A DNA stretch of 46,168 bases from a virus: the IMG/VR virus record IMGVR_UViG_3300030380_004708, positions 1 to 46,168 of that record. One strand, written 5' to 3'. Under the pieces are notes generated by a model. The model was not told the origin of the DNA. It saw nothing but the letters and a program-made list of their open reading frames with translations, and made no database searches. The position numbers were made by a program, and so were the translations under genes. Shown piece by piece: positions 1 to 46,168 of this stretch (position 1 is its first letter; each line of letters begins with the position of its first letter).

Positions 1-1581
1 CTTGGCGTGGCTTTATCCGGACTAGATTTTCTAGGCGCTGCTGGCGCACCAGCGAAAGCTGTTGTCAAAAAAGGCATTTCATCTCTTAATGATGATGCCA
101 TCGACACTTCTTATCGCATATCACATCAACCAAGCGGCAGAACCGATGATGCTATACAGCTTGACGATCTTACAAAAGACATTTCTGGTAATGAAGGAGG
201 ATACCCAGATGATTTTTACGGGCCTAAGGGACAACAGCTCTATGCTCCAGGCAAGATGTTTGCCGACGACGAATACGGAATTGCAAATACTCAAAGTTAT
301 GAAAAAATTTTAGAATCAAAAAACAAACCCAATAAAGAAATAACAATCTATAGAGCAGTGCCTGCAGGAGTTAAAAAAATTAATGAAGGAGACTTTGTAA
401 CTCTTAGTCCAAAATACGCAGAATTACATGCGACTAGTGGTTATGGACAACGCGGAGATGAGGCTGGCAAAGTTATATCAAAAAAAGTTAAAGTACAAGA
501 CATAATTTGGGATGGTAACGATGTAAATGAGTTTGGTTATTTTCCAAAAATAGCAAAAAAAGTGGAAAAACCTAAGAAAGTAAAAAAACTTAAACCTAAA
601 GAAACAGAACAGTTATTTTCAGGCATTGAAAGCACAAAAAGAGAATCCTTAGATGCTCCTTACAAAAATCCCATAGTCGATCTTGTTAATGAAAGACCGG
701 AGCTGACACAACTATCTAAATCCGCTCTTGACCCTAACGAGGATGGTGTGGTAAGTCTATTTAGAGTCTACAACCTCAAGGAAGGGCAAGAGCTGTTACC
801 AGAAAAAGGCATAGCATCATTGTCAACAGATGTTGCACCTGCTTTAGAGATAGGACAAAAGATGGAATTTATAAGAGGCGGTGGCTTTAACCCAATGTCA
901 CTCGGGCGAGAGACTCCTGAATTTACTATAGAAAGACCAGCAAAACTTATAAGGTATGAAGTTCCAATAGAAAGAGTGAAGGCACACGTTCCATCGTTAT
1001 TGGATCAAGTGCCAGCACGCGCCGCCAATGCTGAAAAAAATTCTAAGTTTATGTCTGCAAGCAGCGAAAAAGAAGTTTTAGCAGATCTTAGCGGCATACA
1101 ACCTGCGGAAATATTTGATGTTCCATTCAGAGCTGGCGCAAGATATTTTGAAGGCAGCGTCCCTGCGTATAGACCAAGTCCTTATGACATTGAAAAAGGC
1201 GCAGATCCAACAAGGGTTCTGAACTATGGTTTGTTTAGACTTTTTGAAGAGGGCAGAACGCCCAAAGGCTTGATGCGCGATATTATGAAAAGTGGTAGTC
1301 CTAAATTTAGGAGAGAGCCTAAATCCGCTTACATGTCGTATAAAAACTATTTAGCTAAAGTAGCGGCTGATGAGGCAAACCCGTCACGCAGACCCGCCTC
1401 TTTTTCAGGAGATCAGAAAACTTACGCAGAACTCAACCCAGGCGTCTCTCCATATCAAATGTATGGTCCTGAAGAATTTCCCATGCCAATAGCATCAAGA
1501 CCAAGAGCTAAACAAGATTATCAAGATTTACTAGACGCTTTTGAAAAATATAAAAAAATAAAAGGTATCGGCTCGTTGTAA
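1..1581 (+). CDS. Virion-associated protein with two ADP-ribosyltransferase-like segments (5'-truncated)
   Basis: The reading frame is open to the first base of the window, so the N-terminus is missing; the GTG at 7 is probably not the true start. Residues below count from it. Residues 30-180 look like an ADP-ribosyltransferase fold: 'TIYRAVP' (Arg 116), 'VTLSP' near 132, and 'NEFGYFP' (Glu 175). A second, weaker copy at 250-372 has 'LFRVYN' (Arg 253), 'SLSTD' near 271 (STS-like), and 'SEKEVL' near 353 (E-x-E-like). A Lys-rich linker (185-200) joins them. The start 'GLDFLGAAGAP..KKGISSL' resembles a hydrophobic module in the gene at 5358-6695. The length and N-terminus suggest a virion or ejected protein that modifies a host target. 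The fold call rests on motifs only, and the enzymatic role is inference. Confidence 0.55.
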   Translation, partial: LGVALSGLDFLGAAGAPAKAVVKKGISSLNDDAIDTSYRISHQPSGRTDDAIQLDDLTKDISGNEGGYPDDFYGPKGQQLYAPGKMFADDEYGIANTQSYEKILESKNKPNKEITIYRAVPAGVKKINEGDFVTLSPKYAELHATSGYGQRGDEAGKVISKKVKVQDIIWDGNDVNEFGYFPKIAKKVEKPKKVKKLKPKETEQLFSGIESTKRESLDAPYKNPIVDLVNERPELTQLSKSALDPNEDGVVSLFRVYNLKEGQELLPEKGIASLSTDVAPALEIGQKMEFIRGGGFNPMSLGRETPEFTIERPAKLIRYEVPIERVKAHVPSLLDQVPARAANAEKNSKFMSASSEKEVLADLSGIQPAEIFDVPFRAGARYFEGSVPAYRPSPYDIEKGADPTRVLNYGLFRLFEEGRTPKGLMRDIMKSGSPKFRREPKSAYMSYKNYLAKVAADEANPSRRPASFSGDQKTYAELNPGVSPYQMYGPEEFPMPIASRPRAKQDYQDLLDAFEKYKKIKGIGSL

Positions 1582-1623
1582 ATTAAGTTTGCAATTTTGT
1601 GCAGATTTTGAGAAACTTTTGCA

Positions 1624-1893
1624 ATGGCTAAAAAATTTATCCATGTAAACCAACATAAAATTCGAGCTAATAAAAAACACGGCACCAACGATCCTGTTAT
1701 TACCGTTAAAGAAGGCAGAACCAACACCTATTGTCACGAAGTAAAAATAACTGGTGAAGTTACAGTTAGATATGGTGGTAATGACAAGCCAATACTGCCA
1801 TGTGGAGCCAGAGTAGTGATTGAAACTGATGGTTTTGTAGAGATTGTAAACCCAACAGAAAATATCAAGGCAGAGTTAGTGCATGCCAATTAA
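1624..1893 (+). CDS. Small conserved phage protein, unknown function
   Basis: This 89-residue soluble protein has no signal or membrane segment. It starts 'MAKKFIHVNQH' and is rich in beta-type sequence ('GEVTVRYGGND', 'CGARVVIETDG'). It resembles small proteins I associate with phage genomes next to recombination genes, but I know of no assigned function. It ends 11 nt inside the following nuclease gene, so the two are probably translated together. The preceding 42 nt carry no clear Shine-Dalgarno sequence. Confidence 0.75.
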   Translation: MAKKFIHVNQHKIRANKKHGTNDPVITVKEGRTNTYCHEVKITGEVTVRYGGNDKPILPCGARVVIETDGFVEIVNPTENIKAELVHAN

Positions 1894-2302
1894 TTCTAGA
1901 AACAAAGGCGCACAATTTGAACGCGACGTAGCTAAGATTCTCAACGGCTTTTTTGCCGATAACAATATTGATTTCCAAACGAAACGCAATTTAGATCAAT
2001 ACCAACAAAAAGATCTATGCGATCTCGACATACCCTTTCATGCGGTTGAATGTAAATTTTACAAAGCAGGCGAATGGCTAAAAAGTGCCTGGTGGGACCA
2101 AGTTTGCAGTGCCAGTGATGGTAGGATCCCTGTCCTGATCTTTAAATTCAACCGCAGACCGATCCGCGTGTGCGTGCCATTGCATGCTATGAACCTCGAG
2201 TGGCCGCACGAGAACGACAAAATATGTGTTATGGACATGGAGCATTGGCTCGATGTGCTCAAAAAGAACTGGCGCAGATATGACAAACACTTTTCCACCT
2301 AA
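1883..2302 (+). CDS. PD-(D/E)XK endonuclease, Holliday-junction-resolvase-like
   Basis: A 139-residue protein with the layout of archaeal/phage Holliday junction resolvases and related PD-(D/E)XK nucleases. It has an N-terminal helix with a conserved Glu ('KGAQFERDVAKIL', Glu 13), then 'CDLDIPFHAVECKFY' giving the metal-binding Asp (47 or 49) and the E-x-K pair Glu 56/Lys 58. The C-terminus is Trp- and basic-rich. The likely job is resolving branched DNA during replication or before packaging. It overlaps the gene before it by 11 nt and the oxygenase after it by 23 nt. A different DNA substrate within the same fold is possible. Confidence 0.7.
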   Translation: MPINSRNKGAQFERDVAKILNGFFADNNIDFQTKRNLDQYQQKDLCDLDIPFHAVECKFYKAGEWLKSAWWDQVCSASDGRIPVLIFKFNRRPIRVCVPLHAMNLEWPHENDKICVMDMEHWLDVLKKNWRRYDKHFST

Positions 2303-2834
2303 TCACGGCGTTACTGGACTGTCGATTAGCCAAGATGAAGTAGATCTGTTTTTAGATTACTTGGTTGAAAGCGAACCAGTGCAAGCAAAAGTGCACAAAA
2401 ACGCTAAGGAGACAGCAAATACTGATATCCGGGATGCGCAGATCCATTATATTGACGCAAAACAAGACCGGCTCTACAGAATCCTTAATAAAATCGCCGT
2501 TGCTGCCAATAAATACTTCAATTATCAAATTACTGGTATCGAAACAGCGCAAATTATCCATTATGAAGCTCCGAGTAACGGTTATGGCTATCATATTGAC
2601 ATTGGACCCGACGGCACAGCTGCCACACGCAAGATAAGTATGACACTTTGTTTGAATGAGGAGTATGAAGGCGGCGAACTCTGCTTTAGAACCGGCGACC
2701 AGCCTAGTTGTACGCGTCCCAAGGTAGGTGAAATCGTAGCTTTTAGCTCATTTATCTCGCACCAGGTCAAACCAGTGACCAAAGGCAATCGTTATGTAGT
2801 GGTTGCTTGGTTTACAGGCCCGCCGTTTCGTTAA
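2280..2834 (+). CDS. 2-oxoglutarate/Fe(II)-dependent dioxygenase (prolyl-hydroxylase-like)
   Basis: A 184-residue protein with the complete iron and 2-oxoglutarate site of the PKHD/prolyl 4-hydroxylase-like group: 'GYHIDIG' (His 105, Asp 107), 'ISHQVKP' (His 161) and 'GNRYVVVAWF' (Arg 171, which binds the 2OG carboxylate). The jelly-roll strand 'EGGELCF' is also typical. I chose the ATG at 2280 because the longer in-frame form starting at 2226 runs deep inside the nuclease gene. Such enzymes hydroxylate proteins or nucleic acids and are common in marine phages; the substrate here is unknown. The gene converges on the minus-strand gene ending at 2831. Confidence 0.85.
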   Translation: MTNTFPPNHGVTGLSISQDEVDLFLDYLVESEPVQAKVHKNAKETANTDIRDAQIHYIDAKQDRLYRILNKIAVAANKYFNYQITGIETAQIIHYEAPSNGYGYHIDIGPDGTAATRKISMTLCLNEEYEGGELCFRTGDQPSCTRPKVGEIVAFSSFISHQVKPVTKGNRYVVVAWFTGPPFR

Positions 2835-2992
2835 AAGCGCGGCGTAAACATAGTGCGCAAGCTTGACATTTTATCCTCAGGCACATCGCGCAAATGTTTA
2901 GGCACTTCACCCTCACATTTATGCTTTAGCAACTCACTGACAGGAATAGTCCTGCCACATTTTTCACATTTAGCTTTTGCTATCATTTTCAT
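2831..2992 (-). CDS. Small zinc-finger protein (C2HC type)
   Basis: This 53-residue frame reads 'AKCEKCGRTIPVSELLKHKC', a C-x2-C-x11-H-x1-C pattern suitable for one zinc ion, followed by a charged tail ending 'MFTPRF'. The Cys/His spacing argues that it is real. It overlaps the end of its upstream neighbour (2970-3188) by 23 nt, as in a translationally coupled operon, and its stop overlaps that of the oxygenase gene on the other strand. Small fingers like this are usually DNA- or protein-binding accessory factors; the target is unknown. A start two codons in (2986) is equally possible. Confidence 0.65.
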   Translation of the reverse strand: MKMIAKAKCEKCGRTIPVSELLKHKCEGEVPKHLRDVPEDKMSSLRTMFTPRF

Positions 2993-3188
2993 ACTTTACA
3001 ATCAAAACCTCAGCGCGTCGATTCACCTCATCTGTCATCTCGTGCAACGTGTCGATCCGTTTTTGTAGATCCTCTCGTTCCACCGGATTGGTAACTTGTG
3101 GCAGTTGATCTTCTAGATCTTCGATCTGTTGTGAACAAACAAGGCGTAAATGTCGTGCTACACCCTCAATCTCGTCTTTCATCTTCAT
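2970..3188 (-). CDS. Small coiled-coil protein, unknown function
   Basis: A 72-residue, highly charged, helical protein with heptad-like Leu/Ile spacing ('IEDLEDQLPQV', 'LQKRIDTLHEM'), predicted to be a coiled coil. The start is supported by a strong GGAGG ribosome-binding site 8-9 nt upstream on the minus strand. It lies in the minus-strand operon 2831-3800. No catalytic motif is visible and I do not recognise the family. Confidence 0.7.
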   Translation of the reverse strand: MKMKDEIEGVARHLRLVCSQQIEDLEDQLPQVTNPVEREDLQKRIDTLHEMTDEVNRRAEVLIVKYENDSKS

Positions 3189-3282
3189 GGCGCTTTACCT
3201 CCCTCTCAAATAATTTATTAGACTGGTTTTGCAACGATTTCTCAACGCATTTATCGATTAAGTTCCAAAACCAACTCCACAT
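3166..3282 (-). CDS. Very small Trp-rich/charged protein, possible
   Basis: A 38-residue frame starting 'MWSWFWNLIDKCVEK' and ending in a charged helix ('FEREVKRHEDERRD'). The amphipathic start (four aromatics in the first six residues) followed by a charged tail looks like a real membrane-peripheral peptide. The frame fills the gap between two operon genes exactly: it starts 4 nt after one stop and overlaps the next start by 23 nt. No convincing ribosome-binding site is present, so this call is tentative. Confidence 0.4.
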   Translation of the reverse strand: MWSWFWNLIDKCVEKSLQNQSNKLFEREVKRHEDERRD

Positions 3283-3285
3283 TTG

Positions 3286-3504
3286 CTAATGCACCACCCT
3301 TGTCGCTGCATCGTCTTTATAAACTACTCCAACCTTGCGGCCATTCATCTCTTCAATCTCTTGCCACAGTTTAAGATCCTCAGGCGCCATCTCAGATATA
3401 GCTATCTGATTGTATGGCTTGTCATGTTTCCTAGACAGGTAGCGAATAAAAATCTCTTTCAACATCGGATATAAAGTATCTTTGATATGTTTTGGTTCAC
3501 TCAT
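3286..3504 (-). CDS. Small conserved hypothetical protein
   Basis: A 72-residue soluble protein, 'MSEPKHIKDTLYPMLKEIF..'. The start at 3504 is chosen over the longer in-frame one at 3519 because a GGAGGG motif sits 7 nt before it and its ATG overlaps the upstream stop as TAATG, a classic coupled start. It contains a small helical region and 'GRKVGVVYKDD'. The function is unknown; it sits in the minus-strand operon. Confidence 0.7.
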   Translation of the reverse strand: MSEPKHIKDTLYPMLKEIFIRYLSRKHDKPYNQIAISEMAPEDLKLWQEIEEMNGRKVGVVYKDDAATRVVH

Positions 3505-3800
3505 TATAAAACCCTCCAAACTCTTATTCCTTCATCTACTTGGCGTTGTTTAAACTTCATACCTTTTTGATAACCAGCTTGACGCAAAAGTCTAACTTTA
3601 TCTTCATTTTCAAATAATACAGAATCACCAACCTCCATCTTGGTTGCTAGCTTAACCCATATAAAAGGTTTTTTTTGACCAGGCATAGGTATATCTTTGT
3701 CGATTTTTACAAGCAACTCAGCATCCTCTATATATTTGTCATAAACGCTTCTGTCTGTTGTTGGCTTTATAAGCTGCCACTCCATTTTTTCTTCACTCAT
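3504..3800 (-). CDS. Conserved small phage protein, unknown function
   Basis: A 98-residue first gene of the minus-strand operon, with an AGGAG ribosome-binding site 7 nt upstream. Its C-terminus 'GMKFKQRQVDEGIRVWRVL', preceded by 'EVGDSVLFENEDKVRLLRQ', follows a pattern I have seen in many short phage early proteins ('..VGDS..KFTTRKVDGGVRVWRV'). That family has no established role; the basic C-terminal hairpin suggests nucleic-acid contact. It is transcribed from the left arm of the divergent promoter at 3831-3881. Confidence 0.75.
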   Translation of the reverse strand: MSEEKMEWQLIKPTTDRSVYDKYIEDAELLVKIDKDIPMPGQKKPFIWVKLATKMEVGDSVLFENEDKVRLLRQAGYQKGMKFKQRQVDEGIRVWRVL

Positions 3801-3830
3801 AATTTCTCCTAAAATTAACTTACAAAAAAC

Positions 3831-3881
3831 AATATACTAAATTTTATAAATAGTTGCAAATATCTGCTCATTTGTTATTAT
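3831..3881. promoter_or_regulatory. Divergent sigma70-type promoters sharing one palindromic -35
   Basis: The hexamer TTGCAA at 3854-3859 is its own reverse complement. To the right, a 16 bp spacer leads to TATTAT (3876-3881), giving a plus-strand promoter for 3916-5323. To the left, a 17 bp spacer leads to TATATT on the minus strand (3831-3836), giving a promoter for 3800-2831. Both then reach strong ribosome-binding sites. The rightward half recurs at 26740-26767. Confidence 0.6.
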
Positions 3882-3915
3882 TGTATCGTGAGTAACAAAT
3901 TTTTATGGAGGGACT

Positions 3916-4236
3916 ATGAGAAACGAACTCAAAGCAAAGATGGTTGTTGATAAAAGAATTGAGTCAGTATTACAAAGTGATGGCTACAAACTTTATCCAC
4001 TACCGTTTTTTATCAAACTTGATGGCGTGGTTGACGACCACATGGCATTGGTTGGAAAAGACGGCAAAGGCAATATGGCAGAGCTGTATTTTACCCACTT
4101 TTATCCTGCTAGCGTCAAAGGTTTTGGTGACACACCATTTGAAGCAGTCATGGACGCCATTCGCCAAGTGCACCTAAACGACAACATCGACCTAGATAAG
4201 TGTGGTTTTTATTCTTTTAATAAGGAGGCAATATGA
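3916..4236 (+). CDS. Conserved hypothetical protein
   Basis: A 106-residue soluble protein with no recognised domain. It follows the rightward promoter arm and a GGAGGG ribosome-binding site. It has mixed alpha/beta character ('DDHMALVGKDGKGN', 'GFGDTPFEAVMDAIRQVH'). It is the first gene of a three-gene unit ending with the serine recombinase. Its stop overlaps the next start (ATATGA). The function is unknown. Confidence 0.75.
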   Translation: MRNELKAKMVVDKRIESVLQSDGYKLYPLPFFIKLDGVVDDHMALVGKDGKGNMAELYFTHFYPASVKGFGDTPFEAVMDAIRQVHLNDNIDLDKCGFYSFNKEAI

Positions 4237-4496
4237 ACGTCAAAGAAGATACTATGAAAAATCTTGTTTTTATTGTAAAAGAGTGGGCCAAGTCATCAGA
4301 CTTAAAACAAATTGCAGAGTCTTATGACTGCGCAAAACACGATGAGGAAATGAAACAGATATTAGATGACGGTGGCACTTGTTGGGGTATTGACCACAGT
4401 CTTGGCCTTGGCGCTACTGACTGGCTGTTTGAAACTAGAAACATTTTAAGAATGATTAAACGTGGCGAGATTAAGCTTGAGGAGAAGGCAGTATGA
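4233..4496 (+). CDS. Conserved hypothetical protein
   Basis: An 87-residue protein, mostly helical, with 'DDGGTCWGIDHSLGLGATDW' in the middle and a charged C-terminus. GGAGG lies just before the ATG and the gene overlaps both neighbours by 4 nt (ATGA type). It precedes the recombinase, so an accessory role for that enzyme is conceivable, but nothing in the sequence shows it. Confidence 0.7.
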   Translation: MNVKEDTMKNLVFIVKEWAKSSDLKQIAESYDCAKHDEEMKQILDDGGTCWGIDHSLGLGATDWLFETRNILRMIKRGEIKLEEKAV

Positions 4497-5323
4497 TTGA
4501 ACCAAGAAAACAAGTAAACCATATCTACGGCTATATCAGAGTATCGTCTGAGCAACAGGTCAAAGACGGCTCTTCACTCGAAGAACAAAAGAGATCGATT
4601 GAGGAGTTTGTCGCTAACAAATACGGCGGTAGGAAAGTTGATAAGTTCTTTACCGACGCTGGCATTAGTGGCATGAAGCCTTTGTTAGAGCGACCAGGCT
4701 CTAGGGAGCTGACCGACGTGATGGACGCCAACGATGTGATAGTAGCAACTAAGCTCGACCGTATTGCCAGATCACCCCTTGAGATGATTAACATGGTACC
4801 CGATCTGGAGGAGACTGGTATTACGTTGTATTTCTGCGACATGTTTGGTGATGTGCCTATGGTATTACCGAAAGCAAAAGAAAAAACGGGATTGGCAGCA
4901 AAAATGGATTTAACCAGAATGGCTAACAATCAATTGGTTACCATGCTTGCTTGGTTTGCGGCCATGGAGAGAGAAATGATTATGTCTCGACTTAACGGCG
5001 GCAAACTCGTCTATGCGGAAAGAGGCTACTCCATTGGCGGTAAAACTCCGTTTGGTTATCGCAAAGAATACGATGGATCTGGTAGCAGACGCAGAACCAA
5101 GCTAGTGCCTATACCCGAGGAGCAAAAAGTTTTAAAGCATATTTATGCACTTAGAGCCAAAGGCTTAGGTGCAAGAAAAATAGCTAAACAGATCCAAAGT
5201 TCACATCCCGGCTATGAGGATTTTCCGTATCACAAGGTCCACAGAATCCTAAAACGCAAGTTCCAAGGCTTGCTTGACATGGAAGATCAAAAATATGACA
5301 TTGGTTACGGAGAGGTTAGCTAA
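4493..5323 (+). CDS. Serine recombinase (resolvase/invertase family)
   Basis: A 276-residue enzyme with the N-terminal resolvase catalytic domain: 'YGYIRVSSEQQ' (nucleophile Ser 18), 'SLEEQKRSIEEF', 'VDKFFTDAGISG' and 'VIVATKLDRIARS' (active-site Arg residues). The long helix 'TMLAWFAAMEREMIMSRLNGG' follows, then the recombinase segment 'GKTPFGYRK' and a short DNA-binding end. It is far shorter than large serine integrases (about 450-600 residues) but longer than Tn3-type resolvases (about 185). It could resolve multimers, invert DNA or integrate. No pair of inverted recombination sites is obvious nearby. Confidence 0.9.
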   Translation: MIEPRKQVNHIYGYIRVSSEQQVKDGSSLEEQKRSIEEFVANKYGGRKVDKFFTDAGISGMKPLLERPGSRELTDVMDANDVIVATKLDRIARSPLEMINMVPDLEETGITLYFCDMFGDVPMVLPKAKEKTGLAAKMDLTRMANNQLVTMLAWFAAMEREMIMSRLNGGKLVYAERGYSIGGKTPFGYRKEYDGSGSRRRTKLVPIPEEQKVLKHIYALRAKGLGARKIAKQIQSSHPGYEDFPYHKVHRILKRKFQGLLDMEDQKYDIGYGEVS

Positions 5324-5357
5324 TAGAAAAAGTTAGCGTTTCAGTTATAATCATGGA

Positions 5358-6695
5358 ATGTATCAAAATATTGACATATTCCAACAAGGTGGAGCAGCTG
5401 ACAAAGATCTTTTAGATCGAGTGGTTGAAGGCTACGAAGAGAATGTGCCAATACCAGCGCAGATATTAGCCGGTTTTACACCGCCTGGCATGGCAGCAGA
5501 CTTAGTCGCTGGCGGTAAATATGGCCGCGATGCAATCGAAGAGTTTAGAGAGGGCAATATCAAACCTGGCCTAATGTATGCGGGTATCGCCGGACTCTCA
5601 ACCCTTGGTGCGCTACCGCTGATTGGCGATTTATTTAGACCAGGTAAACAAGCGCTTAAAAGCGGTATTGCTAGCTTACCAACCACCAAAGCAGATGTTA
5701 TGAAACATCAAGAGGATCTATACTCTGGTAATACGATACGCGATGCTAATAAAATGTTTGATCGAGCTGTGCGTAGTGCACCTGAGTTTAATCAGAGCAT
5801 AGATGAATTAGCAGCGAGCTTAAATCTATCAACTAGCTTGCCTGGTAAAACACTTAAGTTTGACAGCTATGGAGTGCCTGTTGGCAAGATAAAACAAGTG
5901 CCTAGAGCAATCGAAAAATCTGTCGACAAGTATGAAGGCGATGTAACAAAGCTAACCGATCCCATAAGAACAAGAGTTTTAGTCTCAACACCAGCAGAGG
6001 AAGAGGCTTTGGTTAGACTTGTCAAAGAAAATTTTGAAACTTTTGATAAAGGCAGATTAGTAAAACCCGAAGGTTTTGTAGATCGTAAGCTACTAATTAA
6101 ATTTACCAACTCTAAAGGCGAGCCAATTGTCGGTGAAATATCTGCGATTACTGAACCTATGTGGCGTGCGTCTGACGCTAATCATAAGGCTTTTGAGGAG
6201 TTTAGATCTTTATTTCCCAAAGGCATGCCAACTGATGCAGCAGAGCGTCAAGCAATAAATGCTGATATTTTAAGAAAAGGAAAGGATCTTGAAAAACAAA
6301 TGAGTGCTACATTTGACGTTGCTAAAAAACAAATTGATCCTAGTTTTTATAAACAAGACGTGAAAAAGTTTGCTATGGGTGGCTATGTCTCAGCTGGTAG
6401 TTCGGGCAAATCTTTACCGATTACGCCAAACTTGTCAGCAAACGCAGACTTAGACATTTTTTCACCGTCAATTAAAAAGTCGGCTACTTGGCTGGGCATA
6501 GCTAGTGTCCAGTCAGACTTACCGGGCGCTATGAAATATCCTTCATATCCCAAGCCAACAGGATCGACAACCGCAGGACCGTCCTCCCATGTAAAAAATA
6601 AAGTTTCTTTTGCCATCACCCCTAGTTTACACAAATTTACAAAAATCTACAACCCAAATCAAATTAATATTTTTGATAAAAACGATGACCGATAA
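5358..6695 (+). CDS. Putative virion/ejected protein with RelA/SpoT-like domain
   Basis: A 445-residue protein. Residues 30-110 form a Gly/Ala/Leu-rich hydrophobic module similar to the start of the truncated gene at 1-1581. Residues 165-290 resemble the RelA/SpoT nucleotidyltransferase-like fold: 'AIEKSVDKY', 'LTDPIRTRVLVSTPAEEEAL', 'GFVDRKLLIKF', 'GEISAITEPMWRA' and 'NHKAFEEFR', in the family order (K..S..K / D-x-IRxRV / D-K / EI..T..M / H..YE..R). The C-terminus carries 'KKFAMGGYVSAG', a motif repeated in other proteins here. It could make an alarmone-like nucleotide or modify nucleotides/RNA after ejection. The domain is a motif-level call and the activity is unproven. No clear ribosome-binding site is seen. 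Confidence 0.55.
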   Translation: MYQNIDIFQQGGAADKDLLDRVVEGYEENVPIPAQILAGFTPPGMAADLVAGGKYGRDAIEEFREGNIKPGLMYAGIAGLSTLGALPLIGDLFRPGKQALKSGIASLPTTKADVMKHQEDLYSGNTIRDANKMFDRAVRSAPEFNQSIDELAASLNLSTSLPGKTLKFDSYGVPVGKIKQVPRAIEKSVDKYEGDVTKLTDPIRTRVLVSTPAEEEALVRLVKENFETFDKGRLVKPEGFVDRKLLIKFTNSKGEPIVGEISAITEPMWRASDANHKAFEEFRSLFPKGMPTDAAERQAINADILRKGKDLEKQMSATFDVAKKQIDPSFYKQDVKKFAMGGYVSAGSSGKSLPITPNLSANADLDIFSPSIKKSATWLGIASVQSDLPGAMKYPSYPKPTGSTTAGPSSHVKNKVSFAITPSLHKFTKIYNPNQINIFDKNDDR

Positions 6696-6825
6696 AGAAA
6701 AAATTATTAGCGCCATAGCTACTATTGACTCCATGCTTACACTTGATTTTATGACAGATCCGGTGCGCGCAGATCTTAATAATATTAAGACCTTGTTAGT
6801 TGCAGTAAGAGATAACTTAAGCTAA
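6685..6825 (+). CDS. Small helical protein, unknown
   Basis: A 46-residue helical protein, 'MTDKEKIISAIATIDSM..'. I chose the ATG at 6685, which overlaps the end of the upstream gene by 11 nt; a longer in-frame version from 6610 would lie deep inside that gene. The last base of its stop is also the first base of the next gene's ATG. The function is unknown; the coupling suggests a small partner of the tail adhesin that follows. Confidence 0.6.
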   Translation: MTDKEKIISAIATIDSMLTLDFMTDPVRADLNNIKTLLVAVRDNLS

Positions 6826-7676
6826 TGGCCAACATTAACGGCTGGGGTAGAGGATCCTGGGGAGAAGGTGCGTGGGGAAGCGCCCTACCAGTAAACTTAT
6901 CCACTGTAGGCGCCATAACTTCTGCGGTTGGCTCAGTCAGCGTAGTCGCCAAAGCTAACGTCACTCCGGCAAGTCAATCAATTACAGCATCGACAGGATC
7001 ACCGTCCGTTATTGCTGCAGCCATCGTGCAAGTTAGTGGCACAGCCGCAACCACCAGTTTAGGAGCTCCAAGTGTTACCGCAGCAGCCGATGTTTCGGTT
7101 ACTGGTGTTGCAGCCACAGGAAGCACTGGCGCAATAACCGTAACCGGGAAAGCCAACATCATACCAACAGGTCAAGCTGCCACCAGTGCTGTAGGATCTA
7201 TAGCACCGACAGCAGATGCAAATACAACTGTGTCAACGGTTGGTGTAATTACCGCAAGTTCAGGATCTGTAACTACCAATGCTGCGGCCAATGTAACACC
7301 AGACTCGCAAGTTGCTACATCGCAACTAGGCACACCGACTATCAACGTTGGCATAACCTTAGAGCTTACAGGGCAAGCATCTAACAGTGGCGTTGGTGCA
7401 ATTAGTCCAACGGCAGCAGCTGATGTTAATATCGCAGGTGTTGATATAACAACTAATCCTGGATTTATTTTAGTATATGGAGAGATAGACACTGACCAAA
7501 ATGCAAGCTTTGCAGAAATCTCTACCACGCAAACTGCAAGCTATAGTGAGATTAGCACATCGCAAACACCTAGCTATAGCGAAGTTTCGACCTCACAAAC
7601 TGCTAGCTACTCAGAGGTTGCGACAACGCAATCTGCCAATTATACTAATATAAAAGCAGGTAGGGACGCGGCATAA
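6825..7676 (+). CDS. Repeat-rich tail fibre/adhesin-like protein
   Basis: A 283-residue protein that opens with 'NGWGRGSWGEGAWGSALPV', then about ten repeats of 15-25 residues rich in Ala, Thr, Val and Gly ('VTGVAATGSTGAITVTGKAN'). It ends with a ladder of 11-residue units of the type 'QTASYSEISTS'. Such beta-rich repeats are typical of phage tail appendages. The Trp-Gly segment recurs in the stabilisation-type protein at 34718-36613. It lies directly before the tail fibre gene, so it probably sits on the same appendage. Confidence 0.7.
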   Translation: MANINGWGRGSWGEGAWGSALPVNLSTVGAITSAVGSVSVVAKANVTPASQSITASTGSPSVIAAAIVQVSGTAATTSLGAPSVTAAADVSVTGVAATGSTGAITVTGKANIIPTGQAATSAVGSIAPTADANTTVSTVGVITASSGSVTTNAAANVTPDSQVATSQLGTPTINVGITLELTGQASNSGVGAISPTAAADVNIAGVDITTNPGFILVYGEIDTDQNASFAEISTTQTASYSEISTSQTPSYSEVSTSQTASYSEVATTQSANYTNIKAGRDAA

Positions 7677-7694
7677 ATATGAGAAGAGTTTAAT

Positions 7695-10600
7695 ATGGCT
7701 GAATATACAAACGATTTAAGATTAAAAGAAATTGGTACTGGTGAATCCTCTGGTACCTGGGGTACAGAAACTAACACTAATTTAGAGCTGATTGCTGAGG
7801 CTTTTAGTTTTGGTACAGAGGCGATAACAACTAACGCAGATACCCACACTACTACTATTGCAGACGGTTCTACTGATCCGGGAAGATCTATTTATTTAAA
7901 ATATACAGGTACCCTTGATTCAGCTTGTACCATAACAATAGGGCCAAATACCGTATCTAAACTTTGGTTTATTGAAAACGGTACATCAGGATCACAAAAT
8001 ATTATTATCTCACAAGGATCTGGCGCTAATGTCACGATACCAGCAGGTCATGTTAAAGCCGTATATTCAGACGGAGCTGGCTCTGGCGCTGCTATGGTAG
8101 ATGCCTTTACCAACCTAAATCTTGGCGGTACTACCACAGTTGATGATCTTACAATTACGGACGACCTTACAGTAACAGATGATCTAATTGTAAATGGCGA
8201 TATTGACCTTGAAGGCAATATGGATATAAACGGTTCACTCGAAACAGATGCTTTGTCGTTAAATGGCACTACTGTTTCATCAACCGCAGCTGAACTTAAT
8301 TTACTTGATGGCTCTAGTGCTAATACTGTTGTTAACAGCAAAGCCGTCATTTATGGATCTAGCGGAGAGTTAGCAGGAACTTTATCAACAGCAGCACAAA
8401 CAAATATTACAAGTCTTGGCACACTAACAACACTTACAGTAGATGATATAACAATTAATGGTTCTACTATTTCTGATGCTGGTAATTTAACACTAGATGT
8501 TGGTGGAGATATTATTCTCGATGCAGGTGGTGATGATATTACATTTAAGAGTGGTGGCACAGAGTTCGGTGGCATATTTAAAAATAATAATGATATGTTT
8601 ATCAATTCAGCTATTTCAGATGGTGATATTAAATTTAGAGGTAATGATGGTGGTTCTTTTATTATCCCACTTACCCTTGATATGTCTAATGCAGGTAGAG
8701 CAACCTTCAATGAAAATGTTATTGTTGGTGGTAATTTAGAAGTTAGTGGTGCAGATGTAACCATTACCTCAAATATAATTCATGCAGGAGATACAAATAC
8801 ATTTTTTGGATTTAATGATGCAGATACATTTAGGATTACAACAGGTGGCTCTGAGGCATTTAGAGTGGATTCATCTCAACAAGTTGGTATTGGAACTACA
8901 AGTCCTTCAGAAAAATTACATATAAGCGGTACTTCAGCTTCAGGAGACGTTTCAGCAAGAATAGTAAATACAGACACTTCAAGTGCAACATCTTATGCTG
9001 GCATAAGTTTAGTTGGTGGTAATAATGAAGCAAGTATACGTAGTGTGCATGGTTCATCTGGATTAGGTGCTTTATCATTTTTTAATGAAGGTGCTGAAAG
9101 AATGATTATTTCAAATACAGGAAATCTTGGTATAGGAACTTCAAGTCCGGGACAAAAGCTAGATGTTGCAGGAAATATAACAGCAGACGCTTTTATTGGT
9201 AGGTCTAATATTTCAGTACCTACAGGTGATGCATCAATTTTTAGGGTAGCAGATAATACTTTAGCATTGGCGACAGCTTCTACAGAAAGAATGCGTATTG
9301 ATAGTTCTGGAAACGTTGGTATAGGAACTACAACAATTAGACAAAGATTACATCAACACGTCTCAGATTCAGGTGCAAACTTTCATGCTTTTACAAACTC
9401 AACAACAGGAACAGGAGCAACAGATGGCTTAGTGGTTGGTATTGATGCAAATGAAGATGGTTTAATTTGGAATCATGAAAATGAAAACATGCTTTTTGCA
9501 ACTAATAATACAGAAAGAATGCGTATAGATTCTTCAGGAAATTTATTAGTTGGTACTACGACATCTGAAGGAACAGTAACAATTGAAGGCGATGCAAGTG
9601 CAAGTCAATTTACTGCATTAGCAGTAAAACAAGATTCAAGTGGGCATGACCAAACTTCTAGTATGACTTGTGATATAGACTTTTATCTTTGGGACAACAA
9701 TACAAGGATTTCTACCCCACAAGCAAGAATTGGTATAACCGGTGATAGCACAGCAGACCAAAATAATGAAGCTGGTGGTCAATTATGTTTTTATACAAAT
9801 ATAGCTAACAATTCTTCTCCAAGCTTAACAGAAAGGATGCGTATTGATTCTTCAGGAAACGTTGGTATAGGAACTGCAAGTCCACAAAATATACTGCATA
9901 CAGATAGTGCAAGTACAGGAGAAGTTGTTGGTTTAGCTTTATCAAATTCAAAAATTTTAGTTGCAAATACTGATAGTGGATTTGGTTCAAATGGTTATAT
10001 GGCTTTTCATACCAGAGGTAGTGATTCAGTAGCAGAAAGAATGCGTATTGATTCTTCAGGAAACGTTGGTATAGGAACTGCAAGTCCTGCTACAGATTTA
10101 CACATTGCGTCAGCTACTCCAACGCTTACTTTCACAGATACAGATAATAACTATGATGCAACAATAGCAGGTCTTAGTGGAAGTTTAGTTTTAAAAGCTG
10201 ATGCTAATGATGAGTTTGGTACAGAAAGTATACAATTTCATACAGGAGGCAGTCAAAGAGCACAGTTTGATTCTTCAGGTGGTTTATTGATTGGAACTAC
10301 TACACGAATAAGTGATACTAATAATGGTGGAGCAAGTTTTACTCCTGTTTCTTCAGGAAGACAAAGATTAGAATTAGGTCATACATCATCAAGTACATTA
10401 GCTGTAGCACAATTTTTTGGTAATTCAAGTGAAACTGCTGCTGGTAATATAGCTTGTTCTGGTGGTGCATGTGATTTTAATACATCTTCTGATGCTAGAA
10501 GAAAAAATGTTTTAGGAGAAGCAAAAGGTTTAGAGGTAATTAACAAACTTAATCCTGTACATTTTGAATGGAAAGAATCTAAAGAAAAACAAGATGGTTT

Positions 10601-10772
10601 AATAGCTCAAGAAGTTGAACCTGTAGTATCAAATGCTGTAAGCATTAGTGATGATGGTTACTATGTAATGGATTATAGTAAGTTGGTAACACCACTTATT
10701 AAAGCTGTACAAGAGCAACAAGAACAAATAGAATCACTAAGAAGTGAAATTGCAATTTTAAAAGGAGAATAA
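7695..10772 (+). CDS. Tail fibre with C-terminal S74 intramolecular chaperone
   Basis: A 1025-residue protein. The N-terminus 'NDLRLKEIGTGESSGTWG' is a common virion-binding start of marine phage fibres. The middle carries beta-helical repeats, at least seven of the type 'ERMRIDSSGNVGIGT'. The last 95 residues form the peptidase S74/intramolecular chaperone domain: 'SSDARRKN' (Ser 931 or 932 with Lys 937, the cleavage dyad), 'NPVHFEWK', 'GLIAQEVEPV', 'YSKLVTPLIKAVQE' and a coiled-coil end. The chaperone trimerises the fibre and then cuts itself off. This is likely the host receptor-binding protein. Confidence 0.9.
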   Translation: MAEYTNDLRLKEIGTGESSGTWGTETNTNLELIAEAFSFGTEAITTNADTHTTTIADGSTDPGRSIYLKYTGTLDSACTITIGPNTVSKLWFIENGTSGSQNIIISQGSGANVTIPAGHVKAVYSDGAGSGAAMVDAFTNLNLGGTTTVDDLTITDDLTVTDDLIVNGDIDLEGNMDINGSLETDALSLNGTTVSSTAAELNLLDGSSANTVVNSKAVIYGSSGELAGTLSTAAQTNITSLGTLTTLTVDDITINGSTISDAGNLTLDVGGDIILDAGGDDITFKSGGTEFGGIFKNNNDMFINSAISDGDIKFRGNDGGSFIIPLTLDMSNAGRATFNENVIVGGNLEVSGADVTITSNIIHAGDTNTFFGFNDADTFRITTGGSEAFRVDSSQQVGIGTTSPSEKLHISGTSASGDVSARIVNTDTSSATSYAGISLVGGNNEASIRSVHGSSGLGALSFFNEGAERMIISNTGNLGIGTSSPGQKLDVAGNITADAFIGRSNISVPTGDASIFRVADNTLALATASTERMRIDSSGNVGIGTTTIRQRLHQHVSDSGANFHAFTNSTTGTGATDGLVVGIDANEDGLIWNHENENMLFATNNTERMRIDSSGNLLVGTTTSEGTVTIEGDASASQFTALAVKQDSSGHDQTSSMTCDIDFYLWDNNTRISTPQARIGITGDSTADQNNEAGGQLCFYTNIANNSSPSLTERMRIDSSGNVGIGTASPQNILHTDSASTGEVVGLALSNSKILVANTDSGFGSNGYMAFHTRGSDSVAERMRIDSSGNVGIGTASPATDLHIASATPTLTFTDTDNNYDATIAGLSGSLVLKADANDEFGTESIQFHTGGSQRAQFDSSGGLLIGTTTRISDTNNGGASFTPVSSGRQRLELGHTSSSTLAVAQFFGNSSETAAGNIACSGGACDFNTSSDARRKNVLGEAKGLEVINKLNPVHFEWKESKEKQDGLIAQEVEPVVSNAVSISDDGYYVMDYSKLVTPLIKAVQEQQEQIESLRSEIAILKGE
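9829..10087 (+). repeat. 55 bp direct repeat inside tail fibre gene
   Basis: The 55 bp at 9829-9883 and at 10033-10087 differ at one base (G/A at the eighth position) and are 204 bp (68 codons) apart. They encode 'ERMRIDSSGNVGIGTAS'. More diverged copies lie near 9287 and 9510. Recombination between them would add or delete an in-frame fibre segment. Confidence 0.85.
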
Positions 10773-10773
10773 T

Positions 10774-11118
10774 ATGGCAATATCTTATACCTGGGATGTA
10801 AGCACATGCGATACATACCCATCAAAAAGCGGCAAATCTAATGTGGTGCATAATGTCCACTGGCGACTAACTGGATCTGATAGTTCTAATAAGGACTCGG
10901 ATGGTAACCCACAAACTGCTACAGTTTATGGTAGCCAAGGTGTTAGTACGGATGATCTATCAAGTTTTATAAACTGGTCTGATCTAAAAGCTAGTGATGT
11001 GCAAGGTTGGGTTGAAGCTGGATTAGGTGCTGATGAAGTTACAGCTTTAAAAGCGAACGTAGATGCACAAATAGCTGAAAAAGTATCACCATCATCAGTT
11101 GTTAAAGTTTTAAGTTAA
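10774..11118 (+). CDS. Conserved small phage protein
   Basis: A 114-residue protein starting 'MAISYTWDVSTCDTYPSK', with 'NVVHNVHWRLTGSD' further on. This family commonly follows tail-fibre genes in marine phages; I know of no proven function. It has a strong GGAG ribosome-binding site 8 nt upstream and starts 1 nt after the fibre stop. The position suggests a structural or fibre-assembly role, which is inference. Confidence 0.75.
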   Translation: MAISYTWDVSTCDTYPSKSGKSNVVHNVHWRLTGSDSSNKDSDGNPQTATVYGSQGVSTDDLSSFINWSDLKASDVQGWVEAGLGADEVTALKANVDAQIAEKVSPSSVVKVLS

Positions 11119-11135
11119 TTTTTTAGGAGAATTTT

Positions 11136-11387
11136 ATGGCGACGAATAAAAATGAAGAACCAGTAGTGGTATTGGACGATAAAGAATTTAAAGTAAGTGA
11201 TTTATCAGAACAACAACAATACATACACTCGCATGTTATAGATCTTAGAAACCAAAGAGCAAGACTGCAATATCAACTTGACCAGGTAAATGCTGGTCTT
11301 AATGTTTTTGAAACCTCATTGCTGAACTCTGTTAAAGAGCAGGCCGAGGAAGTGTTATCAGATGATGAATCTGAGGGAGAGAAATAA
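11136..11387 (+). CDS. Small coiled-coil protein
   Basis: An 83-residue acidic/helical protein, 'VVLDDKEFKVSDLSEQQQY' then a long helix 'LRNQRARLQYQLDQVNAGL' with heptad spacing. It has an AGGAG ribosome-binding site 8 nt upstream. The pattern resembles small phage proteins encoded near tail-fibre and lysis genes. The function is unknown. Confidence 0.7.
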   Translation: MATNKNEEPVVVLDDKEFKVSDLSEQQQYIHSHVIDLRNQRARLQYQLDQVNAGLNVFETSLLNSVKEQAEEVLSDDESEGEK

Positions 11388-11389
11388 TT

Positions 11390-11563
11390 ATGAGCATTTT
11401 AGCAAACATAGTAGGCGTGATAACAGCCATCGTAACGGCGGCCAGCCTAATAGCCGCATCTACCAAAACACCAAAAGATGACGTGTGGATCGGTAAGTTG
11501 TATAAATTAATAGATTTATTGGCTTTAAATGTAGGCAACGCCAAACAAAAACCTGGAGAGTAA
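11390..11563 (+). CDS. Small single-TM protein, holin-like
   Basis: A 57-residue protein with one N-terminal membrane helix ('ILANIVGVITAIVTAASLIA', residues 3-22) followed by 'TKTPKDDVWIGKLYKLIDLL'. A GAGGGAG ribosome-binding site precedes the ATG. Proteins of this shape are frequent beside lysis genes in proteobacterial phages and may act as holin or holin helper. It starts 2 nt after the upstream stop, in the same late operon as the endolysin. Confidence 0.65.
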   Translation: MSILANIVGVITAIVTAASLIAASTKTPKDDVWIGKLYKLIDLLALNVGNAKQKPGE

Positions 11564-11564
11564 G

Positions 11565-11723
11565 ATGAAATTTTTTAGTAATCTATGGGACAAAGTTACT
11601 GGCACTGAAAAAGTAAAAGTAAGAGCTAGAACCAAAAAAGGACGTTATGTGGCAGATGACAAATCTACACCAGACGTCAATGAAGCCTACACTACCAAAA
11701 GAGTAAAGAAAAAGAAAACATAA
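11565..11723 (+). CDS. Small basic protein, unknown
   Basis: A 52-residue basic protein, 'MKFFSNLWDKVTGTEKVKVR' followed by 'GRYVADDKSTPDVNEAY' and a poly-Lys/Arg end. The arrangement is one I have seen in short genes near phage lysis modules. It is spaced 1 nt from its upstream neighbour, with a GGAGAG ribosome-binding site inside that gene's end. The last base of the stop is the first base of the next ATG. No function is known. Confidence 0.65.
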   Translation: MKFFSNLWDKVTGTEKVKVRARTKKGRYVADDKSTPDVNEAYTTKRVKKKKT

Positions 11724-11905
11724 TGGCAACAGTTAAAGACGCAATTAAAGCTATAGAATCACACGAAAGAGAGTGCAAAGTTCTCTATAAAAGCATTGAT
11801 AGGCGTCTTGAGGAAGGCTCAAAGCGGTTCGATAAACTAGAGAATATGATTTGGGCCGTTTATCCATTTATTGTCGGAGCGATAGTTATAGCGGAGTTCA
11901 TCTAA
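11723..11905 (+). CDS. Small C-terminal-anchored membrane protein, holin/antiholin candidate
   Basis: A 60-residue protein with a charged helix (residues 1-42) and one membrane segment at the end ('MIWAVYPFIVGAIVIAEFI'). It looks like a tail-anchored inner-membrane protein. Its position next to another single-TM protein and upstream of spanin and endolysin genes makes a holin or holin-regulator role plausible. No start-site ambiguity is seen. Confidence 0.6.
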   Translation: MATVKDAIKAIESHERECKVLYKSIDRRLEEGSKRFDKLENMIWAVYPFIVGAIVIAEFI

Positions 11906-12256
11906 ATGGACTCAGTTGTACAGCTGATAAATGAAGTAGGTTTCCCTATAGCCGCGGCCATTGGTCTTGGTCTTTTTATTTGGAAACTTATCAATAAAAT
12001 TATTGACGGCATGGAAACCAAAGTAGATGTCTTGGATGAAAAAGTATCAGCACAAATATCAGAGATAGAACAAAGATTAGGCCAAAAGCTTGATTCTCAG
12101 CACGGTATCTTGGTTGCACTTATCGACAGAGTTAGATCCGTAGACAATGAGATCATTAGACAAGACACTTTACTAAAGACTATACTTGGAGTACCCCAGC
12201 TTATGCACACAGATAGGCTGGCAAAAGCAGATAGAGATGACCAAAGAAAAGATTAA
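11906..12256 (+). CDS. Membrane-anchored coiled-coil protein, holin-like
   Basis: A 116-residue protein with one membrane helix at residues 11-30 ('VGFPIAAAIGLGLFIWKLI') followed by a long amphipathic coiled coil ('VDVLDEKVSAQISEIEQRL'). This matches small lysis-region proteins in marine phages that are often labelled holin. The next gene, csgF, starts 20 nt before it ends, which ties the curli-type block to the lysis operon. Confidence 0.6.
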   Translation: MDSVVQLINEVGFPIAAAIGLGLFIWKLINKIIDGMETKVDVLDEKVSAQISEIEQRLGQKLDSQHGILVALIDRVRSVDNEIIRQDTLLKTILGVPQLMHTDRLAKADRDDQRKD

Positions 12257-12731
12257 GCTACCACTACATTACAAAATAATTATTATTTGGGCGTCGGTTT
12301 TGTTTATAGGTATTTTAGCTACAAATGTAAAAGCAGACGAAATTAAATTTAATTTTAAATCACCATCTTTCAGTGGTATTGGCACCTCAGCACATTATCT
12401 TACGATTGAGCAACAAGAATTTTCACGGAAAGAACAACTTAAAGCTGACCTCAAGGCCTTGGAAGAACAAAGAAAGAGAGATGAGGAAAACTCAGTGATT
12501 TCTAGATTCACCAAAAACCTTGAATCACGCATCTTTGCACAAATCAGCAGACAGATCGTAGAGCAGTTATTTGGTGAAAATCCAGAGACGACAGGATCTT
12601 TTACTTTATTTGATAACATAATCAGTTGGTCCAGCGACGGGACTTACATAACCCTAACTATTTTTAACACTTTAGATGGCACGACTACTGAAATTATTGT
12701 ACCAATCGGCGACTTTGGTTTTGGTAATTAG
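12237..12731 (+). CDS. csgF: CsgF-like curli assembly factor
   Basis: A 164-residue protein with a Sec signal peptide (hydrophobic 12-29, cut near 'VKA/DE', residue 33). The mature start 'EIKFNFKSPSFSG' matches the CsgF plug peptide that inserts into the CsgG pore (E. coli 'MTFQFRNPNFGG'). Residues 86-155 ('ISRFTKNLESRIFAQI', 'NTLDGTTTEIIVP') match the CsgF body, where E. coli has 'DRKTGQTSTIQV'. An extra charged helix at 62-86 has no E. coli equivalent. The ATG at 12237 puts the signal peptide at the N-terminus and overlaps the holin-like gene by 20 nt. In curli systems CsgF sits at the cell surface on CsgG and helps nucleate the fibre. Confidence 0.9.
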   Translation: MTKEKIKLPLHYKIIIIWASVLFIGILATNVKADEIKFNFKSPSFSGIGTSAHYLTIEQQEFSRKEQLKADLKALEEQRKRDEENSVISRFTKNLESRIFAQISRQIVEQLFGENPETTGSFTLFDNIISWSSDGTYITLTIFNTLDGTTTEIIVPIGDFGFGN

Positions 12732-13521
12732 TTGCACTTCGCACGCTAAATTAATATCACCATGTCTCACTAACCCTGAAGGGGATTACAAAGATCTTGT
12801 CTCAATCGTTGGTAAAGCTCAATGTTTTTCCAAAGATGCTTTTATTAATCTACCGATAACGGAAGAAATACTTAATATTCCTAAACCTAAAGATCAACCC
12901 ATAGTTGCTGTTTATAAGTTTGGCGATTTTACTGGACAAAGAAAATCAGTAGATGGTTATGCAAATTTCAGCACAGCCATGACGCAAGCACCTGAGACTT
13001 ATCTAATAAGAGCTTTAAAACAATCTGGTTTCTTTCGTGTGGTAGAACGCGTAAATATAGATCACATCACTCGTGAGCGCCAAATAATTAGATCTACCCG
13101 TGAGAAGTTTGAGGATGCAACAGAACAACTACCGTTACTCTTTGCCGGTCTTATTATTGAAGGTGGTATTGTAGATTACAACACAAATCTACGCACAGGA
13201 GGCGCGGGTGCCAGAACGCTCGGGATCGGCAGATCTAAGCAATACCGGGAGGATACTGTTTTGGTTTCAATCAGAGTTGTCTCCGTTAGCACTGGCGAGA
13301 TCTTATTAGAAAACTTAACGACCAGAACTATTTTATCAGTTGGTATTTCAAGCGATGTATTTAGGTTTACTAATAACTCTACTGAGTTAATAGAGTTTGA
13401 AACGGGAAATGCCATGAATGAAAGTAAGTCTATCGCTTTGCAATCAGCTATAGAAATTGGTATCGTAGATATTGTAAAACAAGGGCGCGAACGAAATTTT
13501 TGGGAATATTATGATGAATAA
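12676..13521 (+). CDS. csgG: CsgG-like outer-membrane curli secretion pore
   Basis: A 281-residue lipoprotein with lipobox 'LVISC' (Cys 20). It matches E. coli CsgG along its length: 'VYKFGDFTGQ' (E. coli 'VYNIQDETGQ'), 'NFSTAM' (Asn 97/Phe 98, the pore constriction pair), 'LIRALKQSGFFRVVER', 'RERQIIR', and the transmembrane hairpin region 'GGAGARTLGIGRSKQYREDT' plus 'RVVSVSTGEIL' and 'VFRF'. CsgG forms a nonameric beta-barrel that exports unfolded fibre subunits across the outer membrane. It overlaps csgF by 56 nt, so the two are tightly coupled. All key parts are present, so a working pore is likely. Confidence 0.95.
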   Translation: MARLLKLLYQSATLVLVISCTSHAKLISPCLTNPEGDYKDLVSIVGKAQCFSKDAFINLPITEEILNIPKPKDQPIVAVYKFGDFTGQRKSVDGYANFSTAMTQAPETYLIRALKQSGFFRVVERVNIDHITRERQIIRSTREKFEDATEQLPLLFAGLIIEGGIVDYNTNLRTGGAGARTLGIGRSKQYREDTVLVSIRVVSVSTGEILLENLTTRTILSVGISSDVFRFTNNSTELIEFETGNAMNESKSIALQSAIEIGIVDIVKQGRERNFWEYYDE

Positions 13522-14236
13522 ACTCTTGTTTTTTTTATTGTTTAGCACAACTGTTTTTGCAGACAACGAAATCTTTGTAGATCAAACTGGGAACTCAGCT
13601 ACTATAGATTTAGAACAGCTTGGCTCTTCAAACCTTATCGGCGGGACTAGCGCCACTACAACCTCGATGACCGCACTTGACCTGGATGGAGTGTCAATGA
13701 CGCTTGACATCAATCAAATAGGATCCTCAAACGTCTTTAGATCTGACGGTATTGACGGCGATAATTTTACTGGTTTTTTTGAGTTTGATGGCGATAGCAA
13801 TGTTTGGGACTTGTTAATGAACTCTACAGGCTTGATTACAGCTGATTATGTTGACCTAAATATTGATGTTACAGGATCTAGTAATGAGGCAGATATTAAA
13901 ATAGCAGAAAACGCTGACTCCTCTTACCTCAATCTAGATTGGATTATTACTGGTGACTCTAACGTGTTTGACTTTGATATAGATTATGAAAACGCAGTCA
14001 ACTATATGGATATAAATGGCAGTACTAACACAATAAATTTTACAGCTAGCGGATACTCTGGTACTACAGCATCTGATTCTGGTTATTTCAATTTAGATCT
14101 TGATGGCAGCAATAATACGCTAGACATCACACAATCTTCAACTTTAGCTCGTGATTGGTTATCCATCTCAACTAATTCTTCTAATAGCAATATCTGCGTC
14201 GTTCAAAATGATGGTGGCACCACCACTTCATGCTGA
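13511..14236 (+). CDS. Curlin-like repeat protein (putative amyloid fibre subunit)
   Basis: A 241-residue exported protein with a clean signal peptide (residues 1-18, 'TVFA/DNE'). The mature part has about eight units built on G-x-x-N or G-x-S-N turns: 'QTGNSATIDLEQLGSSN', 'INQIGSSNVF', 'FDGDSNVWDL', 'VTGSSNEADIKI', 'ITGDSNVFDF', 'INGSTNTINF' and 'LDGSNNTLDITQ'. Curlin repeats have the form S-x5-Q-x-G-x2-N-x-A-x3-Q; here the G-x2-N core is kept but the flanking Gln/Ser are eroded and Asp is enriched. Two Cys lie in the last 12 residues. It overlaps csgG by 11 nt. It is the expected cargo of the CsgG pore. No separate csgA/csgB pair is seen. Confidence 0.8.
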   Translation: MMNKLLFFLLFSTTVFADNEIFVDQTGNSATIDLEQLGSSNLIGGTSATTTSMTALDLDGVSMTLDINQIGSSNVFRSDGIDGDNFTGFFEFDGDSNVWDLLMNSTGLITADYVDLNIDVTGSSNEADIKIAENADSSYLNLDWIITGDSNVFDFDIDYENAVNYMDINGSTNTINFTASGYSGTTASDSGYFNLDLDGSNNTLDITQSSTLARDWLSISTNSSNSNICVVQNDGGTTTSC

Positions 14237-15272
14237 TGCGATAGGAGATATTACTGAATTAAAAGGATACGGCAGAGTTGTAAGAGACGAGACTTTTGCT
14301 GCTGAGTTAGATTTTGACATTAACTCGTTAGATAATGTCGAAACTTCTGCTGGCCGCATAGCCATTACATTCCTTGATGAATCTACTGTAAAACTTACAG
14401 AGCATAGCAATCTTCTTATAGACGAATATGTTTTTAATAGTAACCCCGATAAATCTAAAATGGCTTTACAGTTTGCTAGTGGCACAATACGGTTTATCAG
14501 TGGTAACGCAAATAAACTAAATAAGAAAAACATCACCTTATCTACACCAACTTCACAAATTTTTGTGCAAGGCACAGATTTTGTGTGTTCCGTTGATCTT
14601 TTGGGCAAGGCACTTATAATTTTATTGCCTGATGAATTTGGCAACGCTAGTGGTGAAATCCTAGTACAAACCGCAGCTGGGCAAACTTTACTGAATCAGC
14701 CTTATCAGGCAACTACTACTTCGATGTACGAGAAAGCACCAACCAAACCAATAACTTTAGACATAGATCTTAATTTTATTGACAACATGCTTATTGTCTC
14801 GCCACCTAAAGAAGAAGTGATTAATGAGGAACAACAACAAAATGAACAATCTGATTACTTAGATTTCTATGATTTAGAAATAGATGCTTTAGCAGAGGAC
14901 TTTTTGGAAGAGGAGGAGGATATGTCTTTTTCGGAGCTCGATATAGATTATTTAGCAACTGATTTCTTTGAAAACCTATTAGATGTATTAGACGGTCTTG
15001 GTATTGAAGAGGAAGAAGATCAACTAACAAACTTTTCCAACGGCGTTCAGTTAGTAGGCACGAAGTTCGGACAAGATTTAGAAACGCAGATTACGACTAT
15101 TATTCAAGGCAATCAAGTAAAGCTGATGCGTATGGTCAATCAGAACGCGCAAGTTTTAGTCAACGGCGACGATTCCTACACGGTTATCTTTATACAAGAT
15201 GGCGTAACAAAAACAGTGCAAATTAATGGTGCATCTTCATCAGTTATAACCATTAAACAAAGTTCTGGATGA
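14151..15272 (+). CDS. Exported FecR-domain protein with acidic C-terminal region
   Basis: A 373-residue protein. An N-terminal hydrophobic stretch (7-28) ends 'LHADA', a possible signal peptide; this needs the start at 14151, which overlaps the fibre gene by 86 nt. Residues 31-118 follow the FecR domain: 'GDITELKGYGRVVRD', 'VETSAGRIAITFLDESTVKL', 'NLLIDEYVF' and 'LQFASGTIRFISG'. Residues 222-293 are very acidic with 'EEEE' runs and two 'D-x-L-x2-DF' units. FecR domains act in the periplasm as sensors or scaffolds and often sit next to CHASE2 cyclases in bacteria. Here the next gene is such a cyclase, so the pair probably signals together. It is unrelated to iron-citrate uptake as far as I can see. 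Confidence 0.8.
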   Translation: MIGYPSQLILLIAISASFKMMVAPPLHADAIGDITELKGYGRVVRDETFAAELDFDINSLDNVETSAGRIAITFLDESTVKLTEHSNLLIDEYVFNSNPDKSKMALQFASGTIRFISGNANKLNKKNITLSTPTSQIFVQGTDFVCSVDLLGKALIILLPDEFGNASGEILVQTAAGQTLLNQPYQATTTSMYEKAPTKPITLDIDLNFIDNMLIVSPPKEEVINEEQQQNEQSDYLDFYDLEIDALAEDFLEEEEDMSFSELDIDYLATDFFENLLDVLDGLGIEEEEDQLTNFSNGVQLVGTKFGQDLETQITTIIQGNQVKLMRMVNQNAQVLVNGDDSYTVIFIQDGVTKTVQINGASSSVITIKQSSG

Positions 15273-17020
15273 AGAAGACAATATTCACAGTATTTATAAT
15301 ACTATTGTTGCCGTTACTGTTTCAGTCTTATCCTTTACAAATTTTAAAACTACAAACCTTTGATACGTTTGTTAAAGAATATGAGCCTAGTGGCAACTTT
15401 GCTATTCTCAATATTACACAAGAAGATATTTTTAAATCTGGTGGTTGGCCTTTTCCAAGACAGGAGCTTGCTCAAATACATGTAGACTTGCTGAATGCAG
15501 GTGCTATGGGAGTTGGTTGGGTAATCTCATTCCCACAGTCTGATCGTTTTGGTGGTGATGCTGTATTTTTAGAGGCATTAAATTATAGTCCTAGTGTCTT
15601 AGCTATGTTTGAATATGATAATGGTTTTTATCCAAAAACTAGCGGTACTGTTTTACTTGGTGAAAATATAAGTGGTATTATGGCAAAGGGAGTTGTCTCG
15701 AACAGCCACGATTACCTCCAAATCCCCCAAGGTCTGTCATCAGCTCCCACTGAAGTTGATAATCTTGTAAGACGGTTACCATTGTTAATGCAAACACCAG
15801 ACGGTTTTGTTTCTTCTTATGGTACAGAGGTTTTAAAAGTTTTGGCAGGTGCTAATACCTACATAATTAAAGGCGATGAAAATGGCATGCAACAAATAAC
15901 TGTGCAAGGATTACCGCCAGTTGATGTTGATCGCTTAGGCAGAAAATGGATTAGTTGGGTAAAAACTCCAGAAACCACACTAGACGAAATGAATGTCGAT
16001 GGTAAATTTGTTTTTGTTTCTGTGGATGCTCCAGGTGTTATGCCGCAAGTTGCAACTCCTGTCGGTCTGCTTGGCCCACACAAAGTTCAAGCAGCTTTAG
16101 CTGAGTCAATTTTGATCCAAGATTCTCCAAAAATACCAGATTGGGCATTAGCAGCCGAAATTTTAATTTTTGCAATTTTTGTGCTCACAGTTTCCCTTGT
16201 ATGCGCATATCTTAGTATGACCAAGGCGTTAGCCTTCGGCGTCATTTTCATGGCGTTGACAGGCTTCTTAGGCGTTTTAAGCATCAAAAACGGCATTTTA
16301 TTAGATTTTTCGTGGACTTTAGTGTCAGAATTTGTTGTTGGCAGCGTTATTTTCTATTTACGCTTTAGAAAAGAGTATTTATTACGCCAACAGATCAAAA
16401 AACAATTTGAACACTATTTAGATCCGCGACAAGTTAAACAACTTCAAGAGAATCCAGATTTGTTAAAACTTGGTGGCGAGAAAAAATATTGCAGTTATCT
16501 TTTCACCGATTTGCGAGGCTTTACTTCGTTAAGCGAAAAGTTACCGCCAGAAGAAGTTACAAATATTATGAACAAAACTTTGACTGTCCAGGTAAACGCA
16601 GTGCAAAAATTAGGTGGTATGACAGACAAATTCATCGGCGACGCCGGCATGTTTATATTTGGAGCGCCCTTAGATTGTGAAGATCACGAAACCAAAGTGG
16701 TACAAGCTGCAATAGATATACAAAAAGGCATAACTGAACTGAACAAAACACTTTCTACTCCGGTTGCAGTAGGGGTAGGCTGTCAGTCTGGATATGCAGT
16801 TATAGGAAATATGGGATCAGATACTCGGTTTGATTATTCTGCTATTGGAGATCCTGTAAACACAGCGGCAAGGTTAGAGTCAGCAACTAAAGAGATTGGT
16901 GTAGATATATTAATTGGCGATCAAACTGCAAAAAATTGTAAAATTGTATTAAAATTACTAAAACCTATAAACGTTAAAGGTAAAAAAGATAAATTAACAA
17001 TATGGACAGTCGATGAGTAA
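15269..17020 (+). CDS. CHASE2-domain class III adenylate cyclase, membrane-bound
   Basis: A 583-residue protein with a membrane helix at 5-20, a periplasmic CHASE2 sensor domain at about 25-285 ('FAILNITQEDI', 'GWPFPRQELAQIH', 'VDGKFVFVSVDAPG'), a cluster of membrane helices at 291-363 and a cytoplasmic class III cyclase domain at about 405-583. Catalytic residues are present: metal Asp 414 ('FTDLRGFTS') and Asp 458 with Lys 454 ('DKFIGDAG'), and Asn 531/Arg 535 ('PVNTAARLES'). Ser 524 occupies the base-selecting position, as in IIIb-type enzymes, so it likely makes cAMP from ATP. It overlaps the FecR gene by 4 nt and the spanin by 8 nt. An active cyclase on a phage is unusual. Confidence 0.93.
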   Translation: MKKTIFTVFIILLLPLLFQSYPLQILKLQTFDTFVKEYEPSGNFAILNITQEDIFKSGGWPFPRQELAQIHVDLLNAGAMGVGWVISFPQSDRFGGDAVFLEALNYSPSVLAMFEYDNGFYPKTSGTVLLGENISGIMAKGVVSNSHDYLQIPQGLSSAPTEVDNLVRRLPLLMQTPDGFVSSYGTEVLKVLAGANTYIIKGDENGMQQITVQGLPPVDVDRLGRKWISWVKTPETTLDEMNVDGKFVFVSVDAPGVMPQVATPVGLLGPHKVQAALAESILIQDSPKIPDWALAAEILIFAIFVLTVSLVCAYLSMTKALAFGVIFMALTGFLGVLSIKNGILLDFSWTLVSEFVVGSVIFYLRFRKEYLLRQQIKKQFEHYLDPRQVKQLQENPDLLKLGGEKKYCSYLFTDLRGFTSLSEKLPPEEVTNIMNKTLTVQVNAVQKLGGMTDKFIGDAGMFIFGAPLDCEDHETKVVQAAIDIQKGITELNKTLSTPVAVGVGCQSGYAVIGNMGSDTRFDYSAIGDPVNTAARLESATKEIGVDILIGDQTAKNCKIVLKLLKPINVKGKKDKLTIWTVDE

Positions 17021-17408
17021 AATATTATTTGGAGTTGTAGGCGTATTGATTATGTTGTGTAGTTTTTTGTATTGGCAAAATAATAAATTATCTACACTGA
17101 ATGACGCTTACACTGTAAGAGATAGTGAGCAAAAAGCGACAATTGAAAATTTACAAAATGATTTTACATTGCAAACAAACAGTTTGTTAGAGCTTCAGTC
17201 TAAGAACCAAGAAATTGAAGCAGAGATGTCAAGATACCTTGACATTTTTAAAAGACATAACTTGTCCAAATTAGCAATAGCTAAACCCGGACTTATTGAA
17301 ACAAGGGTAAACAATGGAACTAAAGATGTATTTGATAGCATTGAAAAAGATACTGCTAGTATCGACGATCTTGATAACGGCTTGCAGTTGCAGCCTAATA
17401 CCGACTAA
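17013..17408 (+). CDS. i-spanin (Rz-like)
   Basis: A 131-residue protein with an N-terminal membrane anchor (4-21, 'ILFGVVGVLIMLCSFLYW') and a periplasmic coiled coil (24-85). It is followed by 'KPGLIETRVNNGTKDVFDSI', a tail pattern I associate with inner-membrane spanins in marine phages. The out-of-frame overlap with a lipoprotein gene (17314) is the classic Rz/Rz1 arrangement. With its partner it would fuse the inner and outer membranes at lysis. Confidence 0.8.
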   Translation: MSKILFGVVGVLIMLCSFLYWQNNKLSTLNDAYTVRDSEQKATIENLQNDFTLQTNSLLELQSKNQEIEAEMSRYLDIFKRHNLSKLAIAKPGLIETRVNNGTKDVFDSIEKDTASIDDLDNGLQLQPNTD

Positions 17409-17703
17409 AAAAGTAGAGGTAATTAGCAAGCCAATAGAACGCAAGATTGTGCAGCCAATTCTTCCAAGAGCGGTAGCTTTACAAGAACCCTATTGGTATG
17501 TCGTATCCGAAAAGAATATTGATGAATTTCTGGAGCGCGTTGAAAAGGAACATGGGTCAGTGGTCTTTGTGGCTATGTCTGTACCTGACTACGAATTGAT
17601 GGCATATAATATGCAAGAGCTTAAAAGATATATTAAAGAGCTTAAAGAAGTAGTTATTTATTACAGAAAAGTAACAACAAACGAAGGAGAGGAGAATGAG
17701 TAA
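17314..17703 (+). CDS. o-spanin lipoprotein (Rz1-like)
   Basis: A 129-residue protein whose signal ends in a lipobox 'ITAC' (Cys 24), giving an outer-membrane lipoprotein. The mature part has a Pro-containing linker ('ERKIVQPILP') and a globular/helical end ('SVVFVAMSVPDYELMAYN'). The first 95 nt overlap the i-spanin gene in another frame, as in Rz/Rz1. It is longer than enterobacterial Rz1 but fits two-component spanins of marine phages. A start at 17326 is also possible. Confidence 0.75.
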   Translation: MELKMYLIALKKILLVSTILITACSCSLIPTKKVEVISKPIERKIVQPILPRAVALQEPYWYVVSEKNIDEFLERVEKEHGSVVFVAMSVPDYELMAYNMQELKRYIKELKEVVIYYRKVTTNEGEENE

Positions 17704-18091
17704 ATCACCAGAGGCTTTTGTATATAAGTGCAAACTTCGATCTGTTACCGATGGAGACACTATACGTCTAGAAACCATAGATCTTGGTTTTTCGGTACAA
17801 TTACATAATAAAGCAGTACGAATAGCAAAAATTGATACTCCGGAATCCCGGATCAACATTAAAAGATATCCTGAGCGCACTAAAGAAAAGGAACTTGGCT
17901 TATTAGCAAAAGCAAAATTGAAAGAGTGGTTGGTTGGTGATATAACATTAAGATCTTATGGAACAGATAAATATGGAAGAGTTTTAGGCGATGTATTCTG
18001 CGAGCAAGGAAATGTTGCAGATTTGCTTAAAAAAGAAAATCTTGCAGTTGATTACGATGGCGGCAAGAAAACAAAAAAATGGGGAGAATAA
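17696..18091 (+). CDS. Staphylococcal-nuclease-like (thermonuclease family) enzyme
   Basis: A 131-residue protein with the SNase fold pattern: 'VTDGDTIRL' (Asp 21), 'VRIAKIDTPE' (Arg 42, Asp 47), 'RTKEKELG' (Glu 64/66 region) and 'DKYGRVLGDVF' (Arg 95). These correspond to the calcium-binding and catalytic residues of micrococcal nuclease. No clear signal peptide is seen, so it should act in the cytoplasm or be released at lysis. It overlaps the o-spanin by 8 nt and ends 1 nt before the endolysin, so it is made late. Host DNA degradation is a plausible role. Confidence 0.85.
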   Translation: MSKSPEAFVYKCKLRSVTDGDTIRLETIDLGFSVQLHNKAVRIAKIDTPESRINIKRYPERTKEKELGLLAKAKLKEWLVGDITLRSYGTDKYGRVLGDVFCEQGNVADLLKKENLAVDYDGGKKTKKWGE

Positions 18092-18092
18092 A

Positions 18093-18548
18093 ATGCAAAT
18101 TTCAGAAGAAGGAAAACAATTAATAAAAAAATTCGAAGGGTGCGAGCTAGAAGCCTATAAATGCAGTGCAGGCGTTTGGACAATAGCTTACGGCAGAACA
18201 AAAAATGTAAAAAAAGGCGACAATTGTACACAAGAACAAGCAGATAAGTGGTTAGAGGAAGAGCTGCCTGTGTATGGCGCTTATGTCAGCGATGCTGTAT
18301 TAGTGCCGCTAGACCAAAATGAATTTGATGCTTTAGTAGCTTGGGTATATAACCTAGGTCCTTCAAACCTAAATAGCAGCACTATGTTAAAAGTTTTAAA
18401 TGACAATAAAAAAGATGAAGTACCACATCAAATGCGCAAATGGAACAAAGCCAGAGTAAATGGTGAAAAGGTTGTTTTACCAGGCTTAGAGCGTAGGAGA
18501 CTGGCTGAATCTTTGCTATTTGAAGGCAAGGAATGGCACGAAGTATAA
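18093..18548 (+). CDS. Endolysin, GH24 (T4-type) lysozyme
   Basis: A 151-residue muramidase with the phage-lysozyme start 'EGKQLIKKFEGCELEAYKCS' and 'GVWTIAYGRT'. The E-x8-(D/C)-x5-T catalytic arrangement is Glu 15, Cys 24, Thr 30, so the usual Asp is Cys, a variant found in many phage lysozymes. Later blocks 'LDQNEFDALVAWVYNLGP' and 'GLERRRLAE' confirm the family. A GGGGAG ribosome-binding site precedes the ATG at 18093. There is no signal-anchor, so it depends on holins to cross the inner membrane. Confidence 0.93.
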   Translation: MQISEEGKQLIKKFEGCELEAYKCSAGVWTIAYGRTKNVKKGDNCTQEQADKWLEEELPVYGAYVSDAVLVPLDQNEFDALVAWVYNLGPSNLNSSTMLKVLNDNKKDEVPHQMRKWNKARVNGEKVVLPGLERRRLAESLLFEGKEWHEV

Positions 18549-18584
18549 CAGTATGTAATACTACAGCTAGGCGTAAAAAGCTTA

Positions 18585-18629
18585 GAGCTGAGTTGCAAAA
18601 AATATCGTCGCTACCTTGTTTCTCAGCTC
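18585..18629. repeat. Inverted repeat before the terminase gene
   Basis: Perfect 8 bp arms GAGCTGAG (18585-18592) and CTCAGCTC (18622-18629) are separated by 29 nt and end 4 nt before the terminase ATG. There is no T-run, so it is not a standard terminator. It could be an RNA structure that limits terminase translation, or a packaging-related site. Confidence 0.4.
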
Positions 18630-18633
18630 GATT

Positions 18634-20118
18634 ATGAGCGACGTTTCTTTCAAAGACTTTGATATTTTATCTGAACAAGATAAAGCTGAGGCTGTAGCCT
18701 TATTACAAAGGTATGACCAATTAGAGAAGCAAGATGGCTGTCAAAGCGATTTTATTAGTTTTATTAAGCACATGTGGCCAGAGTTTATTGAAGGCAGACA
18801 CCACAAAATAATAGCTGATAAATTCAACAAGATTGCCGACGGTAAACTGAAAAGATTAATTGTTTGTTTGCCACCTCGACACTCTAAGTCAGAGTTTGCA
18901 TCAACCTTTTTTCCTGCTTGGATGATGGGTAGAAGAGGTAATTTAAAAATAATACAAACCACTCACACGGCTGAACTTGCAGTTAGGTTTGGTAGAAAGG
19001 TAAGAAATATCATTGATAGCACTGAATATCAACACATTTTTCCTGAGCTTAAATTACAGGCAGATAACAAATCAGCTGGGCGTTGGACAAGTAACCAAGA
19101 GGGTGAGTTCTTTGCTGCTGGTGTTGGTGGTGCTATTACAGGTCGTGGTGCAGACTTGCTTATAATAGATGATCCTCATTCTGAACAGGACGCGCTTTCA
19201 CCCAAAGCTCTAGAATCAGCTTACGAATGGTACACATCTGGACCACGACAGCGTTTACAGCCAGGCGGGATTATAGTGATAGTAATGACTAGATGGAGCA
19301 CTAAAGATTTGGTTGGTAAGGTGCTAAATAAACAAGGCGACGAAAACGCCGATCAATGGGAAGTAGTTGAGTTTCCAGCAATCATGCCAGATTCAGAAAA
19401 ACCATTATGGCCAGAGTTTTGGAAAAAAGAGGAATTATTAGGAGTGAAAGCATCACTGCCTATATCAAAATGGAATAGTCAATGGATGCAAAACCCCACA
19501 GCTGAAGAAGGGTCTATTGTTAAAAGAGAGTGGTGGAATCGCTGGGAGGATGATGATGTGCCACCTTACAGCTACGTCATACAGAGCTATGATACTGCGT
19601 TCTCAAAAAAAGAAACGGCTGACTACTCAGCTATAACGACATGGGCGATCTTTAATCGTGGCGATGAAAATAATGATGAAATCATATTACTGGATGCAAA
19701 AAGAGTGAGATGTGACTTTCCAGAATTAAAAAAACTAGCTTTGGAGGAGTATAGATATTGGGAACCGGATTGTGTACTCATTGAAGCCAAAGCTTCTGGT
19801 ACTCCGCTAACACATGAATTAAGACGCATGGGCATACCTGTAACTTCCTATACACCAAGCAGAGGACAAGATAAGGTAGCACGAATGAACAGTGTTGCAC
19901 CTATATTTGAGTCAGGCATGGTGTGGGCACCAGAGGATGATTTTGCTGAGGAAGTCATTGAAGAAATGGCATCCTTTCCCTTTGGTGATTATGATGACTA
20001 TTGCGATAGTGCTACAATGGCTTTGATGAGATTTAGGCAAGGTGGTTTTATATCTTTATATGAAGATTACCAGGATGAGGTGAAATTATTAAGGAAGAAC
20101 AGGACAGTATATTATTAA
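18634..20118 (+). CDS. terL: Terminase large subunit (DNA packaging ATPase/nuclease)
   Basis: A 494-residue protein from the ATG at 18634; an upstream in-frame TTG at 18616 adds six residues. ATPase part: atypical Walker A 'LPPRHSKSE' near residue 80 and Walker B 'LLIIDDPHSE' near 176, with the motor motif 'IIVIVMTRWS'. Nuclease part: 'SYDTAFSKKETADYSA', 'VLIEAKASGTPL' and 'DYCDSATMALMRF', supplying the acidic metal ligands of the RNase H-like fold. It pumps DNA into the prohead and cuts it. No small subunit is recognised next to it. Confidence 0.95.
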   Translation: MSDVSFKDFDILSEQDKAEAVALLQRYDQLEKQDGCQSDFISFIKHMWPEFIEGRHHKIIADKFNKIADGKLKRLIVCLPPRHSKSEFASTFFPAWMMGRRGNLKIIQTTHTAELAVRFGRKVRNIIDSTEYQHIFPELKLQADNKSAGRWTSNQEGEFFAAGVGGAITGRGADLLIIDDPHSEQDALSPKALESAYEWYTSGPRQRLQPGGIIVIVMTRWSTKDLVGKVLNKQGDENADQWEVVEFPAIMPDSEKPLWPEFWKKEELLGVKASLPISKWNSQWMQNPTAEEGSIVKREWWNRWEDDDVPPYSYVIQSYDTAFSKKETADYSAITTWAIFNRGDENNDEIILLDAKRVRCDFPELKKLALEEYRYWEPDCVLIEAKASGTPLTHELRRMGIPVTSYTPSRGQDKVARMNSVAPIFESGMVWAPEDDFAEEVIEEMASFPFGDYDDYCDSATMALMRFRQGGFISLYEDYQDEVKLLRKNRTVYY

Positions 20119-20159
20119 AAACCTACGCAACTAGGTTTTTGTGGGATGGCACAGAACAC

Positions 20160-20306
20160 ATGGGCCCATTAATCCATGCGCCCAGCCTTGAGTCAGCAAA
20201 ACTAATAGCAGAATATCATGGTCTTTTGCTTGATGGTGAATTAGAGGCTATTATAGGCACTGAGATAGATTTTACTGAAAATCTGCAAGACAAGGTAATA
20301 CATTAA
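20160..20306 (+). CDS. Small protein between terminase and portal; start uncertain
   Basis: From the ATG at 20160 the frame gives 48 residues, 'MGPLIHAPSLESAKLIAEYH..'. The frame stays open and protein-like upstream ('LKTYATRFLWDGTEH') back to a stop at 20076-20078, so the true start is probably earlier: TTG 20139, or an ATT at 20085/20088 behind a GAGGTGA ribosome-binding-site-like sequence. The product is a small mixed alpha/beta protein of unknown role, ending 1 nt before the portal ATG. It fits a structural or packaging accessory gene. Confidence 0.55.
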   Translation: MGPLIHAPSLESAKLIAEYHGLLLDGELEAIIGTEIDFTENLQDKVIH

Positions 20307-20307
20307 T

Positions 20308-22794
20308 ATGGCTATAGATAAATTAGGCACAAACAATGATCCAGATGTAAAAGTACAAGGATCAGCAGTTAGCATTGTGCCCGACACTACACGCGACGAA
20401 GAAATACAAGCAGCAGCACAAATTCTAGTAGATGATGAGCAAGTTCTCTTAGATCAAGAAATGCAAGCACAAACTCAGCCACAAATGAGTTTTGATGCTA
20501 ATTTAGTAGACTTTGTCGACACTAATACCTTAGAAAAAATATCAAACGACTTGCTTGATGCTATAGCTACAGACAAAGAATCTAGAGGTGAATGGGAGAA
20601 AACCTATACCGACGGTCTGAAATACCTTGGTATGAAATTTGATGAGACAAGATCACAACCCTTTGAAGGATCATCAGGTGTGGTGCACCCAATCTTGGCA
20701 GAAGCAGTTACACAGTTTCAGGCTCAAGCCTACAAAGAAATGTTACCAGCTAAAGGACCTGTAAAAACTGAAATTGTTGGTGCACGAACTATTGAGACAG
20801 AAAGCCAAGCTGAACGTGTCCAAGAGTTTATGAATTATTACATTATGAACGAAATGGACGAGTATGATCCTGAGCTAGATCAAATGTTATTTTATTTACC
20901 GCTTGCTGGCTCTTGTTTTAAAAAAGTATATTTTGATTTTGTACTAAATAGAGCGGTTGCAAAATTTGTTGCACCCGAGGACTTGATTGTACCTTATGAG
21001 GCTGCTGACATAAGTTCGGCTGAACGCATTACGCACTCCATAAGCATGTCTGCGAATGAAATTAAAAAACAACAAGTATCTGGTTTTTACGCTAATGCAG
21101 ACATAGGATCAGGCTCTTATAGCGAAGATATGGACGAGATTGCAGAAGCTATAGATGATATACAAGGCATATCACCATCTTATAAAGAAAATAGGAATCG
21201 CACGGTTTATGAAGTGCATACTGTCCTCGACATAGAAGGCTTTGAAGATTTAGACCAACAAGGTGTACCTACAGGTCTGAAATTACCATACATAGTAACC
21301 ATTGAAGAAGATTCGCAAAAAATACTCTCAATCCGCAGAAACTATAGAGAAAATGACGCCCTGAAAAATAAAATAAATTATTTTGTTCAATATAAATTCT
21401 TACCAGGCTTAGGGTTTTACGGTCTTGGCTTATCGCACATGATTGGTGGTTTATCAAAAGCTTCAACATCTATTCTTAGACAGCTTATTGATGCAGGCAC
21501 ATTAGCCAACTTACCAGCAGGATTTAAAGCTAGAGGCATGCGTATTAGAGATGAAGATGATCCGCTACAACCCGGAGAGTTCAGAGATATCGACACTACA
21601 GGCGGATCTTTACGAGAAAACCTTATACCTTTACCAATAAAAGAACCTAGTAATGTTCTTATGCAACTACTCGGTATTTTGGTTGACTCGGGTAAAAGAT
21701 TTGCGGCTATAGCAGATATGAACGTAGGTGACATGAACCAAGCCATGCCTGTTGGGACAACTGTTGCTTTACTTGAGCGTGGTACTAAGGTTATGAGCGC
21801 AATCCATAAAAGATTACATTACGCACAAAGAATTGAGTTTGGTTTATTAGCAAAAGTATTTAGTGAATACTTGCCTCCTGTTTACAATTATCAAGTTGGT
21901 AGCGGAGCGCAAGAAGTAAAACAAATGGACTTTGATGACAGAGTAGATATTATTCCTATCTCAGACCCTAATATTTTTTCACAAAGCCAAAGAGTCACAC
22001 TAGCACAAGAGCTGTTACAAATGGTGCAATCTAATCCAGAAATACACGGTCCGACAGGTATATATGAAGCTTACCGCAGAATGTACGCAGCGCTAGGTGT
22101 TGATAATGTAGATGCATTATTGCAACCACCAGCAGATAACACACCAAAACCAATTGATGCGGGTCAAGAAAATGCAGGTTTGTTATTAGGTCAGCCAGCA
22201 CAAGCGTTTGCAGAGCAAAACCATCAAGCTCACTTGGAAGCGCACAAAAGTCTGTTCTTAACGGATATTGTAAAACAAAGTCCGCAAGTGCAAGCATTAA
22301 TTATTTCTCACTGTATGCAACATTTACAATTTATGGCCATGCAAATGGCACAAGAGCAAATGCCACCTGAAATGCAGCAACAAATACAGCAAATACAAGC
22401 AAACATGCAACAAGTGTCGCCACAAGAAGCGCAACAAATACAACAACAAATACAGATGCTTATTGAACAGTTCAGTTCACAAATTATGGCGCAACTAGCA
22501 AACGAGTTTCTGCAATCAATTGGCATGGGCGGTAGCGATGATCCGTTGGTTGATATTAGAAAGCGTGAATTAGACTTACGCGATAAAGAGCTTGACATGG
22601 AATCAGATCAATTTGTTGCCAAACAAAACCAAAGACAGCAAGAAAAAATTATGGATAGCGAATTGCAACAACAACGAATAAATGTACAAAAACAAATAGC
22701 TGATGATAAACTTGGAGTGGCAGTAGACAGATTAAAACAAAATGCAGATCTTAAACTGCTTGAATTACAAAATAAATTGAGAGGAATAAGATGA
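20308..22794 (+). CDS. Portal protein
   Basis: An 828-residue protein located between the terminase and scaffold. It has portal-type blocks: 'GRRGEW'-like 'SRGEWEKTYTDGLKYLGM', 'FEGSSGVVHPILAEAVTQFQ', 'YKEMLPAKGPVKT', 'KFLPGLGFYGLGLSHMIGG', and a wing/clip region with 'LRENLIPLPIKEPSNVL'. The C-terminal 200 residues are Gln/Met-rich and helical ('QQIQQIQANMQQ'), suiting the long barrel found in podovirus portals. Twelve copies would form the DNA channel at one vertex. The length is typical of podovirus portals (about 700-850). Confidence 0.9.
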   Translation: MAIDKLGTNNDPDVKVQGSAVSIVPDTTRDEEIQAAAQILVDDEQVLLDQEMQAQTQPQMSFDANLVDFVDTNTLEKISNDLLDAIATDKESRGEWEKTYTDGLKYLGMKFDETRSQPFEGSSGVVHPILAEAVTQFQAQAYKEMLPAKGPVKTEIVGARTIETESQAERVQEFMNYYIMNEMDEYDPELDQMLFYLPLAGSCFKKVYFDFVLNRAVAKFVAPEDLIVPYEAADISSAERITHSISMSANEIKKQQVSGFYANADIGSGSYSEDMDEIAEAIDDIQGISPSYKENRNRTVYEVHTVLDIEGFEDLDQQGVPTGLKLPYIVTIEEDSQKILSIRRNYRENDALKNKINYFVQYKFLPGLGFYGLGLSHMIGGLSKASTSILRQLIDAGTLANLPAGFKARGMRIRDEDDPLQPGEFRDIDTTGGSLRENLIPLPIKEPSNVLMQLLGILVDSGKRFAAIADMNVGDMNQAMPVGTTVALLERGTKVMSAIHKRLHYAQRIEFGLLAKVFSEYLPPVYNYQVGSGAQEVKQMDFDDRVDIIPISDPNIFSQSQRVTLAQELLQMVQSNPEIHGPTGIYEAYRRMYAALGVDNVDALLQPPADNTPKPIDAGQENAGLLLGQPAQAFAEQNHQAHLEAHKSLFLTDIVKQSPQVQALIISHCMQHLQFMAMQMAQEQMPPEMQQQIQQIQANMQQVSPQEAQQIQQQIQMLIEQFSSQIMAQLANEFLQSIGMGGSDDPLVDIRKRELDLRDKELDMESDQFVAKQNQRQQEKIMDSELQQQRINVQKQIADDKLGVAVDRLKQNADLKLLELQNKLRGIR

Positions 22795-23063
22795 CCACAT
22801 CATATAGAAAAGAAGCGGCAGCAAAACTCAAAGCTGAAAAAAAAGTTTTACGAGAACAGGAGGCAGCTGCAAATAAAGCAAAATTAGAGGCTGAGGGCAA
22901 AGCGCATCAAGAAAACATGGATAGGCTAGCAAAAAAATTAGCAAGATTATCTGGTGATGCTGTTGTCGAGGAAAAGCCTGTTAAGAAAAAAGCTGTAAAA
23001 AAACCGGTTAAAAAAGCTGTTAAAAAAAGCGTTGCAAAGAAAAAATCTAAGGCAAAAAAATAA
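22791..23063 (+). CDS. Lys/Ala-rich basic protein, histone H1-like tail
   Basis: A 90-residue protein with a charged helix (residues 5-50, 'AEKKVLREQEAAANKAKLEA') followed by a Lys-Ala-Val repeat tail ('KKKAVKKPVKKAVKKS') like histone H1 or bacterial AlgP/HU tails. It is strongly basic and probably binds DNA or the acidic head interior. It overlaps the portal stop by 4 nt. Use in DNA condensation is inference. Confidence 0.65.
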   Translation: MTTSYRKEAAAKLKAEKKVLREQEAAANKAKLEAEGKAHQENMDRLAKKLARLSGDAVVEEKPVKKKAVKKPVKKAVKKSVAKKKSKAKK

Positions 23064-23066
23064 ATA

Positions 23067-23249
23067 ATGGACGAAATTCAATTAATCGATAAGATTAAAC
23101 GCGCCATATCATCCAGAGAAGAGCAAATACAAGAAACTCTTATGTCTGGTGGACTCAAAGATATTGAACATTATAAATATTTGCAAGGAGAGCTTTCTGC
23201 TTTATACTATATTGCAAACGCAATAAGTGATTTAGGAAAAGATATATGA
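23067..23249 (+). CDS. Small helical phage protein
   Basis: A 60-residue helical protein, 'IDKIKRAISSREEQIQETLM' and 'DIEHYKYLQGELSALYYI'. Such short proteins between portal and capsid genes are common in marine podoviruses and have no assigned role. It overlaps the GroES-like gene by 4 nt (ATGA type), so the two are made together. Confidence 0.7.
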   Translation: MDEIQLIDKIKRAISSREEQIQETLMSGGLKDIEHYKYLQGELSALYYIANAISDLGKDI

Positions 23250-23689
23250 CAGCTGAGGCCAAGAAAGATATAAAACAAAACAAAAAAGTTGCTGAGGCAT
23301 ACATTGATCTAAGCGATAGAGTTTTAGATCCTGAAAAATTAGATGCGTCACTATTAGAGAGGATGCCACAACCAACAGGTTGGCGCATGTTAGTCTTGCC
23401 GTATGCTGGCAAAGCTAAAACCGAAGGTGGCATCGTATTAACAAAACAAACAACAGATCGTGAGGCGCTAGCAACTGTTGTAGCTTATGTGGTTAAAAAA
23501 GGCCCATTATGCTATAACGATAAGTCTAGGTATGGAGAAACGCCTTGGTGCGAAGAAAAGCAGTGGGTTTTAATCGGACGCTACTCTGGTTCGAGATTTA
23601 AACTTGAGGATGGTGCAGAGGTACGAATCATCAATGATGATGAAGTAATAGCCACAATTCTTGATCCAGATGATATAGTGAGCTTATGA
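23246..23689 (+). CDS. GroES-like co-chaperonin
   Basis: A 147-residue protein with a GroES-type beta-barrel pattern from residue 40: 'PQPTGWRMLVLPY', 'KTEGGIVLTKQTTDREAL' (the mobile-loop region that docks on GroEL), 'ATVVAYVVKKG', 'PWCEEKQWVLIGRYSG', and 'FKLEDGAEVRIINDDEVIA'. Phages use such proteins (compare T4 gp31) to redirect host GroEL to fold the capsid protein. It sits in the head gene cluster, two genes before the decoration and capsid genes. An N-terminal 38-residue helical extension is unusual for GroES. Confidence 0.85.
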   Translation: MTAEAKKDIKQNKKVAEAYIDLSDRVLDPEKLDASLLERMPQPTGWRMLVLPYAGKAKTEGGIVLTKQTTDREALATVVAYVVKKGPLCYNDKSRYGETPWCEEKQWVLIGRYSGSRFKLEDGAEVRIINDDEVIATILDPDDIVSL

Positions 23690-24615
23690 CGATAGAAGAA
23701 CAAAATCAAATTCAACCAGAGGTTGATGAAATAGAGGTAGAGGTTACTGAATCTGAACAGCAGGACGTAGCAGCGCCCTCAAGTGACGATGAGTTAGAAA
23801 ATTACACCAAAGGTGTATCAAAAAGAATTAATAAAGTTAATGCAAAAAGAAGAGAGGCTGAGGAAAAAGCAGCTAGACTAGAACAGGAGCTTTTGCAAAA
23901 AGATCAACAAGTACAACAATATTACAATGCAGCTGTGACTTATCAGCAAAATTTGTTAGCAAAAGAAGAAGAAGCAGTCCAAGTGAAAGAACGCGAGGCA
24001 GATCAGCTTTATAAAAAAGCGCATGAATCTGGCGATGCTGATTTAATATCAAAGGCTGATAGCTTAAAAAACGATGTTTCTATACAAAAAGAAAAAGTGC
24101 GTATAGCAAAACAAAGACAACAAGAGATTAATACACAGAGCCAACAAGTGTACCAAGGCCAGCAACAATCTCAAAACTATCAACAACAGCCACAAGAGAC
24201 GCCAGTGCAACCAACACAAGAGGCGCTTGAGTGGAAATCTCAAAATAACTGGTATGGTGAAGATGTTGAGGCAACACAATATGCTCAATACACACACATG
24301 AATCTAGTCAATGAAGGCTTTGAACCTGACTCTAATGAGTATTACTCAGAGTTAAATCAAAGAGTTTATAAAGTTTATCCTGGTTTACAATCAGGAAATG
24401 CTGAACAAAGTGAGGAGCGGCCCGCTGTGCAAAGAGTCGCCTCAGCCTCTGTAGGAGGTCGGCAAAAAACACAAGGCAAAAAGAACGGTGTGCAATTTTC
24501 AAAAACTGAAGTTGCCAGACTCCGTGGATTAAAACCACATGGTATGTCGGAAGAAGCGTGGTTGAAATCCGTTGCTAAAGAAAAACAACGTATACAGTCC
24601 AGGGAGGCAAAATGA
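23686..24615 (+). CDS. Capsid scaffolding protein
   Basis: A 309-residue acidic-start, Gln/Glu/Lys-rich protein with a long coiled coil (residues 45-145, 'AKRREAEEKAARLEQELL') and a Gln-rich linker ('QQSQNYQQQPQETPV'). The C-terminal helix-turn-helix-like basic end ('GLKPHGMSEEAWLKSVAKE') would contact the capsid. Position just before the major capsid gene and composition are those of podovirus scaffolds. It overlaps its neighbours by 4 nt on each side. Confidence 0.75.
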   Translation: MTIEEQNQIQPEVDEIEVEVTESEQQDVAAPSSDDELENYTKGVSKRINKVNAKRREAEEKAARLEQELLQKDQQVQQYYNAAVTYQQNLLAKEEEAVQVKEREADQLYKKAHESGDADLISKADSLKNDVSIQKEKVRIAKQRQQEINTQSQQVYQGQQQSQNYQQQPQETPVQPTQEALEWKSQNNWYGEDVEATQYAQYTHMNLVNEGFEPDSNEYYSELNQRVYKVYPGLQSGNAEQSEERPAVQRVASASVGGRQKTQGKKNGVQFSKTEVARLRGLKPHGMSEEAWLKSVAKEKQRIQSREAK

Positions 24616-25097
24616 CAACCGAAGAAAATAATGATATGACACACTCCAGAAATTCCCGTGAATCCGAGAATCACGCTAATAACACTCGTAGACAACCATG
24701 GAGACCAGTAAGAAAACTTGAAACTCCAGCTCCACCAGAAGGATACGAATATCGTTGGATAAGAGAATCCATGATGGGACAGCAGGACGTTGCTAATGTA
24801 AGTAGAAGACTTAGAGAAGGATGGGAACTCGTTAGAGGCACAGACTTACCTACTGAATTTGCTTTACCTGTAGCAGATGAAAATTCAAGACATGCTGGTT
24901 TAGTTTATAGTGAAGGTCTTTTATTAGCGAAAATACCTGTCGAAACCAAGGATGAGCGTAATGCTTATTACGAGGAACAAACTGCTAGAAAAAAAGATGC
25001 ATTAGACAACACTATGTTTAGTGAATCAAAAAAAGATGGCAGATATGTCAAGTATGACAGCGATAGAAGATCTAATGTTACTTTTGGGAAAAAGTAA
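24612..25097 (+). CDS. Conserved head-region protein, unknown
   Basis: A 161-residue hydrophilic protein. The N-terminal 35 residues are Asn/Arg/Ser-rich and probably disordered. A core 'PPEGYEYRWIRESMMGQQDV' and 'REGWELVRGTDLP' is followed by 'LLLAKIPVETKDERNAYYEE'. This core is shared by phage proteins encoded next to scaffold and capsid genes, so a role in assembly or as a minor head protein is likely; I know of no experimental function. Confidence 0.75.
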   Translation: MTTEENNDMTHSRNSRESENHANNTRRQPWRPVRKLETPAPPEGYEYRWIRESMMGQQDVANVSRRLREGWELVRGTDLPTEFALPVADENSRHAGLVYSEGLLLAKIPVETKDERNAYYEEQTARKKDALDNTMFSESKKDGRYVKYDSDRRSNVTFGKK

Positions 25098-25121
25098 TAA
25101 TCATATTTAGGAGAATATTCT

Positions 25122-25709
25122 ATGGCTAATAATAATAGCGCATTTGGATGTAAACCTGTTCGTATGATGGGCGGAGCACCTTATTCTGGAGGTCAATCTA
25201 GATATAGGATTGCTAGTGGAGCAACGACACCAATATTCCAAGGAGACTTGGTTACTCAGCTTACTGCTGGTGTAATTGGTAGACATGCAGCCAGTGGTAC
25301 TGTTCCAATTGTCGGTGTTTTTAACGGTGTAAGATACACCGATCCAAGCACAAGCGAACCAGTGTTTAAAAATCATTATCCGGGTAGTATTGCTGCATCG
25401 GATATTGTTGCTTTCGTCATTGATGATCCTAATGTTGTTTTTGAAGTACAAGCTGATGCTGCAATGCCAGTAGCAGACTTGTTCGGCAATTTCGACATTG
25501 TTGATGGATCACCAGCAGGCGATACTTCGTCTGGGATATCAAACGCAGAACTTGATGTTGGTACAGGAGCTACTACAGCTACTTTACCGCTTAAAGCGTT
25601 AGATATATCTCAGGATCCTGATAACGACGATGTTTCATCGGCTAACACCAATGTTCTTTGTGTGATTCAAAATCACATAATGGGACAGAAAGGTGCTGGT
25701 TTAGCTTAA
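25122..25709 (+). CDS. Head decoration-like protein
   Basis: A 195-residue protein with 'FGCKPVRMMGGAPYSGGQSR', 'RIASGATTPIFQGDLV' and beta-rich Gly/Asp turns, ending 'VLCVIQNHIMGQKGAGLA'. It lies directly before the major capsid gene with a GGAG ribosome-binding site. The composition (barrel-like, 'GVFNGVRYTDPSTSEPVFKN') matches proteins that bind the capsid surface or cement it. Head decoration is inferred from position and strand pattern. Confidence 0.7.
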   Translation: MANNNSAFGCKPVRMMGGAPYSGGQSRYRIASGATTPIFQGDLVTQLTAGVIGRHAASGTVPIVGVFNGVRYTDPSTSEPVFKNHYPGSIAASDIVAFVIDDPNVVFEVQADAAMPVADLFGNFDIVDGSPAGDTSSGISNAELDVGTGATTATLPLKALDISQDPDNDDVSSANTNVLCVIQNHIMGQKGAGLA

Positions 25710-25720
25710 GGAGATAAATT

Positions 25721-26638
25721 ATGGCTATATCAAGAGCACAACTAGCGAAAGAACTAGAGCCTGGGCTTAACGCACTTTTTGGGATGTCCTATGATTCTTA
25801 CGAGAACGAGTATGAAGATATTTTCGCAATCGAAGATTCAAACAGAGCATTTGAAGAAGAAGTATTAATTACAGGATTCGGTTCTGCACCTCTCAAATCT
25901 GAGGGACAAGGCGTACAATTTGACAACGCATCAGAAAGTTATACAGCTCGTTATACACACGACACAGTGAGTTTAGCGTTTGCTTTAACAGAAGAAGCAG
26001 TTGAAGATAATTTGTATGATTCACTCGGTAAGAGATATGTAAAAGCATTAGCAAAATCAATGGCTAACACTAAGGAAGTCAAAGGTGCTGATGTTCTTAA
26101 CAATGCTTTCTCATCTAGCTTTACAGGCGGTGATGGTAAATCTCTAATTGCAACAGATCACCCACTTGCAGGTGGTGGTTCAGCTGCAAACAGAGCAACA
26201 ACCATGGCTGACCTCAATGAAGCATCATTGGAAGATAATCTTATTGATATATCAACCTTTACAGATGACAAGGGATTAATTATTTCTGTACAAGCGGACA
26301 AACTTATTGTCCCACCACAATTAGTATTTGTGGCTGACAGAATACTTAATTCTCAAGGCAGATCTGGAACAGCTGACAATGATCTTAACTCGATTAGAAA
26401 CACAGGTGTTGTACCTGGTGGCTATTCAGTTAATCATTATCTAACTGATCCGGACGCATACTTTATCCTTACTTCTGTGACGGCAGCAGGCGAAGGTCTT
26501 AAAATGTTCCAAAGATCTCCAATGGAGACTTCTATGGAACCAGACTTTTCTACTGGCAACATCAGATATAAGGCTAGAGAAAGATATTCATTTGGTTTCT
26601 CTGATTGGAGAGGAGTCTTTGGATCTCAAGGTGCATAG
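25721..26638 (+). CDS. Major capsid protein
   Basis: A 305-residue HK97-fold-type capsid protein: 'FGMSYDSYENEYEDIFAIED', 'RYTHDTVSLAFALTEEAVED', 'LIATDHPLAGGG' and the C-terminal 'ERYSFGFSDWRGVFGSQGA'. The E-loop/P-domain layout and the 'DHPL..GG' block resemble Mu-type capsid proteins. It follows the scaffold and decoration genes and has a GGAG ribosome-binding site. The strong terminator just after the gene ends the head operon. Confidence 0.88.
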   Translation: MAISRAQLAKELEPGLNALFGMSYDSYENEYEDIFAIEDSNRAFEEEVLITGFGSAPLKSEGQGVQFDNASESYTARYTHDTVSLAFALTEEAVEDNLYDSLGKRYVKALAKSMANTKEVKGADVLNNAFSSSFTGGDGKSLIATDHPLAGGGSAANRATTMADLNEASLEDNLIDISTFTDDKGLIISVQADKLIVPPQLVFVADRILNSQGRSGTADNDLNSIRNTGVVPGGYSVNHYLTDPDAYFILTSVTAAGEGLKMFQRSPMETSMEPDFSTGNIRYKARERYSFGFSDWRGVFGSQGA

Positions 26639-26678
26639 TTTGAAGTAGTAATACACTTTTTACCTCAGTATTACATTG

Positions 26679-26703
26679 AAGGGCCTTAATTGGCCCTTTT
26701 TTT
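26679..26703 (+). terminator. Rho-independent terminator after the capsid gene
   Basis: A perfect 7 bp stem AAGGGCC / GGCCCTT (26679-26685, 26692-26698) with a TTAATT loop is followed by an uninterrupted T-run to 26703. It sits 40 nt downstream of the capsid stop. A second inverted repeat, GTAATAC/GTATTAC (26648-26654 and 26668-26674), lies just upstream and could stabilise the RNA end. The rest of the gap to 26808 holds only the promoter described next. Confidence 0.9.
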
Positions 26704-26739
26704 ATGCCTGAAATAAGTTATGTTAATTTGTGTAAATAG

Positions 26740-26767
26740 TTGCATATTTGTGTACATTTGCTACTAT
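26740..26767 (+). promoter_or_regulatory. Sigma70-type promoter, copy of the 3.85 kb motif
   Basis: TTGCAT (26740-26745), a 16 bp spacer and TACTAT (26762-26767). About 40 bp is shared with the rightward arm at 3854-3881, including the flanking 'AAATAG', the central 'CATTTG' and 'GTGAGTAA' after the -10. The 3-gene unit at 26809-28240 follows. Confidence 0.65.
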
Positions 26768-26808
26768 AACTATGTGAGTAAATTAATTTGTAATCAAAAG
26801 GAGGGATT

Positions 26809-27222
26809 ATGATAACAGTATTTCATGCAAACAAGCTTGGTGATAACACCAAGGGTTATACAAAAGTGGCGGAGGTTGATGTCGATACAATCAACGAGGC
26901 TTACGCATTAACCAACAACATCAACGGCTCTTGGTCTAGGGGTCCAGAGCTTGAGTATGACGGCAAAAAATTTAATAACGACGACTATGACCTAAGAATC
27001 AAATTAACGACAGATCTTATAACCAACAAGAGAACTGGCCAAGTCATGGGTTTAAGATCTACTTCTAGTGGTGACGTTATCTATGACGGTAGCAAGTATT
27101 GGTTCTTAGTTCCAATGGGTGCGGGCAGAACTGGTCCTATTTACAAAACTCATGGTGACACGGTTGCCATAGACAATTTTGATATTAACGGTTTCATTTA
27201 CAACGAAAAGGAGGTTGCGTAA
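26809..27222 (+). CDS. Conserved hypothetical protein
   Basis: A 137-residue soluble protein, 'MITVFHANKLGDNTKGYTKV', with strand-rich blocks such as 'DGSKYWFLVPMGAGRTGPIY'. It is the first gene after the 26.74 kb promoter, with GGAGGG before the ATG. Its composition differs from the structural genes around it and resembles early phage proteins that carry an N-terminal 'V(F/Y)HANK' block. The function is unknown. Confidence 0.7.
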   Translation: MITVFHANKLGDNTKGYTKVAEVDVDTINEAYALTNNINGSWSRGPELEYDGKKFNNDDYDLRIKLTTDLITNKRTGQVMGLRSTSSGDVIYDGSKYWFLVPMGAGRTGPIYKTHGDTVAIDNFDINGFIYNEKEVA

Positions 27223-27743
27223 TGATAAATAATGTAATTTACAACAAAGATTCAGCTGATAACGCAGTTGTAGTTGATGATTATCCTTGGGGATATAAGC
27301 TTAGAACCAAGAGAAAGTATTGGATTGAGACAACTAAAAAAGGCGACAGACTTTGTTATCAGACTCTAAATCCAAAAACTGACAAGTGGTGCGCTGTTAA
27401 AAAAAGCACTTATGCCGGCATTAAGGTTCTTTGCGAGAATGAAGATGGTCATATAAAAACTCTATCTTTAAAGCCAGAGTGGGACAGCAAAGAATGGCTT
27501 GCAGAGTTTCTAGAGCTTGTAGACGAAACTAAGTTGACTGATGCTCAAAGAGCAAAAATTTGTGAAACCAAGACAATTCATCATTGTCAAAAACTTGTAA
27601 AGGTTGAGATTGTTAATACAACAATGATGGATCAAGAAGAAAAGGCAAAAAGAGATGCCGAGCAAGAAGAGATCAAAGACAAACTAAACAGCTATGCCAA
27701 CCATATTTATGGTGAGTGCTTGGTTGAAAATGGCATAGCATGA
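27222..27743 (+). CDS. Conserved hypothetical protein
   Basis: A 173-residue protein with a core 'WGYKLRTKRKYWIETTKKGD' and 'TLNPKTDKWCAVKKSTY', a pattern I have seen in small early proteins of phages and giant phages. A charged helical region follows ('DQEEKAKRDAEQEE'). It overlaps the preceding stop by 1 nt and the HAD gene by 4 nt. No function is known. Confidence 0.7.
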   Translation: MINNVIYNKDSADNAVVVDDYPWGYKLRTKRKYWIETTKKGDRLCYQTLNPKTDKWCAVKKSTYAGIKVLCENEDGHIKTLSLKPEWDSKEWLAEFLELVDETKLTDAQRAKICETKTIHHCQKLVKVEIVNTTMMDQEEKAKRDAEQEEIKDKLNSYANHIYGECLVENGIA

Positions 27744-28240
27744 CAGAGATAACCAAAATATTTGTTGACATGGACGGAGTCTTAGCTGACTTCGTCCGTG
27801 GTGTTGAAAGCTCCAAGTATCTTAACGGACCGTTTATTAGGCAGGCGGCCTATGACGATCAAAAACTTAAGTTTACTAATGCTGGTTTATTCCGAGATCT
27901 ACCACCTATGAAAGATATGCAGGCTTTGGTTAATTATTGCAAAAACTGTGGTATTGATTGGGAAATTTTATCTTGCTCTGGCATGATAAATAGAAACAAA
28001 GCGACCAAAGATAAAATTCGTTGGATCAGAAAATATGTACATCCAAGCGTCATCATTACATGCACGCTCAAAGGCAAAGACAAAGCTGTGTTTGCTAGAC
28101 CGGGACATGTCTTGATTGATGATAAACAAAGCAATATTAAGGCGTGGCAAGACGCAGGTGGCTATGGCATCTTACATATTGACGCTAAAACCACGATAGA
28201 TCATCTAAATAAGCTTAACGGCGCTAATCCATACAGCTAG
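27740..28240 (+). CDS. HAD-family 5'(3')-deoxyribonucleotidase-like phosphatase
   Basis: A 166-residue HAD phosphatase with motif I 'FVDMDGVLADF' (Asp 10 nucleophile, Asp 12), motif II region 'WEILSCSG', conserved Lys in 'CTLKGKDKAVFARPG' and motif IV 'VLIDDKQSNIKAW' (Asp pair). This matches the NT5C-type 5' nucleotidases that dephosphorylate deoxynucleoside monophosphates. It may adjust nucleotide pools during infection. It is the last gene of the small unit begun at 26809. The substrate is inferred from the family. Confidence 0.85.
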   Translation: MTEITKIFVDMDGVLADFVRGVESSKYLNGPFIRQAAYDDQKLKFTNAGLFRDLPPMKDMQALVNYCKNCGIDWEILSCSGMINRNKATKDKIRWIRKYVHPSVIITCTLKGKDKAVFARPGHVLIDDKQSNIKAWQDAGGYGILHIDAKTTIDHLNKLNGANPYS

Positions 28241-28247
28241 TTCTTAG

Positions 28248-28283
28248 TTGCGTAAATAACAGCCAAAGAGTATTATCAATACT
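28248..28283 (+). promoter_or_regulatory. Candidate promoter with overlapping operator-like inverted repeat
   Basis: TTGCGT (28248-28253), 17 bp spacer, TATTAT (28271-28276). A perfect inverted repeat, AGTATT/AATACT with a 3-nt loop (28269-28283), covers the -10, so a regulator could block it. It would drive the structural genes from 28343. The remaining bases to 28342 include an 18-codon frame I do not support as a gene. Confidence 0.45.
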
Positions 28284-28342
28284 GTAGAAATGAATGTTGC
28301 AGGCATGGTGCTTGCAATGGCTAATTTTAAAGGAGGCTGTTT

Positions 28343-29053
28343 ATGACTACACATTTTACCTCTGGCGTAACAAACGTCAGCGCAAGCGGTTCAGGCGGAC
28401 ACGTTAAACAACCAAGCAGACATAAGTATCACGAATACTTTAATGACTTTGATGTTTATACAGCTGCTGACTGGACTATTACAACAACAGAAGACGGCTC
28501 AGGCTCTGCGGCTGAGGCATTAGTCGATGGCGACGGTGGACTTTTACAAGTAACCAATGCAGCTGGAGACAATGACCATGACTTTTTTCAACTTAAAAAA
28601 GAAGGTTTTAAGTATGAAGCAGGAAAACAATTAGGTTTCTATTTCAGATTTAAGGCTAGTGACGCTACACAATCTGATGTAGTAGCTGGGTTGCAAGTAA
28701 CTGACACTACACCGTTAGACGTATCTGATGGCGTTTTCTTCTTAAAAGCAGATGGCGCAGCTACAATTGACTTTGTGGTTGAAAAAGACGGCACGCAATC
28801 TACTCTAACTTTGCCTAATTCATTGGCAGATGACACGTTTATGACTGTTGGTTTTTTATATAATCCAAAAGATCAGAAGTTTCATGTCTATCAAAATAAT
28901 GTTTTAGCAGGCACAGTTGTTAGCACAAATGCTCCAGATGATGAAGAACTTAACGTAAGTTTTGGTATTCAGAATGGTGCGGCTGCTGCTAAAGTTTTAA
29001 CTGTGGATTATGTACATGCTTTAAAAGAGCGTACAGCTAATACAGAACTTTAA
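28343..29053 (+). CDS. Putative structural protein with lectin-like beta-sandwich
   Basis: A 236-residue protein. After 'HKYHEYFNDFDVYTAADW' it shows a jelly-roll type strand pattern ('GKQLGFYFRFKASDA', 'DGVFFLKADGAA', 'MTVGFLYNPKDQKFHVYQNN'), like concanavalin A-like domains on phage capsids. A strong AGGAGG ribosome-binding site is present. It starts the tail/minor-structure cluster. Capsid decoration is the best guess, based on composition and position. Confidence 0.65.
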   Translation: MTTHFTSGVTNVSASGSGGHVKQPSRHKYHEYFNDFDVYTAADWTITTTEDGSGSAAEALVDGDGGLLQVTNAAGDNDHDFFQLKKEGFKYEAGKQLGFYFRFKASDATQSDVVAGLQVTDTTPLDVSDGVFFLKADGAATIDFVVEKDGTQSTLTLPNSLADDTFMTVGFLYNPKDQKFHVYQNNVLAGTVVSTNAPDDEELNVSFGIQNGAAAAKVLTVDYVHALKERTANTEL

Positions 29054-29063
29054 GGAGTAAATA

Positions 29064-29468
29064 ATGGCTGATACAGTAACCTCACAAACCATTCAAGATG
29101 GTGAGAGGCTTGCCATAGTTAAATTTACAAATGAATCTGATGGTACAGGCGAAGCTTCTGTCAAAAAAGTTGATGTTTCGGCTTTGAAAGCAAATGGCAG
29201 AGGTCTCGCATGTACTGGTGTATCTATAAGCAGAATACATTGGTTTTGCAGAGGTATGGGCGTTGACATAGAGTTTGATGCTAGTACCAATGTCTTGGCG
29301 GTACCGTTGCCAGCTGATAGTAGCGGTGATGAATACTTTGACCAATTCACAGGCATACCTAACAATGCAGGTTCAGGCGTAACCGGAGATATTGATTTTA
29401 CTACGGTTGGTCACTCCAATGGCGATGCATACTCTATCATTTTGATATTAAGTAAAAATTACGGTTAA
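29064..29468 (+). CDS. Conserved structural-type phage protein
   Basis: A 134-residue protein with a beta-rich pattern, 'SQTIQDGERLAIVKFTNESD', 'SISRIHWFCRGMGVDIEFD' and 'HSNGDAYSIILILSKNYG'. It resembles small structural proteins seen after capsid genes in marine podoviruses. AGGAG lies before the ATG. The last base of its stop is the first base of the next gene's ATG. The precise role is unknown. Confidence 0.72.
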   Translation: MADTVTSQTIQDGERLAIVKFTNESDGTGEASVKKVDVSALKANGRGLACTGVSISRIHWFCRGMGVDIEFDASTNVLAVPLPADSSGDEYFDQFTGIPNNAGSGVTGDIDFTTVGHSNGDAYSIILILSKNYG

Positions 29469-29776
29469 TGGCTGTAAAAAAACCTAAAAGGCGCGCGAAG
29501 GCAATTCGCCGCACTGTGGGTAAAGGTGGAAATTACCGCTCTACTAAAAGTGGAGCGGGAATGACCAAAAAGGGAGTTGCTGCATATCGAAAGAAAAATC
29601 CTGGTTCTAAGCTCAAAACTGCTGTTACTGGCAAGGTAAAAAAAGGCAGTAAAGCTGCAAAAAGACGTAAGTCTTATTGTGCTAGATCTCTAGGACAACT
29701 CAAGCGAAGTTCAGCTAAAACAAGAAATAACCCAAATTCAAGAATAAGACAAGCAAGACGCAGGTGGAAGTGTTAA
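29468..29776 (+). CDS. Very basic small phage protein 1
   Basis: A 102-residue, Lys/Arg-rich protein: 'AVKKPKRRAKAIRRTVGKGG', 'GAGMTKKGVAAYRKKNPGSK' and the end 'SRIRQARRRWKC'. The middle block is a conserved phage pattern of unknown function. The estimated net charge is strongly positive. It is the first of four adjacent basic genes (29468-30917) and overlaps the upstream stop by 1 nt. Binding to packaged DNA is inferred from charge. Confidence 0.75.
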   Translation: MAVKKPKRRAKAIRRTVGKGGNYRSTKSGAGMTKKGVAAYRKKNPGSKLKTAVTGKVKKGSKAAKRRKSYCARSLGQLKRSSAKTRNNPNSRIRQARRRWKC

Positions 29777-30268
29777 ATGATTAAAAAAAGAAATCAAAAA
29801 AAGAAAGTAAACAAAGTTATTAAAGGCTTAAAAAAGGCAAGCGCCTTACATGCTAAACAAGCTAAAACATTAGGATCTTTAAAATTTAAGAAAGGTGGCG
29901 GTGCCAAGAAAAAATCAGGAGCACCTAGCAATGTTAGCAATCCTAGCCTATACGCAAGAGTAAAAGCTGAAGCTAAACGAAAGTTTGATGTGTACCCCTC
30001 TGCATACGCAAATGCTTGGTTAGTGAGAACTTACAAAAAACGTGGCGGTAAATATAAGGGAGCTAAGAAAGCTGTTGGCGGTGAGGTAAATAACAAAAAC
30101 CTAAAACCAATACCAGCTCAAAACAAAGGGCTACCTAAACTTCCAAGAAAAGTTAGAAATAAAATGGGCTATATGCGTAACGGCGGAGCTGTTGCTATGG
30201 TTCAGGGCAGAGGCTGTGGTGCTATGATGGATTCAAAACGCAAAAAAACTCGCGTTCCTAGAGGCTAG
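29777..30268 (+). CDS. Very basic small phage protein 2
   Basis: A 163-residue protein with the conserved block 'NPSLYARVKAEAKRKFDVYP' and 'NAWLVRTYKKRGGKY', found in phage and giant-virus proteins of unknown function. The rest is Lys/Gly-rich ('KKGGGAKKKSGAPS'). It contains the short motif 'GGEV' and 'NGGAVAMV', like other proteins here. It starts directly after the previous stop. Confidence 0.75.
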   Translation: MIKKRNQKKKVNKVIKGLKKASALHAKQAKTLGSLKFKKGGGAKKKSGAPSNVSNPSLYARVKAEAKRKFDVYPSAYANAWLVRTYKKRGGKYKGAKKAVGGEVNNKNLKPIPAQNKGLPKLPRKVRNKMGYMRNGGAVAMVQGRGCGAMMDSKRKKTRVPRG

Positions 30269-30276
30269 ATCTAAAA

Positions 30277-30585
30277 ATGTCATTGAAGGATTGGTTTGGC
30301 AAAGGTCCAAAGGGTGATTGGGTTGATATAGGTGCGCCCAAGAAAAAAGGTAAATTCCAAAAATGTGGCCGCGCAAAAGCAAAAGGATCTAAGCGCAAGT
30401 ATCCAAAATGTGTGCCAAGATCAAAAGCTAGCAGAATGAGTAAATCACAAATTAAATCTGCGGTCACAAGAAAAAGAGCTAAGAAACAAGGTGTAGGCGG
30501 AAAACCAACTAATGTGAAAACTTTTGTCGCAAAAGGTGGTATGATAAATAAAAATTCAAGCATGGGATTGTTTGGAAGGAGATAA
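30277..30585 (+). CDS. Very basic small phage protein 3
   Basis: A 102-residue protein, 'MSLKDWFGKGPKGDWVDIGA', then 'KCGRAKAKGSKRKYPKCVPR' and 'AKKQGVGGKPTNVKTFVAKG'. The Cys-Gly-Arg-(Lys/Ala)-Lys block is shared with the family of the neighbouring basic proteins. It ends 'GGMINKNSSMGLFGRR'. Two Cys could bind metal. It lies 8 nt after its neighbour. Confidence 0.75.
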   Translation: MSLKDWFGKGPKGDWVDIGAPKKKGKFQKCGRAKAKGSKRKYPKCVPRSKASRMSKSQIKSAVTRKRAKKQGVGGKPTNVKTFVAKGGMINKNSSMGLFGRR

Positions 30586-30587
30586 AA

Positions 30588-30917
30588 ATGAAAGGAACTA
30601 AATACAGAGCCGGAGGCGGCGGTATGAAAGGAACCAAATACAGAGCTGGCGGCGGCGGTATGAAAGGCACAAAAGGCTTTGCAAAAGGTGGTGCTGCATT
30701 AAGAAGTGAAATGCAAGCTAATCCTGGCGTCGGTAATATGCCAAACTCTGTAATGTCTGCTCTTATGGGCGGTGGTACCAGAGCACAAGGTCAAGCTGCT
30801 GTGTTAAAAGGCACAAAAGGTATGGCAAAAGGCGGTGCAATGAAAGGTGCTAAGTACAGAGCTGGTGGCGGTGCTATGAAGGGCACTAAATACAGAGCAA
30901 AAGGCGGAAAAAGGTAA
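30588..30917 (+). CDS. Tandem-repeat Gly/Lys-rich protein
   Basis: A 109-residue protein made largely of the unit 'MKGTKYRAGGGG', present twice at the start (36 bp DNA repeats at 30588-30623 and 30624-30659) and twice more near the end in variant form, with 'KGFAKGGAALRSEM' and 'KGMAKGGAMKG' between. It has a GGAG ribosome-binding site. It is strongly basic and flexible. The repeat suggests recent expansion; a virion DNA-binding or head-filler role is a guess. Confidence 0.7.
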   Translation: MKGTKYRAGGGGMKGTKYRAGGGGMKGTKGFAKGGAALRSEMQANPGVGNMPNSVMSALMGGGTRAQGQAAVLKGTKGMAKGGAMKGAKYRAGGGAMKGTKYRAKGGKR

Positions 30918-30936
30918 AACTTTTTAATTAAATAAG

Positions 30937-31626
30937 GTGGCGTATTTAATATCGAATATCCCGCAGTTTAAATGTTGGGTAAGAAAAGAGTTTACAACCA
31001 ATCATCAACATGGTCATGGTGAGTATTTACACGCCTTGGCATTTGCAGTCAACACAATCTCGGACAGATCTCTCTCCTTTCAAGTAGTATTTACTGGCTG
31101 TGAAACCGATTTTGAAGGCTATCCTGATGAAAATGTGCACGGTGGAGCCATGTGGGCAAGGATGCCTATACAAGCGCTTGTAGGTGACATACCGTTACAA
31201 GAATGGCCAAAGCCAATGGAAGATCACTTGGCGCAACCTTGGGACTGTTTGAGTCATCATCATAGCGTGGTTATTTTAGATAGAGTCAGCTCTAGTCCAT
31301 GGTACTGCAAGATAGGTGGTGAGTTTTACATGGGCAAATACATGTTTACTGTTGATTATACCGATAACTCCATTGCAGATGATCCAGCACAACACAAACA
31401 AAGTCATGTTTTATACCTAACCGATGCTGGTGAATATACAGGTAATTTTGTAGCTTTACCTAACAACCGGGTTCGCGCAACTAATCCTGCTTTGTGGCGC
31501 ACTGGTGAGGGAGCTCCAGATTTTTCACCATCACAATGGGTACACTCAGCCGAGGCACATGAAAGTTATACAGATCCAGCTATAACATTTGACAATTTAT
31601 ATGCTTCGGAAGAAGATAGAGATTAA
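30937..31626 (+). CDS. Conserved phage protein, unknown function
   Basis: A 229-residue soluble protein starting with GTG at 30937. It has an aromatic, His-rich pattern: 'FKCWVRKEFTTNHQHGHGEY', 'NVHGGAMWARMPIQALVGDI', 'PWYCKIGGEFYMGKYMFTVD' and 'ALWRTGEGAPDF'. I recognise this as a family shared by marine phages, without known function. Conserved His/Asp clusters could bind metal. It lies between the basic proteins and the connector genes. Confidence 0.75.
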   Translation: MAYLISNIPQFKCWVRKEFTTNHQHGHGEYLHALAFAVNTISDRSLSFQVVFTGCETDFEGYPDENVHGGAMWARMPIQALVGDIPLQEWPKPMEDHLAQPWDCLSHHHSVVILDRVSSSPWYCKIGGEFYMGKYMFTVDYTDNSIADDPAQHKQSHVLYLTDAGEYTGNFVALPNNRVRATNPALWRTGEGAPDFSPSQWVHSAEAHESYTDPAITFDNLYASEEDRD

Positions 31627-31628
31627 TT

Positions 31629-32324
31629 ATGGCATTATCAGGCAGCAAAGATTTTGAATTAGACGTAGCTGATTACGTTGAGGAAGCTTTTGAGCGTTGC
31701 GGTTTAGAGCTACGCACAGGCTACGACTTAAAAAGCGCAAGCAGAAGTCTAAATTTAATGTTGGCCGAGTGGGCAAATAGAGGTCTTAATCAATGGACGG
31801 TTAAAGAGAAGACAGTCGCCATGGTAAAAGATAGTGCAACTTATAATATTGATAGCACTAACGCTACAGCTCCTATTGACGTGTTAGATGCTTTTATCAG
31901 AGAAACTGTTGGTAATGAAACCACTGACATACCTCTTACTAGATTAAGTAGAGCTGAATATACCAACATCACAACAAAATCTACAACTGGCAAGCCTAAT
32001 CAATACTTTATAGACAAACAAACAACACCAACGGTTACGGTTTGGCCTACTCCAGACAAAACAAGCACTTATGTTGTGCACATGAACGTACTAACTCGTA
32101 TGGATGATGTAGACGCTGGCGCTAACACATTAGACATGCCTTTTCGTTTTTATCCATGCCTAGCTGCTGGACTAGCTTATTACATGTCCTTAAAGAGAGC
32201 ACCAGAGAGAACAGGCTTGCTCAAAGGTCTGTATGAAGAGGAGTTTCAAAGAGCTTTATCAACTGACGAAGATCGCGCATCTTTTCATATATCACCTAAC
32301 CTTAGAGACTACAATCACGCATAA
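31629..32324 (+). CDS. Head-tail connector/adaptor protein (P22 gp4-like position)
   Basis: A 231-residue helical protein, 'DYVEEAFERCGLELRTGYDL', 'SLNLMLAEWANRGLNQWTVK', and a later helix 'PCLAAGLAYYMSLKRAPERT'. The pattern is that of podovirus adaptor proteins that attach below the portal. It precedes another adaptor-like protein (32632) and the stabilisation protein (34718), a standard podovirus order. It overlaps the next gene by 1 nt. Confidence 0.75.
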   Translation: MALSGSKDFELDVADYVEEAFERCGLELRTGYDLKSASRSLNLMLAEWANRGLNQWTVKEKTVAMVKDSATYNIDSTNATAPIDVLDAFIRETVGNETTDIPLTRLSRAEYTNITTKSTTGKPNQYFIDKQTTPTVTVWPTPDKTSTYVVHMNVLTRMDDVDAGANTLDMPFRFYPCLAAGLAYYMSLKRAPERTGLLKGLYEEEFQRALSTDEDRASFHISPNLRDYNHA

Positions 32325-32635
32325 TGGCTTTCGCATCTGGAAAAAACTCATACGGTATCTGCGACATATCTGGCTTTAGGTACAAGTTGCGTGAAATGCG
32401 TAAAACTTGGGACGGGTTGCTGGTTGGACCAGACATGTGGGATGCTAAACACCCACAGTTGCAACCTAGACGTACTGTTAAAGATCCTCAAGCAGTAAAA
32501 GATCCAAGGCCAGATACAGCAGATGATAATAATAAATTTTTAATTTACACTAATGTTGGTGATGGCAAATTAGGCAGCGTATTAACCACGTTTGAGTTAG
32601 GCGCTAACGTAGGTGAGGTTACGGTGACAGTATGA
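32324..32635 (+). CDS. Small conserved protein, degenerate zinc ribbon
   Basis: A 103-residue protein with the layout of small phage zinc-ribbon proteins ('GIC-x2-CGFRYKL..W-x-G-x2-VC-x2-C..KHPQ'), but only one of the four Cys is left: 'GICDISGFRYKLREMRKTWD' and 'VGPDMWDAKHPQLQPRR'. The C-terminus is Gly/Val-rich. It probably keeps the fold without zinc, or has been co-opted as a structural part. It overlaps both neighbours by 1-4 nt. Confidence 0.65.
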   Translation: MAFASGKNSYGICDISGFRYKLREMRKTWDGLLVGPDMWDAKHPQLQPRRTVKDPQAVKDPRPDTADDNNKFLIYTNVGDGKLGSVLTTFELGANVGEVTVTV

Positions 32636-33276
32636 GTTTTAATTTTGGTACATTAAAGACAGCGATTCAAGATTACTTAGAGGTTTCTGAATCTACTTTT
32701 ACTTCTCAACTGCCAACATTTATTCAAGAATCAGAAGATCGTATATTTTCTTTTGTCCAGTTGCCAGAACAAAGAAAAAACGTACAAGGAACTCTAACTA
32801 CAGGTAATCGTTTTTTAGCTACGCCAACAGATTTCTACGCACCGATGAGCTTGGCTTTGATTAGCTCTTCAACATACGATTACTTAGATTTTAAACATCC
32901 GTCATTCATAAAAGAATATTCTTCAGGCACTACCAGAAGTACGCCTAAATATTATTCTTTGTTTGACGATGCGGCTTTTGAGGTTTCGCCTATACCTGAT
33001 GCAGATTATACGGTTGAACTTCATTATTTACATAAACCAGTCTCTTTGACTGCTGGTAGCGACTCTGGCACGACATTCTTATCGACGGACTACAGCGATG
33101 CATTGCTGTATGGTTCGCTGGTTGAGGGTGCAATCTTTTTAAAAGAACCTGCTGACGTTATCGCACAGTTAGAAGGGCGTTTTAAGGAGGCGATAGCTAG
33201 AATGAAAAACACATCAGAAGGTCGTGGTACACGCGACGAGTATAGGTATGATTCAGTTCGCTCTAACGTGAGCTGA
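32632..33276 (+). CDS. Podovirus tail/connector adaptor protein
   Basis: A 214-residue protein, 'LKTAIQDYLEVSESTFTSQL' then 'TFIQESEDRIFSFVQLPEQR', a helix-rich adaptor pattern, plus beta blocks 'LATPTDFYAPMSLALI' and a final helix 'AQLEGRFKEAIARMKN'. It fits the second adaptor ring of podoviruses and follows the first adaptor gene. The last base of the stop is the first base of the next start. Confidence 0.78.
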   Translation: MSFNFGTLKTAIQDYLEVSESTFTSQLPTFIQESEDRIFSFVQLPEQRKNVQGTLTTGNRFLATPTDFYAPMSLALISSSTYDYLDFKHPSFIKEYSSGTTRSTPKYYSLFDDAAFEVSPIPDADYTVELHYLHKPVSLTAGSDSGTTFLSTDYSDALLYGSLVEGAIFLKEPADVIAQLEGRFKEAIARMKNTSEGRGTRDEYRYDSVRSNVS

Positions 33277-33995
33277 TGAGTAGAATAGAATCTTTAGAGG
33301 GCAAAAGCGTTGCTTTGGTCGGACTTGGTATATCGCAAGTTGATTTCGCCATAGGTTTACAAAACGGTAGGACTTGGGACGAGGTTTGGTGTATTAATTC
33401 AGCCGCGTCAACATACCCATGTGATCGTATATTTATGTTAGATCCTGCAAGCAGATTTTTTGATACGGACGATGCAGGTAAACAAACATCTGTCATGTGT
33501 AGGGTTCTGCGAGAAACACAGACACCGGTTTACACCTGTGAGTTAGATCCTAGAATCAATAACCCTGTTATGTATCCTGTGGAAGATGTTTGTAATGCAA
33601 CAAAATGCGCATATCTAAATAATACAGTGGCTTATGCTGTTGCCTTTGCTTTATACAATAAAGTAGGGAGATTAGATCTATTTGGTATAGATTTTTCATA
33701 CAAAGAAAATATGCACTTCGCAGAGGCAGGCAGAGCTTGTGTTGAATTTTGGATTAGTAAATGCATGAGCGAAGATATACTTATTGGCATCAGTGGTAGA
33801 TCCACAGTATTAGATTCTAATGTTCCGGGCACTGAAAAACTCTATGGTTTTCATAGATTAGACAAACCACTTGTAGCTGTTCCGCATGAGGGCAAGTTTA
33901 TAATTGGCCCGTATGAAGAAATAAACCAGCAATTAGCTGAGTACGGACTTAAGATTGATGATGACGTGGTACCACCAGAGCCATACAAAGGATGA
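33276..33995 (+). CDS. Rossmann-like protein, function unknown
   Basis: A 239-residue protein opening 'GKSVALVGLGISQVDFAIGL', a glycine-rich nucleotide-binding start, with 'DEVWCINSAASTYPCDRIFM' and 'VGRLDLFGIDFSYKENMHFA'. It may resemble DUF115/MptE-type or related sugar- and nucleotide-handling phage proteins, but the match is loose. It is flanked by tail genes without a gap, so it may be a virion or assembly factor. The function is undetermined. Confidence 0.6.
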   Translation: MSRIESLEGKSVALVGLGISQVDFAIGLQNGRTWDEVWCINSAASTYPCDRIFMLDPASRFFDTDDAGKQTSVMCRVLRETQTPVYTCELDPRINNPVMYPVEDVCNATKCAYLNNTVAYAVAFALYNKVGRLDLFGIDFSYKENMHFAEAGRACVEFWISKCMSEDILIGISGRSTVLDSNVPGTEKLYGFHRLDKPLVAVPHEGKFIIGPYEEINQQLAEYGLKIDDDVVPPEPYKG

Positions 33996-34279
33996 GTGCA
34001 AAAAGCGATTTTGTTTTAGGCAAGGTTGGCGTGACAACAACTGAGGGCAAGGGACACGACCCAGAGTTTTGGGCGGCTCAAGCTACAAATAAGATATGCG
34101 ACATATCTGACAACGCGCCTGACCACATCAAACAGCAGGCTTTGGCTTTTCAAAACCAAGTTTATACTGTAATCTTATATACTATAAAAAATGCAATTAA
34201 GTCGCAAAATACGACTTATGCAAATTTGTTAGAAAAACAAGGCCACAGCGACATGGCTAAAATATTGAAGGAGCTATAA
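33992..34279 (+). CDS. Small conserved phage protein
   Basis: A 95-residue protein with helical content: 'EGKGHDPEFWAAQATNKICD' and 'QALAFQNQVYTVILYTIKNA'. It resembles small proteins between connector and tail genes in marine podoviruses. It overlaps the upstream stop by 4 nt and the downstream start by 1 nt. No function is known. Confidence 0.7.
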   Translation: MSAKSDFVLGKVGVTTTEGKGHDPEFWAAQATNKICDISDNAPDHIKQQALAFQNQVYTVILYTIKNAIKSQNTTYANLLEKQGHSDMAKILKEL

Positions 34280-34707
34280 TGGCAATAACATCAGCAATAT
34301 GTACAAGCTTTAAACAAGAGTTGTTAGTCGGCACACATAACTTTACAGCGTCTAGTGGTAATTCATTTAAACTTGCTTTATACACTAGCTCTGCAACATT
34401 AGGAGCAGGCACGACAGCTTTTGTCACAACAGGGCAAGCAAGTGGCACAAACTATACTTCTGGAGGTTCTGCATTAACTAGCGTGACGCCTACCACATCA
34501 GGCACGACGGCTGTATGTGACTTTGCAGATTTAACATTTAGTAATGCTACAGTAACAGCAAGAGGCTGTTTGATCTACAATGACACACAATCAGATAAAG
34601 CTGTAGCAGCTATTGATTTCGGTGGAGATAAAACCTCAACCGCAGGAGATTTTACTATAGTTTTCCCTAGCGCTACTGCGACTGGCGCAATCATTAGGTT
34701 AGCTTAG
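34279..34707 (+). CDS. Small beta-rich structural protein
   Basis: A 142-residue protein, 'TSAICTSFKQELLVGTHNFT', 'FKLALYTSSATLGAGTTAF' and 'AVAAIDFGGDKTSTAGDFTI'. This pattern is a common tail-region protein in marine phages; it is rich in Ser, Thr and Ala with regular beta-turns. It precedes the stabilisation protein by 10 nt. A tail-tip or hub role is inferred. Confidence 0.7.
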   Translation: MAITSAICTSFKQELLVGTHNFTASSGNSFKLALYTSSATLGAGTTAFVTTGQASGTNYTSGGSALTSVTPTTSGTTAVCDFADLTFSNATVTARGCLIYNDTQSDKAVAAIDFGGDKTSTAGDFTIVFPSATATGAIIRLA

Positions 34708-34717
34708 ATGTCGCCTC

Positions 34718-36613
34718 ATGCCGCTATCAAAACTTAATTTTAAGCCTGGTATTAATAAAGAGGAAACCGATTACTCAAACGAAGGTGGTTGGGTAGACGG
34801 TGATAAAATACGCTTCAGAAAAGGTCGAGTCGAGAAAATAGGCGGTTGGGAAAAACTTTCACCAGATACCCTAGTTGGTTCTGCAAGAGCATTACATTCA
34901 TGGATTTCATTAGGCGGCAGAAAATATCTAGGCATTGGCACAACCAATAAGTACTACATCGAAGAAGGTGGTGCATATAACGACATAACGCCAATCAGAA
35001 AAACCACTACTAACTCAGCCACTTTTGCAAAAAAAGAAAATGGATCACCAATAATTACAGTAACAGACAGTAGTCATGGCGCTGTAAACGGTGACTTTGT
35101 TACATTTTCAAGCGCTGTCAGCTTAGGCGGGAATGTAACAGCAACTGTGCTCAATCAAGAATACCAGATCTCATTAGTTACAGGCACTAATACTTACGAG
35201 ATTACCGCAAAAGATACAAGCGGAGCTACAGTCACCGCAAATGCTAGTGATTCAGGTAATGGCGGCTCATCAACTGATGCAGTATATTTATTAAATTCTG
35301 GCTTAGATGTATTCGTGCCGTCTACTGGGTGGGGTGTAGGAGCTTGGGGTGCTGGATCATGGGGATCTGCTACCGAGCTATCAGACACAAATAATCTACG
35401 TTTGTGGACACATGATAATTATGGAGAAGATTTAATCATTAATCCAAGAGCAGGCGGTATATTTAGATGGATAGAAAACGATGGCGTTAGCACCAGAGCA
35501 GTAAATTTAGCAACTACAAGTGGCGCTAACTTAGTACCGACCAAAGCTTTGCAAGTAATAACCTCTGAAACAGATAGGCATTTGATCGTTTTAGGTGCTG
35601 ATCCTATTAGCAGTGGCTCAAGATCAGGCGTGTTAGATCCTATGTTGATTGCATTTAGCGATCAAGAAAACCCATTAGAGTTTGAGCCATTAGCCACTAA
35701 CACTGCTGGATCACTAAGATTATCTTCCGGTTCTGCAATAGTGGGTGGTTTAAAAGCAAGACAAGAGGTGTTGATTTGGACTGATACCTCGCTTTACTCG
35801 ATGAATTTTATTGGACCGCCGCTTACCTTTGCCGTCAATCTTATAAACGAAGGCGCAGGTTTGATAGGACCAAAGGCTGCTACAAACTCACCGCGAGGTG
35901 TTTATTACATGTCCAAAAAAGGTTTTTACTTCTACAACGGCTCAGTCCAAAAACTACCATGTAGCGTGCAAGATTATGTATTTTCTGATCTCGATGATAC
36001 GCAAGCTTTTAAGTGTTTTGCTGGTTTAAATGAAGAGTTTTCTGAGATTTGGTTTTTTTATCCATCAGTCACCGATAACGAAACTGAAATATCCAGATAC
36101 GCAATATATAACTATGAAGAAGGTTCATGGAGTATTGGCACGCTAGAGCGTTACAGCTGGTTGGCCGCAGGCGTATTAGACAAACCATTAGCAGCTGGTG
36201 AAGAAAGCTCAACTAAGCGCATCTACGAGCACGAGAAAGGGTTTAACGATGATGAAAGCGCTATGGATGGTGTGTTTGTCGAATCAGCTGATATAGATAT
36301 TGCAGACGGCGATAGGTTTGTGTTTTTAAAACGCATCTTGCCTGATATATTGTTTGTGAATCAGATAGGCACAAGTCAAAGTCCAGCAATAAATGTTGTG
36401 GTTAAAAGACGAGATTTTAACAATCAAACACTAGCAACAGATTCAACGACACAGATAACACCTAATTCAACTTTTGGATCTTTGCGGTCACGAGCTAGGC
36501 AGTTTGTATTGCGTTTTGAATCAGATGATGATAATGCGGTCAATGACAGAAAAAATTACAAGTGGAGGCTTGGCAGCACTAGAGTAGAAGTACAACCATC
36601 TGGGCGTAGATAA
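34718..36613 (+). CDS. Packaged-DNA stabilisation/tail protein (P22 gp10-like)
   Basis: A 631-residue beta-propeller-like protein: 'LNFKPGINKEETDYSNEGGW', 'KIRFRKGRVEKIGGW', and repeated blade-like units ('AGLNEEFSEIWFFYPSV', 'YNYEEGSWSIGTLERYSW'). Residues near 205-225 hold 'TGWGVGAWGAGSWGSATEL', shared with the adhesin at 6825. It would form a ring or hub closing the tail under the connector, as in the P22 gp10 family. The last base of the stop is the first base of the next start. Confidence 0.75.
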   Translation: MPLSKLNFKPGINKEETDYSNEGGWVDGDKIRFRKGRVEKIGGWEKLSPDTLVGSARALHSWISLGGRKYLGIGTTNKYYIEEGGAYNDITPIRKTTTNSATFAKKENGSPIITVTDSSHGAVNGDFVTFSSAVSLGGNVTATVLNQEYQISLVTGTNTYEITAKDTSGATVTANASDSGNGGSSTDAVYLLNSGLDVFVPSTGWGVGAWGAGSWGSATELSDTNNLRLWTHDNYGEDLIINPRAGGIFRWIENDGVSTRAVNLATTSGANLVPTKALQVITSETDRHLIVLGADPISSGSRSGVLDPMLIAFSDQENPLEFEPLATNTAGSLRLSSGSAIVGGLKARQEVLIWTDTSLYSMNFIGPPLTFAVNLINEGAGLIGPKAATNSPRGVYYMSKKGFYFYNGSVQKLPCSVQDYVFSDLDDTQAFKCFAGLNEEFSEIWFFYPSVTDNETEISRYAIYNYEEGSWSIGTLERYSWLAAGVLDKPLAAGEESSTKRIYEHEKGFNDDESAMDGVFVESADIDIADGDRFVFLKRILPDILFVNQIGTSQSPAINVVVKRRDFNNQTLATDSTTQITPNSTFGSLRSRARQFVLRFESDDDNAVNDRKNYKWRLGSTRVEVQPSGRR

Positions 36614-36924
36614 TGAGTAAATTATTACCAACCCTGTTGCCAAGAGCTAGTGGCGAAACCGTTTCAGTAGATACTTTTAATAGATTAATTAGAATTTTAG
36701 AAATAAACCTAGGTTCTGTTGATCCAGACAGCATAAAATCGTTTAACTCCACAGACCTTAGTGAGTTGCAATTTGCCACCGGTGCTATTATATTTAACTC
36801 AACGACAGAGGTTCATCAAGCCTTTGATGGAACGCAGTTTAGAAACCTGTATGAGCATCAAACTTATTTAACCGGGATCTCTGCAACGATGAGTATAGGA
36901 GCAGTAACAGTAAGTACACCATGA
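36613..36924 (+). CDS. Small conserved tail-region protein
   Basis: A 103-residue protein, 'MSKLLPTLLPRASGETVSVD' then 'TFNRLIRILEINLGSVDPDS' and a beta-rich end 'TGISATMSIGAVTVSTP'. It sits between the stabilisation protein and a large virion protein, with 1-4 nt overlaps at both ends. It is probably a tail accessory or chaperone-like part; no function is established. Confidence 0.7.
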   Translation: MSKLLPTLLPRASGETVSVDTFNRLIRILEINLGSVDPDSIKSFNSTDLSELQFATGAIIFNSTTEVHQAFDGTQFRNLYEHQTYLTGISATMSIGAVTVSTP

Positions 36925-38465
36925 TAAGCGAAAGATTACAGCAAAGAATAGCAAATCTAACAGGTGATAGCATGGCAGAGATATCATCCGATCCTAAAGG
37001 CGCTTTATCTAATCGTGACATGCAAATGGGTGCAACTATGTCAGGTCTTAGCAGAGCGAAGGGAGTTCTTTCAAATCAAGATGTTGCAGCGGTAGAGCAA
37101 ATACTTAAAGATCAGCAGAGTGCAGGTATGTCGCCACAAGACAAAGAAACTCTAGAGTCTATGCTACAAAGAGCACAACAATCAAGTATGGCTCCTATGT
37201 CAGGACAAGCTCAAGAGCTGGCTATGCAAGGCGAAGGCGAAGATACGCAGTTAGCACATTTACGTCCTGGCGAAGTTGTGCTACCACCAGAGTTTTTTGA
37301 AGATGCTAAGTTTGAAAAAGCTGTAGAAAATAAGTTTAAGCAAGCAGGCATAGATCCTGAACAAGCAGTAGTCGGTGTGGGTATAGCAAGCCTAAATGAA
37401 ATGACGGGTCTAGAGCAGTTTGGGTTTTTCAAAAAGATAGGTAAAAGTTTAAAGAAAGTCGTAAAAAAAGTTGCACCGATAGCTGCCTTTATACCAGGCG
37501 TAGGCACTGCATTAGGTGGTGTTTTGGGTGGTGTTGCAGGTAAAGTTGGTGGCGCTTTGGGACTTAAAGGAACTGTTGCTAAAAAGGTTTTAGGTGGTAT
37601 TGGTGGACTAAAGATACCAGGTATATCAAACATTGCAGGAGGCGCAGCTGGTGGTTTTGGCAGTCTAAAAGGTTTGGGTAGCTTAAGTGGTATGCTAAAA
37701 GGTGGTCCTTTTGGTGGATTAACTAATCAGACGACGCAAACAGGACAAATTAGCGAAGAAGAGTTTGCTGCCATGAGCCCATTAGAACAACAACTTTATT
37801 TAACACAATCGCAAAATCAACAAAGTGGTATTTTAAAAAACTTATTAGGCACCCAACAAAATGATGGTGGTCTATTTGGCGGTGGTTTTGGTGACATGCT
37901 TAAGTTAGGTGGTATTGGTGCATTGGCGTCGGGGTTAGGTAAGTTAGCGTATGAAGATGCAAAAAAACAAAAAGGCGTGCCTCTAACACCATTAACAACC
38001 ATGAGTCCGACAGGCAGATACAATATAGAAGCTGAGATTGCAAGAAGAATGGGACAAGCTGCGCCAAACCCTGTAGAGTTTGGGTTATTGCCAGCTGGCA
38101 CTCTGCCAGAACTATCGGGTGGTAAACCAAGAGGTATGCGAGCTGGCGGTATTATGGCTTTCGCACAAGGCGGAGCCGTGCAAATGCAAGAGGGTGGAGA
38201 GATGGATCCAAGTCAGTTTCCAAGAAAAGATGGCGATATAAACGGTCCAGGCACGGAAACCAGCGATGACATACCAGCTATGTTAAGCGATGGTGAGTTT
38301 GTGATGACAAGCAGAGCTGTGAGGGGTGCTGGAGCTTATGAAGTACAAGCTAATCCAAACGGTATAATTAGTTTAGTGCCAGCCTTAGAAGAGGATAGAG
38401 AGCGCGGTATGGATAATATGTATAAAATGATGGATACCTTTGCTAACAGAGCGGAGCCTTCATAA
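36921..38465 (+). CDS. Virion/ejection-type protein with Gly/Ala-rich hydrophobic core
   Basis: A 514-residue protein: a helical start, basic segment 'KKIGKSLKKVVKKVAPIAAF', then a long Gly/Ala/Leu hydrophobic stretch ('GVGTALGGVLGGVAGKVGGA') that could enter a membrane, and a C-terminal 'IMAFAQGGAVQMQEGG', 'DIPAMLSDGEFVMTSRAVRG'. The last block is a widespread phage pattern at the ends of minor structural proteins. It looks like an internal or ejected protein; membrane insertion during DNA entry is inference. Confidence 0.7.
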   Translation: MISERLQQRIANLTGDSMAEISSDPKGALSNRDMQMGATMSGLSRAKGVLSNQDVAAVEQILKDQQSAGMSPQDKETLESMLQRAQQSSMAPMSGQAQELAMQGEGEDTQLAHLRPGEVVLPPEFFEDAKFEKAVENKFKQAGIDPEQAVVGVGIASLNEMTGLEQFGFFKKIGKSLKKVVKKVAPIAAFIPGVGTALGGVLGGVAGKVGGALGLKGTVAKKVLGGIGGLKIPGISNIAGGAAGGFGSLKGLGSLSGMLKGGPFGGLTNQTTQTGQISEEEFAAMSPLEQQLYLTQSQNQQSGILKNLLGTQQNDGGLFGGGFGDMLKLGGIGALASGLGKLAYEDAKKQKGVPLTPLTTMSPTGRYNIEAEIARRMGQAAPNPVEFGLLPAGTLPELSGGKPRGMRAGGIMAFAQGGAVQMQEGGEMDPSQFPRKDGDINGPGTETSDDIPAMLSDGEFVMTSRAVRGAGAYEVQANPNGIISLVPALEEDRERGMDNMYKMMDTFANRAEPS

Positions 38466-38467
38466 TC

Positions 38468-41400
38468 ATGAGAATGTCAGCACCAAGTTTTAGCGTAGGT
38501 CGTAAAAAACCAAGTCCAGTTGCAGTTGGCAGACCTGTGCCACCGCCACCAAATTTTGATGACTCTGAATTGCGTCGTAGGCTTAGAGAACTAGAGGGTA
38601 GAGTTATACCACAATTTGATCCAAGTGCGTTACAGGCAAGACTGGCAGAACTAGAAAGCAGACAAGCACCTGTGTTTGATCCAAGTGATTTGCAAAGACA
38701 AATTAGAGAGTTAGGACAAAGACCGGGTAGAGATGATTTTATGTCTATTGAGAGGCAATTACAGGATTTACGAAATAGAGATGTGCCTCAATTCGATCCG
38801 AGTAATTTACAATCTCAAATAGGTGGCTTAGAGGATAGGTTGGCTAACATACCTCAATTTGATCCTTCACAACTACAAGCTGGTATTGCAGGTTTAGAAG
38901 ATAGATTAGCAAACATCCCACAATTTGATCCTTCACAGTTACAACAACAGATACAAGCAAACAGAGATCTATTGGGCAATATTCCACAATTTGATGATTC
39001 TGCTTTGCGTGAAAGATTGCAAGCTTTAGAAGGTAGAGAGATACCTCAATTTGATCCTTCGCAACTACAGGCTGGCATACAAGGGTTAAGTGAACGTATT
39101 TCTAATTTACCTCAATTTGATCCTTCTGCTCTGCAAAATAGACTTGCTGAGTTAGAAAGTAGGAAAGCACCAACTTTTAATCCAGAAGATTTTAGAGAGC
39201 AGTTTTTAAATATAGCAAGAGAGGGTATTGATATACCGCAACCGACACAGGCGTTTGATCCAAGTGGCTTGCAAAACAGACTACAAGCTTTAGAAAACCG
39301 AGAAATGCCGCAGTTTGATCCATCGCGATTGCAAGAGCGTTTATCTGCTTTGGAGAATGTGCAACCAGTTGCAGCTCCACCAGCTTTTGATCCTAGTGGA
39401 CTGCAAGCTAGGTTAGATGCATTAGAGAACAGAGAGCCAGTTGCAGCTCCACCAGCTTTTGATCCTAGCAGTTTGCAAGCTAGGTTAGATGCATTAGAGA
39501 ACAGAGAGCCAGTTGCAGCTCCACCAGCATTTGATCCTAGTGGACTAATGGCAAGGTTAGATGACTTTGAAAGTAGGCTTGGAGCTTTACAACAACCATT
39601 ACCAATACAGCCACCAGGTGATACAGATTTAGGTATCAAACAAGATAGACCTGATCCTCGTGATTTTGCAAAACCATTACCAGGAGGCGGTACTATTTAT
39701 GATGAGGTTCCTAATTCTGGTATAAGTCCACCAAGACCACCTAAGCCAGTAGAGCTAGACTTTGGCTTTGGTCCAGGTATAAGACCAAGTGAAATAATTG
39801 GAAGAGATGGAGAATTTGTTGGTTCAGGTGGCGTAACACCACCACAACCTCCACAAGATACAGGGCCTAGAATTGGTAATTATGATTTGGAAAGAGAACC
39901 ACAACCAGGTTTAACTATACCCGTATCAGGAGCAGGAACTAATTTTAGACCTGAACCCCCTATGTCAATAGGCGGCCCAGGTGGGGGTGTAACAGATATG
40001 AGGGCTAGAGATCCTTTTGGGCCAAGACAACTTAGAGACGACTTAGTATTCCCAGGCGGTTCACGGACTTTTGATGAAAGAGGTGAAACGTTAGCACCTG
40101 TGCCACTTACTGAGGAAGAGAAAGCAGCTTTTGGCCCTCCTCCACCTCCAGGTGCAATAGATACTAGAGGAAGCACTGTAGGTCCACCAGCATACACCAC
40201 AGGCCCTGCTTCAGACAACAGATTTCAACTCAAAGGCAGCAGCGATCTTGTATCTGATGGGCCGCCTGAAACAGTTGTTGCTCCACAACCTGTTTTTAAT
40301 ATTATGCGTCCTCCGGCAGATGCTCAGGTGCGTGGTACACCGACTGATCCTGTAGAAGATCCAGGTAGTCCAAATAATATGAGACTAGGAAACGCTAACT
40401 TCCAATTAGGCCCAATGCCTTCAGGATCACCAGTAGCTGATATAGCACCTGATCCAGTTGGCGTTTCTCAAGATCTATCCACAGGCGATGAAATGCAAAC
40501 GCCTACACTCGCTAACGAGCAACCCTTTGCAGCTGGCGTTACGCAAGTTGCGACCGGTTTAGATCCGCTTACAGAACAATTATTATTTGGTATCGGTGGA
40601 CAAGGTGGCTTTATTCCCGGAGCGATGCGAGCTGCCGAAAAAGTATTTTACGATGACCAAGGCAATCCTGTGGTTATCGATGAACAAGTAGCTGGTTTTA
40701 GTCCAGATCAATTACAAGCTATGCAAATGCAAAGAGAAGCGCTTGGCATGCAAGATCCATATTTACAAGGCGCAGGACAAGCTTTTGGTGCTGGTACGCA
40801 GGCCTTAGAAGAAGGCTTACAAAGAGGTAGGACCGCTGCCATCGGAGCGCTAGAAGCAACTAAGGGAGGCGTTGGATCTTTACAAGAGGGTTTAGGCGAA
40901 TCAGCTGATATACTCAGAGGCACTTTAGGTGGCTATGATCCAAGCATGACGGATCGATTCTATGATCCGTTTGAAGATCGTGTGGTGCAACAAACCATAA
41001 CAGATATTATGGAGCAAGGTGCCAAGTCTGATATTGGAGCACGAGCAAGCGATATTGCAAGAGGTGGTGAGTCAGCCTTTGGTTCTAGAGCTCGTCTCGG
41101 CGCAGGAGAGCGTCAAGAAGCATTAGGAAGGGGTTTGGCTGAGGCATTGGGTGGCATACGCTCCAGAGGCTTTAGAGAGGCTCAACAGACAGGTTTAGGC
41201 GAGTTTGCTCGACAAAAAGCTGCGGAAAGAGCTGCAAGCACAGGTTTAGCTAGTTTAGCAGGTCAAGGCTTTGGTGGTTCGCAAGCATTAGCAGGCGCTC
41301 TAAGTGGTTTAGGACAAACCGAGCAAGATATAGGACAACAAAGATATAGTGGGCAATTTGGTCTTGGAACAAGTTTACAAGGCCTAGGAGCGCAAGCAGC

Positions 41401-41683
41401 AGGTGCATCTGCATCTGACATAGCTGCACTTTATGGCATGGGATCACAGCAACAAGGACAAGCCCAAGCAATGTTAGATGCACAACGTCGTAATTTACAA
41501 CAGCGACAGATGACACCATTGCTTCAATATCAAGCATTGGCTCCATTTATAAGTATGGCGCCAGCAGGTCAGTTCACAACTACAACTCAATTTGCGCCGC
41601 CACCTAGCCCAATGCAGTCTGGGTTATCAACAGGACTCGCTGCGTTTGGCGCATTAGGTAAACTATACGGTGGCTCATCGTGA
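38468..41683 (+). CDS. Large repeat protein, virion/ejection type
   Basis: A 1071-residue protein. Residues 1-380 contain about 15 units based on 'PQFDPS-x-LQ-x-R-L-x-ALE', alternating a short FDPS turn with an amphipathic helix. Three units at 39365-39580 are tandem 72 bp DNA repeats. Residues 380-680 are Pro/Gly-rich and probably extended, and the last 380 are helical and Gly/Ala-rich ('GMGSQQQGQAQAMLDAQRRN'). The size, location and order match internal core or ejection proteins of podoviruses, possibly a long-range tail/peptide ruler. No catalytic motif is seen. Confidence 0.65.
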   Translation: MRMSAPSFSVGRKKPSPVAVGRPVPPPPNFDDSELRRRLRELEGRVIPQFDPSALQARLAELESRQAPVFDPSDLQRQIRELGQRPGRDDFMSIERQLQDLRNRDVPQFDPSNLQSQIGGLEDRLANIPQFDPSQLQAGIAGLEDRLANIPQFDPSQLQQQIQANRDLLGNIPQFDDSALRERLQALEGREIPQFDPSQLQAGIQGLSERISNLPQFDPSALQNRLAELESRKAPTFNPEDFREQFLNIAREGIDIPQPTQAFDPSGLQNRLQALENREMPQFDPSRLQERLSALENVQPVAAPPAFDPSGLQARLDALENREPVAAPPAFDPSSLQARLDALENREPVAAPPAFDPSGLMARLDDFESRLGALQQPLPIQPPGDTDLGIKQDRPDPRDFAKPLPGGGTIYDEVPNSGISPPRPPKPVELDFGFGPGIRPSEIIGRDGEFVGSGGVTPPQPPQDTGPRIGNYDLEREPQPGLTIPVSGAGTNFRPEPPMSIGGPGGGVTDMRARDPFGPRQLRDDLVFPGGSRTFDERGETLAPVPLTEEEKAAFGPPPPPGAIDTRGSTVGPPAYTTGPASDNRFQLKGSSDLVSDGPPETVVAPQPVFNIMRPPADAQVRGTPTDPVEDPGSPNNMRLGNANFQLGPMPSGSPVADIAPDPVGVSQDLSTGDEMQTPTLANEQPFAAGVTQVATGLDPLTEQLLFGIGGQGGFIPGAMRAAEKVFYDDQGNPVVIDEQVAGFSPDQLQAMQMQREALGMQDPYLQGAGQAFGAGTQALEEGLQRGRTAAIGALEATKGGVGSLQEGLGESADILRGTLGGYDPSMTDRFYDPFEDRVVQQTITDIMEQGAKSDIGARASDIARGGESAFGSRARLGAGERQEALGRGLAEALGGIRSRGFREAQQTGLGEFARQKAAERAASTGLASLAGQGFGGSQALAGALSGLGQTEQDIGQQRYSGQFGLGTSLQGLGAQAAGASASDIAALYGMGSQQQGQAQAMLDAQRRNLQQRQMTPLLQYQALAPFISMAPAGQFTTTTQFAPPPSPMQSGLSTGLAAFGALGKLYGGSS
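39365..39580 (+). repeat. Three 72 bp tandem repeats
   Basis: A 72 bp (24-codon) unit starts at 39365, 39437 and 39509. Copies 1 and 2 are almost identical; copy 3 diverges in its second half after 'FDPSGL'. They encode 'PVAAPPAFDPSGLQARLDAL'. In-frame unit gain or loss would be expected. Confidence 0.8.
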
Positions 41684-42900
41684 CTATAGGCAGACCACAA
41701 ATATTTGAATCTATTGATATGGCAGAGGGCGGTGATCCTATAGCAGAGCAAAATAGGCTATTAGAGGAGCTAGCTGCTGAACTTAGAGGCAGGGTGGGAG
41801 CTTTTGATTATGATACAGAAAGACAAAAATATGTGGATCGACTTTCACAATTTGCACCACAGCCAGATAAGTTTGACATATTTGATTTAGCCACCAGTAT
41901 TTCACAAGGTTTAGCAGCGCAACAACAAAGTGCAGGGCCAGATTCTATTGGCCAAGGTTTAGCAATGGGGTTTAACTTAGCATCAGCTGACATGCGTGAG
42001 AGAGATCGTTTGATGGAAAAAGCAAGACAAGAAATTGGGTTACAAGCAGCAAAATTAGCTATGAGTGATGAAAAAGAAGCGTCAGACTTTTTAGATAAGG
42101 CATTATTTGAGCTAGCAAAACAATCAGGCACAGCTGGTGGCGCAAAAGATACAGCAGATATTTCTAATTATAATTTTTATCAAGGCTTAGATGATGAGGG
42201 TAAAGAAACGTGGAATAAAATGAAAAATCAAGATCCACTAGCCTTGTTCGCTTTAGAGGAGGCAAAAAGAAGGGGTAGATCACCTGGAGGTGTAGATTTA
42301 ACAGCTGGACAAAAAAGGGTTGATGAAGAATTTGGTAAAATTATGGCAGATTATGTTTTAAAAGGTGGCCCACAGGTAAAATCAAATTTAAAAAATTTAG
42401 AAGAAAAAATTAGAATTCTTGAGGAAGGTAAGCTAAATGTTTCTGGACCAGTTATTGGCACGTTGGGAGACGCAGCAATGGGTGCCTTTGCGCCAGATGC
42501 AGCATCTTTTATAAGTGATATTAGGGATATTGTGTTCCAGTCTCTCAGAGAAAAACTTGGAGCTCAGTTTACAGAGAGAGAGGGCAACAGACTAGTAAAT
42601 GCAGCTTTTAACCAATATTTAGATGAAAGCAGAAATGTCGCAAGACTGCAAAGGCTATATGACACCATAGATCAAGCCGCTAGAGCCAAAGAGGCAGCCA
42701 TGGCGTATTACGACGAAAAAGGCACATTGCAGGGTTATGAGATACCCACACTAGATTTTGAGTCAATTATGCAGAACCTTGTACAAGAATCTGACTTTGA
42801 GGGTATGACAGACGAAGAGCTTAAAGAATATTTTGTTAATGCAAGTGTAGATGAGCAAGAAATTATTTTAGAAATGGTAAAAGCGCGAGAAGGACAGTGA
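41680..42900 (+). CDS. Helical virion/ejection-type protein
   Basis: A 406-residue protein starting with a GTG that overlaps the previous stop by 4 nt (GTGA). It is mostly helical and acidic ('NRLLEELAAELRGRVGAFD', 'DFLDKALFELAKQSG', 'VARLQRLYDTIDQAARAKEA'). Its end 'EGMTDEELKEYFVNASVDEQ' is a common end of phage internal proteins. It lies between two larger proteins of similar type, so the three are probably co-packaged. The exact role is unknown. Confidence 0.68.
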   Translation: MTIGRPQIFESIDMAEGGDPIAEQNRLLEELAAELRGRVGAFDYDTERQKYVDRLSQFAPQPDKFDIFDLATSISQGLAAQQQSAGPDSIGQGLAMGFNLASADMRERDRLMEKARQEIGLQAAKLAMSDEKEASDFLDKALFELAKQSGTAGGAKDTADISNYNFYQGLDDEGKETWNKMKNQDPLALFALEEAKRRGRSPGGVDLTAGQKRVDEEFGKIMADYVLKGGPQVKSNLKNLEEKIRILEEGKLNVSGPVIGTLGDAAMGAFAPDAASFISDIRDIVFQSLREKLGAQFTEREGNRLVNAAFNQYLDESRNVARLQRLYDTIDQAARAKEAAMAYYDEKGTLQGYEIPTLDFESIMQNLVQESDFEGMTDEELKEYFVNASVDEQEIILEMVKAREGQ

Positions 42901-45737
42901 GTTTACTTGAGGAGCTAAGGGCAAGCCAAAAACAGGCACAAGATCAAGAAGAAGAAATCTCTGGTGTAGAAGTTGTCACTGAGGCTGTAAAAAATTTACC
43001 ATCAAGCGCAGCACAATTGGTCACAGATGTTACTTACCCAATTAGACATCCAATAGAAACAGCACAGTCTTTGGCATCACTTGGCAGAGGTGTTGTAAAG
43101 CTTGTTGCACCCGGAGAGCCAACATTTTACGATGAAGACGAGGAAGCCGCAAAAGCAGTAGGTAAATTTTTTGCAGATCGATATGGCACCTTTGATGGTT
43201 TTAAACAGTCTTTTGCTACTGATCCTTTGGGTGTGTTGAGTGATGTTGCGCTAGTGTTTACTGGTGGTGCTGGATTAGCTGCTAAAGTGCCTGGTGTAGC
43301 AGGTAAGACTACACAAACTATTTCAAAGGTCGGAACTGCAATAGATCCGGTTTTGCAAGGAGCTAAGTTAGCTGGAGCAACAACTGTCGGTGCTGGTAAA
43401 CTGGCTGCACCCATTCTTGGACTTACGACAGGCGCAGGCACAGACGCAATACAGGTCGCAGCAAGAGCTGGTGCTAGCAGTCCTGAAATTCAAAAAATGT
43501 TTTTAGATAACTTGCGTGGTGATGTTCCACCCGAGGAGATAGTGCCGAAGGCATTGGGTGCTCTTAAAGATAGACAAACAGCAACAAGAGGCAGGTTTAA
43601 AAAAGATAAAAAAGCTTTGCAACTTGAGGCTACGCCAGTAAATTTTGAAAACATAAAACAAGCTGTCAAAGCTTTCGAGGACGGATATATGTTTGAGGGC
43701 GTGTCAGAGTTGTCAGTAAAAGCACAAAAAAAATTATCTGATATAAAAAAAATTGTAAAGCTCTTTGAGGAAAACCCAAAGCTACACAACGCTAAAGGCT
43801 TAGACATACTGAAAAGAAGAATAGATGCTGAGTATCCTACTGGTCTAAATGTTGGCGATTCAGGAGTAGTGGTAGCGAAGCTTAGAAATGTTGTTAAATC
43901 AAAAATATTGGAAGAAGTGCCAGATTACGGCAAGGTTATGCAAGATTATGAGGTAGCCATTAAACTAGAGAGAGAGTTTATGCAAGAGCTGTCTCTTGGT
44001 AAAAACAAACAAGCAGGCACTACATTAAGAAAACTACAATCTGCTCTAAGAAATAATGTCAACACATCTTATGGCAATAGGTTGAACATGCTTGCGGACT
44101 TAGATCCTAGCTTAGTTACTGAAATTGGCGGCCAAGCATTAAGCAGTATCACGCCTAGAGGTTTACAAGGTTTAAGCGCAAGCGGCGTTGCTGGTTATGG
44201 CGCTTTTGTAAATCCAACAATGTTGGCTGGGTTGCCGTTACAGTCTCCTAGGTTGGTCGGTGAAACAGCCTTTAAAATAGGTCAAGCACAAAAAGGTTTA
44301 GCGCCGTTAAAAAGCCAAACAGCTTTAGATCTAGCCAGAGGCGCAAGATTTACTGGTGAGATCATGCGTGCTGATGATATTGATAACGCTCAATTATTAA
44401 GGATGTTGTTAGATACAGAGGACAACGCTGGAAATATACAAAAATCACAAATAACTGCTATAAAAAAAGACGCAAGTAAGCTAGCAGAAGAGTTTGATGT
44501 GGATGAAGAAAGCAAAAAACCAAGCCTATTAACAAAAAGATCTGGTTTTGCAGAAGGCGGTATTGTAGACGGTGATGAAGAAAATATTGCAGATGCAATA
44601 TTAACCAAGCTTAACATGATGTTTACTCCTGTTGACCTACAAAATGAACAATTACAGGAACAAGTTGTGCCTTTACAAAGAATATCAAAAGACGCGCAAA
44701 GCAAAAAATATAATGACCAAGTATTTAAAGAACTACAAAATTATTTACAAAGACTAGAGTCTACTGTACGGGAAACAAAATCAGTCAGTCTTCAAAGATT
44801 AAAAAACATTGTTGAGCGATCTGTTTTTAACGCTATTGATAATGGGTTTGCTAATGACGATGAAGAGCTACAAAACCAACTACAGTATGCGCCCAGCATT
44901 TACGACAAATATGCTGGTTTGAGCGATACAGACGAGCCGTTTGAGGCCAGAGAAAAAGTTGCTAACAAAATGTTAGAAAAAGTAATAAATAAAAAATATA
45001 ACCCTGTACAGGTATCTAATTTTTTATTATCGCACAATAGGTTTGCGCCAAAAGAATCTGTGCCTCTTTTTATAAATAAATTAGCAAGCGTTGTCCCTGA
45101 AAAACAGTTTACAAACGCAGAAAACTCATTAAAGGATGCAATGTTAATAAAGGTTTTCGAACCAAAGCAAGCTGATAGCAACAGTAAAGCTAATAACTAT
45201 GAAAGCCTAATGCAAGAAAATGCAGACTTATTTGATATTTTGTTTACTGATGAAGAATTGGCTGATCTCAAGTCTTTCAAAGACAATGTGGTGCCAGAAA
45301 TAACAAAAAGAAAAGACGTAAATCCGCGACAAACGCAGTATTTATTTGTTTCTGCTTTAGCTAAAACAGGTTTATTAGGGCCAAAGGCTATTGTCGCAAG
45401 CAAAAACTCTTTTAATGTGGCAAGAAGCAGTTTGAAAAAATTAAGGAAACCTTTACTGCCTGAAAAAGAAAACATGCAGCTTGATACTGAAGCAGTTGAC
45501 TTGCCAACGCCAGACGCACAAGCACAACAACCAGAACAAGTAGAACAACCACAAGTAGATCCTAATTTACAGACATCTTTAGATCAGTTCAGTATGCCGA
45601 GGTTGGAACAACCAGCCTTTGACTTGCCTGGATCAGATCTAGCGCCACCACAAATGTTGTCGCCGACTATATTGCCAGATGAAAGAGATCGTGAGATCGC
45701 AATGCGACAAATGGGTGGGTTGGGGTCTTTAGCTTGA
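42897..45737 (+). CDS. Large ejection/internal virion-type protein
   Basis: A 946-residue protein starting with a GTG that overlaps the upstream stop by 4 nt. The N-terminal third has hydrophobic Gly/Ala segments ('SDVALVFTGGAGLAAKVPGV', 'TVGAGKLAAPILGLTTGAG') and resembles internal proteins that help DNA cross the envelope. A helical middle is followed near residue 552 by 'SGFAEGGIVDGDEEN', then a domain rich in charged helices. The C-terminus is Pro/Gln-rich ('DAQAQQPEQVEQPQVD'). The stop overlaps the converging minus-strand gene by 9 nt. Confidence 0.7.
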   Translation: MSLLEELRASQKQAQDQEEEISGVEVVTEAVKNLPSSAAQLVTDVTYPIRHPIETAQSLASLGRGVVKLVAPGEPTFYDEDEEAAKAVGKFFADRYGTFDGFKQSFATDPLGVLSDVALVFTGGAGLAAKVPGVAGKTTQTISKVGTAIDPVLQGAKLAGATTVGAGKLAAPILGLTTGAGTDAIQVAARAGASSPEIQKMFLDNLRGDVPPEEIVPKALGALKDRQTATRGRFKKDKKALQLEATPVNFENIKQAVKAFEDGYMFEGVSELSVKAQKKLSDIKKIVKLFEENPKLHNAKGLDILKRRIDAEYPTGLNVGDSGVVVAKLRNVVKSKILEEVPDYGKVMQDYEVAIKLEREFMQELSLGKNKQAGTTLRKLQSALRNNVNTSYGNRLNMLADLDPSLVTEIGGQALSSITPRGLQGLSASGVAGYGAFVNPTMLAGLPLQSPRLVGETAFKIGQAQKGLAPLKSQTALDLARGARFTGEIMRADDIDNAQLLRMLLDTEDNAGNIQKSQITAIKKDASKLAEEFDVDEESKKPSLLTKRSGFAEGGIVDGDEENIADAILTKLNMMFTPVDLQNEQLQEQVVPLQRISKDAQSKKYNDQVFKELQNYLQRLESTVRETKSVSLQRLKNIVERSVFNAIDNGFANDDEELQNQLQYAPSIYDKYAGLSDTDEPFEAREKVANKMLEKVINKKYNPVQVSNFLLSHNRFAPKESVPLFINKLASVVPEKQFTNAENSLKDAMLIKVFEPKQADSNSKANNYESLMQENADLFDILFTDEELADLKSFKDNVVPEITKRKDVNPRQTQYLFVSALAKTGLLGPKAIVASKNSFNVARSSLKKLRKPLLPEKENMQLDTEAVDLPTPDAQAQQPEQVEQPQVDPNLQTSLDQFSMPRLEQPAFDLPGSDLAPPQMLSPTILPDERDREIAMRQMGGLGSLA

Positions 45738-45950
45738 AGACTCAGTAGCTTTTATAATCGCGCCGTCAACTTCATAATCTAGATCGAGGCCATGAATATC
45801 TTGGCCGTCTACATGGATAATGACGTTTCTTGAAATCAGTCTTAACAATGCAGCTTGTTGGTGTAGTGTAGTTCTACTAAACACATCGACAATCTCTTGC
45901 GCCTCCATAACCGGGCGATAAGACTGCGGTGTTGGTTTAGTTTTAGCCAT
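45729..45950 (-). CDS. Small conserved hypothetical protein
   Basis: A 73-residue soluble protein, 'MAKTKPTPQSYRPVMEAQEI', then 'LHQQAALLRLISRNVIIHVD' and 'DLDYEVDGAIIKA'. I chose the ATG at 45950, which starts 7 nt after the neighbouring gene; in-frame starts at 45971 or 45977 would overlap that gene. No strong ribosome-binding site is seen. It follows a ribbon-helix-helix-like gene, so a partner role in regulation is possible but unproven. Confidence 0.6.
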   Translation of the reverse strand: MAKTKPTPQSYRPVMEAQEIVDVFSRTTLHQQAALLRLISRNVIIHVDGQDIHGLDLDYEVDGAIIKATESSS

Positions 45951-45957
45951 GATCTTA

Positions 45958-46128
45958 TTAAACAGCTTCATCTGCATTGACCGTAGCTAATCGTTTGTGT
46001 TCTTTTTGTATTAACACTTTGAGCTGATCTATTTTAGATCGGTGCTCACTTGCGCATATCTCACACAACAGATCATAAGTGCTAGGATCTACTGCTAAAC
46101 TTTTTCTAATTTCTTTTCCTTCGCTCAT
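45958..46128 (-). CDS. Small ribbon-helix-helix-like DNA-binding protein
   Basis: A 56-residue protein, 'MSEGKEIRKSLAVDPSTYDL' then 'LCEICASEHRSKIDQLKVLI' and a Lys-rich end. The pattern (short basic strand 'IRKSLAVD', two helices with 'R-S' at the turn) is that of Arc/MetJ-type ribbon-helix-helix repressors. It would act as a dimer on DNA. The gene is minus strand, with an AT-rich upstream region reaching the window's edge. This is a motif-level call. Confidence 0.55.
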   Translation of the reverse strand: MSEGKEIRKSLAVDPSTYDLLCEICASEHRSKIDQLKVLIQKEHKRLATVNADEAV

Positions 46129-46168
46129 AATTTTTTATATAAATATATTTATGGTTTGGTATATTCTA

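What the first reader, a model, noticed from the sequence alone, without database searches (positions are those of the whole stretch)
5358..6695. RelA/SpoT-like nucleotidyltransferase domain in a phage structural-type protein
Seen: residues 165-290 show the order K..S..K, 'D-x-IRTRVLV', 'VDRK', 'EISAITEPM', 'HKAFEEFR', as in RelA/SpoT and toxic small alarmone synthetase-type domains. Inference: an effector that makes (p)ppGpp-like nucleotides or modifies tRNA/nucleotides, possibly delivered with the DNA. Together with the ART-like protein it suggests a set of ejected effectors.
Basis: partly seen in the sequence, partly recalled or inferred. Interest (0 to 1): 0.6.

Follow-up and report, generated by a model that had tools for sequence, protein, structure and literature searches.

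The report
Swappable phage alarmone-synthetase-like effector
A marine (probably SAR11-infecting) virus carries a gene for an enzyme related to bacterial starvation-alarm (RelA/SpoT) synthetases; it sits in a slot where related viruses carry a different toxin instead, and a conserved small gene on the opposite strand, overlapping its tail end, always travels with it and may be its neutraliser.

Summary
ORF 5358-6695 contains a RelA/SpoT-type (RSH) synthetase domain (residues ~176-292). The window protein alone scores in no family. However, 8 of 12 homologues hit Pfam RelA_SpoT, a distant one at E=6e-6, and AlphaFold2 (22 sequences, pLDDT 90.5) matches Tas1, an exported alarmone synthetase, RelQ, RelP and Rel as its top PDB folds. 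Lys, Asp, Glu and His positions of the synthetase signature are invariant across the family; the guanine-recognition motif is not canonical, so the product is unknown.

The protein is modular. A 107-residue hydrophobic leader is shared, at 95% DNA identity, with phages whose same slot encodes a zeta-toxin kinase; homology stops exactly at codon 107 and resumes at the next gene's ATG. A second slot (ORF 7-1581) alternates between an ART-like domain and a PBECR5 nuclease. This is a compact, divergent member of the known polyvalent/polymorphic phage effectors.

Unexpected: a conserved 77-aa acidic protein is encoded on the minus strand (6383-6616), inside the effector's 3' end. Codon-constraint tests show the minus frame is the coding one there. 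It accompanied RSH effectors in 10/10 newly found loci and zeta effectors in 0/11, so it is an immunity/antitoxin candidate (untested). Delivery in the virion and enzyme activity are inferred, not shown.

The parts
5358..6695 (+). Effector ORF, 445 aa: leader + RSH-like synthetase + tail
   Evidence: full-length relatives 84-97%, distant ones 37-73% over the core
5358..5678 (+). Leader module (residues 1-107), with hydrophobic/amphipathic stretches, ending in the junction motif K-x-GIxSL; shared with zeta-toxin effectors in other phages
5679..6684 (.). Swapped cassette: no homology to zeta-bearing L007 here, 94-95% identity on both sides; it holds the RSH domain and the minus-strand small gene
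   Evidence: blastn
5883..6233 (+). RSH-like synthetase core (residues 176-292)
5892..6206 (+). Invariant catalytic-signature positions: K179, K187 (donor binding), D201 (metal), R204, D230, G239, R243, E260 (catalytic Glu), H276, R283
   Evidence: 8-sequence alignment reaching L077, L078, L082, L083; the role assignments follow known RSH synthetases (own knowledge)
6363..6389 (+). KKFAMGGYV tail: native C-terminal motif of the family (L078 ends EKFAEGGIATLQFGDYR); similar FAxGG motifs occur in late/virion ORFs of the window
6383..6616 (-). Minus-strand small gene, 77 aa, pI 4.2 (MAKETLFFTWEDGPAVV...LPELPAET), nested in the effector ORF; candidate immunity/antitoxin protein
4493..5323 (+). Serine recombinase (Resolvase PF00239, E=2.1e-26) immediately upstream; conserved beside the slot whether it holds RSH or zeta
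6685..6825 (+). 46-aa ORF (MTDKEKIIS...); its ATG is the right-hand border of the cassette
6825..7676 (+). Conserved downstream gene (WGxG-rich, unknown function), in turn followed by the tail fibre (7695-10772)
7..1581 (+). Slot-1 effector, 5' end cut by the window edge: ART-like protein; the same leader precedes a PBECR5 nuclease in L006 and the RSH domain in L030/L148

Best explanation
It is a compact polyvalent/polymorphic phage effector. The leader is the shared carrier and the C-terminal RSH domain the swappable warhead. In the host cytoplasm the RSH domain probably transfers pyrophosphate from ATP to a nucleotide or to tRNA, braking host nucleotide supply or translation, while the cognate small acidic protein encoded on the opposite strand of the cassette keeps it inactive in the producing cell. 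Shown here: the fold, retention of the catalytic signature, purifying selection, cassette exchange with a zeta toxin, and linkage of the minus-strand gene to RSH cassettes. Inferred: catalysis, acceptor, delivery with the DNA, and the immunity role. Confidence (0.62) is for 'RSH-type enzymatic effector in a swappable cassette'; for the immunity role alone about 0.4.
For: AF2 pLDDT 90.5 with Tas1 (E=2.8e-6), exported SAS 8vx3 (4.1e-6), RelQ, RelP and Rel as top PDB folds. The viral structure library returns DdrB-like, ART-PolyVal-like and RelA/SpoT-named phage proteins among its first hits. Pfam RelA_SpoT hits in homologues. K179, K187, D201, R204, E260, H276 invariant. Clean swap with a Zeta_toxin (PF06414, E=7.7e-16) effector at the same locus. 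Insertion of ART domains into the same protein: L012 versus L013 are 96-99% identical apart from a ~520-bp insert; PF18760 hits. Minus-strand gene constrained and present in 10/10 RSH versus 0/11 zeta loci.
Against: The window sequence itself hits no family model, and TM-scores to RSH structures are modest (query-normalised 0.34-0.55 among the top hits). The syn3 motif is DxK (neither SxH of (p)ppGpp nor GxN of (p)ppApp synthetases) and syn4 lacks Q/R, so activity could be altered or lost. No virion proteomics. The cultured relatives HTVC023P and HTVC027P gave no tblastn hit to the protein. A homologue of the small gene also sits opposite an ART-type effector without RSH (L079-L081), so it is not strictly RSH-specific.
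Confidence: 0.62

Rival explanations
1. The gene pair works as a resident toxin-antitoxin or superinfection-exclusion module made in the infected cell, like toxSAS/CapRel systems, and is not packaged or injected.
For: The RSH domain plus a tightly linked small acidic gene is the usual toxin-neutraliser layout; RSH toxins in TA modules and phage defence are established (PMC11559606, PMC9712102 abstracts).
Against: The hydrophobic leader shared with zeta effectors, association with ART, ParB-like-looking and PBECR5 polyvalent-type domains and the tail-fibre neighbourhood fit a delivered protein better. The small gene is on the opposite strand, not in an operon with the toxin.
Confidence: 0.2
2. 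The RSH fold is retained but catalytically dead or repurposed (a nucleotide-binding or structural module of an ejection protein).
For: Altered syn2/syn3/syn4 motifs (RTR, DxK, no QxR) in the window clade; weak Pfam scores.
Against: K179, K187, D201, E260 and H276 are invariant down to about 30% identity. Distant members keep near-canonical motifs (L082 VKSRKSI, EIQIKT; L078 EIQIST). The core is under strong purifying selection.
Confidence: 0.13
3. The minus-strand ORF is a regulator or an unrelated phage gene (or the sense read-through is the functional part), not an immunity protein.
For: A homologue lies opposite an ART effector near a portal gene (L079-L081). No family or structure match. 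The sense frame stays open over it in all nested loci, with per-locus chance as low as 0.03.
Against: It lies inside the swapped segment, is present with RSH and absent with zeta in the same slot, and is acidic (pI about 4.2) opposite a basic RSH domain (8.3), though the L077 copy has pI 8.
Confidence: 0.35
4. The RSH resemblance is a coincidence of short motifs in an unrelated structural protein.
For: No profile hit for the window sequence alone.
Against: Independent fold match with 33 consecutive RSH hits and RelA_SpoT Pfam hits spread over the homologues.
Confidence: 0.03

Closest known systems
Polyvalent proteins of phages and conjugative elements (Iyer et al. 2017, PMC5512222), which include RelA/SpoT domains
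   Same: Multidomain phage proteins combining ART, PBECR, zeta and RelA/SpoT domains; BFVD matches are DdrB-like/ART-PolyVal proteins with an RSH-like region; relatives L082, L013 and L041 carry ART + RSH
   Different: The window version is compact (one enzymatic domain) and occupies a defined swap slot next to a serine recombinase; its sequence is too divergent for the family models; the linked minus-strand gene is not described in the parts of that paper read here
MuF polymorphic toxins / Apk2 (p)ppApp synthetases (PMC5576092, PMC12226406)
   Same: Phage-encoded constant N-terminal carrier plus variable C-terminal toxin, including RelA-like and ART domains; small linked immunity proteins
   Different: No MuF domain; different leader; the candidate immunity gene is on the opposite strand, nested or convergent instead of following downstream; syn3 DxK instead of GxN; MuF toxins are tied to temperate phages, whereas this is an HTVC023P-like marine podovirus lineage whose lifestyle was not established
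Tas1/Apk1 and exported alarmone synthetases such as SaEAS (8vx3; PMC12691689)
   Same: Best structural matches
   Different: 12-18% identity; bacterial secretion substrates, not phage cassettes
toxSAS/CapRel toxin-antitoxin RSH enzymes
   Same: RSH fold with a linked neutraliser candidate
   Different: No phage-style leader; weaker fold matches (FaRel E=2.8e-3; CapRel 4.3e-4)

Membership tests
RelA/SpoT (RSH) synthetase domain | RSH nucleotidyltransferase fold | tested here: met
   AF2 pLDDT 90.5; top 33 PDB matches are all RSH enzymes
RelA/SpoT (RSH) synthetase domain | Profile similarity to PF04607 above the curated cut-off | tested here: inconclusive
   Window: none; homologues 15-27 bits, best 26.9 against 27
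RelA/SpoT (RSH) synthetase domain | Catalytic Asp (syn2) and Glu (syn4) plus donor-binding Lys | tested here: met
   D201, E260, K179, K187 invariant
(p)ppGpp synthetase | Guanosine-recognition motif Y-x-S-x-H (syn3) | tested here: not met
   G-F-V-D-R-K; motif definition from PMC12226406
Apk-type (p)ppApp synthetase | syn3 GxN, syn2 RYT, syn4 YH | tested here: not met
   DxK, RTR, AI/II in the window clade
Polyvalent/polymorphic phage effector | Constant carrier region with exchangeable effector domains | tested here: met
   RSH versus zeta in slot 2; ART versus PBECR5 in slot 1; ART insertions
Polyvalent/polymorphic phage effector | Packaged in the virion and injected | not testable with these tools
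   Needs virion proteomics
MuF polymorphic toxin | N-terminal MuF domain | tested here: not met
   No MuF Pfam hit in the window protein, L011, L013, L005 or L078
Polymorphic toxin-immunity pair | Linked cognate neutralising protein | tested here: inconclusive
   Linkage and co-exchange shown; neutralisation untested

The most novel reading that the evidence does not exclude
A phage alarmone-synthetase-type effector whose immunity/antitoxin protein is encoded on the opposite DNA strand, nested inside the effector gene's own 3' end, so that toxin and neutraliser move together as one antiparallel cassette that is exchanged wholesale for a zeta-toxin cassette beside a serine recombinase.
Probability: 0.35. 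Interest if true: 0.82.

Novelty: new variant of a known kind. Interest (0 to 1): 0.62.

Why it matters
It extends polymorphic RSH effectors to a marine phage lineage related to pelagiphages (nearest isolates HTVC023P/HTVC027P), where alarmone-type effectors are not named in the HTVC023P-type genome paper searched here (no match for 'ppGpp', and none of the passages shown for 'rela' concerned RelA). It shows a clean natural exchange between two mechanistically different toxins at one locus. If the minus-strand gene is the immunity protein, it is an unusual genetic layout in which effector and neutraliser share the same DNA on opposite strands, and it gives a ready-made toxin-neutraliser pair to test.

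Tried and rejected
Single-sequence searches of the window protein against Pfam, PHROGs, NCBIfam and the phage collection gave nothing of use. First fold job with 5 near-identical sequences was useless (pLDDT 39). PDB profile hits to OGT TPR repeats and to ArsA rejected: repetitive or short-motif matches away from the RSH core pattern. PADLOC hits (Cas1, JetA, ZorA) scattered and unconvincing. I first read residues 336-445 as a conserved C-terminal 'trailer' module; rejected because the conservation is explained by the minus-strand gene. The codon-position test could not tell the strands apart there (both third positions coincide); the transversion test could. The genome-contig scan with the RSH core found no cellular relative. 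The sigma-70/terminator scan near the cassette was at chance level, so no promoter for the small gene is claimed.

Full report
Observation. The ORF at 5358-6695 (+) is 445 codons and has the quoted motifs. Alone it matches no Pfam or PHROG family, nothing convincing in NCBIfam, and no record of the phage collection. Scans of IMG/VR gave full-length relatives at 84-97% and then more distant ones. Codon-position statistics show a translated, selected frame.

Fold and family. Of 12 homologous cores, 8 match PF04607 RelA_SpoT (best E=2.2e-4). Relatives reach 18.3 bits (L013), 21.6 (L077) and 26.9 (L078, cut-off 27). AlphaFold2 on a 22-sequence alignment of window residues 97-334 gave pLDDT 90.5, pTM 0.83. 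The PDB fold search ranks Tas1, exported SAS 8vx3, RelQ/SAS1, RelP/SAS2, Rel and CapRel first; all of the top 33 are RSH enzymes. The viral library ranks DdrB-like and ART-PolyVal-like phage proteins and RelA/SpoT-named phage proteins among its first hits.

Active site. Across window, L040, L042, L048, L077, L078, L082 and L083 the invariant residues are K179, K187, T200, D201, R204, D230, G232, G239, R243, G254, V258, E260, M268, A271, H276, R283 and P291 (plus A137, F144). These fall where RSH synthetases have the donor-binding lysines, metal Asp, aromatic syn3 segment and catalytic Glu (own knowledge of RSH enzymes). The syn3 triplet that reads SxH in (p)ppGpp synthetases and GxN in (p)ppApp synthetases (PMC12226406) is DxK here, and syn4 lacks the canonical Q/R in the window clade but keeps EIQI-type sequence in L078 and L082. 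A pyrophosphokinase with an unassigned acceptor is the fair reading.

Modularity. L005-L007 share only residues 1-107 plus synteny and then carry a zeta toxin (PF06414, E=7.7e-16). By blastn the window and L007 are 95.3% identical over 4486-5678, unrelated over 5679-6684, and 94.5% identical over 6685-7699: a clean cassette exchange ending at codon 107 (after ...KSGIASL) and at the ATG of the next gene. A leader scan found only RSH or zeta domains behind this leader. L012 and L013 are 96-99% identical but L013 has a ~520-bp ART insertion between the RSH domain and the tail (PF18760 E=0.009; 6.6e-6 in L082). The serine recombinase 4493-5323, the 6825-7676 gene and the tail fibre are conserved around slot 2 whichever effector it holds.

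The minus-strand gene. Opposite the 3' end of the RSH gene lies a 77-codon ORF (ATG at 6616, stop at 6383-6385) whose translation is conserved in the RSH loci that reach it (46-100% identity at that stage) and absent from zeta loci. In the overlap both third codon positions coincide, so I compared transversions at sites that are fourfold degenerate in one frame only. Pairwise rates: both fourfold 0.447, sense-only 0.119, minus-only 0.295, neither 0.059; in the RSH core, as a control, the sense class dominates (0.377/0.311 versus 0.136/0.103). Counted by parsimony on a tree: minus-frame effect p=0.004 at sense-fourfold sites and 0.09 at the others; sense-frame effect not significant (0.18, 0.25); in the control the sense effect is p=3e-8 and 0.001 and the minus effect absent (0.20, 0.71). 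The minus frame is therefore the constrained coding frame over effector residues ~344-420; the sense frame remains open, with only weak evidence of selection for that. In L077, L078 and L082 the small gene is a separate convergent gene overlapping the RSH gene by 8-70 nt, and RSH genes L078 and L082 end shortly after an EKFxxGG motif, which suggests that nesting arose by extension of the sense ORF. In loci found through the leader, so not ascertained on the small gene, 10 of 10 RSH loci have it and 0 of 11 zeta loci do; these loci are not phylogenetically independent. It is acidic (pI 4.2) against a basic RSH domain (8.3). It has no convincing family, PHROG, PDB or phage-record match. A homologue lies opposite an ART-type effector next to a portal gene (L079-L081), so it may be a broader partner family.

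Source. The record is a 46-kb IMG/VR virus contig. Its portal is 46-47% identical to Pelagibacter phages HTVC023P and HTVC027P, and its CsgF-CsgG-curlin-FecR-CHASE2/adenylate cyclase block matches the curli module reported for HTVC023P-type pelagiphages (PMC9599517). A SAR11 host is likely but inferred.

Known kinds. RelA/SpoT, ART, PBECR and zeta domains in polyvalent and MuF-fused phage proteins are described (PMC5512222; PMC5576092; PMC12226406). The effector is thus a divergent, compact variant of a known kind. The antiparallel nested partner and its exchange together with the effector domain are the new elements; a literature search for such an arrangement returned no paper, which is weak evidence because it required all five terms.

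Limits. No enzymatic, toxicity, binding or proteomic evidence exists. Delivery in the virion is inferred from the leader, the polyvalent architecture, the tail-gene neighbourhood and FAxGG motifs shared with late ORFs.

Noticed in passing
window 11906-17020: CsgF (PF10614), CsgG (PF03783), curlin repeat, FecR and CHASE2-adenylate/guanylate cyclase block; matches the curli (T8SS) module known from HTVC023P-type pelagiphages.
   Followed up: partly
window 7-1581; L006 507-2267; L149: Second effector slot: ART-like in the window and L149, PBECR5 nuclease in most others, same leader; proteins in the window and L006 end in KGxGSL, resembling the leader-effector junction motif KxGIxSL.
   Followed up: partly
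window 5652-5678 (residues 99-107 of ORF 5358-6695); L040, L045 (SKKGIANL), L013 (SKGITGL): A [KR]xGIx[SN]L motif recurs at module junctions before each effector domain and at C-termini (also GGLGSLA at the end of ORF 42897-45737); possible processing or recombination site.
   Followed up: no
window 18616-20118, 29777-30268, 36921-38465, 42897-45737: [FM][AR]xGG motifs in several late/virion-type ORFs resemble the effector's C-terminal FAMGGYV; possible packaging signal.
   Followed up: partly
window 4493-5323: Serine recombinase of the resolvase/invertase type adjacent to the swapped cassette in RSH and zeta loci alike (70-100% identity); could mediate cassette exchange.
   Followed up: partly
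L104, L110, L125, L129: Longer RSH effectors (574-637 aa) carry a ParB-like-looking segment (KRQPIEVL...GGxxxxxAL...IPV) between leader and RSH domain; judged by eye only.
   Followed up: no
L079-L081: Homologue of the minus-strand small gene convergent with an ART-like effector gene, directly beside the portal gene, without an RSH domain.
   Followed up: partly
L088 21952-26083 (HTVC027P gp41-gp42): Cultured pelagiphage HTVC027P has two large unnamed proteins between terminase and portal; gp42 has an HNH-like segment and GG motifs, possibly another effector slot.
   Followed up: no
window 6617-6695: Sequence upstream of the small gene's ATG (sense SLxKFTKNYNPNxxNIF) is conserved even in distant L104; it could hold the minus-strand promoter or a real sense C-terminus.
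   Followed up: no
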